Positions 1 through 40,465 of a stretch of DNA of 40,465 nt are shown in pieces. The stretch comes from an uncultured Lactobacillus sp. (GTDB lineage Bacteria > Bacillota > Bacilli > Lactobacillales > Lactobacillaceae), in assembly GCF_947367125.1 (NCBI RefSeq), contig NZ_CANBCQ010000026.1, positions 1-40,465 of the forward strand, written 5' to 3'. The position numbers and the translations under genes were made by a program. The notes beneath the pieces are model-generated. The model saw nothing but the letters and a program-made list of their open reading frames with translations. It searched no databases and was not told the DNA's origin. The first letter of the stretch is position 1. Each line of letters begins with the position of its first letter.

Positions 1-463
1 CCTACTTTGATTAAATAAATAATTAAAAAATCAATTTACGAGAAAGATCTATTTACACAAAAGATTTGACAGTTTCAGAAAATTAGTAATTAAGTAAATT
101 TTATCAAAAGCCTATAATCTTTGTTTTTATGTTCAATTTTCAAGAAAAAGAGGGCCTATAACTCTTTTATTAAAATTAGTGTTTTAACAAAAGAGTTTGG
201 TAAAAATTTAAAAGAGAGGTGTTTTGAGTAAAATAATTGGCAAGATGTACTTTGTTTTATTGATGTCTTCATTGAATAAGTATTAATGCTATAATTCAAA
301 CACGGAAAAAAACCAATAGTTGTGATCGTTGACGTCAATCATAATTTTAGATAAAAAAGCCTTACCATCGACTTTTCAAGCGTCATCATGTAAATATTTT
401 CGATGCATTGCGCATTAAGTATAACACAGCAAGTTTGACTGCTTTAAAAAGATAATTAATTCA

Positions 464-613
464 TGATATAATTATCTTTATACTATTAAAGTTAATTACT
501 TCAATAGTCAGGTTGGTAAATTAGCTTAGTGCTGCGCGATCCAATACATGATATGTAAAAGTGGTACTAAGACAAAAAGACTGTAAGTCTTGCTGATTTG
601 CAGTCTTTTTTTA
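464..613 (+). ncRNA. Possible small RNA of about 130 nt
   Basis: An extended -10 promoter (TG-A-TATAAT, 464-472) with a weak -35-like TTTAAA at 443-448 would start transcription near 479. A Rho-independent terminator follows at 574-613: AAAAAGACTG pairs with CAGTCTTTTT and runs into a T tract. No convincing reading frame with a ribosome site lies between them. It has no match to the CRISPR repeat complement, so it is not a second tracrRNA. An antisense or copy-control RNA is possible, but the function is unknown. Confidence 0.35.
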
Positions 614-950
614 TGCTCTATCTTTTATAACATATCTAATATTATGTAAACTCTTTTATTAAAAGAAGAACTTTAATTAAAGAGTTGTATTATACAAATA
701 ATCTTTTAACTAAAATAATATGCTGTTCCTTAAAGGATTATCTGAAATATCTATCTTTTATTACTCAAATTTGCTCAATTCATTAGCTACTTTACCAATC
801 AACTAGCAAACTTACGCTCTACATCAGAATCAACCGCTATCTTTTCCATTTGATGGGTCCAAGTCAGCTATTGCTCCTCTTTCCCATTTTTAGCAACTGC
901 ACTATTTAGTAAAACTAATGGAAATATGGGAAGAGTTTTTCGAAATTAAT

Positions 951-1049
951 TTGGCTTATTAATCAGCTATGCTATAATTTAATTATCATTTAAGATCCAA
1001 TAACAACGACTTTTAAGTCATATTTTAAGATAGATATTAAAGAATACCT
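951..1049 (+). promoter_or_regulatory. Leader and promoter of CRISPR array 1
   Basis: TTGGCT (951-956), 16 bases, then TATAAT (973-978) preceded by TG forms a strong promoter that would start near 985. The leader is about 90% identical over roughly 83 bases to the one before array 2. It contains GACTTTTAAGTC (hairpin), and TTAAGATAGATATT, which pairs across an AAAG loop with AATACC plus the first bases of repeat 1. Confidence 0.7.
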
Positions 1050-1268
1050 ATCTTAGATGTATGTCGTTTCTTTAAGGTGGTAACCGCAAAAGCCTGTCGA
1101 ATAATCAGCAGGCTTATCTTAGATGTATGTCGTTTCTTTAAGGTGGTAACCCCTTAGCCCATTGATTAACCCAGTAACCATATCTTAGATGTATGTCATT
1201 TCTTTAAGGTGGTAACCGCCATCTAATTCTTCATCTTAGATGTATGTCATCTTTTAGAGTAATAACTT
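1050..1268 (+). CRISPR. CRISPR array 1 (type II-A-like, 4 repeats)
   Basis: Repeats of 36 bp lie at 1050-1085, 1116-1151, 1182-1217 and a degenerate terminal copy at 1233-1268. The consensus begins ATCTTAGATGTATGTC and ends AAGGTGGTAACC. Spacers are 1086-1115 (30 bp), 1152-1181 (30 bp) and 1218-1232 (only 15 bp). Spacer 1 is itself an inverted repeat (AAGCCTG...CAGGCTT). Leader-side promoter, 36/30 geometry and degeneration at the 3' end fit type II-A. The array lies about 12 kb from cas9 and has no adaptation genes nearby. Confidence 0.92.
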
Positions 1269-1309
1269 TTTATTATTAAAAGAGAACTTTAATCAAATAA
1301 GAGTATATT

Positions 1310-1354
1310 AATTAAAAGCTACCCTTTTCTGGTAGCTTTTAATTATGTTTTTTT
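1310..1354 (+). terminator. Terminator after CRISPR array 1
   Basis: AATTAAAAGCTACC (1310-1323) pairs perfectly with GGTAGCTTTTAATT (1331-1344) across a 7-base loop and is followed by a run of T. It would end the array 1 transcript. Confidence 0.75.
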
Positions 1355-1438
1355 ATTCAATTCATTAGTTGCTTTAAGTAATTTTTTCAATGATTTTTCG
1401 AAATCATATTTTTCTTCTGCAGTTAAATTTTTGGTCAC
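1343..1438 (-). pseudogene. Short C-terminal-like gene remnant
   Basis: From a GTG the minus strand reads about 31 residues (VTKNLTAEEKYDFEKSL..., then KKLLKATNELNK). The composition resembles the last helices of a MarR-like regulator. No ribosome site or upstream in-frame coding is present, so I read it as debris of a larger gene. Confidence 0.25.
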
Positions 1439-1447
1439 ATTTTTAAA

Positions 1448-1618
1448 TGATGATTACCCTGAGTTCTGTTTAACTCGTTGGGATGCTGGCTGGGAGCAAA
1501 TTAGAAAGAATATGACTAATGGTACTAATATACTAATATCTTTATACCTGCCTATCAGCAATTAGAAAATAATATCAGAAACTATATTTATGATTATGTT
1601 TTTTTAGAGAAATAAGAA
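1448..1618 (+). pseudogene. Frameshifted gene fragment, identity unknown
   Basis: One plus frame reads a protein-like stretch containing YPEFCLTRWDAGWEQIRKN, stops after about 40 codons, and continues in another frame (IFIPAYQQLENNIRNYIYDY) to TAA near 1618. The frame change falls in a small TAATATACTAATA duplication. There is no start codon or ribosome site. The parent protein is not recognised. Confidence 0.35.
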
Positions 1619-1681
1619 ATGACATTTTCTTATAAAGATCCTAGTCTCAAAAAACAGAAAATTTACCAAGCTTACGGGCAG

Positions 1682-1708
1682 AAAAAAAGACGCTAAGCGC
1701 CTTTTTTT
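1682..1708. terminator. Bidirectional terminator
   Basis: AAAAAAAG and CTTTTTTT flank a small CGC-TAA-GCG stem. It sits just downstream of the minus-strand gene ending at 1743. Confidence 0.6.
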
Positions 1709-1742
1709 GGTTGTTTTTATAGCTAGTAAACAAGATAAATAA

Positions 1743-2387
1743 CTAGTTATCTAAGAACTTAAAATCAAATAAAAAACAGAAAATTTCACATAATTGAATC
1801 GTAGAAAGATTTAGCTCAATATCGTCGAAATGATTATTTGAAAGGCAAAGAAAATTATTCAAATTCATCTTAATTGATGTTACGTAAATATCAAGATCTA
1901 GCATTGTATTGCCTGAACGATATGTACTAAACCAGTTTAATGTTTGGTACTTAAGGTCCTCTTCTATATAATTCAGTTTAACTTTTCCGTTTTTCAAGCA
2001 TTGTAACTTATGCGATAAGTAATCTTTATCATTTATTATTTTTGCTAACTCTTTTAAGGTCTGTGGTTGAGAATCATCTACAAGATGGACTAGTTTTAAT
2101 AAATCGATATAATGTATTAAATAATACATTTGTGCAGCTCTAAAAAAACTACTAGCATCGTCAGAAACATTAACAAAATTGTCCTGTACCTTTTTAAACT
2201 GTATTGAATCCTCCCTATAGACTTTCAGTTTATATTCAGTGAGTGGTTTTGTATCAACAATAACTGTAACATCTTGTATCCCTGGAGAGGCTAAGATTAA
2301 ATGACGAGCAGAATTATTAGTATAATCGACATCAAAAGCAGTTAATCCATTAATTATATCTGCAATATTTTGCACAGTAGCATCCAC
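1743..2387 (-). CDS. Hypothetical protein, 214 aa
   Basis: I do not recognise this protein. It starts MDATVQNIADIINGL, has no signal peptide or membrane segment, and mixes acidic and hydrophobic stretches, with a helical central part (about 75-140) and a Cys/Phe-rich C-terminus (LCEIFCFLFDFKF). An AAGGGAT sequence shortly upstream of the ATG may be a weak ribosome site. A bidirectional terminator lies 35 bases after its stop, so it is probably a single-gene unit. Confidence 0.65.
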   Translation of the reverse strand: MDATVQNIADIINGLTAFDVDYTNNSARHLILASPGIQDVTVIVDTKPLTEYKLKVYREDSIQFKKVQDNFVNVSDDASSFFRAAQMYYLIHYIDLLKLVHLVDDSQPQTLKELAKIINDKDYLSHKLQCLKNGKVKLNYIEEDLKYQTLNWFSTYRSGNTMLDLDIYVTSIKMNLNNFLCLSNNHFDDIELNLSTIQLCEIFCFLFDFKFLDN

Positions 2388-2456
2388 TTTATATCATCCC
2401 TTTTAATATTAATCACTAATGATTTCTAACACTAGATTAGTATGCTCTTTTAGTAT

Positions 2457-3029
2457 TTAGTTTGATTTCGAGAATTTACCCCATTCAATATCAACGCTAG
2501 AAAACAAGTTGCGCAGCCATAAGTAGAATAAACTGTAGCCTGATAACCCCACAGCACCTATCAGCATATATAAATCCACATGATGAACAATACTCATCCA
2601 CAACACAATTGCAATTTGAAGGAATAATAAAGTAACCAATTTGCTTTTCTCTCGCTTATTAGACTGTTGAAATTTTTCTTCTTGTATTTGTTGTTCTTGT
2701 ACAAGATTTTTAAGTTCTGATATGGGATGCATCATACATAATTTAGGATTCAAATGTCCCCAAAAGAAATCAGGTCTAAATCTGCCAATGGTAGTAAACC
2801 AAATTAACCAACTTGGTATTTCTAAAAGCCATACACCTATTAATGCTATGCCACGAAATTGAGTATTGACTGGTAAAGCCATACCACTTATAACACCTGA
2901 GCATAGGCAAATCACAAATAAGAACCATCTTTTTTTAACAAAAAAGTCATTTATTCTTTTATCATGCGTATTAAAAATCAAACCAGGACATACGTATTGC
3001 TCTTCTTTATTATTGGTCTCCTCTTCCAT
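2457..3029 (-). CDS. Multi-pass membrane protein, 190 aa
   Basis: The start at 3029 is chosen because AAGGAGG lies 7 bases upstream; an earlier in-frame start at 3068 has no such site. An acidic N-terminus (MEEETNNKEEQ) is followed by about four membrane segments: roughly residues 35-52 and 58-80, then after a Gln/Lys-rich cytoplasmic loop about 132-150 and 153-172. No catalytic motif is visible and the family is not recognised. Confidence 0.7.
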   Translation of the reverse strand: MEEETNNKEEQYVCPGLIFNTHDKRINDFFVKKRWFLFVICLCSGVISGMALPVNTQFRGIALIGVWLLEIPSWLIWFTTIGRFRPDFFWGHLNPKLCMMHPISELKNLVQEQQIQEEKFQQSNKREKSKLVTLLFLQIAIVLWMSIVHHVDLYMLIGAVGLSGYSLFYLWLRNLFSSVDIEWGKFSKSN

Positions 3030-3084
3030 TAATATCCTCCTTGATTTATTTTTATTACTTGTCAGCATTCTAGTTACATTTTTT

Positions 3085-3127
3085 CATAACCTACCCCTCC
3101 ATCAAATAGATGGAGGGGTAGGTTATG
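3085..3127. repeat. Perfect 19-bp palindrome with AAATA loop
   Basis: Bases 3085-3103 (CATAACCTACCCCTCCATC) are the exact reverse complement of 3109-3127, separated by AAATA. There is no T tract on either side, so it is not an ordinary terminator. The core CATC-AAATA-GATG and the flanking ACCTACC recur at 4484-4511 with paired base changes in the stem, pointing to an IS200/IS605-type terminal hairpin or a REP-like unit. Confidence 0.7.
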
Positions 3128-3154
3128 TGTCTGCCTGTTAAGAAATATATCTTA

Positions 3155-3544
3155 TCATCCGTACGTTACAATTTCAATGTGAGCAATGCACTCCGTTTTG
3201 ATAGCAAAATCTCTAACGTAAAGTTGACTACTTCTATCAGCAGAATATTCATCACCTTCAAAATCACTTTCTACTAGTGGTTTAAAAATGCCATTTTCAT
3301 CTTTACTTCCAAGTACATGCGCATTAAAGTAATATCTGCTCATGTGCATATTGGCATAAACAAGATCATCTGCAGAATCATCATCATCTACATTTGAAAA
3401 TAATGCGTAGAATGTGTTTTGATTACCGTACATATACTTCTTCATTTTAATTTTTACCAAGTAATGATCCTTGATATCTTCAATCTTATTTGTAAAACCA
3501 CTTTCATCGGTTTTAATTACAGATAATAAATCTTCTAAGTCCAT
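3155..3544 (-). CDS. Hypothetical acidic protein, 129 aa
   Basis: This small soluble protein has a central acidic run (NVDDDDSADD, near residues 51-60). It has no signal peptide, membrane helix or known motif. An AGGAG ribosome site precedes the ATG at 3544. Function unknown. Confidence 0.65.
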   Translation of the reverse strand: MDLEDLLSVIKTDESGFTNKIEDIKDHYLVKIKMKKYMYGNQNTFYALFSNVDDDDSADDLVYANMHMSRYYFNAHVLGSKDENGIFKPLVESDFEGDEYSADRSSQLYVRDFAIKTECIAHIEIVTYG

Positions 3545-3753
3545 TTTTATCTCCTATTGTTTAGTTTTTTCATTATTTTTGCATATCTTAATAATATTCC
3601 TTTTAAAACGCTATTTCTCAGTTTCTCTATTTTACCTAAACTGTTATCAATATACTTAATTTAAAGCAAGCATTTCTTCTGTTTTTGAAATATCAACAAT
3701 ATTTAATCGTTTTCTTGTATTCTTTGTATAGAAATATCGGAGGAAACGATTTT

Positions 3754-4485
3754 ATGACTAAGAAGATCTTAGATAAGAATTATATTTTATCTAAATATGA
3801 TATCATCAAAACAAATAAGCACCGCTTACCAGTTAGTCTTGATTTTACTAAAGCGGAAAACGATTTTATTAGAACTAATTTTCAAAGTATTGAGAAACTC
3901 TACGTTTATTTTGGAGATCAACCAACGCACGGTAATGTATGGATCCCAGATGATATTTACATCACGGAAATACAACAGCTTGCTCAAGAGCTAGGATATC
4001 CTCCCCACTCTGTCGATTATCCACGATCAGCTTCGGCTATTCATCGTTTCAAAAGAGATTGGAAAGGAGTTCTTGAAATAGCATGTATTAAAGCTACTTT
4101 TTGCTCCGCACAATCTAGGGTAAGCAAGGAAGAAATACTTTATAAATCCAGACAAGTATTTGAGAATAGCAACATGAATTATTTGCCTGCTTGGAAAGAA
4201 CTAAAGCGGCTAGGAGTCCCTGTTGCGTCCATTTATCTGTATTGGAATAAAGTAGAAGATTATCGAAAAGAACTAGGAATCCCTTCACGAGCTGAATGGG
4301 AGTGGCAGGTACGCTCTGCTTGCTTAGAAGATGCCACTATAAAGCTCATTAATGCTTCTGATAATTGCCCCATTACGATTAAGTCACTTGTAAATCAAAG
4401 CAGATTAAAACGCTGGGAAATTGCTAGAATCATTAAACAATATGGTGGTCTAAATAAATATATTACTGCTATTAGTAACAAATGA
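3754..4485 (+). CDS. Protein with homing-endonuclease-associated (HNH_repeat-like) repeats, 243 aa
   Basis: The ATG at 3754 is chosen because GGAGG lies 9 bases upstream; the frame stays open further 5' without such a site. Two to three helical units of about 40 residues follow the pattern of homing-endonuclease-associated repeats: one around YPRSASAIHRFKRDWKGVLE, one around YLPAWKELKRLGVP...YWNKVEDYRKELG, and a weaker one at the C-terminus. Such repeats usually bind DNA. No HNH or GIY-YIG nuclease motif is visible, so this is probably a DNA-binding protein. It is one of few plus-strand genes here, and its stop overlaps the start of the IS-like hairpin region. Confidence 0.6.
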   Translation: MTKKILDKNYILSKYDIIKTNKHRLPVSLDFTKAENDFIRTNFQSIEKLYVYFGDQPTHGNVWIPDDIYITEIQQLAQELGYPPHSVDYPRSASAIHRFKRDWKGVLEIACIKATFCSAQSRVSKEEILYKSRQVFENSNMNYLPAWKELKRLGVPVASIYLYWNKVEDYRKELGIPSRAEWEWQVRSACLEDATIKLINASDNCPITIKSLVNQSRLKRWEIARIIKQYGGLNKYITAISNK

Positions 4486-5262
4486 CCTACCACCCATCAA
4501 ATAGATGGGTGATCTCTTTGTTTAGAGTTTTTCTGCGAACAGCCTGACTTCTGCTCTTCATTCAAAAATGTTCGCTCAATTTATTTGAGCTTCGTGGCTT
4601 TTTAATTCCCACCAGAGCATAAAAGAGCTGGTTCTGATAACGATGCCGTTCTTTTTGCCAATTCTTAAATGGTGCGGACTAAGCACTGCAATTTGAGCCT
4701 GAGCGCCAGCCCTGGTTTGATACTTAACGTTTTTAATCGTTGCGGTTTGGCGATAATACTTACGGCTTTTAAATCTCGGCTTGCCCTGCTTAACCTGCTT
4801 TTTAGTCAAAAAAGTCCACATGGCATCGCTAAAGCGCTCCACTGTAAATTGCAAAGAAGTGCTGTTAACTTTCTCGAGCCATTCATACTCTTTACGCATT
4901 AAGGATAGCCAGCTCTTCAAAATACCGATTTTTGGGAACTTTAATTCAGGATTGGCCTCATAGCGTGCCTCAAAGGTAGCCACAAATTGATTCCAGACAA
5001 AACGATTAGCTCCAAACAACTGCCAGATCCAAGCTATTTCTTCGCCTTCTGGATAGATGCGGTATTGTCTAGTGCCAAGCTGAATCTCATGCTCGGCCAG
5101 CTTAGTTTTAAAAGCCATAGTTTCACCTCCTTAATAATTTAAGGATAGCAGGAAAAACAGGCTAATTCAGGAAAAGTCCAGAGAATGAACAAAAAAAGCA
5201 GGAGAAAGACCAAATTCATCCCCTCATCAATAGCTGGGGCGGTATTCTATGTTCTTTCTCCT
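4484..5262 (-). mobile_element. IS200/IS605-type remnant, internally deleted
   Basis: A 5' fragment of tnpB is bracketed by hairpin ends. At 4491-4511 CACCCATC pairs with GATGGGTG across AAATA (right end for the minus-strand element). At about 5213-5243 a CCCC...GGGG palindrome lies inside an AGGAGAAAGA/TCTTTCTCCT stem (5200-5209 with 5253-5262), a likely left end. The coding part is visibly richer in G+C than its neighbours. No tnpA is present. The transposase middle and C-terminus are missing while the right-end sequence is kept, which implies an internal deletion. Confidence 0.6.
4576..5118 (-). pseudogene. tnpB: Truncated TnpB (IS605 OrfB family), N-terminal fragment
   Basis: The 180 codons match the N-terminal helical region of IS605-family TnpB: QYRIYPEGEEIAWIWQLFGANRFVWNQF, then the conserved LKFPKIGILKSWLSL-like and KQGKPRFKSRK segments. 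Intact TnpB is about 370-410 residues; the RuvC and zinc-finger half is absent. The last ~20 residues (SSFMLWWELKSHEAQIN) look like readthrough into the right-end sequence. An AGGAGGTG ribosome site precedes the ATG. A functional nuclease is not expected. Confidence 0.75.
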
Positions 5263-5283
5263 AACTGTTTGCTCTTATTGCAT

Positions 5284-5335
5284 AAAGAATGCATTTTCAC
5301 TTAATACCATTGACTTAAGAAATGCATTCTTTTTA
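5284..5335 (-). terminator. Terminator of the gene at 5333-6400
   Basis: AAAGAATGCATTT (5284-5296) pairs with AAATGCATTCTTT (5320-5332) across a 23-base loop, directly after the minus-strand stop codon. On the minus strand the stem is followed only by a short T run, so efficiency is uncertain. Confidence 0.45.
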
Positions 5336-6400
5336 TTTATTTTTATTATTAAATTGAAATTTGTGATCCATTTTTATCCTAAAAGCAGGTAATTTGCTTT
5401 TAGGATAAACTCTGTTAAGCAAGTCCTTGGTTTGGTTCTCATCTATATTTTGACTTAATTGCTCTGATTTTTCTTTAAATTTTTCAGCTAGTAAATCACC
5501 GTCAGTGAAGCGTGAATGATAGTTTTCTTTTTCAAAATTAATAATTTTTATGCCAATAGTCAGATTAATATGCTTAAGATTCTCAATTGTCTTTTTACGG
5601 TAACGATTTAGGCTTGCCTTATAGACTGCTGAATAAACTAGTTTTGCTACTAAGAAATCGCCACGATCATAATCAGAGATAATTCTAGGGTTAATGCTGG
5701 TAGCACCACGTATACCAGAAACAGTTGCATCCATTTTCATGACACCACAGTGCAAGATGTTAGTTAAGCCAAAGCCATATTGTATTCTTCCCTTGGTCCT
5801 ATATCGTTTAGCATAGCTCTCTCCTACAACAGCATCCCCAATAGCAATGTCTTGATAGTCTTTATTGCCAAAATACTTAATATTATTCACTGGTAGCCAA
5901 AGATGATAGTCAATTGCAATATCATGGCTCCATTGCGTAAAGTAGCACCAGCTCATTTTCTTTTCATCGCTAAGCAATAGAATATGGTCTAAAAGAATAA
6001 AACTATTATGCGATTCAGGATCTGGAGATGTAATATCTGATACTACTGCCAACCATTTAAATGATTTATGATTTTGAACAAATGGCTTTAGTATATCTCT
6101 ATTGCTTGCTTCATTTTGAGTATCATGCTTATGCCAATTTCTTGATTCAAACATAGCTTGTTTTACATTTTCTTGGCAAGCTTCATTAATCGTTTTGTAC
6201 TTTTTAGGAATATCTGATGTTAAAAATTTAGGGTAAAGCCAAACTTTGTCCTTAGCAAATATTTCCTTATTTAGTAAGTCAAAATATTTTAATTTTTCTC
6301 TTGTGTTGTGATAATCACTGCGATTTATCAAATCTTGTTTTATTTTCTTTTTCTGTTTTATTTTCATAGAGTGAAGCCTTTTTTTATTTAGCTTTTTCAT
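5333..6400 (-). CDS. Hypothetical protein, 355 aa
   Basis: The start at 6400 follows a good ribosome site (GGAAAGGAAG). The first 25 residues are highly basic (MKKLNKKRLHSMKIKQKKKI), suggesting nucleic-acid binding. The middle holds an aromatic, His-containing stretch (about 145-175, SWCYFTQWSHDIAIDYHLWL) and a GDAVVGESYAKRYRTKGRIQ segment; the C-terminus is helical and basic. No family is recognised. Its upstream region shares a 50-bp element with the region upstream of the recombinase gene at 10098-10718. Confidence 0.7.
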   Translation of the reverse strand: MKKLNKKRLHSMKIKQKKKIKQDLINRSDYHNTREKLKYFDLLNKEIFAKDKVWLYPKFLTSDIPKKYKTINEACQENVKQAMFESRNWHKHDTQNEASNRDILKPFVQNHKSFKWLAVVSDITSPDPESHNSFILLDHILLLSDEKKMSWCYFTQWSHDIAIDYHLWLPVNNIKYFGNKDYQDIAIGDAVVGESYAKRYRTKGRIQYGFGLTNILHCGVMKMDATVSGIRGATSINPRIISDYDRGDFLVAKLVYSAVYKASLNRYRKKTIENLKHINLTIGIKIINFEKENYHSRFTDGDLLAEKFKEKSEQLSQNIDENQTKDLLNRVYPKSKLPAFRIKMDHKFQFNNKNK

Positions 6401-6529
6401 TTTTTACTTCCTTTCCGTATACCAAAACTTTAGCATTTTTAGACGTGTAATTCTTGTTTACTCAAGATTGAGCATTTTCTGTTTATTTGATATTTCTGAA
6501 CTTGCCTAATATTTAACTCACTTTATTAG

Positions 6530-6579
6530 TAGTTATCAGCCTTTTTTATGAACTTGATCTTAGAATCGTCCTCTCAGCA
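6530..6579 (-). promoter_or_regulatory. Shared upstream element, copy A
   Basis: About 50 bases running from TAGTTATCA through ATGAACTT and CTTAGAAT to CTCTCAGCA. A near copy with the same block order lies at 10783-10833. Both precede minus-strand genes. Probably a common promoter or operator. Confidence 0.4.
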
Positions 6580-6602
6580 TCCCTTTTTATTCAAAATGCA
6601 TT

Positions 6603-6630
6603 AAAAAAGAGCCATTTTTTATGGCTCATT
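6603..6630 (-). terminator. Terminator of the methyltransferase gene at 6649
   Basis: GAGCCAT (6609-6615) pairs with ATGGCTC (6621-6627); on the minus strand the stem runs into TTTTTT. Confidence 0.65.
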
Positions 6631-6648
6631 AATTTAACATAATAATGA

Positions 6649-7167
6649 TTATTTTTGATTTATTTTAATTTCGCAGGTAACTAATGTATCATTGTGGCTT
6701 CCACCGTGTGCAACTATCAAAACTCGATAGAGATTAAACCCTCTTTTTATCCCTATTCCATTTGAATTCCACCCAAAGCAAATACATTTGCCATTGGGTT
6801 TTAATATCCGAGCTATCTCGTCCAAATGTTTTCTCCGCCAAGAAGCTTGCGTATCTGCTTGTGTAACTTCAAAGCCAAAATTATGATAACTTTCCGATAC
6901 TTGTCTAGTAGAGTACGGTGGATCGTATAGTACAATATCAGCCTTACCCGTAGGAATTGATTTCAAAAACTGTAATGCATCTTCATGATAGTCTGAATCT
7001 ACATTAGGATTTAAATCATTAGTTAAAGTTCCAAACTCTCTTTCACCGTTTGAAAAGGGATCAACTACAATTTTATTTTGCTCTACTTCACAGCTAAGAA
7101 GGTCATGGATTGGCTTAATGAAAAAGGTGTTCTTATTAGGCATCGCCCATTGTCTTTCAATTAGCAT
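6649..7167 (-). CDS. DNA methyltransferase with DPPY motif (orphan), 172 aa
   Basis: The catalytic motif of amino-methyltransferases is visible as VLYDPPYS around residue 91, followed by an FGFEVTQ...WRRKHLDEIARILKPNGKCICFGW region typical of the downstream methyltransferase fold. VVDPFSNG near residue 36 fits a SAM-binding motif. These features indicate N6-adenine or N4-cytosine DNA methylation. The start at 7167 is preferred over 7188 because AGAGGTG lies just upstream. It overlaps or abuts the preceding gene, so the two are probably co-transcribed. No restriction enzyme is nearby, which suggests a protective, anti-restriction role. Confidence 0.75.
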   Translation of the reverse strand: MLIERQWAMPNKNTFFIKPIHDLLSCEVEQNKIVVDPFSNGEREFGTLTNDLNPNVDSDYHEDALQFLKSIPTGKADIVLYDPPYSTRQVSESYHNFGFEVTQADTQASWRRKHLDEIARILKPNGKCICFGWNSNGIGIKRGFNLYRVLIVAHGGSHNDTLVTCEIKINQK

Positions 7168-7177
7168 CTTTTCACCT

Positions 7178-7864
7178 CTAATCAGCATTGTTTCTAAGTG
7201 AAAATTTAACTAGAGTGTGAGATGGATAAGCAGATAGTTGATTAGCAAACGTATCATTATCATCATCCATATTATTAGCTTCTGGCGCTTTAGGATTAAT
7301 ATCAATTTTTGCTTCATAACCAGCTCGATTAATTGCTTCATACAAACTCTTAAGTTCTTCTACCTTATTGGTATGTGCTTTAGGACTAACCTTAAAAATT
7401 GCATTTTCTCTTTCAGTCCATGTTCCTGGAACATCTAAATTAATTAGACTATCTTCATTGATTTTAAGAGTAACTGAAACATTTAAATTAAAGCCATCTG
7501 CTTCAACTAAATGAATAACTTTAATCATATCTTCGTAGTCACCTTTGTCTTTTATCTTTAAGGTGGCACGATAAGGTATGCCTTGCTTGTCTAGGGCTTT
7601 TCCTACATCAAAAGGTGTAATCACTGCTTCTTTGCTGTTATCATCGGCATGATCTGCATTTTCTTTTTGTTCCTGCTTGGCAGGGGGGATAAAACTAATG
7701 CTGACCTTGTAATCTCCCTCTAAATAACTGTTATACAAGTTAACGACATCTTCTGGGCTGGCTTCTAATACTTCTACTACTCGTTTAGTGGTAGTTCTTT
7801 CGTTACCATCTATGTCTGCATCTACTGGAAAAAGTGTTTTAACTTCAAAAATTTTTTCTACCAT
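7178..7864 (-). CDS. Hypothetical protein, 228 aa
   Basis: This soluble acidic protein has no recognised family. It appears to have two similar alpha/beta halves: one around residues 95-150 (GIPYRATLKIKDKGDYEDMI..., then a beta strand with SVTLKINED), one around 165-222 (LYEAINRAGYEAKIDINPKA...LVKFSLR). A charged linker (KQEQKENADHADDNSKEA) separates them from the N-terminus. It sits directly upstream of the DPPY methyltransferase and is likely in the same transcript. A TGAGG ribosome site precedes the ATG. Confidence 0.65.
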   Translation of the reverse strand: MVEKIFEVKTLFPVDADIDGNERTTTKRVVEVLEASPEDVVNLYNSYLEGDYKVSISFIPPAKQEQKENADHADDNSKEAVITPFDVGKALDKQGIPYRATLKIKDKGDYEDMIKVIHLVEADGFNLNVSVTLKINEDSLINLDVPGTWTERENAIFKVSPKAHTNKVEELKSLYEAINRAGYEAKIDINPKAPEANNMDDDNDTFANQLSAYPSHTLVKFSLRNNAD

Positions 7865-7950
7865 AATATAACCTCATTTTTTATCAATTATGGTTTTACG
7901 ATAGCATCAATATCATGTTTACAAAGGGTTAGCTCCATAATGCAATATAT

Positions 7951-9198
7951 TTACTTTTTCCAGTTCATTGGTAATATGTTATGTTCATCCCTTACCTCAT
8001 TTATTTCATCTGCTATATTCATGGACAAATATGGTCGTATAATATCAGATCTCGTTGGATGCCACAACTTGCGAAACCCTTTAGCTAAAATTTCTCTTAT
8101 TCGGTTAGCCGATAAACCAAAGATTAGTCCTATTTCTCTATAAGTTCGTACAGTACCGTCATTTTTCTTATAATTTCTTTTATTTTTATCTTCATTTTCC
8201 GTTCTGGGAATCAAATATCGTAATCGTATCGTGTTCTCTTCGTTATCGTTTAGAGTATTTAAAACAGCATTTATATCGTTTCTAAGGTCACAATATTCTT
8301 CTAACAGTACAGGATGTTCAATCAAATAAGTATTAGAATCAATTACTTGAGTTAAATTTCTTGGATCTAAAATTTCAAGGTCAGACATATAAGCACAAAT
8401 ACGGTCAAGACTTTCTGTACTTTTGGTACTTTTGATAATTAGTTCTAGTAATTTCTTTTCGTCAACAAACTTCTCAAGTGGACTAGCTAATTTGTCTTCA
8501 CTCTGCATTTCTTTTATATCTTTTTTTACTCGAGATTCTAATTCAATATACTCCTGGAAGACATAACCTTTAATAGCATCTTCAAATTCAGTTTTGCTTT
8601 CATTGAGCAAAATATCATACAAAAAGCTTATATCACCGAATTTGGTACCTTTTGTTAGCTTATTCTCTAAATCTAACAAATATTGCAATTTATCATTCAA
8701 GAAATCAATTTCTGCTTTAGCATCACTTTTGACATTTTGAAAATAATTAATTCTCTTATTAACATAATTTAAACGCTTAATATAATCAAAATTCTTTTTA
8801 TTATGATAAAGTCTTTGGTAGCGTCTTTTTTCATCGTAATAATTCTGCCATGTTCTACGTTTATCCTCGATTTTAGGTAAATTGTCTAATTTAGCAAATG
8901 AACCACGTAAATTTTCATTGTCCATGAGACGGATACTATATATTACGGCATTAGATATATAGGTAGACGAATATACTTCTTCGTCTTTCCCGCTTTTGTA
9001 TTGTTTGATTAGCTTTGGAATAGTCTTAGTTGCTAATTCTTCAACAACATACGTGATTTTTTCGCTCAGATTTTTGTAGTCTTCACTTTCAAATTTAAAC
9101 ATACCGAAATTTAATTTATATAGTTTTTTCAAGTAGTTTAAATCATCAGTGAATCTTGGTACTTTAATAACAAAATTTTCAGCAATTTTAATTTTCAT
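7951..9198 (-). CDS. Coiled-coil protein ending in a sigma-70 region 4-like helix-turn-helix, 415 aa
   Basis: Residues of about 355-390 (TYREIGLIFGLSANRIREIL, then AKGFRKLWHPTRSD) closely follow the sigma-70 region 4 pattern, including the RIRxIxAKxxRKLxHPxRS signature that binds -35 elements. The preceding RLRYLIPR also fits. The N-terminal ~330 residues are charged and helical (YFQNVKSDAKAEIDFLND and similar) and match no sigma region 2 that I can see. A regulator of the element's own promoters is plausible; a true sigma factor is doubtful without region 2. Confidence 0.6.
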   Translation of the reverse strand: MKIKIAENFVIKVPRFTDDLNYLKKLYKLNFGMFKFESEDYKNLSEKITYVVEELATKTIPKLIKQYKSGKDEEVYSSTYISNAVIYSIRLMDNENLRGSFAKLDNLPKIEDKRRTWQNYYDEKRRYQRLYHNKKNFDYIKRLNYVNKRINYFQNVKSDAKAEIDFLNDKLQYLLDLENKLTKGTKFGDISFLYDILLNESKTEFEDAIKGYVFQEYIELESRVKKDIKEMQSEDKLASPLEKFVDEKKLLELIIKSTKSTESLDRICAYMSDLEILDPRNLTQVIDSNTYLIEHPVLLEEYCDLRNDINAVLNTLNDNEENTIRLRYLIPRTENEDKNKRNYKKNDGTVRTYREIGLIFGLSANRIREILAKGFRKLWHPTRSDIIRPYLSMNIADEINEVRDEHNILPMNWKK

Positions 9199-9287
9199 AC
9201 TTTTTCTTCCATCCTTGATTAGAAGTTTAGCTTATTCATTTTGTTATTTCTGATTTTCTCTATTACTCTAAATATGCTATTTCTATG

Positions 9288-9322
9288 TAAAAAAAGGAGC
9301 TACGTAAAAACGCAACTCCTTT
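9288..9322 (-). terminator. Terminator after the small gene at 9347
   Basis: AAAGGAG...ACGT pairs with ACG...CTCCTTT (stem 9293-9322); the minus strand continues into seven T. It ends the transcript of the recombinase, methyltransferase and small-protein genes. Confidence 0.7.
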
Positions 9323-9346
9323 ATTCACTAGAATTTTCACTTAGCT

Positions 9347-9535
9347 CTACATTTCATCTAGCTCATCCATAAAGTAATATTCAAACTTGATTTTTGCTCG
9401 TAATCCTAAAGTGTAAAATCCTGAAGATTTAAAAGTAATAATTTTCATAATTAACTTCATATCATTAACATGCGGCGATCGTTTTCTTGATGATAATTGT
9501 TTAGGATTCTGGCCCACATTGACCACACTCATCAT
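9347..9535 (-). CDS. Small hypothetical protein, 62 aa
   Basis: The ATG at 9535 follows an AAAGGAAG ribosome site; the frame is open back to 9559, where it touches the methyltransferase stop. The product is small and basic with an acidic tail (DELDEM). No recognised family. It is translationally linked to the upstream methyltransferase. Confidence 0.5.
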   Translation of the reverse strand: MMSVVNVGQNPKQLSSRKRSPHVNDMKLIMKIITFKSSGFYTLGLRAKIKFEYYFMDELDEM

Positions 9536-9558
9536 TAAATATTCACTTCCTTTCCTCA

Positions 9559-10026
9559 TTATATAGTTTTAATAAATACTGACCATTTGGTTTTAGATCT
9601 TTTGTCACCGAAAATTGGTAGTTGTCCAAAAGCTTTAATTACTTCTGAAAACTTAATTTGATCGTCATTCCATTTAAAAAGTAGAGTGCCATTGGGCTTA
9701 AGTACTCTAAGGCATTCATGAAAGCCTCTTGAAAGATCTTCCTGCCAATGGTCTTTATCTAACTTACCGTACTTAATAACAAGCCATGAGTTTGATCCAC
9801 CATATTTTAAGTGCGGAGGGTCGAATACAACTAAATCAAAGGTATTATCTTCAAAGGGAATATTTCTAAAATCGCCAATTATATCAGGATGTACTTTGAT
9901 TTTTCTTTCCTTACCTCGATCTAAGATCGCTTTTTCAATATCTCTTATATCCATGTAGGTAGTATGAGGTTCATGGTTTTGATACCAAAACATCTTGGAA
10001 CCACAAGCAACATCTAGTATTCTCAT
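9559..10026 (-). CDS. SAM-dependent methyltransferase, phage/plasmid type, 155 aa
   Basis: A class I fold is visible: motif I as ILDVACGSKMFW at the N-terminus, an acidic strand with YMDIRD, and motif IV as LVVFDPPHLKYGG near residue 65, followed by ECLRVLKPNGTLLFKWND. The DPPH tetrad points to a nucleic-acid amino-methyltransferase. The ATG at 10026 is chosen because AAAGGACG lies upstream; a TTG at 10095 is less likely. It follows the recombinase gene directly. Substrate unknown. Confidence 0.7.
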   Translation of the reverse strand: MRILDVACGSKMFWYQNHEPHTTYMDIRDIEKAILDRGKERKIKVHPDIIGDFRNIPFEDNTFDLVVFDPPHLKYGGSNSWLVIKYGKLDKDHWQEDLSRGFHECLRVLKPNGTLLFKWNDDQIKFSEVIKAFGQLPIFGDKRSKTKWSVFIKTI

Positions 10027-10097
10027 TTCTTTGCTACGTCCTTTCTTGTTAATCAGAGCATAGCAAAATTTCACCTTTATTTTTTCTTTGCTCAATT

Positions 10098-10718
10098 CTA
10101 ATCAAAATTGATCGTATCAAGAATATGTTCACGTGTTTCTTGGTCTAAACCTAAATAAGCTAAAGTTACTTCCTCAGATGAATGATTTAAAAGCTTCATC
10201 ACCAAACCGATATTGTGGTTTGTTTGTTCATACACTTTAAAGGCACCTGTCTTTCTCATAGTATGAGTCCCTAAATAAGGGATGTTTAATTTTTGACCAA
10301 CTTTGTACATTATCCGATAGTAACGTTTACGATCAATATGCTTTTCTGGTCTAGTAAAAGAAGGAAAAAGCCACTGACTTGTAAATACCTGTTGTTGGGG
10401 ATGTTTGCTTTGCCATTCTTGAAGCCAAACATAATAATTTTCTAAATCTTTGACAACAGGTTTTAAGTATAAGACATTATGTTTTTTTGTTTTCTTATCA
10501 ATCGTATAAGCATTTCGTTTGATTTGGCCATCATAATCATAGACATCTGATTTTTTTAGTTTCAGAACATCACTTACTCTTAACAATGTTGCCTTACCTA
10601 CTTGAAAAATTGTAAAGTTTCTCATACCAGTATCAAAATCTTTTTTTAGCGAATCTTGCACGCTTTTTAAAACCCACGCATCTTTAATTGGTTTTACAAT
10701 TTTAGTTTTATTACTCAT
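10098..10718 (-). CDS. Minimal tyrosine recombinase (integrase family), 206 aa
   Basis: The catalytic set of tyrosine recombinases is complete: Arg47 (LLRVSDVLKL), a lysine near 78, His152-x-x-Arg155 (HTMRKTGAF), His179 (LLNHSSEE) and Tyr188 (LAYLG). The protein is only a catalytic domain; the N-terminal core-binding (SAM-like) domain of most integrases is missing. Such short forms occur in phages and plasmids. It likely performs site-specific recombination such as multimer resolution or inversion. A good AAAGGAT site precedes the ATG. A copy of the shared upstream element and a DnaA-box-like site lie in front. Confidence 0.85.
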   Translation of the reverse strand: MSNKTKIVKPIKDAWVLKSVQDSLKKDFDTGMRNFTIFQVGKATLLRVSDVLKLKKSDVYDYDGQIKRNAYTIDKKTKKHNVLYLKPVVKDLENYYVWLQEWQSKHPQQQVFTSQWLFPSFTRPEKHIDRKRYYRIMYKVGQKLNIPYLGTHTMRKTGAFKVYEQTNHNIGLVMKLLNHSSEEVTLAYLGLDQETREHILDTINFD

Positions 10719-10782
10719 TTTTTATCCTTTTTGCTTTAAAATTAGCACTTTCGGAGATTAACATTCTACGGCCTTATATGAT

Positions 10783-10833
10783 TAGTTATCAATTTGTTTA
10801 TATGAACTTTGCCTTAGAATTGCTCTCTCAGCA
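10783..10833 (-). promoter_or_regulatory. Shared upstream element, copy B
   Basis: Near copy of 6530-6579 (blocks TAGTTATCA, ATGAACTT, CTTAGAAT, CTCTCAGCA), located 65 bases upstream of the recombinase start. Spacer bases between the blocks differ, while block order and spacing are kept. Confidence 0.4.
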
Positions 10834-11030
10834 CACTTTATTTTGACTATTTATTTAGTACTTTTTCAGAAGTTATCCACAGGCTTCAACACCTATGGTG
10901 TCTTTTTATGTTTTATTTATATTTTAACACCATCAATTTTAAAATACAGTTTTACTCCTTGATATATCAACGTTTCCGAAGAAAGAAGGTGGTGTCTTTC
11001 CTCGGAAAAGACACCACCTAGTTAAAAGCA

Positions 11031-11064
11031 AAAGAAAAGCTATTGAGGATCCCTTCTCAATAGC
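11031..11064 (-). terminator. Terminator after the DUF3846-like gene
   Basis: GCTATTGAG (11039-11047) pairs with CTCAATAGC (11056-11064); the minus strand continues TTTTC. It lies just past the stop of the gene at 11073. Confidence 0.6.
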
Positions 11065-11072
11065 CTTCTTCT

Positions 11073-11456
11073 TTAAATCATCATTACTTTGATAACTCCA
11101 TCAGTTGTATTTAAATTGTAAAAATGTGATGACATGATAGCCTTAGCTTCATCAGCAGTTAAGCTTGAAGCTATTTTCCCTTCTTCTGTTTGCTTTTCCT
11201 TGCAAATGAAGAAGTTATTGACTAACAGAATATCACCATTTTTGTTAATCAATGAAGGAACTGTCTTTTTAGTGTACAATCCTGATTCATCGTAGTAAAA
11301 GCTATATTTTTTATCATTGATGGTGAATGACTTAACATCAAAAAAATTACAATTGATTTCTTTCTGAAAAGTATCAATATCATTATTAATTGACTTATAC
11401 TCAACTAAGAATGGTGCTGTGTGAACCAAGATTACACTAATTTGATTAGACTTCAT
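11073..11456 (-). CDS. DUF3846-like protein, 127 aa
   Basis: The arrangement resembles DUF3846 proteins of phages and plasmids: an N-terminal strand (ISVILVHTAP), a central YYDESGLYTKKTVPSLINKN block and a DILLVNNFFIC strand. It is paralogous to the protein at 39795-40187, sharing (D/N)xxGLYxxKxVPSxIN and the helix SLT/SADEAK/VK. The biological role of the family is not established; it is common on mobile elements. A GAGGT ribosome site precedes the ATG. Confidence 0.6.
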   Translation of the reverse strand: MKSNQISVILVHTAPFLVEYKSINNDIDTFQKEINCNFFDVKSFTINDKKYSFYYDESGLYTKKTVPSLINKNGDILLVNNFFICKEKQTEEGKIASSLTADEAKAIMSSHFYNLNTTDGVIKVMMI

Positions 11457-11614
11457 AGTTTTACCTCATTTTTGTTTAGATTTCTATCGACTTATTCAAT
11501 AATACATCATTCATAATTTTTTGCATTATTGACTTTTCCTGAAAATATTTTTCAGTTTGATATATTTTTCGTTGAACATAAGAATTTATATTTAATGAAA
11601 ATGAGAGTGTAAAA

Positions 11615-12391
11615 ATGAAAAATTATAAAATATTTCCATCAAAAGAAAAAAGCAAGAAAAATTATTTAACTGCTGAAGAAGAAGAAAAGAGAGAAACAAT
11701 AGCAAATAAATATATTATTGCTATTGGTTATTTAATGCTTGTAGTAGCTATTGTTATTCCTTTTATTCTTTTACCACAGGCAAAAAAATCACAATTAAAA
11801 CTTCAGGATAAAGTTCATTACGAAGCAACAGGTAGACATCTACCTAAACATCCAAGATCAAATCGTTCAGATTATATTACCAATGTATACGTACTAAAGC
11901 CCAAGAATAAAGCTTACTTTTACAGTGGAAAAAATATTGTTAGCCAAGGGAAAGAAGTAAGTACCATCATCATTCCTACAAAGGTCTCAGTAGGTCGAAC
12001 TGTCTACGATGATGAAAGTCTTTTTACTGGTAATTCTCATGCAGGAGATCCATTCTTAGAGAATATAGGCAGAGCTAGAGATACTAATATAGATTTTCCA
12101 AATAATATTACTTTAAATTCAAACCATGCTTATCCTTTAGATCAAAACAGTTCTTTTATTAAAGTAATAGCTGTCAAACAGCTCTACCAATATGTAAGAT
12201 ATTTCTTCTCTAATCGCTATTACTTCGTAGCTCCTATTAAGAGCAACGATCGTGTTGACCCAGAAGACTCTTTTAGCAGTCAGCACACTTATTATCTTTC
12301 CCTTAATGAATTTACATTATCCTATCAGAAAAAATATAATGTCAGCCGATCCAAAGATCAAATTTGTATAGGCTTTATTGAAAAAAAGTAA
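11615..12391 (+). CDS. Single-pass membrane protein, 258 aa
   Basis: A charged cytoplasmic N-terminus (about 1-32) is followed by one membrane helix (about 33-53, YIIAIGYLMLVVAIVIPFIL) and a ~200-residue C-terminal domain predicted outside. That domain has a YVLKPKNKAYFYSGKN strand region and many Asn/Ser/Tyr. No family is recognised. A GAGAGTG site precedes the ATG. It lies on the same strand as and just upstream of CRISPR array 2, but the array has its own promoter. Confidence 0.65.
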   Translation: MKNYKIFPSKEKSKKNYLTAEEEEKRETIANKYIIAIGYLMLVVAIVIPFILLPQAKKSQLKLQDKVHYEATGRHLPKHPRSNRSDYITNVYVLKPKNKAYFYSGKNIVSQGKEVSTIIIPTKVSVGRTVYDDESLFTGNSHAGDPFLENIGRARDTNIDFPNNITLNSNHAYPLDQNSSFIKVIAVKQLYQYVRYFFSNRYYFVAPIKSNDRVDPEDSFSSQHTYYLSLNEFTLSYQKKYNVSRSKDQICIGFIEKK

Positions 12392-12460
12392 AAGATTGCT
12401 TGTACGAAAATGTAGCAAATATTTAGGCTTCTAATTATTTCCGTAACATAGCAGCATACT

Positions 12461-12563
12461 TTGACCTACATAGTAAGAAACTATGCTATAATTTAATTAT
12501 CATTTAAGATTCAGTAACAATGACTTTTAAGTCATATTCTAAGATAAGTATTAAAGAATACCT
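12461..12563 (+). promoter_or_regulatory. Leader and promoter of CRISPR array 2
   Basis: An extended -10 (TG-C-TATAAT, 12484-12492) gives a predicted start near 12499; TTGACC at 12461 is 20 bases upstream, long for a -35. The leader is about 90% identical to that of array 1. TCTAAGATAAGTATT pairs across AAAG with AATACC plus TATCTTAGA, so the hairpin includes the first nine or so bases of the first repeat. Confidence 0.7.
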
Positions 12564-13053
12564 ATCTTAGATGTATGTCATTTCATTATGGTAATAACCA
12601 AGAAATTGGCTGTGATTACACTAAGTTACATCTTAGATGTATGGCATTTCATTATGGTAATAACCTCCTTGATATGGTTTAGGAATATAATCGGGATCTT
12701 AGATGTATGTCATTTCATTATGGTAATAACCTTAACAATCATTGCCTTCGTTGCTAACATGATCTTAGATGTATGTCATTTCATTATGGTAATAACCCAA
12801 AGATGGTACTTTATATTTAGTTACTTCATCTTAGATGTATGTCAGTTCATTATGGTAATAACCTGAATATGGTCGCAGCATCGCTAAAAATCAATCTTAG
12901 ATGTATGTCATTTCTTTAGGGTAATAACCAGCCTGTCATTAGTTTTAGTACTTCTTAGATGTATGTCATATCTTTGTGGTAGTAATCATGGGATCGTAGA
13001 TTTAATGCTATTTCTGCATCTTAGATATATGTCAGTTCTTTGCAACAATAAAA
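12564..13053 (+). CRISPR. CRISPR array 2 (type II-A-like, 8 repeats, 7 spacers)
   Basis: 36-bp repeats start at 12564, 12630, 12696, 12762, 12828, 12894, 12952 and 13018. The first six are well conserved (start ATCTTAGATGTATGTC, end ATGGTAATAACC with small variants); the last two are degenerate. Spacers are 30 bp (12600, 12666, 12732, 12798, 12864, 12988) except 12930-12951, which is 22 bp. Repeat 6 carries a TTTCTTTAGGG core intermediate between arrays 1 and 2, so the arrays share an ancestor. The array converges on cas9 across a shared terminator. Confidence 0.95.
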
Positions 13054-13100
13054 AAGAGCCAAATTGCTTAATCTTTGACTAAGTATCTGGCTCTTTTTTA
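13051..13100. terminator. Bidirectional terminator between array 2 and cas9
   Basis: AAAAGAGCCA pairs with TGGCTCTTTT across a 26-base loop, with A and T tracts on opposite sides. It can end both the array transcript (+) and the cas9 mRNA (-). Confidence 0.75.
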
Positions 13101-13116
13101 GTATTTATTTTTCTGC

Positions 13117-16100
13117 TTATAGCATCTGCTTAATTGATACATGGTTTTCTTTAAGTCCAGTAATTGATTGCGTAACTAAAACTGCATTCTCAGAAATCAA
13201 ATTATGCTTTTTGCTTAAAGTAAATCTAGTATGATACCCCAACTTTTCCAAGACTGGTGAAGTTGCATTAGAATGCAACAAAATCAAAATTTGATTTAAT
13301 ACAGTTGCCTTATCACCTGGCTTTAGAGAATTAAAGGTCTTTTGAGCATCTACCAGTTTCTCATAGCAACAATTTAGCTCAACAAACATAGGCATATAGT
13401 GCTTGATCTGATACAGGATTTCTTTGTAAACCTTAATTAGACGCTCATCTGCATTTTTTCTTGCATCCTTTCGTGCTTTATGATTAGAAAAATCTGGATC
13501 TACAACCAAATCCATCAATGCTTGCTGTGATTCTGCAGACAAGATTAATTGTCTATAGTTCCAACGATAGCTAGTGCTAGTAATAAAGAATTTGCTACCC
13601 TTGTCAATAACTACTTGATTAAATGGGATCTTATTCTTTAAAATCTTGATTTTTTTAATTTTCTTCAGGTTAATACCAAGCTCTGGTTTAATGATTTCCT
13701 TTAGTTTTTCTTCATACTCAGTATATCTAATCTTTTGTAGAACATCTAATTCACTAACAAATCTACCTGGAACACCATAAAAACCATATTGCTTATTACC
13801 ATCGCTCCTGGTGATTTCAGCTAACATCATATAGCCATCAACATTAGATGTATAGCCACCATAAATATCGGTATCATACTCTTTTTTCTTGGGAATAAGC
13901 TTACGAGTTTTAGCAGTATCTCGATCATTTCTTGGGAATAATGTTGCTTTAAACATTGCTCCATTATGATAATCAATAGCCAGTGACATCTTTTGTGATT
14001 TGTATTTGTAAACGGTATTCATTTTTGTAATTAAGTCTTTACGATTAAACGCTATCACATCTGTGCCATTAACAAAGATTTGATCTTGTTTACCATAAAG
14101 TAAATTCCACAAGAAATTAAAGCCTTGAGATTTTTTCTCTGAATCTAAGTGAATATCTTGATTCTCTTGTTTTTCATTTTGGGGCTTAAGATATTGACCA
14201 TAAACAAACAATCTGCGAGCTTTCGGATAAACTTTGTAAAGATAAGTCCCCACTACAGCTGTCAAATAAGCATCAAATCCACGATAATACTCATTTAAAT
14301 TTTTGATTCTGAAATAATCGAACTGATACCTAATGTTGGCTACCTGACTATTACGAACTTCAATAATTTTTGTATGCTTAAAGCGACTTTGCATAATTGT
14401 AGCAAGCAATTTTACAATTTGTTGGGTTTCTACTAACTGACGAGCAATGTAACCATCTCTTTGATACTTATTAAGAGTGCTAAAATCAGTAGTTAAGTTT
14501 AATAGTTTACCTTTAGGAATTAATTTTAACCTATTGAGTTCAGTCCAAAATGCTTTAATTGGCATACCTAAAGCATCAGAGTAAGAATTTCCAAACTTTA
14601 AAGCAACCGAACCGTCAACAATTTTGTACTTAGTTAAGACCTTATTATTTTGCGAGTCATCAGTAAGCTTAGAGCGTGGAATTATATGAAGAACAGTGTA
14701 TTTGTAAAGTTCATCGTAATCTATCACTTCCCCACTAAGGGCATCCCTGCCGAGCTGTTGGAAATAGAAGTATTGCTTATCATTAAGCTTATATTTACTC
14801 TTCTTAATAGCATTAGAGAACTCATCAGCTAGTTGCTTGCTAAATAACTTGTTAGCAGATTTATCAGCTTTAAGCTGACTCAATATGCGGTTTAACTGTT
14901 TGCTTCTAGCTTCAGTTTGTTTTCCTTTCTCCTGCTCACTACGTTGGAACATGAGGAAGATCTTGTCAGGTTCTTTACCGTGATTAAGTTTGATATATTC
15001 GTCAACCACGCTCATAGTTTTTCTAATTGCTTTTCGATTACTTGGTGAGGTATAAGAGTTAGCAAGGATATCTTCTAAGCTTTGGTTCTTTGCAGCAGCT
15101 TGGCTAATTTTATCAATCTGTTCACGAAATTCTGGTTTGTAGACAATTTGTTGGAAATTAGCTTTAGTAGTTTCAAGCCGCTGCATAATACTTTTACCAT
15201 AGTTATCCTTAAGTCCTGTAAGTAGTCTTTTAGACAATCTTCCCCAGCCTCTTAATCTAGTATTTGCCACAAATTTCTTTTGGTCATCATCAAGCCATTC
15301 GATTTCATCCAATTTCTTAGCAAGTATCTTATGATCTTCAAAGACTGTAGACCATTCGATCATTTTTTCTAGGTCTTGTTGATAAGCGAAATTATCAATT
15401 TGGTTAGGGAAATATTTTTTCCAAGCGTTATACGTCTGCAGACTTGAAGTGAACTCTTCAGGATTAGATAAACCTGTGATCTTACTACCAGGGATATTGT
15501 GCTTAGCTAATGCTTTTAGAATACGACTAGTGTTAACCTTATTGGTCTTCTTAAATACTTCGTTAAATAAAATTTGCTTAACACCGCCACTAAGTTTTTT
15601 ACCATCCAAATTAACATTGCTCAATTCATTAAATACTTCGTACTTTTCGTATAGTAAGCTATGTTTTGGTAACACTAACTCACTTAATAGATAACTATCT
15701 TTAGCAATAGAGCGCTTGATGAACTTATCGGCAGTTGCTTCAATATCCACCTTATCATAAAAATTCCATGGAGTAATGGCTCCATTATCCTTACGAACCA
15801 TCCAAGCAAAACGACTTGTCTTAGGAATTCCAGATTTAACTTGCTCTTCTGGAGTAACTAGAGGTCCTACGTAATAAGGTATAGTAAACTGCATTAATTG
15901 ACTCAACTCATAAGGCGCATTCTTACGATCCTTTTTTGCTGGGTTAGGTTTAACTAAGAAGTCATAGTATTTACCCTGGTTTTCGAGGATCTTATTGAAA
16001 GTAATTGCATTCAACTGATAAGGGATAAAAACGTTATCGCTTGAGCGCTGAACAGGCAAGAAATTATTCTGAGCAACCAATTCACCTACCTTATCGCTGA

Positions 16101-17325
16101 ATCTAGTTTGAAGTCCTTGTTTATCAATGCTCTTCAATTCTTTGTTGATTAGTTTGTAAAAATCATCTTGCGAGAAATTTTTAGCTACATTGACTTTTAA
16201 CAATTTACGTGCAGCTAGGAGATCTTTTTTCCTGTTACCAATGTATAACGTATAGCCTGCCTTAAGAGTCTTGGCCATTTCATCTGGTAATGTATTCAAG
16301 AACTTAAAATAAAGATTTAAATCTCTCTTATGCTTATCATATAATGCAATTTTTGCATCAACAACGTTGCTGCTTCCATTTAAAATATCAAGCAGTGAAA
16401 TAGCAGAATAGATTTTTTGCAGAGTTTCAAAAATACCAATTTGGTTATCAGTCATACTACCGCTAATTGCATCAAACTTTGTATCTAGTTCCGGATCATC
16501 TAACTTAAATGACCATGCTTTACTGGTTAACTTATCCAGATCCATGTCAAAAATAAAGTTTAGGTGGAAGCTGTTCCCCATAATTGCATTAACAATTTGA
16601 GTAATGATCTTATTATTACGCTTTGCTAAATCTTTATCAGGAACATTATTTACAATTAATTTCTTTAATTCTGCAATCTTTTCCTTCTTACGCATTGAAC
16701 GGTCTTTAATGACCTTTTCAATTTCAGGCGAATTAGCAACTGCAAAGCTTAGTCCTTCTAGGTCATTATAGTCATCTAATGCCAACATGTCGTCCTTGAG
16801 ATTTAGCTTTCCTGGCTTGAACTGTGACATAGGCGTAGTATTAAAGAAATGACCTCTATGTTTTAACAAAGAATGTAAGGCCCAGTAAATTAGTCTAATA
16901 TCAGCTTTTTCGTCTGTAATCATCAAATACTTTTGTAAATGCCAAATTGTTGGAAATTGCTTGTGATAATAGCTAGCAACGTTAGGTCGATCAAAGATTA
17001 CAGTTCTAAACTCCTTGCGTTCGTCAAGTGGAGACAATCCTGCTTGCTTGATACGGTCAAACATTAACGGATCCACCTTATCAATTTCTGGCTTCATAAT
17101 TTCATTAAAATAATGATTGATTCGATTTGCTCTTCTTTTAGTGGTTCGTCTAGCACTTCGAGCTAATCTTCTTGCCTCTGCAGTTTCACCTTCGCCAAAT
17201 TTTGCTACCCCGATAGCTTTTTGATGATGAACCGGTTCCAGAATATTAAGATTATCATCTACTTCAACATGTCCTACAGCGCTTGTACTTGGTGTCAAAG
17301 CCAAATTATAGTTTTTAATTTTCAT
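13117..17325 (-). CDS. cas9: Nuclease-dead type II-A Cas9, 1402 aa
   Basis: Full-length Cas9 of S. pyogenes type. Kept: the Arg-rich bridge helix (ETAEARRLARSARRTTKRRA, 47-66), the recognition lobe, the HNH/RuvC framework (HIIPRS, 880-885; ARQLVETQQI, 961-970; DAYLTAVVGTYLY from 1018), the PAM-interacting domain (IYGGYTS near 1154) and the terminal SITGL signature (1387-1391). Lost: RuvC-I Asp10 is Thr11 (LALTPSTSAVG), RuvC-II Glu762 is Met792 (KIFLMFQRS), RuvC-III His983 is Arg1015 (YYRGFDAY), HNH Asp839 is Leu879 and Asn863 is Val903. His880 and Asp1018 remain. Residue matching was done by eye, but the RuvC-I, -II and HNH changes are unambiguous. It should bind guide and target DNA without cutting. 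No frameshift or stop occurs, so the frame is apparently maintained. AGAAGGA precedes the ATG. No cas1, cas2 or csn2 is near. Confidence 0.95.
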   Translation of the reverse strand: MKIKNYNLALTPSTSAVGHVEVDDNLNILEPVHHQKAIGVAKFGEGETAEARRLARSARRTTKRRANRINHYFNEIMKPEIDKVDPLMFDRIKQAGLSPLDERKEFRTVIFDRPNVASYYHKQFPTIWHLQKYLMITDEKADIRLIYWALHSLLKHRGHFFNTTPMSQFKPGKLNLKDDMLALDDYNDLEGLSFAVANSPEIEKVIKDRSMRKKEKIAELKKLIVNNVPDKDLAKRNNKIITQIVNAIMGNSFHLNFIFDMDLDKLTSKAWSFKLDDPELDTKFDAISGSMTDNQIGIFETLQKIYSAISLLDILNGSSNVVDAKIALYDKHKRDLNLYFKFLNTLPDEMAKTLKAGYTLYIGNRKKDLLAARKLLKVNVAKNFSQDDFYKLINKELKSIDKQGLQTRFSDKVGELVAQNNFLPVQRSSDNVFIPYQLNAITFNKILENQGKYYDFLVKPNPAKKDRKNAPYELSQLMQFTIPYYVGPLVTPEEQVKSGIPKTSRFAWMVRKDNGAITPWNFYDKVDIEATADKFIKRSIAKDSYLLSELVLPKHSLLYEKYEVFNELSNVNLDGKKLSGGVKQILFNEVFKKTNKVNTSRILKALAKHNIPGSKITGLSNPEEFTSSLQTYNAWKKYFPNQIDNFAYQQDLEKMIEWSTVFEDHKILAKKLDEIEWLDDDQKKFVANTRLRGWGRLSKRLLTGLKDNYGKSIMQRLETTKANFQQIVYKPEFREQIDKISQAAAKNQSLEDILANSYTSPSNRKAIRKTMSVVDEYIKLNHGKEPDKIFLMFQRSEQEKGKQTEARSKQLNRILSQLKADKSANKLFSKQLADEFSNAIKKSKYKLNDKQYFYFQQLGRDALSGEVIDYDELYKYTVLHIIPRSKLTDDSQNNKVLTKYKIVDGSVALKFGNSYSDALGMPIKAFWTELNRLKLIPKGKLLNLTTDFSTLNKYQRDGYIARQLVETQQIVKLLATIMQSRFKHTKIIEVRNSQVANIRYQFDYFRIKNLNEYYRGFDAYLTAVVGTYLYKVYPKARRLFVYGQYLKPQNEKQENQDIHLDSEKKSQGFNFLWNLLYGKQDQIFVNGTDVIAFNRKDLITKMNTVYKYKSQKMSLAIDYHNGAMFKATLFPRNDRDTAKTRKLIPKKKEYDTDIYGGYTSNVDGYMMLAEITRSDGNKQYGFYGVPGRFVSELDVLQKIRYTEYEEKLKEIIKPELGINLKKIKKIKILKNKIPFNQVVIDKGSKFFITSTSYRWNYRQLILSAESQQALMDLVVDPDFSNHKARKDARKNADERLIKVYKEILYQIKHYMPMFVELNCCYEKLVDAQKTFNSLKPGDKATVLNQILILLHSNATSPVLEKLGYHTRFTLSKKHNLISENAVLVTQSITGLKENHVSIKQML

Positions 17326-17346
17326 AATATTTTTCCTTCTTACTTA

Positions 17347-17375
17347 TTGCATTTTATCCAACTATGTAATAGAAT
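17347..17375 (+). promoter_or_regulatory. Promoter of the tracrRNA
   Basis: TTGCAT (17347-17352), 17 bases, then TAGAAT (17370-17375) predicts a start near 17382, immediately before the anti-repeat. It lies in the 5' region of cas9 on the opposite strand. Confidence 0.6.
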
Positions 17376-17376
17376 C

Positions 17377-17411
17377 TGTGTATGGATTATTACATAAAGA
17401 AATGACATACA
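17377..17411 (-). promoter_or_regulatory. Candidate cas9 promoter overlapping the tracrRNA 5' end
   Basis: On the minus strand TTGTAT, 15 bases and an extended TG-T-AATAAT lie about 60-85 bases upstream of the cas9 ATG. The elements fall within the repeat-like sequence opposite the anti-repeat. The -35 to -10 spacing is short, so this is a tentative call. Confidence 0.3.
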
Positions 17412-17552
17412 ACCTTAGTTGATCTTTTTCAACTAATTTGTAGTTTAAGATAAAGCAACAAATTACTATTTAAGTAGTTTGAAGTTTCAATGTAATGTTC
17501 CGGGATATATCGGAATCTTAAAGAGCTATGCTAAAGAGCATAGCTCTTTTTT
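17382..17552 (+). ncRNA. tracrRNA with a hairpin inserted in the anti-repeat
   Basis: Bases 17383-17411 complement about 28 nt of the repeat (core GAAATGACATACA is exact). The lower-stem partner TAAGAT (17446-17451), complementary to the repeat start ATCTTA, comes only 35 bases later. Between them lies an 8-bp hairpin, TTAGTTGA (17415-17422) with TCAACTAA (17429-17436). Downstream follow a 9-bp nexus-like stem (CAAATTACT 17459-17467 with AGTAGTTTG 17473-17481), a TTCCGG/TCGGAA stem near 17498-17515, and a strong terminator (17519-17549, AAGAGCTATGCT with AGCATAGCTCTT). Divergent from cas9. Host RNase III would be expected to process the duplex. Confidence 0.88.
17519..17552 (+). terminator. 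tracrRNA terminator
   Basis: A 12-13 bp stem with a 4-base loop followed by seven T. As in other type II-A tracrRNAs, the terminator stem is probably also part of the Cas9-bound RNA. Confidence 0.85.
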
Positions 17553-17607
17553 TACTTTATTTGGTGCTTATATACCACCTCGTCTCTATCAAATTACAAA
17601 TTCTTTT

Positions 17608-17997
17608 CTAGTAATTTATGTCTTGTTTTCTTAATGGAATTTTGTAGAAAATAACGGCAGTTTGCAACGGATCGGAAATCTCTTGTTTACAATATAAGCA
17701 AGTCAATTTATTAGGTATTTCACCAATAGTATCATAGTAATAACCAGAATATACATTGCAATACGGGCAGTACACTGGTATCACTGGTTCAAGGTATTTA
17801 TGTTGAGCTAAAAATTCCAAAAGTTTGTAAGTATCAACAATGCTTATTTTTAATTTTCCTTGGACTTCACTGGGAGAAATTAAATAAGTAAAATCATAAT
17901 GCCCAATGAAATCTAAGAATTCGTCAATATCAATGTTGAATTTTTGCTTTTTGAGTTCTGGTACAATTTCTCCAAAAATATCTTTTGTTTTTTTCAT
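17608..17997 (-). CDS. Zinc-ribbon protein with winged-helix-like N-terminus, 129 aa
   Basis: Two CxxC pairs (Cys77/Cys80 and Cys100/Cys103) form a likely zinc ribbon. The preceding helices (about 38-70, SPSEVQGKLKISIVDTYKLL then EFLAQHKYLEPV) resemble a winged-helix unit. It converges on the tracrRNA with only about 55 bases between. Position next to the dead Cas9 locus makes it a candidate partner or regulator, but nothing in the sequence shows this. A ribosome site (AAGGTT) precedes the ATG. Confidence 0.6.
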   Translation of the reverse strand: MKKTKDIFGEIVPELKKQKFNIDIDEFLDFIGHYDFTYLISPSEVQGKLKISIVDTYKLLEFLAQHKYLEPVIPVYCPYCNVYSGYYYDTIGEIPNKLTCLYCKQEISDPLQTAVIFYKIPLRKQDINY

Positions 17998-18124
17998 TTT
18001 TTAACCTTCTAATTTCTATTTGTGTGCATCCCTACGCATTAAACTTGATATGTTAAGCATAGCAAAATATAGAAACCAAATCAGAAAAACTCCAGACTTA
18101 GTTATCATTAATAGTTTTTCAAAA

Positions 18125-18155
18125 TAAAAGCACTATTTAAAAATAGTGCTTTTAT
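18125..18155 (-). terminator. Terminator after the gene at 18194
   Basis: AAAAGCACTATTT (18126-18138) pairs with AAATAGTGCTTTT (18141-18153). It ends the Sec-region operon on the minus strand and could act in both directions. Confidence 0.65.
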
Positions 18156-18193
18156 CTGCAATTTATTGCGTATCTTTCGTTACTTTTGCCATT

Positions 18194-18553
18194 TTATAAA
18201 GAAAATTTACTTTTAGTTTCTTCAAATCTTCTCTGTGCCATCTTTTTTGCAATATCTTTAGTCATATCAGAAATTTGCATTGCTGAATTATAGTCATCAC
18301 CAAAGAACTTTTTAAGCATATGCAAGCCATCAGCCATTGTAGTACTGTCCGTGGCATCTGTATATTTGTCTAGCCACAATCTGATTAATGATTGCGCCTT
18401 AATATTAAGTCTTACTTGCTCTTTTCCTGTCTTAGGATCTGTTTCCTTAGTTGGTACGACATGAGCTTCCCAGTAAGTCGGTCTGCCATTGTAAAACACG
18501 CCAATAATTGATTTATTGTTGTTCATTTGAGAAATTTCTACTGAAATTGCCAT
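18194..18553 (-). CDS. Hypothetical protein, 119 aa
   Basis: Soluble, with a beta-rich first half (VEISQMNNNKSIIGVFYNGR) and a helical second half (TMADGLHMLKKFFGDDYNSA...). No family recognised. A good AAAGGAAG site precedes the ATG. A perfect 11-bp hairpin (GCATCCCAATC/GATTGGGATGC, 18581-18605) lies in its 5' region. Confidence 0.6.
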   Translation of the reverse strand: MAISVEISQMNNNKSIIGVFYNGRPTYWEAHVVPTKETDPKTGKEQVRLNIKAQSLIRLWLDKYTDATDSTTMADGLHMLKKFFGDDYNSAMQISDMTKDIAKKMAQRRFEETKSKFSL

Positions 18554-18580
18554 AGATTTTACTTCCTTTCTTAATTACTC

Positions 18581-18605
18581 GCATCCCAATCAGAGATTGG
18601 GATGC
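18581..18605. other. Perfect hairpin between two genes
   Basis: GCATCCCAATC (18581-18591) pairs with GATTGGGATGC (18595-18605) over an AGA loop. On the plus strand it is followed by ATCTTTTT, on the minus strand by the ribosome site of the next gene. It may be an RNA processing or stabilising element separating that gene from the Sec genes. Confidence 0.4.
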
Positions 18606-18641
18606 ATCTTTTTGTTTTTATTAAAAGTTGTAGTAACTAAT

Positions 18642-19016
18642 TCATTTGCTACTATTCCAAAGTCTTTCAATTTTTGGAACGTCAATCGTGTTATAGCTTT
18701 GATTGTTAATCCTAAAAGTAGGAGTAATGTACACGCCTATTTCTTCCAAGTCAGATCTTTGATAGTGATTAGCATTAACTACATTTACTCTATTCTTATC
18801 TAAACTGTGCTTAAAAATAAGCCATGGCATTACTTTTCTGCATCTTCTACACTTTTCTCGGTAAAAGATCGTCATTGTTTTAGACTGGCTAAGCGTTTCG
18901 GGTGTAGTCGTCCATTCCCAATACTTAAACCGTCCAAAAACAAATAAAGGATAAGCCATACATAAAATAATTACGATTAACAAAACTTTTTTTTTGTATT
19001 TAGATTTACTATTCAT
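18642..19016 (-). CDS. Membrane-anchored thioredoxin-like protein, 124 aa
   Basis: A basic N-terminus and one membrane helix (about 9-29, KKVLLIVIILCMAYPLFVFG) precede a thioredoxin-like domain. It has a Cys56-Arg-Arg-Cys59 pair after a TMTIFY strand and a TPT cis-proline motif at 98-100. The domain should face outside the membrane. It follows secY by 18 bases, so it may act on disulfides of proteins exported by the adjacent translocon. The ribosome site is weak, and the domain is short for the family. Confidence 0.65.
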   Translation of the reverse strand: MNSKSKYKKKVLLIVIILCMAYPLFVFGRFKYWEWTTTPETLSQSKTMTIFYREKCRRCRKVMPWLIFKHSLDKNRVNVVNANHYQRSDLEEIGVYITPTFRINNQSYNTIDVPKIERLWNSSK

Positions 19017-19034
19017 ACTCTTAGTTTAAGTTGA

Positions 19035-20345
19035 TTACTTAAAGCTGTAAGTTAAACTCATAAAGTCTGAAAATCCTTCTTTAACTTTCAAGCCTTCAAT
19101 TTGTCGTCCCATATCAGTTAATACACCAACGATAATTAATAGACTAGAACCACTTAATCCCATTTCCAGACTTGGTGAAATTAAACTTGAAGCAATTAAT
19201 GGTATTACTGAGATCAAAGCTAAGAATGCTGAACCAGGTAAATCTAAGTCATAAATTAAGTTTTTGACGAAAATTGCAGTTGAATCGCCAGGCCAAACAC
19301 CAGGAATGTAGGCATCCTGTTTTGAAAGATTGTCTGCCAACTTATTAGGCTCTACCTGTACCAATGAGTAAATATAAGTAAAGAGGACAATCAAAATACC
19401 ATACAAGACGGTACCAGTTGGTGAATTTAGAGAGAAGAAATCATTAACAATTCTTGCGGTAACCGAATCACTTTTAGCTTGGACAAACATCATAATTGTT
19501 TGAGGAATGGTTAAAATGGAACTAGCAAAAATTACTGGTACCACACCAGGAACAATTAATTTAAGTGGTAAGTAACTGTCCTTAGCAACCGTATTATCAG
19601 TTAAACGATTAGCAGTTCGAGTATATTGAATAGGTAAACGATATTCTGAACGATTAAACCAAACAATGATTGCAGTCAATACTACTAATAAAACTAAGGT
19701 AATGATTACTAAATCCCACTTAACTCCCGCACTAGTTGATACTGATAAGTAAAATGATTTAGCCATATCAGGTAGACGTTTAACGATACCTGCCATAATA
19801 ATTACTGAAATCCCATTACCTAGACCATATTGCGTAATTTGATCGCCAAGCCACATAGCAAGAAACGTACCTGCTGTAAGTAAAGTCCCGATTACTAAGT
19901 AAGTCCACCAACTGTTATCAACGGCATATCCTAATTGTGACAAGGAGTTAATACTTGCTACAATCCCAATTCCTTGTACAAAACCAAGAATTAAAGTTAA
20001 CCAACGAGTGAGTTTGGTCAGCTTTTTTCGTCCAATCTCACCCTCCTTACTCCACTCCGTCAAGATTGGGATAACGTTTGATTGCATTAGTTGAACAATA
20101 ATTTGTGAGCTAATATAAGCACTTAGTCCCATTGACATCAAGGAAAAAGTTTGGAAGCCACCACCGCTAAACATTGCCATCATGGTTAAAGCAGGGTTAT
20201 TGGTAATCTTTGATAACTGCCTAGGATCAACACCTGGAATTGTAACGTAGGTTAGCAAATCATAAATCAATAAGATTCCAATTGTAATTCCAATTCTTTT
20301 TAGTAAATTCTTTCTGTTTTCTTTTTTAGTAGAACTCATACTCAT
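19035..20345 (-). CDS. secY: SecY, preprotein translocase channel, 436 aa
   Basis: Clear SecY: DLLTYVTIPGVDP near residue 32, the plug and helix 2 region (MMAMFSGGGFQTFSLMSMGL then AYISSQIIVQLMQ), the EWSKEGEIGRKKL loop, and about ten membrane helices. QVEPNKLADNLSKQDAYIPG near 330-350 corresponds to the SecA-contacting cytoplasmic region. It starts 2 bases after the secA stop, with its GGGAG site inside the secA end, so the two are translationally coupled. This should be a second copy beside the chromosomal one. Confidence 0.93.
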   Translation of the reverse strand: MSMSSTKKENRKNLLKRIGITIGILLIYDLLTYVTIPGVDPRQLSKITNNPALTMMAMFSGGGFQTFSLMSMGLSAYISSQIIVQLMQSNVIPILTEWSKEGEIGRKKLTKLTRWLTLILGFVQGIGIVASINSLSQLGYAVDNSWWTYLVIGTLLTAGTFLAMWLGDQITQYGLGNGISVIIMAGIVKRLPDMAKSFYLSVSTSAGVKWDLVIITLVLLVVLTAIIVWFNRSEYRLPIQYTRTANRLTDNTVAKDSYLPLKLIVPGVVPVIFASSILTIPQTIMMFVQAKSDSVTARIVNDFFSLNSPTGTVLYGILIVLFTYIYSLVQVEPNKLADNLSKQDAYIPGVWPGDSTAIFVKNLIYDLDLPGSAFLALISVIPLIASSLISPSLEMGLSGSSLLIIVGVLTDMGRQIEGLKVKEGFSDFMSLTYSFK

Positions 20346-20347
20346 AT

Positions 20348-22801
20348 TTAACGTACTCCCTCTCTAATCTCCGTATGTAAGAAGAATCGACAAACGTCTT
20401 TTTCAATGTTATTGGTCATTTGGTTATACATTTCATGAGCCATATTCTGATACTCAACTAATGGATTGTATTGTCCATAACCCCTTAATGTAACTGACTG
20501 TCTTAATTGTTCCATAATATCAATATGGTTTTTCCAATTAGCATCAATGGCATTTAAGATCATTGTGCGTTCAAAGTCTTGCATCTGATTAGGATCAATT
20601 AGGGCTTCTTCTTTATCTTTAAGATCTTTAAGGGTCTCTTCAAATAAATATTCTTTTAATTCGTCTCGATTTAAACTCTTAACTTGCTCTAAGCTTAAAC
20701 GCTTCAGATGATTAGTCTTATCAATGCTACGTTGTAAATTCTCTTTGTAGTGAGAATCTCTAATCGTAGTTTGTAGTTCATCAATTGTTTGACTTGGATT
20801 TAAATCGACATCTAGATATTCTCTTACATACCTCACTAAGCCTTTGTAATTGGTATGTTCCTTATCTAAGAAGTATTTATCAACCGTGCGTCCAACAGTA
20901 CGATTAATCATTGCCTTTAAGTGAGGTGTAAGATCCTCTTTAGAATCCAAAATAGTCTGTCTTCGGCTATATAAGTGGATTCTTTGTTCATTCATCACAT
21001 CATCGTAACGTAAGGTATTTTTACGTTGGTCAAAGTTGTTTCCCTCGACCTTTTTCTGAGATTGACGTACAGCACTATTAAACAGACGTGAACTTTTAAT
21101 TGGAATAAATTCTTCGCCATCTGCCACAAGTTTATCTTTGGCTTTAGCAATTCTCTCGCCACCAAATCTTTTAATTAGATCGTCTTCCAAGGACATATAA
21201 AAAACTGTTTTACCAGGATCTCCTTGACGACCTGCTCGTCCACGCAACTGATTATCAATACGTCTTGATTCGTGTTTTTCGGTTCCTAAAACAAATAATC
21301 CGCCTAATTCTCTTACTCCTGGTCCAAGCTTAATGTCAGTACCACGTCCTGCCATGTTAGTTGCAATCGTAACCGCACCTGCTTGTCCTGCTTGAGCAAT
21401 AATTTCTGCTTCCTTTTTGTTGTTTTTAGCATTTAACACCGCATGAGGGATGCCAACTTGATCTAACATTTTGGATAACAATTCTGAGTTCTCAACAGAA
21501 GCAGTTCCGACTAGCACTGGCTCTCTAGTTCGATATATCTTTTCGATTAAGTTAAGCACTGCTCTGAACTTAGCTCTCTCCGTTGGATAAAGTACATCAG
21601 GTAAATCCTTACGTGCAATCGGCTTATTAGTTGGAACAGTTACCACTTCCATACCAAATGTTTGATAAAATTCTTCACTTTCAGTAGAAGCAGTCCCCGA
21701 CATGCCCGATAATTTCTTGTACATTCTAAAAAAGTTTTGGTAAGTTACAGAAGCTTCTGTCTTATTAGCGTCATGAATTTCAACGCCTTCTTTAGCTTCT
21801 AGTGCTTGATGTAAACCGTCAGAAAATCTTCTCTCACTCATCACACGGCCAGTATTAGTATCTACGATAAGTACTTCACCGTCTTTAACGATATAATCTT
21901 TATCTTTTTCCATCGTGTAATTAGCTTTCATGGCTTCATCTAAATAGTGAGCTAAGATGAAAGAATCCTCATCATATACATCTTGACCACCGAAAGCTTC
22001 ATTAGCTTTTAAAATTCCAGACCTTTCAAGTGTGATTGTCTTAGTTTCAGCATCATATGTAAAATCATTTTTGTTCATCCGTTTGGCAATCGCATCTGCT
22101 TGCTTGTATAAAGCACGGTAGCTCTTGTCACTACCTGAAATAATTAATGGAGTTCTCGCTTCGTCAATCAAAATAGAGTCAACTTCGTCAACAATTACAT
22201 AATTTAAACCTCTTTGCACTTGATCTTCGGAATATTTGACCATATTGTCACGTAAATAGTCAAAAGCAAGTGCATCATTAGTTGAATAAGTAATATCGCA
22301 GTTGTATGCGGCTTTCTTATCCTCTAAGATCATTTCTTCACCATTTTGACCAACCGTCAACCCCATAAAGGTAAATACTGGTCCCATTTCTTCAAAGTCA
22401 CGTCTTGAAAGGTACTCATTGACTGTAACTACATGTACGCCTTTACCAGTTAAAGCATTTAGGTAAACAGGCATCGTTTCAGTTAAAGTTTTTCCTTCAC
22501 CAGTACGCATTTCAGCTAAGTTTCCTTGATGTAAAACAATACCACCTAGAAGCTGTACTGGATAAGGATAAAGCCCTAATACGCGTTTATCTGCTTCTCT
22601 AATTGTTGCGAAAGCTTCTACCAGTAGATCGTCTAGTGTTCTGCCATTGGCCAATTCTTTCTTAAACTTTGAAGTCTGTGATTGAAGCTCTTCATCGCTC
22701 ATAGTAGAATACTTATCTGCTAAAGCCTCAATTTTATCAACAATCTTTTCAAGTTTCCGCACTTTAAATTTATTATTCTCAACAATTTGTTTTAATCCCA
22801 T
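20348..22801 (-). CDS. secA: SecA, preprotein translocase ATPase, 817 aa, without zinc tail
   Basis: All SecA hallmarks are present: Walker A MRTGEGKT (98-105), the DEVD box (205-208) with SILIDEARTPLIISG, VTIATNMAGRGTDIKLGPGV, HESRRIDNQLRGRAGRQGDPG, and the helical scaffold/wing with NWKNHIDIMEQLRQSVTLRG-type sequence near 755-780. It ends IREGVR; the C-terminal CxCxSG...CH zinc-binding linker of housekeeping SecA is absent. Length is near normal otherwise. It lies between secE and secY. Confidence 0.95.
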   Translation of the reverse strand: MGLKQIVENNKFKVRKLEKIVDKIEALADKYSTMSDEELQSQTSKFKKELANGRTLDDLLVEAFATIREADKRVLGLYPYPVQLLGGIVLHQGNLAEMRTGEGKTLTETMPVYLNALTGKGVHVVTVNEYLSRRDFEEMGPVFTFMGLTVGQNGEEMILEDKKAAYNCDITYSTNDALAFDYLRDNMVKYSEDQVQRGLNYVIVDEVDSILIDEARTPLIISGSDKSYRALYKQADAIAKRMNKNDFTYDAETKTITLERSGILKANEAFGGQDVYDEDSFILAHYLDEAMKANYTMEKDKDYIVKDGEVLIVDTNTGRVMSERRFSDGLHQALEAKEGVEIHDANKTEASVTYQNFFRMYKKLSGMSGTASTESEEFYQTFGMEVVTVPTNKPIARKDLPDVLYPTERAKFRAVLNLIEKIYRTREPVLVGTASVENSELLSKMLDQVGIPHAVLNAKNNKKEAEIIAQAGQAGAVTIATNMAGRGTDIKLGPGVRELGGLFVLGTEKHESRRIDNQLRGRAGRQGDPGKTVFYMSLEDDLIKRFGGERIAKAKDKLVADGEEFIPIKSSRLFNSAVRQSQKKVEGNNFDQRKNTLRYDDVMNEQRIHLYSRRQTILDSKEDLTPHLKAMINRTVGRTVDKYFLDKEHTNYKGLVRYVREYLDVDLNPSQTIDELQTTIRDSHYKENLQRSIDKTNHLKRLSLEQVKSLNRDELKEYLFEETLKDLKDKEEALIDPNQMQDFERTMILNAIDANWKNHIDIMEQLRQSVTLRGYGQYNPLVEYQNMAHEMYNQMTNNIEKDVCRFFLHTEIREGVR

Positions 22802-22810
22802 ATTGTCTCC

Positions 22811-22975
22811 TTACAGCTTGCTTATCAAACTAGTAATCAGCACGTCAATACCCCAATAAACAAGAGAACTTCCGATTACTACTAAAAGTACATAAATCAT
22901 ATGTTTTAGGGATGTTGGTATCTTTTCCCATGTAACTTTTTTCAAAGTCTTAAATACTCTAGTTAAGTAATGCAT
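22811..22975 (-). CDS. secE: SecE, translocase subunit, 54 aa
   Basis: A short frame begins MHYLTRVFKTLKKVTWEKIP and ends with one membrane helix (about 27-49, YVLLVVIGSSLVYWGIDVLI). The KKVTW motif before an amphipathic helix and a single C-terminal membrane segment is the minimal SecE pattern. GGAGG lies 6 bases upstream of the ATG, and the stop is followed by the secA ribosome site (AAGGAG). Position between the secG-like gene and secA strongly supports the call. Confidence 0.85.
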   Translation of the reverse strand: MHYLTRVFKTLKKVTWEKIPTSLKHMIYVLLVVIGSSLVYWGIDVLITSLISKL

Positions 22976-22984
22976 CTATTCCTC

Positions 22985-23875
22985 CTATTTAGTAGTACCA
23001 AGTACGATTAACAAGATCACTAAAATAACCCCTAGCAATTCTGTTAAACGAAACATCAATAATTCATATCCACGTGGTTTAGGACGTTTAGAATCATCCA
23101 TTAATGCAGAACTGTTATCGTCTGATTTATTAGGTTGCAAGAACACTGTGACGATTAATAAGCCCGAAACCATGAGCAAAGCCGTACCTAACACAGGATT
23201 AATACTGATAGTGTGTTTTGCTTTCTTTTTCTTTTGCAAATATTTCTTAGGTATGGGTTTACCATTATAGTCAACCAATTCTCCTTTATGCTTTCCTGTA
23301 CCTCTAAAAGCAATGATTGGACGATTAGCTTTTTTCTTTTTATCTGCTTTTACTTTTTTATCGTGTGCCAGTTTAGCTTTCATTTGATTATCATAGCCCA
23401 CGATCGTAGTGACATACGCTTTTACTTTTTTTGAATCACTGGCGCTACCAACTTTGACCGCTGATTTAGTAACTGCATGGTATTTAGCTTGTGTAGCTTT
23501 TTGATTAGCTTTATCAGTCTGATCTTTTTGTGCCACTTTAATGTAAGCTAATACTTCTTTGCTAAATTGATAGACACTACTAGAGTATCCTTTATAATTA
23601 TTCGCACCTTTTAAAGCATCTAAAGAATTTTGAACAGATTTTTCTTCCTTTTTAATACTTTTGTTGTAGTATTTATTAAAATTTTTAGCCTTTTTGTCTT
23701 TAAGCTGTTCTTTGGCAGTCACGTAGCCATGGACATTCATTAAGCTAACAGTGTTTTTTTGAAATTCAGAAGTTAATTTTTTCTGGGTTAATGGTGTTTT
23801 AATTGAACAGCCTGCTAAAATTAAAGTTATCGTAGTTGAAAGAGCTACTAACCAAGCTTTTTTTAGTTTAATCAT
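22985..23875 (-). CDS. Lipoprotein with C-terminal SecG domain, 296 aa
   Basis: The start at 23875 follows AAAGGAAG and overlaps the previous stop. A lipoprotein signal ends in Leu-Ala-Gly-Cys23. Residues 24-220 form a Lys-rich, helical external region. The last ~75 residues match SecG: membrane helix 226-247 ending in FLQPNKSDD, a short cytoplasmic loop, RPKPRGYE, and helix 271-293. SecG has its N-terminus outside, so the fused external domain is topologically consistent. SecG is normally about 75-80 residues and free-standing; this fusion is unusual. It directly precedes secE. Confidence 0.8.
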   Translation of the reverse strand: MIKLKKAWLVALSTTITLILAGCSIKTPLTQKKLTSEFQKNTVSLMNVHGYVTAKEQLKDKKAKNFNKYYNKSIKKEEKSVQNSLDALKGANNYKGYSSSVYQFSKEVLAYIKVAQKDQTDKANQKATQAKYHAVTKSAVKVGSASDSKKVKAYVTTIVGYDNQMKAKLAHDKKVKADKKKKANRPIIAFRGTGKHKGELVDYNGKPIPKKYLQKKKKAKHTISINPVLGTALLMVSGLLIVTVFLQPNKSDDNSSALMDDSKRPKPRGYELLMFRLTELLGVILVILLIVLGTTK

Positions 23876-24437
23876 CCGCAGATACTTCCTTTCGCAATTC
23901 TGCTCCATACTTTGCATCGTATTCTTTTAAATAATCATTCAAGATTCTTCGTTGTGCTTTAATATTTCCGATTAACACATCTGCTTGTTCATGACGCTTG
24001 GGATCTTTAAGTACGTTATCCTGCACAAAGGAATCAATAGTTAAGTAAATTGCTTCAAAAGGTGACAGAATTTGACCATCTATTTCAGAAAAATGTTCTG
24101 TGGTTGCCATCATTTCTGCTACTACGCTTTTAATTACTTGATTGCTTGGTACTAAGGCTTGATCTAAGTGATTGACATAATAAAAGCTTACAATAAAGCT
24201 CCGCAAAGCTTGGGTATGCATCGCTAGAGGAATTCCTTGAAAAGCTTTACGCAACTTTTTCGTCTCCTTCGTATTGTTTTCTTGGTTACCAATTTGAAGC
24301 AAAACATTATAAACCACTTCTACCACACTAGTTGTGCTGTCAGCATCGTCCTTAGCAATTTTTTTAGCGTAATCTAAAAGGTCATTTTTAAGAACAAAAA
24401 CTCCATTTTGCAATTCATCTTGTTTGGTATTTGACAT
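23868..24437 (-). CDS. Hypothetical protein opening the Sec operon, 189 aa
   Basis: Helical soluble protein with no signal peptide or membrane segment, not recognised. Its last codons overlap the start of the lipoprotein-SecG gene, and AGGAGG precedes its ATG. First gene of the minus-strand Sec operon, so a chaperone or targeting role for the translocon is conceivable. Nothing in the sequence proves it. Confidence 0.65.
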   Translation of the reverse strand: MSNTKQDELQNGVFVLKNDLLDYAKKIAKDDADSTTSVVEVVYNVLLQIGNQENNTKETKKLRKAFQGIPLAMHTQALRSFIVSFYYVNHLDQALVPSNQVIKSVVAEMMATTEHFSEIDGQILSPFEAIYLTIDSFVQDNVLKDPKRHEQADVLIGNIKAQRRILNDYLKEYDAKYGAELRKEVSADD

Positions 24438-24608
24438 GTTAATCCTCCTAATTTATTTATTGACACTCATATCCTATAAATTTTCCTATCTCTTTTGTTT
24501 TTTTTTCTATTTTCCAAAAAATCCCCCTTTTTCTGGTTTTTGAACAAACAACTTTTTTAAATCGTTTTGTTTCATAATTAATTTTGGATATGGAAAGGTA
24601 GGTATTTT
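24438..24608. promoter_or_regulatory. Divergent promoter region of the Sec operon and the zinc-finger gene
   Basis: Very AT-rich, with homopolymer tracts. On the minus strand a 22-codon frame (24507-24575, MKQNDLKKLFVQKPEKGGFF...) precedes the Sec operon but has no ribosome site. It might be a leader peptide or chance. Confidence 0.35.
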
Positions 24609-25379
24609 ATGATATTTTTTACGACAATTCACCACTTAGATAAATGGCATTATCTAAACAGCAAAAATATTCGTAAATATTTATCTGCCTATCCGTATTT
24701 GCAAAACGGCAACTACTATGCAGTTTGCTTTTACTGTCATAACCCTATTAGATTAGTCGGTAGGCTTAATGCTAAAACAAATGAAGTTTCCTATTATGGC
24801 GTTCATAGTAAGAAGCTCATTCCTGGTTTTTCTGTATTTGACAAGGCTAAACTTAGTCACTGTTTATACAAAAATAATCCATCAACATTTGTTTTAGATC
24901 CTTTAAAGCAAAAGTCATTAAATGTTAATCAGGTTAACATTGATTCATTACGTAAAGATCTTACGTATTACACGGGCTTTTACTTTTCTAAAAAGCTCAC
25001 CTATTCATTTTTATTGCGGAACCAAAAAGCCTTTGAGTACAGGGATGTAGATCAGTATAATTTTCCGTTTGTACTACTATTAGTAGCCAAATCGGTATCT
25101 TTAAACTATCGTAAGGTTGCAAACCCCCGTCTTAAGTATGCAATAGATAATAATGCTGATTACTTTCAAGTATCTTCTTCAGGACAAATGGTTCCTCTTG
25201 ATGAAAAAGCTAATTTAATAATGTCTTTTGAAGAACAAGAGCTTGCTAAAAATCAGTTGCCACTACTGCATGTACGCATCTACGAGATTCTAGATGGTAC
25301 AAAGAATTTAATTTGTGAATCTCACATTTTTGCAAAGATGTTTAACAATTTAATTGATGAAGAAAGGACTGAAATTTAG
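24609..25379 (+). CDS. Hypothetical protein with a CxxC zinc-finger motif, 256 aa
   Basis: One CFYCHN motif (Cys40/Cys43) near the N-terminus is followed by a His-Cys pair further on (SHCLY near 84), which could complete a zinc site. The rest is alpha/beta and soluble, with no recognised family. The stop overlaps the GTG start of the NlpC/P60 gene, so the two are translationally coupled. GGAAAGG lies upstream of the ATG. Confidence 0.65.
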   Translation: MIFFTTIHHLDKWHYLNSKNIRKYLSAYPYLQNGNYYAVCFYCHNPIRLVGRLNAKTNEVSYYGVHSKKLIPGFSVFDKAKLSHCLYKNNPSTFVLDPLKQKSLNVNQVNIDSLRKDLTYYTGFYFSKKLTYSFLLRNQKAFEYRDVDQYNFPFVLLLVAKSVSLNYRKVANPRLKYAIDNNADYFQVSSSGQMVPLDEKANLIMSFEEQELAKNQLPLLHVRIYEILDGTKNLICESHIFAKMFNNLIDEERTEI

Positions 25380-26245
25380 TGGAATACACGCTAAAGTCAA
25401 ATGGCTCAGTAAAACTAGCTTTTGCACTTATTGGTGGTGGTCTAGCAACTACTGTTGTAGCACCTGCCGTAGCTCACGCTGATACAGTTAAAGTGGAAAA
25501 AGGACAAACATTAAAGTCGATTGCTAAAGAACACCATGTGACTGTTAAAGCTTTGGCAAAAGCAAATCATCTTAAAACCAATGCTAAAGTATCAGAAGAT
25601 CAAGATTTAGAAGTTCCTGATCCACCTAAGACATATACTGTTAAAGCGGGTGATACTGTCTCCGAAATTGCCTATGAACATGGTTTAAAAACGGAAGACG
25701 TGCTTAAGTGGAATAACCTGTCATTCAGTGATTCTCAGATTTATATTGGAGATGAGCTTAATCTGCAAGATCCAAACCAACCACAGGAAAATGACAAACA
25801 AATCACTACTCAAAATCAAGGTAATTCTAACGTTCATCAAGCTTCTTTAGTTGGCGACACCAAAGCAGAACAGATTGTCAATTTAGCAGTCCAGTATGCT
25901 AATATGGGAATTCCTTATCAATGGGGTGGAGAATCACTTAACGGTTTCGATTGTTCTGGCTTGACGCAATATATTTATCGACAAGTTGGTATTCAAATTA
26001 ATCGTGATACAATTCATCAAGAACAGAATGTAGATACAACTGATGTTGCCTCTGCATCTGATGTTATCAATACTGCCCGCCCAGGGGATCTTCTATTTTG
26101 GGGTTCACACGGTGCTAGCTATCACGTAGCTATTTACATTGGTAATGGTAAATTTGTAGCGGCACCACAACCAGGACAGAATGTTGATATTGAAACAGTA
26201 TCTGATTACTTCAAACCTTCTTTTGTCGGCAGAGTAGTCAGATAA
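25379..26245 (+). CDS. Secreted LysM-NlpC/P60 peptidoglycan hydrolase, 288 aa
   Basis: GTG start overlapping the preceding TAG, with AAAGGA upstream. A Sec signal peptide ends at about AHA34. Two LysM domains follow (about 36-79 and 86-129; TYTVKAGDTVSEIAYEHGL is typical), then an Asn/Gln-rich linker and an NlpC/P60 domain (about 163-288) with catalytic Cys192 (FDCSGL) and His249 (YHVAIYIG). It should cut peptide stems in the cell wall. On a mobile element such enzymes often open the wall for secretion or transfer machinery. Confidence 0.9.
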   Translation: MEYTLKSNGSVKLAFALIGGGLATTVVAPAVAHADTVKVEKGQTLKSIAKEHHVTVKALAKANHLKTNAKVSEDQDLEVPDPPKTYTVKAGDTVSEIAYEHGLKTEDVLKWNNLSFSDSQIYIGDELNLQDPNQPQENDKQITTQNQGNSNVHQASLVGDTKAEQIVNLAVQYANMGIPYQWGGESLNGFDCSGLTQYIYRQVGIQINRDTIHQEQNVDTTDVASASDVINTARPGDLLFWGSHGASYHVAIYIGNGKFVAAPQPGQNVDIETVSDYFKPSFVGRVVR

Positions 26246-26264
26246 GCATTTAAATAAAACCAAC

Positions 26265-26305
26265 AAAAAAGAGCTGTAAGGCTATCAACCTTACAGCTCT
26301 TTTTT
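26265..26305. terminator. Bidirectional terminator
   Basis: AAAAAAGAGCTGTAAGG pairs perfectly with CCTTACAGCTCTTTTTT over a 7-base loop, between the convergent hydrolase gene and the gene at 26304. Confidence 0.9.
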
Positions 26306-26687
26306 AGATTCGGTTTTGACTAAGAATATCATCCAAAACTTTGAGTGTCTCATCATTAGGATTAATAAAAGTCAATTTTTTATTTTTTTCTGCTTTTTTA
26401 TTAAATTCTCTAATTACGTTTAGGATATAAACAAATACACTAATAAGTGCCATATGCTCTTTTTCATAGGTTAGTTTGTAATTCATTCCATTAAACGTTA
26501 TATTGACATCTTGCGTAATTGCAGGTATACGATATGTCCTACCTTCATGTGTACGACTGTCAATCATAAAGATTATGTTAGAAACCATTAATAATTCATT
26601 GGTATTGTTAAGTCTTTCTACCAGTTCTTTGCCTGCATCTTGTACAGTAGGCATTGCGTTACGACCAATCATTAAATACTTTTTCAT
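26304..26687 (-). CDS. Hypothetical protein, 127 aa
   Basis: Basic soluble protein without a recognised family; a hydrophobic helix at about 79-95 (ALISVFVYILNVIREF) may be a core helix. AAGGAG precedes the ATG and a strong terminator overlaps its stop. Confidence 0.6.
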   Translation of the reverse strand: MKKYLMIGRNAMPTVQDAGKELVERLNNTNELLMVSNIIFMIDSRTHEGRTYRIPAITQDVNITFNGMNYKLTYEKEHMALISVFVYILNVIREFNKKAEKNKKLTFINPNDETLKVLDDILSQNRI

Positions 26688-26768
26688 GCTTTCTCCTTAA
26701 ATAAGCTTAATCATCTATTTAAGGATATTGTACGCATTTTATTTTTTATTTGTTGATCGCTAAATTCT

Positions 26769-27125
26769 CTAAAAAGTGTAGCATTCAATATAATGGTCGT
26801 CCACAGTCTGAAACATTGTTAGTAATGCAGGATCAATGTACATGACTGCTTCAAAATCTTCTCTTTTATGTGTTAGACCATGTTTAGCTAAAACTTCTTT
26901 ACTAAAACTTACTTGATATACATGATATAGTTGTTCATCAATTATTTTATTTATTCTTTCACTAATCGTTCTAAAATTCCAATCTGTTTTAGGCTTATCT
27001 TGTTGCAAAGCTTGTAGTTTAAGCAACTGATACTTTTCCTCCTGTAAAAAGTCGGCTAAATTAACAATCCATCTATCCAATCTTCTATCTTCTCTTATTT
27101 CTTCATTTTCTACTTGGTTTGCCAT
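26769..27125 (-). CDS. Hypothetical protein, 118 aa
   Basis: Charged helical protein, unrecognised. Good ribosome site (AAGGGAA). Lies 24 bases after the HTH regulator gene and is probably co-transcribed with it. Confidence 0.6.
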   Translation of the reverse strand: MANQVENEEIREDRRLDRWIVNLADFLQEEKYQLLKLQALQQDKPKTDWNFRTISERINKIIDEQLYHVYQVSFSKEVLAKHGLTHKREDFEAVMYIDPALLTMFQTVDDHYIECYTF

Positions 27126-27149
27126 TTCTTTCGTTCCCTTCGTATCTTT

Positions 27150-27497
27150 TTACTTTTCATTCATCTGCAGTATCTTTATCAAAACTTCTGAATCATTCAT
27201 AATAGCTTTCTTAATTCTTTTACCCCATGTATCATTGGGAATATTATTTTTTAGCCATTCTCCTAATTCCATAGCTTTAGTAAGATCTATTTGTCTTTTT
27301 TGGTCTTCAAATTTCGACTTATCATATACCTTAGCTAATTTAGCAATATTTTCATACTTTCCAAAAGGTACTTTGCCTTTAGCCTGTCTACTATAACGCT
27401 TAAGTGTTGATACAGGTATGTTAGTTGCTTCATGTAATTGATTAAACGTTAAATGATTCGACAAAAGTATTGCTCTAGCTTTTTCAATTTCCTTCAT
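27150..27497 (-). CDS. Helix-turn-helix regulator, 115 aa
   Basis: The start at 27497 has AAGGAG 7 bases upstream; the frame is open to 27590 without a site. TFNQLHEATNIPVSTLKRYS (17-36) is a clear helix-turn-helix. The C-terminal part is helical. Likely a small transcriptional regulator or partition/replication control protein of the adjacent genes. Confidence 0.65.
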   Translation of the reverse strand: MKEIEKARAILLSNHLTFNQLHEATNIPVSTLKRYSRQAKGKVPFGKYENIAKLAKVYDKSKFEDQKRQIDLTKAMELGEWLKNNIPNDTWGKRIKKAIMNDSEVLIKILQMNEK

Positions 27498-27629
27498 GTT
27501 CAACTCCTTATCCTTTACACTTGACATTATACTCGCTTTGGTATCATTTTCAATATCTTTTAGTATCATTTTTTGTACTTTTAGGTGCAAAAAAAGAAAA
27601 GCACATGACTTCCTTCTTTAATTAATCTC

Positions 27630-28973
27630 CTATTTTTCCCCGTTTTCTTTGAAATATAGCTTAAATTGGTCAGCAACTGTAGTTGCTTCCTCGTGTAAGC
27701 TTGGCTCAATATATATCGAATAGAAATCCTGTAGTATTTTCCCAGCTAATAAGTCCATGGGAATGCCACTTTTAACTGAATACTCTTGAAGGCCTTTGAG
27801 TACAGGTTCAGATTCCTTATCAAACCAACCAACAACAAATTTACGCAAATCAGATTGAATTGCCAATTCATTTTTGTTTTTGGCTACCCTAAAGCTTGTT
27901 CCTAATTTTTGAGTAAAGTGTCGGCATGTCTTTTCTAATTCTTCTACATTAGGCTTACCAAATGTTTTAAGCTTTATCTCAGCTACTTTCTTTACATCAT
28001 CTTTGCTTGCAATAAAGTCATTTAGATGGAAAATAACAGGATCTGTGATGATTTGGATAAAGGGATGGCGGTAATTTCCGTGTGTTAAAAATTCGCACCC
28101 AATTTGATATTTGCTTAGAGTAGAAAGGAGCATATTGAGAAAGTAAAAATAATGCGAATCGACATTTTTCTTTTCCGCTTCTTTTTTCTTTCGACGATCT
28201 GTAACTGAATAGTCAATCAGATCATTAATTGGGATGGTCCATACTACTGGTTGCTTATTCCCTAACTTTCGTTTTGCAAAATGGAAGTTGCCTCTTGACT
28301 TAGGATCCAATTTAACCGCATCAGCTAATTCGATGTTTTGGTTATACAGCGCAACTATTGGCAATTGGCACCCTGCTTTTTTTGAAAAGTAAAATCCAAC
28401 AACCACGCCTTGTTTCCATGTACGAGTACGAATTCCTTCAAGCAAGTGTACTTTTATAATTTTATTTTTAGTCAATTTTGTCTTAGCATCAAAAGATGGC
28501 ACTACCGCAATGGTATCTTTGGTTTCAGAAATTTTTTTCTTTAAATACAATGAAATCAAATCATCAATTCTTGTCCTAATTAAAGCATCCGATTGATTTT
28601 TCGAAAACATATTTCTTGCAATAAAATCATTTTGTTCATTTCGATCAAAATTTTTTATGAATTTGGATAAATCTTTTTCGTTCAAGTATGATTTTTTACA
28701 AACGCGTTCTACATTTGTGATTTCACTTTGGTAATACTCAAATTGATCTTTTACAAAATTAAAGATTTCATCATCTACAAGACTAGCCTTTGCAAAATAT
28801 TTATTAATATTTGCAATTTGTCTCAGATATTTATTCTTAGGAGTTGCTCCTCCATCACTACCAATTACTAAGTACAAGTTTGTTTGTTGTAACCGTTTAA
28901 ATGGCGTTCTTAATTTCACATAATCAAGTCCTAAAGTGTCAGCAAGTTCTCCAATTGTCCTTGTTTCTGCCAT
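27630..28973 (-). CDS. Hypothetical protein next to ssb, possibly replication-related, 447 aa
   Basis: The N-terminus (TIGELADTLGLDYVKLRTPF) resembles a helix-turn-helix. The rest is a mix of helices and beta strands rich in Lys, with a basic patch (TDRRKKKEAEKKN, near 240) but no recognisable nuclease, helicase or primase motif. It directly follows the ssb gene and precedes the HTH regulator, so a replication or partition role is possible from position only. It could equally be an unrelated DNA-binding protein. Confidence 0.55.
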   Translation of the reverse strand: MAETRTIGELADTLGLDYVKLRTPFKRLQQTNLYLVIGSDGGATPKNKYLRQIANINKYFAKASLVDDEIFNFVKDQFEYYQSEITNVERVCKKSYLNEKDLSKFIKNFDRNEQNDFIARNMFSKNQSDALIRTRIDDLISLYLKKKISETKDTIAVVPSFDAKTKLTKNKIIKVHLLEGIRTRTWKQGVVVGFYFSKKAGCQLPIVALYNQNIELADAVKLDPKSRGNFHFAKRKLGNKQPVVWTIPINDLIDYSVTDRRKKKEAEKKNVDSHYFYFLNMLLSTLSKYQIGCEFLTHGNYRHPFIQIITDPVIFHLNDFIASKDDVKKVAEIKLKTFGKPNVEELEKTCRHFTQKLGTSFRVAKNKNELAIQSDLRKFVVGWFDKESEPVLKGLQEYSVKSGIPMDLLAGKILQDFYSIYIEPSLHEEATTVADQFKLYFKENGEK

Positions 28974-28992
28974 ATTCTAACCCCACTAAAGA

Positions 28993-29577
28993 TCAAAAGT
29001 CGTCATCAGGTAAATCAAACAGCGATTCATCAAATCCACTATTGTCTGATTTGTCTGAAGTTCCCTCTGCCATTTGACTATCGGCATCGGGCATCTGTCT
29101 GTTTTTTGATTTTTTCACCTTATCACCTAGATTTTCTGTCGGCACAGAATTTTCAGGTCTAGGCTTTGCTACATTAGGTTCTTTTGAAGATTGTTCTTCA
29201 ATCTTGTTTTTTATCGTATCTCGTACGTCTGACGCATCAACTTGCTTTGTTGGTGCTGATTTAGCAACTCCCTTCTGATCGTTAAATTCACTGATTTTTA
29301 CTATTTCTTTGCCAAAAATTGATAGGTTGTAGAAGGTTCGATCGTATTTTTTATTTTCACTAGATACAATATGTCCTTCTACCAAAACGAAATCATCTTT
29401 AGCAAAATTTTGAGCCACGGTCTTTGCTGTATCACGATAAAAAACAATAGGGAATTTGTTGACACTTCTACCACTGCTTTCGTGTAGTATAATACGCAAG
29501 TAGAGGATTCCTTTTTCAGATTTATAAAGTTTTCCTTTTTTTGCAATTTGACCCGTAAGGCATACTATTTGAGACAT
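28993..29577 (-). CDS. ssb: Single-stranded DNA-binding protein, 194 aa
   Basis: An OB-fold domain (about 1-105: CLTGQIAKKGKLYKSEKGIL, KFPIVFYRDTAKTVAQNF, FVLVEGHIVSSENKKYDRTF) is followed by a disordered polar linker and an acidic tip ending FDLPDDDF, as in SSB proteins that recruit partners through their last residues. The usual tip is DDDIPF, so this is a variant. GAGGTTAG precedes the ATG. It is divergent from the recombinase-like gene across a 61-base gap. Confidence 0.75.
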   Translation of the reverse strand: MSQIVCLTGQIAKKGKLYKSEKGILYLRIILHESSGRSVNKFPIVFYRDTAKTVAQNFAKDDFVLVEGHIVSSENKKYDRTFYNLSIFGKEIVKISEFNDQKGVAKSAPTKQVDASDVRDTIKNKIEEQSSKEPNVAKPRPENSVPTENLGDKVKKSKNRQMPDADSQMAEGTSDKSDNSGFDESLFDLPDDDF

Positions 29578-29591
29578 TTTCTAACCTCATC

Positions 29592-29608
29592 TTATTATTT
29601 AATAATAA
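29592..29608. promoter_or_regulatory. Perfect palindrome in the ssb/recombinase gap
   Basis: TTATTATT-T-AATAATAA sits midway between two divergent starts. It may be an operator controlling both genes, though AT-rich palindromes also arise by chance. Confidence 0.4.
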
Positions 29609-29638
29609 ACGTATTTTCGAATTTTACAACTATTTTTT

Positions 29639-30463
29639 ATGAATCAAAAAGACTTATTTCCGCACCAGACATCTTTTGATGCTTGGTGTACACATGTAAA
29701 CAAACTTAATCAATTATCTATTGATATGATAAATTCTGTGTTATTTAATTTCTGGAATTATCATGTAGCTAATGCTGTCGGAGATGTTGATATTAAAAAC
29801 ATTAAAGTTTCAGACGTAAATGATTATCTTACACAACTTGAAGTTCACGAACATTTAAAAACTCGTACGATCAATAAATATATCTCTTACATCCGTAAGT
29901 ATTTTACGTTTTTAACACAAGCCCACCTTATTGACTCATATCCCCTAGTTGGCTTAAAAGGTATATCATATCAACGTAGAATTACTATCGTAACTAATTG
30001 GATGAATGATTTACCCAATATGCTTAGCTTAGGATTGCATCCCGAAACCATCAAACTACTTTTATTAATTTCACTTGGTTACAAACCAAAAGAATTATTG
30101 AAAGTACGGTGGCTTGAGATTGCTGAACACATTCATAATAGCGAATTAAAGAAATATATTGTTAAAAACTTGAATTTCACAAAAACTCATGATCCCTTTA
30201 TTTTTCAAAAACAAAATGGAGACGGGCCTATAGCTACTAATGAATCATTTATGCGTACCGTCAGATTAGATAGAAACATACTTCCATTAGATTTGAGTAT
30301 TTCTAAACTTCGACAAAGCTACATCTTATCTTATGTTTCAAATCCTAACTTAACAGATCAGTACTTAATGACTAAGCTTAATTTGTCCAGTAAAAAATTA
30401 GCGTATTATAAGATGTGTGTTAGTTATTACAATTTGATTTCTTATAAGCAAAAAGCAAGATAG
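29639..30463 (+). CDS. Degenerate tyrosine recombinase, 274 aa
   Basis: The fold pattern is that of XerC/D-type recombinases: an N-terminal core-binding domain (about 10-100, DVNDYLTQLE...RTINKYISYIRKYFTFL) and a C-terminal domain. Key residues are changed: the box I Arg is Lys149 (LGYKPKELLKVRW), the box II His is replaced (SISKLRQSY, Arg225 kept) and the third His is missing (KLNLSSKKLAYY). The tyrosine is kept at 256/257. Strand exchange is unlikely; a DNA-binding or accessory role is possible. No ribosome site is visible, so translation may be leaderless. Confidence 0.6.
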   Translation: MNQKDLFPHQTSFDAWCTHVNKLNQLSIDMINSVLFNFWNYHVANAVGDVDIKNIKVSDVNDYLTQLEVHEHLKTRTINKYISYIRKYFTFLTQAHLIDSYPLVGLKGISYQRRITIVTNWMNDLPNMLSLGLHPETIKLLLLISLGYKPKELLKVRWLEIAEHIHNSELKKYIVKNLNFTKTHDPFIFQKQNGDGPIATNESFMRTVRLDRNILPLDLSISKLRQSYILSYVSNPNLTDQYLMTKLNLSSKKLAYYKMCVSYYNLISYKQKAR

Positions 30464-30480
30464 TTTAACTATCTTGCCTT
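30451..30480. terminator. Bidirectional terminator between convergent genes
   Basis: GCAAGATAG (30455-30463) pairs with CTATCTTGC (30469-30477). The first arm overlaps the recombinase stop codon. Confidence 0.6.
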
Positions 30481-30482
30481 CT

Positions 30483-32735
30483 TTATTTATCGTATCTGCG
30501 ATCGGGATCTGGTTTAATGTATGGCTTAAGTTTATAAGTGCCGACTTCACTATCTGGTTTTAAAATTAACCTTGCATTATAAGCTGTACCCTTCTTACTT
30601 AACAAGTTTTTAAATTCATGTGTCGGTTGACCAACCAATAATTTTTTTACATCTGCCTCACTTACTAAACGATTAGAGTAATGTCGCCAAATAACAAACT
30701 TACAGTCTTTATTTGTGCAAGCATAATTATCCCACTTACCTGCATTCTTTTGATCCTTGCGAAAAACTACATCAGAACCACAGACGGGACATTTACCTAA
30801 AGAAGCCTTTTTATTAAAAGCTCCTGCTTTGCTTTGATAATAATTAACAATTTTTTGCGTATTCCAAGCCTTTTCAATTCGATTAAATTCGTTATAAATC
30901 ATTTGTGCCGTAGAATTAATTAAGTTTGAGGAATTTGTTTGCCCTTTGTCAATCTTTTGATATTCTTCCTCCCATTTAGCTGTAAGTACTGGATCATTAA
31001 CTTCCGAGCCACTTAAAAGCCAATTAATTAACCATCCATTAGGCGTAACCGTAATATAATCCTTAGTATCTACTGCAATATACTTTTTAGCAACAAGACT
31101 TGCCATGGCTTGATCTCTTGTGGCAGAAGTTCCTATTCCTTTTGTTTTACGCAAAATTGAAGCATATTTTTGATTTTCAACATATTTATATGCTCGTTCC
31201 ATCATTCCACCTTTGTCATAAATTTGAATAGATTTTAGTGGTTTAGGTGGTTGAGTTTTTCCAACGTTAATTTTTAAATTTATAACTAGTCTGTCTCCCT
31301 TTTTTAAGTATTTAGCATAGTCCATACCTTGCTTAGATTCCTGTGCTTTTTTACCTCGTTTTTTCTTTTTGCTCGGCAGTAAGATAGCCTTCCAGCCCTT
31401 GTTAAGCATTGCGTTATTTTGAGCAATCATAGGTATACCACTAACAGATACTCCTAAACGGTTAGATACATACTGATAAGGCTTAATAAACATGGTCATA
31501 GCACGTCTTACCACTACTTCATACATTAATCTTTGATCGTCAGTTACTTCTCTGGTATTATCCATCAATTTTTCAGTTGGAACGATCCCATAATGAGCAT
31601 CATCTGAGCCTTCTTTGACAAGATATCTCTTTGCCTTGTCTTCTGGCATATCATATCTTTCGTATTTACCATCTTCATGGATTATTTGCATAAAATCATC
31701 AAATTTATCTCTAAGATATTGATACTCGTACAAAGGTATCTCCCCTGCATCCGTCCTGGGATAAGTCTGGTAACCATCATCATAATTTTTCTGCATGACT
31801 TTTTTAGATTTTGCTTGTGTCCATCCAGCCACTCGATTCATTTCTTTATACAAGTCCCCCTTAGTCATCATGATAGGTGGATAAGTGTTCTTGATGTTAG
31901 AATCAATTAAGGCAACCGTACCATAAGCTTTTTTCTTAGACAAAACATGTTTTTTAATTTCTTTGATGAATTTTGTCTTGTTCTCACGTCCTACTTCTCT
32001 GATAGTTGATTTAAGGTCAACATTTGTTCCATTAATAAGAGTACTACCATCTAATTCATAAATTGGTTGTACTTCAAAATCGTCAATCGATTTCTGCCAC
32101 TGGCAAATTAAGTTTAATGTGGTTGAAATAGCTCTACCCACAGCAAAATTACCAATGATACCAATATTTTTTAACTTTAAAGTGTACAAACGACTTAAAT
32201 TCATTCCGATCATCCAATCGGCTCTTGATCTAGCTATCGCCGCATGTGCATCTCTCCATGTTTTATCTATTGACTTTAAATTTTTGAATTGTCGTATTAC
32301 TGCCTGTTTATTTAAAGCAGTGGGATAAGATCTTAAAATTTTCTTTTGCTTGAGCATTCCACTAAAACGTAGAATATTAAAAGCAATAGCTCCGCCTTCA
32401 TTATCCATATCTGTACTTACAATTACCTTATCTGCTTTAGCCACTGCATCTTTAATTTCATTGTAAAGAAAGACATTTTTTTTTGGCAGATTGTAATCAA
32501 ATCGAGATGGAATTATGGGTAACGCCTTCAAATTATCTCGGTCTTTATATTCTTCTCCGTAGTGTTCAGGTTCGCAAAGTTCTAATAAATGTCCTGCGGC
32601 CGAGACTACGATTGTATCATCATCGAGGAATGTCTTTCCTCTTGCTTTATGCTGTTTCTCTGTGTGCTTTAACCCAAGACCATCCATATAAGATCTTGCC
32701 TGATCGGGCTTTTCAGCAAGTATTACTGTTGTCAT
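30483..32735 (-). CDS. topB: Type IA DNA topoisomerase (topoisomerase III-like), 750 aa
   Basis: TOPRIM motif STDMDNEGG (Asp109, Asp111, Glu113) and the active-site tyrosine Tyr325 in YQTYPRTD are intact. VALIDSNIKNTYPP and IGTSATRDQAMASLVAK (near 560) are typical of the family. A C-terminal zinc finger (CPVCGSD...YACTNKDC, about 655-685) is present. It relaxes or decatenates DNA, a common function on conjugative plasmids. AGAGGTAG precedes the ATG. The gene is flanked by terminators on both sides, so it is probably a single-gene unit. Confidence 0.92.
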   Translation of the reverse strand: MTTVILAEKPDQARSYMDGLGLKHTEKQHKARGKTFLDDDTIVVSAAGHLLELCEPEHYGEEYKDRDNLKALPIIPSRFDYNLPKKNVFLYNEIKDAVAKADKVIVSTDMDNEGGAIAFNILRFSGMLKQKKILRSYPTALNKQAVIRQFKNLKSIDKTWRDAHAAIARSRADWMIGMNLSRLYTLKLKNIGIIGNFAVGRAISTTLNLICQWQKSIDDFEVQPIYELDGSTLINGTNVDLKSTIREVGRENKTKFIKEIKKHVLSKKKAYGTVALIDSNIKNTYPPIMMTKGDLYKEMNRVAGWTQAKSKKVMQKNYDDGYQTYPRTDAGEIPLYEYQYLRDKFDDFMQIIHEDGKYERYDMPEDKAKRYLVKEGSDDAHYGIVPTEKLMDNTREVTDDQRLMYEVVVRRAMTMFIKPYQYVSNRLGVSVSGIPMIAQNNAMLNKGWKAILLPSKKKKRGKKAQESKQGMDYAKYLKKGDRLVINLKINVGKTQPPKPLKSIQIYDKGGMMERAYKYVENQKYASILRKTKGIGTSATRDQAMASLVAKKYIAVDTKDYITVTPNGWLINWLLSGSEVNDPVLTAKWEEEYQKIDKGQTNSSNLINSTAQMIYNEFNRIEKAWNTQKIVNYYQSKAGAFNKKASLGKCPVCGSDVVFRKDQKNAGKWDNYACTNKDCKFVIWRHYSNRLVSEADVKKLLVGQPTHEFKNLLSKKGTAYNARLILKPDSEVGTYKLKPYIKPDPDRRYDK

Positions 32736-32750
32736 TTTTTCTACCTCTTA

Positions 32751-32793
32751 AAAAATAAGGACGTTAGTTTATTGCTAACGCCCTTGTTTTTAT
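32751..32793 (-). terminator. Terminator after the surface-protein gene
   Basis: AAGG-A-CGTTAG pairs with CTAACG-C-CCTT across a 7-base loop, with a T tract on the plus-strand side and A-rich sequence on the other. On the minus strand it runs into TTATTTTTTAAG. Confidence 0.65.
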
Positions 32794-32799
32794 TTCTAA

Positions 32800-35700
32800 T
32801 TAAGCATGAATGTATTTAGCTACATCAAATGAATTCACAGATATGACAGTGATCTTATCAGGCCAATTCCAAAGTTGCATTGAATGACCTTGTGAATCTA
32901 AATCAGTCATTTGATAGTCACCTGGTATGCCATCAACTGCAACTCCACCATTTCTTTTAGTCAACGTACCAGTACCAACAACAGTGCCATCAGATGTTAC
33001 AAACTGTACTTGTTTGCTTGTACCATCTGGAATACTTTGCGCTGGATAAGTTGGATTAGATGGTTGGTCTGGATTAGCATTACCGCCTGGTTGCACTGAT
33101 GATCCATCGCTAACCACAGTAATACTATTAGGCCATTGATATAGTTGCGCAGAATGACCTTGTGAATCTTCATCGCTTAATTTATATCCGCCTGGTATGC
33201 CACTAAGATGTACACTATTGCCATTCTTAGTAAGAGTACCAGTGCCGACTTGATTGCCACTTGCATCAACAAAGACTACTGTTTTACTTGTCCCATCGGG
33301 TACACTTTGGAACGGATAAGTTGGATTAGATGGTTGATCTGGATTAGTATTACCGCCTGGTTGCACTGATGGTCCATCACTAATCACAGTAATACTATTA
33401 GGCCATTGCAGTAATTGGGCTGAATGTCCATTAGAATCTAAATCAGAAAGCTTATATCCTCCTGGAATGCCATCTACACTTATTGAATTACCACTTTTAG
33501 TAAGGGTGCCAGTGCCAACTTGGTTGCCATTTGTATCAACAAATGTAACTTCTTTAGTAGTACCGTCTGCTACATCTTGTGCTGGATACGTTGGAGTATT
33601 TGGATTATCTGGTTTAGACGGTTGACTGGTACCATCACTTATCACACTAATAGTATCGGGCCATTGCAATAATTGTACTGAATGCCCTTCAGTATCTAAG
33701 TCAGAGAGTTTATATCCGCCTGGAATGTCTGAAATCTGAACTGAATTTCCAACTTTGCTTAAAGTGCCAGTACCAATAACAGTCCCATCAGATGTTACAA
33801 ACTGTACTCGTTTGCTTGTACCATCTGGAATACTTTGAGCTGGATAAGTTGGATTATCTGGCTTAGACGGTTGACTGGTACCATCACTTACCACACTAAT
33901 AGTATCAGGCCATTGCAATAATTGGGTTGAATGTCCTTCGGTATCTAAATCTGAAAGTTTATATCCGCCTGGGATTCCATCCACACTTACATTATTACCG
34001 TTTTTTGTCAACGTACCAGTACCAACCTGCTTGCCATCTGCATCGACAAATGTAACTCTTTTAGTAGTTCCATCTGCTACATTTTGAAACGGATAAGTCG
34101 GGGTAGACGGTTGATTGGTACCATCACTTACCACATTGATAGTATCAGGCCATTGTAATAATTGGGCTGAATGTCCTTCAGCATCTTCGTCTGCTAATTT
34201 ATACCCACTAGGAATGTCGCTCAGACTTACATTATTACCATTCTTAGTAAGAGTACCAGTACCAACCTGCTTGCCATCTGCATCAACAAATGTAACTTCT
34301 TTAGTAGTACCATCTGCCACATTTTGGAACGGATAAGTTGGAGTAGACGGTTGACTGGTACCATCACTTACCACATTGATAGTATCAGGCCATTGTAATA
34401 ATTGGGCTGAATGTCCTTCAGTATCTAAGTCCGCTAATTTATATCCACCAGGAATGTCACTTAAACTTACATTATTACCATTTTTGGTCAACGTACCAGT
34501 ACCAACTTGTTTACCACTGGCATCGACAAATGTTACTGTCTTACTTGTCCCATCTGGTACTGATTGATAAGGATATGTTGGAGTTACTGGGTTATCAGGT
34601 TTAGTTTCGTGCCCTGGCTCAGTTGGTGTCGTTCCGTCTGAAACTACACTAATGCTATTAGGCCATTGCAGTAATTGGGGTGAATGTCCTTCAGTATCTA
34701 AGTCAGAAAGTTTATATCCACTAGGAATGCCATTTACACTTACATTATTGCCATTCTTAGTTAACGTACCAGTACCAATTTGCTTACCACTGGCATCGAC
34801 AAATGTTACCGTCTTACTTGTCCCATCTGGTACTGATTGATAAGGATATGTTGGAGTTGTTGGGTTATCTGGATTAGTCTCATGTCCTGGATTATCTGGT
34901 TTAGTCTCATGTCCTGGATTATCTGGTTTAGTCTCATGTCCTGGATTATCTGGTTTAGTCTCATGTCCTGGATTATCTGGGTTAGTTTGATGTCCTGGGT
35001 TATTTGGTTTAGTCTCATGACTTGGGTTATCAGGTTTAACCACTACGTCACCTGGATTATTATGTAGTGGATTACTTGGTTTTCCAGTATTAGTTGGCTT
35101 TGAACTTCCAGTATTTCCATTATTATTTGTTCTAGCTGTTGCAGTACCAGTATTACCTTTATTACCACCATTATTTACATTTTCGGTGACTCTTCCCTTA
35201 CCATTATTTTCTCTCTGAGTATTAGTACGAGCAACAAGATCATTTATTTTGGCATCAAGTTGGTCGTCTTGCTTTTGACCTGGCTTATAAGCTAAAGATG
35301 TTAAGCCATCCTTATTCGTCTTTTCATCTTTATTTTCCTTAGCATTTGGTAACTTACTTGGTTCAGATTTACCTTTGACAGCTTTGCTGGCCTCTTTGCC
35401 ACCTAACTTATTGGCTTGACTTACACTCTTAGTTGCTTTTTCTGCTAATGCTTTCAAGCCTTTATCACTACTACTGTTACCGCCACTCATGCCATTAATC
35501 AATGATTCAATTGTATCATCACTATCGCCAGAGTGTTTAGATTTACTTGACTTACTACTAGAGTCGTCACTAGATGAATCACTATCACCACCAAGCAAAT
35601 CGTCTAATGCATCTTCACCCTTAGATTTTTTTTCGTGCTTATTATGTTTAGCATCATTTTTCTTTCTGGATGATTTATGACTTTCAAGATCTGACTTATC

Positions 35701-36063
35701 ATTATCATCTTTATCTGTTCCAAAGTCTAAGCCAGTATCCTTGCTGTGTCGATTAGCATTTTGCACATCATTTTTAGTACCCCCCATATTATGTACAAGG
35801 GCGGCTACACTACCTCCAACCACAGCAACACCAGCAACACCAGCACCAATTTTTGCCCCTAAAGGTAAGCCAGCAACTTTTTTCTTGTTTTTCTTATCTT
35901 TCTTAACTTTACGAGGAGACTTTTTCTTGCCATAAATTGTTGGCTTCCCTCCACCAAAGATTTCTTCTTTAGCTTTCTTTGATGGCTTATGAATGACACT
36001 CTTATTGCTTGGTGTGCCATTTCCCTCTTTATGTAAAACTTCTTCACGATTTAAAGGCTTCAT
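32800..36063 (-). CDS. N-terminally anchored repeat surface protein, 1087 aa
   Basis: A basic cytoplasmic segment (1-67, many Lys) is followed by one membrane helix (about 68-92, GAKIGAGVAGVAVVGGSVAA). Then come a Ser/Asp/Lys-rich stalk, an Asn/Gly-rich stretch, five or more NPGHETKPD units (near 350-395), and eight repeats of about 75-80 residues with the pattern TYPxQS/NVxDGTxKxVTFVDAxGKQ...IPGGYKLSDLD...LLQWPDxIxVVSDGT. The repeats resemble mucin-binding-like domains of lactobacilli. There is no LPxTG sorting signal; it ends shortly after repeat eight. It is therefore probably a type II membrane protein, displayed outward. AAGGAG precedes the ATG. Confidence 0.85.
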   Translation of the reverse strand: MKPLNREEVLHKEGNGTPSNKSVIHKPSKKAKEEIFGGGKPTIYGKKKSPRKVKKDKKNKKKVAGLPLGAKIGAGVAGVAVVGGSVAALVHNMGGTKNDVQNANRHSKDTGLDFGTDKDDNDKSDLESHKSSRKKNDAKHNKHEKKSKGEDALDDLLGGDSDSSSDDSSSKSSKSKHSGDSDDTIESLINGMSGGNSSSDKGLKALAEKATKSVSQANKLGGKEASKAVKGKSEPSKLPNAKENKDEKTNKDGLTSLAYKPGQKQDDQLDAKINDLVARTNTQRENNGKGRVTENVNNGGNKGNTGTATARTNNNGNTGSSKPTNTGKPSNPLHNNPGDVVVKPDNPSHETKPNNPGHQTNPDNPGHETKPDNPGHETKPDNPGHETKPDNPGHETNPDNPTTPTYPYQSVPDGTSKTVTFVDASGKQIGTGTLTKNGNNVSVNGIPSGYKLSDLDTEGHSPQLLQWPNSISVVSDGTTPTEPGHETKPDNPVTPTYPYQSVPDGTSKTVTFVDASGKQVGTGTLTKNGNNVSLSDIPGGYKLADLDTEGHSAQLLQWPDTINVVSDGTSQPSTPTYPFQNVADGTTKEVTFVDADGKQVGTGTLTKNGNNVSLSDIPSGYKLADEDAEGHSAQLLQWPDTINVVSDGTNQPSTPTYPFQNVADGTTKRVTFVDADGKQVGTGTLTKNGNNVSVDGIPGGYKLSDLDTEGHSTQLLQWPDTISVVSDGTSQPSKPDNPTYPAQSIPDGTSKRVQFVTSDGTVIGTGTLSKVGNSVQISDIPGGYKLSDLDTEGHSVQLLQWPDTISVISDGTSQPSKPDNPNTPTYPAQDVADGTTKEVTFVDTNGNQVGTGTLTKSGNSISVDGIPGGYKLSDLDSNGHSAQLLQWPNSITVISDGPSVQPGGNTNPDQPSNPTYPFQSVPDGTSKTVVFVDASGNQVGTGTLTKNGNSVHLSGIPGGYKLSDEDSQGHSAQLYQWPNSITVVSDGSSVQPGGNANPDQPSNPTYPAQSIPDGTSKQVQFVTSDGTVVGTGTLTKRNGGVAVDGIPGDYQMTDLDSQGHSMQLWNWPDKITVISVNSFDVAKYIHA
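33000..35030. repeat. Tandem coding repeats in the surface-protein gene
   Basis: About 230-260-base units encode the eight surface repeats; some neighbouring copies are nearly identical, for example around 34080-34340 and 34330-34560. At about 34860-35030 a 27-base unit encoding NPGHETKPD is repeated at least five times. Such tracts favour copy-number change by recombination. Confidence 0.8.
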
Positions 36064-36080
36064 ACTTTTTACTCCTTAAC

Positions 36081-37679
36081 TTAAAGCTTATCCATAGCTT
36101 CTTGATTTTCTTTTATTTGCTGTTTTGCTTTTTTTATTTGACTCTTGGATAAATGACCATTGGTAATCTTGTTGCTTAGAATTTTATTTGCATTGTAAAA
36201 CTTAGAATAAATTTCAATTCTCTTATTGAGATTTTCGTTATTCAAAGTTCCCGCTACTTTCTTAGCTTCTGCAATAGATCCTATTTTCATAAGAGAATAG
36301 GCAACCATAACCTTCCGTGCATCGGTAAGCTGAGTCAATTCTGGATCAGGTGAATTTTTATAAATATCTACTGCTCCTTGATAGTCATCCTTAAAATAAT
36401 CAACATCAAACTTGATTACATCACTATCGGAATATTTGCTGATACGCTCAGCCATTGTCCCTTTAGCAGAAAGATCTTTATCCGCCATCATTGCATTTTC
36501 GGCATCAACAGCTTTTTTTGGGTAATACTTAGCGGCTTCATCATAGTTGCCGCTCTTAATTAAACTGGAATATTTTGGCTTAGAAGGCTCTTGTGCTGTC
36601 TGCTGATTATTTTGGATTTTATGAATTCCATATATACCTCCAAAAATGACAGCCATCAAAGCAACCCAAATCATTAAGATACGCAGTGCTTTATTTAGAG
36701 TAGGACTATATGCTGTTGATTGAGACTTCGGTGCGCCACGATTAGTTACTTGTACTGACTTATGTATCACTCTATTTTGTGGTTGCATTGCAGGCTTTTG
36801 CCTCAGACGTTTGATTTCATTTTTCAGTCTTTTGTTTTCTGCTATAGTCCTAGATTCATTTGAGCTATTTTCAATCCTACTGTTCATATCGACTAGCGAA
36901 TTATTTAACTTCTCGTTAATTTGATTTAATTTACTAATCTTACGTTTTTGCTTATCTTCAATATCAAGCAACTTTTGAAACAAATTTTTGAATTTATCAT
37001 CAGTTAATCCAGAAGCCATAATTGTTTTTAACTGCTTTAGGATTTCGTCATAATCTTCTCTTGGAACATATTGCTCACCACTTTTAACGGATAAATCATC
37101 CCTTTGTTCCTTTAAGACTTTGACTAATTTTTCTAGTTGTTTGACCCTAGAGTCATTTTCGCCAACCGAGGAAGTTGCCATAGCTTCTGTCATATCATTA
37201 ATAGCTGATAATTGTTCTACTGGTTCATTACCTGATACAAACTGATAAACATTTTTTAAATTTGGCGGAACTGATAGTTGCTTCGCAACTTTAGCCATGC
37301 TTAAAGCTGATGGATTGGAGTCCGTTCCTGAAAAAATATCAGTTACTTGCACTAAAGCTAATTTTCTTAAAAAAGGATCAGAGGGTGGTAAATCCGCCTG
37401 TACAGCAATACGCACACTACTTGTCGTATTGTTCATTTTCAAATCAGCAATTCCACTCAATAATTCCTTTTGATAGTCAGACGAATCAAACCTTATATGA
37501 TTCGTTGATATTAACAATATGTCAGGCATTGGTTTTAGCATTTCAAGCGCTCTTTGTGCGTTATGAAATATTGGCACATTTTTATCAAGTATCTCTAGGC
37601 TTTGAGAGTAATTGGCTAATTGTTGCTTAAAAATATCAGCAGTTGCATCGTCCATTCCTAATAAGACTGTATTGCTCAC
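36081..37679 (-). CDS. Membrane protein with receiver-like N-terminus and EssB/YukC-like C-terminus, 532 aa
   Basis: GTG start at 37679 with AAAGGGGG upstream. Residues 1-150 resemble a degenerate receiver domain (VLLGMDDATADIFKQQLANY, then MPDILLIS). A coiled coil follows (about 170-300), then one membrane helix (about 333-355, ILMIWVALMAVIFGGIYGI), and an external helical TPR-like region (SSLIKSGNYDEAAKYYPKKA...). The last arrangement recalls EssB/YukC of type VII secretion, but no pseudokinase domain is seen, and the match is by pattern only. It precedes the repeat surface protein by 17 bases and is likely co-transcribed. Confidence 0.6.
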   Translation of the reverse strand: MSNTVLLGMDDATADIFKQQLANYSQSLEILDKNVPIFHNAQRALEMLKPMPDILLISTNHIRFDSSDYQKELLSGIADLKMNNTTSSVRIAVQADLPPSDPFLRKLALVQVTDIFSGTDSNPSALSMAKVAKQLSVPPNLKNVYQFVSGNEPVEQLSAINDMTEAMATSSVGENDSRVKQLEKLVKVLKEQRDDLSVKSGEQYVPREDYDEILKQLKTIMASGLTDDKFKNLFQKLLDIEDKQKRKISKLNQINEKLNNSLVDMNSRIENSSNESRTIAENKRLKNEIKRLRQKPAMQPQNRVIHKSVQVTNRGAPKSQSTAYSPTLNKALRILMIWVALMAVIFGGIYGIHKIQNNQQTAQEPSKPKYSSLIKSGNYDEAAKYYPKKAVDAENAMMADKDLSAKGTMAERISKYSDSDVIKFDVDYFKDDYQGAVDIYKNSPDPELTQLTDARKVMVAYSLMKIGSIAEAKKVAGTLNNENLNKRIEIYSKFYNANKILSNKITNGHLSKSQIKKAKQQIKENQEAMDKL

Positions 37680-37708
37680 TTACTGCACCCCCTTTCACGT
37701 GCAATAAC

Positions 37709-38701
37709 TTAATCGGTGATAAATATATGCTTGCCGTCTACGTTTAACTTACGAGCAATTGTTGATGCTAAAGATACCCTTACTGCTTGATATTCAGCTT
37801 GATCTAATAATCGTACAGTATCTTTAGGATTAAAAAGAGCGAAATTGATTTCCACAACAAATAGAGCATCATCATCAGCAAATCCATCAACTAAATTATG
37901 ATTTAAAAGCATTTCATAGGTAGACGCTTTAAACTTAGCGTATTCCTTTATTTGCTTAGCAGTAATCGAATGAATTAAGATCTTTGCTACAAGATTACTT
38001 GCAAACTTAGCATCATAACTTGCATCCCAAAATACATCCCATTCTTCAAAACCAGGCGTTTCAATACAAAATTTTCCTTTAAAAGCAGGAGTAACTGTAA
38101 ACTCTTGGTTATAAGGCACTTGCATCATCCGACTATATCCAGTCAACTGATAATCAACACCAACGATACTTTTCCTCACTTGGTCAAAAGCAACTGAAGC
38201 TCCCTTTTTAAAGAAGATTCTGGCTAAACTCATGACCTCGTTATAACCATTTTCAAAATTATTCCTAGTGTAATTAATCAAAGTATCATTAGCATCCCGA
38301 CTGATATTGTTGGTAAATACATCTGAATTGATAGTTTTATCAAAGGTGTACAAAAAATTGTTTCGGGAATCTGGATTTTTAAAGTATTCAGTGTCATATT
38401 CTTGAGTGCTTTTGGTACTAATTAATAAAACTAAAAACGCTGTCTGGTGTCCCTTATTAAATGAATACTGCATTGCTCCTTGAAACTCATCCAGCTCTTT
38501 TTCAATGATTTTTTGCTGAACTTTTTCATCCTTACGTAAAAATGTATTGTCAGCATTCTCCCAAAGAAATCGTCTAAACAAGATTGCATAGTAAGCAATA
38601 CTATCGCTTAACATAGGGTCATTACCAGCGTAATAAGCGTTAAGATTATCCAATTCTTCCTTATGAATAGTCTCTAAATCAAACTTGCGTCCAGTAATCA
38701 A
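37709..38701 (-). CDS. Hypothetical protein, 330 aa
   Basis: Unrecognised soluble alpha/beta protein. TTG start at 38701 follows GAAAGTAGGT; an internal ATG (Met30) lacks a comparable site. It contains a Trp/Phe-rich segment (about 205-225, TPGFEEWDVFWDASYDAKFA) and a C-terminal strand (ALFVVEINFALF). It is upstream of the EssB/YukC-like gene and may be part of the same surface or secretion module. Confidence 0.6.
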   Translation of the reverse strand: MITGRKFDLETIHKEELDNLNAYYAGNDPMLSDSIAYYAILFRRFLWENADNTFLRKDEKVQQKIIEKELDEFQGAMQYSFNKGHQTAFLVLLISTKSTQEYDTEYFKNPDSRNNFLYTFDKTINSDVFTNNISRDANDTLINYTRNNFENGYNEVMSLARIFFKKGASVAFDQVRKSIVGVDYQLTGYSRMMQVPYNQEFTVTPAFKGKFCIETPGFEEWDVFWDASYDAKFASNLVAKILIHSITAKQIKEYAKFKASTYEMLLNHNLVDGFADDDALFVVEINFALFNPKDTVRLLDQAEYQAVRVSLASTIARKLNVDGKHIFITD

Positions 38702-38811
38702 TATTTTTACCTACTTTCTCATTCTTCTATTGATAAAATTATTTTAAGTTCAAACCTTATATCCTGTACTGATCGCTAGATTTAACCAAAAATCAAACTC
38801 TTATTTTTAGG

Positions 38812-38851
38812 CAAAAAAAAAGCTCGATTTTGAATAAAACAAAATCGAACT
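38812..38851 (-). terminator. Terminator after the second SSB-like gene
   Basis: AGTTCGATTTTG pairs with CAAAATCGAGCT on the minus strand (one mismatch), followed by nine T. Confidence 0.8.
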
Positions 38852-38855
38852 AAAT

Positions 38856-39755
38856 TTAAAATTCTGCATCAAAGGCATTACTTAAATCATCAGGTACTTC
38901 AAATTCATTTAAGCTATCAGCTGTTTCACTTTTAGGAGCTTCATTATCACTTGGAAGAGGTACATCTTGAGGAATACTCTGTGATTCAATATTATCAACA
39001 CGTTTCTGCACTGCATTAACAGCTTCATTAGTAGAAGTTCTATCAACATTAGTAGTTTGTTCAGGACGACTTTCTTTTGAATATTGTCTTCTAACCAATT
39101 CCGCAATTAATTTGTTTTGCTGTTCTTTTGACAAAGAACGGTCTTTAAGCACATCTTCTGGACTGTTATAAGTCTTAACAGTAGGAGTGTTTTGCTTTGA
39201 AAACTTATCTCTGATCGCACGTCTTAAATGCGTACCTGGGTTAGCAGAGAAATCTGTAACAACAAGATATTGTACGTTAAGATTACGTGTTGAATCAGTT
39301 GGATTTTCTCTCAAAATGCTTCTAAGATAACCATGCAATAATAAACCATCACCTTTGTAGTAATGACTGATTGCATACTTAGCTCCACGACTTGCAAAAA
39401 TCAATCCAACATAATTGTTATTAGCATGACGTTTATTAGTTTTTTGATCCCAATAAACTTCTGTTTCATAACAAAAATGAGCAAAGTAGATGTAATCCTT
39501 GTCATTAATATAATCAACATCACCATTATTAGGCTTAGGTTGATTATGCTTAGTTAAAGGATCAATCATAGCAGTAGGATCGTCTACTAAGTTACCAATT
39601 AAAGTAGTACTTGCTAAACCATTTCTTGTATAGCTTTCGTTTCTTCTTTCAAGCAATTCTGAGTCAATCTCATAAACTGATTGGTCAGCTCCTTGAAGAG
39701 ACTTGGCTACATTAGCATCTTCCATATTTACTGCAAATAATTTAATATTCTTCAT
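38856..39755 (-). CDS. Second SSB-like (OB-fold) protein, 299 aa
   Basis: The central part looks like an OB-fold: ASTTLIGNLVDDP, a KHNQ-containing insertion, FAHFCYETEVYWDQKTNKR, YVGLIFASRGAKYAISHYYK, LLLHGYLRSILREN and LNVQYLVVTDFSA. A polar linker and an acidic C-terminal tip (DDLSNAFDAEF) follow, as in SSB. Longer than normal SSB (about 110-180 residues). It is a paralogue in type, not in close sequence, of the ssb at 28993. A good AAAGGAA site precedes the ATG. Confidence 0.6.
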   Translation of the reverse strand: MKNIKLFAVNMEDANVAKSLQGADQSVYEIDSELLERRNESYTRNGLASTTLIGNLVDDPTAMIDPLTKHNQPKPNNGDVDYINDKDYIYFAHFCYETEVYWDQKTNKRHANNNYVGLIFASRGAKYAISHYYKGDGLLLHGYLRSILRENPTDSTRNLNVQYLVVTDFSANPGTHLRRAIRDKFSKQNTPTVKTYNSPEDVLKDRSLSKEQQNKLIAELVRRQYSKESRPEQTTNVDRTSTNEAVNAVQKRVDNIESQSIPQDVPLPSDNEAPKSETADSLNEFEVPDDLSNAFDAEF

Positions 39756-39794
39756 TTTTTATTCCTTTCATCTTTCTTTTTCTCAACAGATTTA

Positions 39795-40187
39795 TTAATC
39801 AACGATTACCATCTTGCTATTTACCTCATCTTGCTGTTCAGATTGTGGCATATGCAATTCAATCGTTCGATTTAAAATATTTTTTACTTCGTCAGAGCTA
39901 AGACTCTGCTCAATTCCTTCTAAATCGCAATTACAGATAATTACATTGCCAACGAATTGTACTTTTCCGTCAATATTAATAACCGATGGAACCAGTTTGT
40001 TGTTGTACAAACCATTATCATCCACGATAAAATCATGTTCTTTTCCGTCGATTGTACGCTTAGCAATGTCGATTGCTTCACAATCTAAAAGTTTGTAGTA
40101 AGTTTCCAAAGAGTCAGCAACTACTTTACTTTCAGCAGTACCTTTTTTAACATCAACAAGCACAACCTTAATTTTTCTATCTTTCAT
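39795..40187 (-). CDS. DUF3846-like protein, 130 aa
   Basis: N-terminal strand IKVVLVDVKKG, LDCEAIDIAKRTIDG, VDDNGLYNNKLVPSVINIDG and VGNVIICNCD match the block order of the protein at 11073-11456 and resemble DUF3846. It ends with a charged tail. GAGGT precedes the ATG. Function unknown. Confidence 0.6.
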   Translation of the reverse strand: MKDRKIKVVLVDVKKGTAESKVVADSLETYYKLLDCEAIDIAKRTIDGKEHDFIVDDNGLYNNKLVPSVINIDGKVQFVGNVIICNCDLEGIEQSLSSDEVKNILNRTIELHMPQSEQQDEVNSKMVIVD

Positions 40188-40207
40188 CTTTAATACCTCA
40201 TTTAAAA

Positions 40208-40237
40208 TAAAAAGAGACTAACTTTAAGTTAATCTCT
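40208..40237 (-). terminator. Terminator after the 41-aa peptide gene
   Basis: GAGATTAACTT-type stem pairing with AAGTTAGTCTC on the minus strand, followed by TTTTTATTTT. Confidence 0.6.
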
Positions 40238-40268
40238 CATATGATTTATTTAGCTACGTCACTCGGAT

Positions 40269-40394
40269 TTAGAAAAATTCCTTGAAGAAGCGTGGAAAAA
40301 CCTTAGTTAATCGCCAAATAAACAAGGACATCAATCCACTATCAAAAATAGGGTTGGTGAACAAATCAACTACATACTTCCAGAAATCAAACAT
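40269..40394 (-). CDS. Small hydrophobic peptide, 41 aa
   Basis: A short frame (MFDFWKYVVDLFTNPIFDSG... ending RFFKEFF) follows an AGAGGT site 7 bases upstream of the ATG and has a terminator after it. It is rich in Phe/Trp with a basic end, forming an amphipathic or membrane-associated helix. A toxin, holin-like or accessory membrane peptide is possible. No family recognised. Confidence 0.5.
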   Translation of the reverse strand: MFDFWKYVVDLFTNPIFDSGLMSLFIWRLTKVFPRFFKEFF

Positions 40395-40415
40395 TTTAAA
40401 TACCTCTTAAAAAAC

Positions 40416-40446
40416 AAAAAGAGACCAATCATCTTAGATTGCTCTC
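40416..40446 (-). terminator. Terminator of a gene beyond the window
   Basis: GAGAGCAATC pairs with GATTGGTCTC on the minus strand and runs into TTTTTGTTTT. The gene it serves lies past 40465. Confidence 0.55.
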
Positions 40447-40465
40447 CTCAATTACTTATTAACTT

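Follow-up and report, generated by a model that had tools for sequence, protein, structure and literature searches.

Binding-only, nuclease-dead CRISPR effectors are already known for types IV and V. Type IV-A systems reside on plasmids, are not expected to have nuclease activity and often lack adaptation genes, and their spacers are directed at plasmids, with one report of a spacer directed at a gene of the host (PMC11656645, in excerpt). Type V-M (Cas12m) is a single effector with an inactivated nuclease that is enriched on plasmids and inhibits transcription (PMC11656645, same excerpt). Among mobile elements, phages encode a naturally occurring II-C2 Cas9 that is partly dead: its RuvC is inactivated, its HNH is apparently active, and crRNA sequestration has been proposed as its role (excerpts of PMC12669027 and PMC11656645). 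Cas9 also serves as a repressor in scaRNA/tracr-L regulation, where a live enzyme acts through shortened complementarity (PMC8730458, in part). The phage protein, with one domain dead, is the sole natural dead-domain Cas9 mentioned in the available sections of the 2025 classification paper, and the matches listed from a search of CC-licensed articles, preprints not included, contain no description of a natural Cas9 with both domains dead, which is a weak negative.

We analyzed a contig of 40,465 nucleotides from an uncultured Lactobacillus sp. (NZ_CANBCQ010000026.1), the whole of which we refer to as the window, and which encodes a predicted nuclease-dead Cas9. The locus resembles type IV-A in its plasmid setting, but relies on a single Cas9 rather than on a Class 1 multi-subunit complex with DinG. 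It shares a single inactivated effector with type V-M, whereas Cas12 has one nuclease domain and the window Cas9 has two, both apparently inactivated. Unlike the phage-encoded II-C2 protein with dead RuvC and intact HNH, it is altered in both domains and is accompanied by arrays; unlike scaRNA/tracr-L regulation, it lacks catalytic residues and its spacers are mostly of full length. The type II-A systems of Lactobacillus chromosomes share with it a sister Cas9, 36-nt repeats with 30-nt spacers, NNRAA-like flanks and a predicted tracrRNA. The dead locus differs from these in having lost both nuclease sites, in the lack of cas1 from the genome, in its degenerate and dispersed mini-arrays, and in its targets, which are plasmid, defense and host-type genes, whereas control arrays target mostly phage-type genes.

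The cas9 gene lies at 13117..17325 on the minus strand. A preliminary description had reported a 1402-codon open frame with five of seven catalytic positions substituted, and both observations held. The ORF has an ATG, contains no internal stops and encodes 1402 amino acids, and in the alignment T11, M792, R1015, L879 and V903 occupy the positions of D10, E762, H983, D839 and N863, with H880 (H840) and D1018 (D986) retained. The RuvC set D10/E762/H983/D986 therefore reads T, M, R, D, and the HNH set D839/H840/N863 reads L, H, V. The product matches the Cas9 profile TIGR01865 over its full length with 653.7 bits (cut-off 100) and is also called Cas9 by PADLOC. The description had further considered the characteristic Cas9 regions recognizable; this applies to REC and PI, which exceed their Pfam cut-offs as do RuvC and HNH_4, but the bridge-helix model remains below its own (21.9 vs 26.3 bits). 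Modeling of the structure, which had been proposed as a check, agreed with the assignment, as the AF2 model of residues 1–1200 (pLDDT 81.5) is similar to SpCas9 and S. thermophilus Cas9. A one-off assembly artefact as the source of the substitutions was ruled out, because independent records carry identical changes.

The window Cas9 is, by alignment, not a single sick gene but a member of a dead-Cas9 family found on plasmids: 22 dead rows lack D10, E762 and D839, and 58 related active Cas9s keep them. The dead rows, which count the window's own, near-identical rows and P0018 and leave out fragments and the divergent P0033, reach down to ~36% identity and take in three intact Lactobacillus plasmid copies. 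D10, E762 and D839 are retained in 0/22 dead rows, N863 in 0/22 or 1/22 (the one being P0018, in a gapped column), H983 in 4/22, and H840 and D986 in 22/22, whereas E762, H983, D986, D839, H840 and N863 are retained in 58/58 active rows and D10 in 57/58 (with a gap in the remaining row); as the same sites were used to sort dead from active rows, these counts describe the groups, and the tree is the test. In the tree, 22 rows other than P0018 form a single dead clade (SH-aLRT 100), and its sister group consists of Cas9s of the window's own genus with the sites retained. P0018 likely represents a second, separate loss of the catalytic sites, SH-aLRT being the one measure behind this second origin.

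That both nuclease sites were lost while the gene escaped decay, as proposed, is supported, and this happened in an old lineage under purifying selection. The constraint expected of homologues is visible in dN of 0.14–0.30 against dS of about 1.9–3.6 (four gene-piece comparisons from two plasmid pairs), but not in the two of five dead plasmid copies that are broken, one split by IS30 and one in two frames. The bridge-helix arginines R53, R56, R60 and R68 are invariant in 37/37 aligned rows, dead and active. Among 50,697 phage records, only three matched, with 27–28% identity over 78% of the query. A search of viral contigs with the dead-clade alignment returned 104 pattern stretches and no relative, and a search of genome contigs only one distant Cas9, from Lachnospira (30%).

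The window contig resembles known large Lactobacillus plasmids. Its backbone block (17608..36063, minus strand for the majority of genes) encodes SecY, SecA, SecG, NlpC/P60, an SSB-like protein, an integrase and a topoisomerase in the gene order of the C25 plasmid. No second Cas9 was found in the window's genome; as for the adaptation genes of type II-A, a PF01867 search detected no cas1 genome-wide, and the annotation of the five dead plasmid copies from Lactobacillus lists no cas1, cas2 or csn2 up to about 6 kb away.

CRISPR array A (12564..13053, plus strand) comprises eight repeats of 36 nt and seven spacers, one of them shortened to 22 nt, with repeat degeneration strongest at the Cas9 end. 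Its leader (12470..12563, plus strand) contains an extended -10-like TATGCTATAAT, which was picked by eye and is absent from the promoter scan output, and TATTAAAGAATACC adjoining the first repeat. Near-copies of this leader precede mini-array B (1050..1268, plus strand), which has four repeats and three spacers, the third of 15 nt, and the C43 array, so that leader and array copies occur at three places of the genome. The 36-nt repeats and 30-nt spacers conform to type II-A, although the repeats are degenerate and a few spacers are shorter or longer. A tracrRNA is predicted at 17383..17549 (plus strand) from its anti-repeat match (17383–17411), duplex energy and an intrinsic terminator (17520–17549); a promoter was searched for and not found. 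This is the best duplex site within window positions 10500–20500, with -26.8 kcal/mol against a mean of -14.0 and a minimum of -25.8 for 200 shuffled repeats. The own-repeat duplex is barely below the lowest shuffle, and that of the C43 repeat is not below it. A predicted anti-repeat likewise ranks first among the duplex sites around the arrays of the two G2A plasmids and around L. taiwanensis array b; a site near the Lc1700 and C25 cas9 genes was looked for and not found.

From the dead-Cas9 loci we extracted 72 spacers, of which 11 match outside sequences and 61 do not. Nine matches were obtained from 75 genomes belonging to the window's genus (E<=6e-5 per genome), where matches with E above 0.01 were left out of the count, and two lie in plasmids, winA_1 (E 2e-5) and G2A_p1_15 (E 0.1). 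The G2A_p1_15 match is weak. Further weak matches were left uncounted: winB_1 (25/30, intergenic, palindromic), C43_2 (25/30), C25c_2 (25/29), G2A_p1_2 in G053 (23/30) and G2A_p1_4 in G016 (26/34). Among the window's own spacers, just one has a strong match, which lies in a sibling plasmid. Spacer 1 (12600..12629, plus strand) is identical over 30/30 positions to the L. crispatus C25 megaplasmid (NZ_CP047143.1), where its protospacer, with the 3' flank AGGCACC, lies 43 nt past the annotated start of a gene whose window homologue (27630..28973, minus strand) is 39.9% identical. This own gene should escape spacer 1, because the best match in its first 200 nt is only 15/30. Other targets include the live cas9 of a different genome, AbiEii and an ORF downstream of AbiLi. 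One uncharacterized gene is targeted at its start by spacers of two plasmids; in one genome, it lies near AbiK-, AbiJ- and Tmn-like genes. The remaining targets are plasmid, surface and membrane genes, so that not all targets are defense or plasmid genes. An NNRAA flank is found at 10/11 matched protospacers. An NGG PAM, suggested by the first two matches, was given up as further targets had NNRAA. A single plasmid, the one with the IS30-split dead cas9, supplied five of the 11 matched spacers.

As a control, 8/72 spacers of active chromosomal arrays were matched, with NNRAA-like flanks in 6/8 and target ORFs that match PHROGs, and are thus mostly phage-type genes, in 7/8. Against a phage collection, no match of the 72 dead-array spacers fell below E 9; this absence carries no weight, because the 72 active-array spacers gave none at E<=1 either.

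All 11 matched spacers are sense-strand, and the guides would therefore pair with the template strand. Template-strand binding by S. pyogenes dCas9 is reportedly weak inside genes. L. plantarum CRISPRi work, in the portion available, selected nontemplate binders. The strand bias thus argues against the usual dCas9 elongation roadblock.

Judged from its sequence, the dead Cas9 is best explained by selection for binding, because both nuclease sites were lost without decay, under purifying selection, and with guide machinery and fold kept. The preliminary description, which had proposed selection for binding and natural interference, is thus partly supported; what does not fit is a simple elongation roadblock. 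Beyond it, the alignments and spacer matches indicate that the dead Cas9 belongs to a plasmid-borne clade whose arrays target plasmids, defense genes and a live cas9. We consider it probable that the locus is a natural RNA-guided silencer on a megaplasmid-like contig, which would bind, without cutting, the genes of rival plasmids and defense systems. The dead Cas9 would bind crRNA and target DNA, lower target expression, and so help the plasmid exclude relatives or settle in defended hosts. The matched targets sit in other strains or species, and their presence in the same cell as the dead Cas9 is an assumption.

Several other explanations have to be weighed against such a silencer. It is unlikely that the locus is a decaying relic in which catalysis went first, gene and arrays drift, and spacer matches date from a cutting era. 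Degenerate repeats, the missing cas1 and the two broken plasmid copies would suit a relic, as would the window spacers that match nothing in their own genome, and a sense-only bias could remain after effective guides were purged. Frames open across deep divergence, dN far below dS, the invariant arginines and leader-plus-array copies at three sites of one genome speak against drift, and an ancestor that still cut would have been lethal when guided to chromosomal genes of its host. Rather less likely still is a decoy that blocks the host's CRISPR immunity by soaking up crRNAs or tracrRNA from a live type II-A system, although such a mode has been put forward for the II-C2 Cas9 of phages (PMC11656645 and PMC12669027, in excerpt) and the sister Cas9s, which keep their sites, come from the same genus. 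The three repeats of its own locus form stronger duplexes with the predicted tracrRNA (-23.9 to -28.9 kcal/mol) than five active-array repeats do (-9.1 to -15.0 kcal/mol), the genome shows no other Cas9 and no Cas1, and a decoy would have no need of multiple arrays whose spacers match targets with PAM-like flanks.

The retention of H880 and D1018 in all 22 dead rows raises the question of a residual or rewired nuclease that might still nick. We regard this as highly improbable, since residues at D10, E762, D839 and N863 vary with no conserved substitute, and H880 and D1018 may be structural. Regulation of the plasmid's own genes, such as copy number, is hardly plausible at all: the arrays are spread along the element, but in array A none of the six spacers of full length matches the window outside the array with <=8 mismatches, and none of the ten 30-nt spacers of the three arrays finds anything better than E 1.8 elsewhere in the genome. 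Silencing of the present host is likewise not supported, because the window spacers match nothing else there.

Clade-wide catalytic loss, purifying selection, multiple arrays, the perfect match of one spacer in a sibling megaplasmid, and the matches of related loci to defense genes, a live cas9 and plasmid, surface and membrane genes are read directly from the sequence. More tentatively, and short of calling it probable, we suggest that Lactobacillus megaplasmids domesticated Cas9 as a fully nuclease-dead, reprogrammable repressor of host immunity (live Cas9 and abortive-infection genes) that also excludes sibling plasmids. The parasite would then turn CRISPR interference on the defender, with guides stored in scattered mini-arrays. 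If this is true, a clade that has lost both sites and yet persisted across deep divergence would amount to a dCas9 made by nature, plasmids would carry a reprogrammable weapon with guides used against host defenses and rival plasmids, and the family would offer repressors molded by evolution rather than point mutation. The persistence of H840 and D986 when other sites are lost, and the sense-strand guides, become testable. One uncharacterized gene is targeted at its start by spacers of two plasmids; in one genome, it lies near AbiK-, AbiJ- and Tmn-like genes.

The preliminary description proposed a natural full-length Cas9 with both nuclease sites destroyed. On the minus strand (13117–17325) we find the open frame of 1402 codons that it noted, matching Cas9 profiles along its whole length (TIGR01865, 653.7 bits); PADLOC also calls Cas9. 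Alignment against canonical Cas9 bears out the five proposed catalytic replacements (S. pyogenes positions): T11 at D10, M792 at E762 and R1015 at H983 in RuvC, and L879 at D839 and V903 at N863 in HNH. The catalytic residues H880 (H840) and D1018 (D986) are unchanged. The domains were described as recognizable, and the Pfam models for REC, PI, RuvC and HNH_4 do score above cut-off, whereas the bridge-helix model falls below it. Among solved structures, the Cas9s of S. thermophilus and S. pyogenes are closest in sequence. Residues 1–1200, which take in the PAM-interacting end only partly, were modeled with AlphaFold2 from 37 aligned sequences; the mean pLDDT was 81.5, and the best 50 of the model's 371 Foldseek matches were all Cas9 structures (TM scores of at most 0.76 by query). 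As modeled, the protein keeps the Cas9 fold.

The same losses recur among homologs. Our table of dead rows (aligned Cas9s that have lost catalytic residues) holds 22 entries, including the window protein, near-copies (P0001/P0002, L003/P0008, L005/P0019) and the homolog P0018, and excluding fragments and the very divergent P0033. D10, E762 and D839 are kept in 0/22, N863 in 0/22 or 1/22, H983 in 4/22, and H840 and D986 in 22/22; all seven sites are kept in the 58 active rows, save one row with a gap at D10. Different residues occupy the lost positions (T, V, L or N at D10), and therefore no substitute is conserved. P0033 itself is a dead-type Cas9 whose HNH region is barely recognizable, and in another genome of the window's genus a dead-type Cas9 survives only as a remnant, its C-terminal 33 residues (L039, 7667–7765; 67% identity).

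In a quick tree of 64 Cas9s, the dead rows, here 22 with P0033 in and P0018 out, form a single clade (SH-aLRT 100), and its sister group comprises site-intact Cas9s from the window's own genus. Judged from these sequences, the loss of catalytic sites marks a clade, not one damaged gene. P0018, which again keeps H840 and D986, is placed within the active group with SH-aLRT support and looks like a second, apparently independent loss of catalytic residues. Identity to the window Cas9 within the dead homologs falls to ~36%. Four gene-piece comparisons from two plasmid pairs gave dN of 0.14–0.30 against dS of ~1.9–3.6; because dS is near saturation, the ratio is only rough, though well below 1. 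A tblastn search with the window Cas9 returned nine plasmid records, six with at least 80% query coverage; of these, one belongs to an active Nicoliella system that includes cas1, cas2 and csn2, and the other five are dead. Two of these five cas9 copies are broken, one by IS30 and one into two frames, which counts against constraint everywhere. The selection for binding suggested earlier thus agrees with the low dN, but not with every plasmid copy.

The dead plasmid copies reside on plasmids of 106–195 kb, typed as non-mobilizable, from Lactobacillus crispatus, L. taiwanensis and L. johnsonii. The window is one contig of a 76-contig genome, and its block of genes for Sec, NlpC, SSB, an integrase and a topoisomerase also occurs in the L. 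crispatus C25 plasmid (NZ_CP047143.1); from this backbone kinship and the spacer matches we infer that it is a plasmid and that its genus is Lactobacillus. Its genome encodes one Cas9, and the PF01867 profile found no Cas1 there.

Three arrays are present in the window's genome: array A (12564–13053; eight repeats, seven spacers), array B (1050–1268; four repeats, three spacers) and a third on another contig, C43, with two spacers. A leader containing TATGYTATAATYTAATTATCATTTAAG, an extended −10-like element, and TATTAAAGAATACC, which adjoins the first repeat, is near-identical before all three. Its −10 box was assigned by eye, and promoter scans found no promoter for the array leader or the tracrRNA. 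The C25 plasmid likewise carries three scattered mini-arrays. On an L. taiwanensis plasmid (L004), two oppositely oriented arrays (10318–10815 and 15339–15785) lie ~4.5 kb apart, with degenerate repeats in both. Arrays adjoin 12 of 14 active Cas9 genes, with 9 to 74 repeat copies that have an exact 20-mer in common; unlike in arrays of active Cas9s, the repeats within dead arrays differ from one another, as would be expected if no new spacers were being acquired. A predicted tracrRNA, recognized by its predicted duplex and terminator, runs on the plus strand from an anti-repeat (17383–17411) to a terminator (17520–17549). Its duplex with the system's own repeat has a predicted energy of −26.8 kcal/mol, against a mean of −14.0 and a minimum of −25.8 for 200 shuffled repeats, and −9.1 to −15.0 for the repeats of five active arrays.

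At least 11 of 72 spacers from eleven dead-type arrays found matches, a lower bound since at most four candidate stretches were scored per genome. Outside arrays, nine match at least one of the 75 genomes searched from the window's genus (E ≤ 6e-5 per genome), and two, winA_1 and G2A_p1_15, match plasmids only. From array A, winA_1 matches the C25 plasmid at 30/30, 43 nt after an annotated gene start; in the first 200 nt of the window's homolog of this gene, its best match is 15/30. Ltai_a_1 (30/30) and Lc1700_3 (28/30), from plasmids with widely diverged Cas9s, both fall at the start of a 273–277 aa gene that neither Pfam (above cut-off) nor PADLOC matched. In one genome (G072), AbiK-like, AbiJ-like and Tmn-like genes lie within 10 kb of it; in another (G071) the nearest defense-type genes (methyltransferase, NsnA/PD-T4-2-like) are ~7–9 kb away, past sugar-nucleotide genes. 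We consider it a candidate new defense gene. Its copies at L065 (13065–13886, minus strand) and L066 (10044–10877, plus strand) have a zinc-ribbon-like CPEC...C pattern, seen by eye.

AbiEii is the target of Ltai_a_2 (29/30), which matches it in one genome and on two plasmids of L. johnsonii. Plasmid 1 of L. johnsonii G2A supplies five of the 11 matched spacers. G2A_p1_2 (28/30) matches an ORF directly downstream of an AbiLi homolog, frameshifted there. G2A_p1_4 (28/30 in 30-nt register) matches a stretch within the live cas9 of a different genome, and one reading frame of this spacer gives PYQLHQLEL, a Cas9 motif; D10 of this cas9 is not visible because the contig begins within the gene, and the remaining examined catalytic sites are intact. 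G2A_p1_8 (29/30) matches the gene for an Rce1-like membrane protease in each of three genomes, its frame shorter in one, and G2A_p1_5 (29/30) a gene near polysaccharide genes (by eye). The match of G2A_p1_15 (28/30) is the weakest (E 0.1) and falls on a gene carried by two L. gasseri plasmids. The second G2A plasmid's G2A_p2_1 (30/30) matches a small gene whose neighbors encode a plasmid Rep, an FtsK-like protein (weak) and a type IIG enzyme, and C25a_3 (28/30) an LPXTG Rib surface protein. Three of the 11 spacers thus lie in or adjoining named defense families and two on the single uncharacterized gene, the others falling on plasmid, mobile, surface or membrane genes.

As a control we used 72 spacers from 12 active arrays, out of 373 extracted. 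At least eight matched outside their own array (E ≤ 1e-4), with at most four candidates scored per genome, in source genomes mostly taken by the arrays themselves. With one target ORF per spacer, seven of eight had PHROGs matches (two integrases, a helicase, a tail sheath, a holin and two without an assigned function), and the remaining one, a 62-aa fragment, had none. Eight of the 11 dead-array targets were compared with PHROGs (cas9, the second 273-aa gene copy and the AbiLi partner left out), and seven had no match, the surface protein having partial matches only. Live arrays therefore aim mostly at phage-type genes, whereas dead arrays do not. Neither spacer set had a noteworthy match in the phage collection.

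NNRAA lies 3′ of the protospacer in 10/11 cases, only winA_1 (AGGCACC) differing (P ~6e-13 at the window frequency of 4.7%, for a motif derived from the same data), and also flanks 6/8 control protospacers. All 11 matched spacers correspond to the coding strand of their target (P 0.007, given a 64% sense share of NNRAA sites in nine target genes), against two sense and six antisense control spacers, one of the six on the 62-aa ORF (Fisher P 0.001). Lactobacillus CRISPRi work, in the available part of PMC6429040, did not choose this guide orientation.

The system combines dead sites, a kept fold, an old clade, arrays and spacer matches, and we take it to be a plasmid's natural dCas9. Its Cas9 ribonucleoprotein would bind targets and silence them. 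Because the supported target of the window system is a sibling plasmid, its likeliest use would be exclusion of related plasmids, to which its relatives may add defense genes as targets. Silencing of the window's present host is not supported; with every candidate scored, the ten 30-nt spacers of its three arrays (22-nt and 15-nt spacers excluded) had no own-genome match outside arrays better than E 1.8. A plasmid Cas9 clade with both sites lost was absent from the literature found, whose coverage left out preprints and most subscription papers. The available portions of PMC11656645 and PMC12669027 describe types IV-A and V-M, plasmid systems that act without cutting; the window system is likewise probably plasmid-borne, with a dead Cas9. 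They also describe a phage Cas9 with dead RuvC and apparently active HNH, thought to sequester crRNA, whereas in the window Cas9 both domains are hit.

The backbone of this plasmid-like contig also contains an accessory Sec system (SecY, SecA and SecG homologs, 19035–23917). The minus-strand gene at 7951–9198, whose neighbors are unassigned, encodes 415 aa that include a sigma-70 region 4 domain. Two DUF3846 proteins (11073–11456 and 39795–40187) are present, the first scoring just short of its cut-off. An HNH_repeat hit (homing endonuclease associated; 3685–4485) that narrowly misses its cut-off adjoins an IS605 OrfB-type N-terminal HTH protein (4576–5118).
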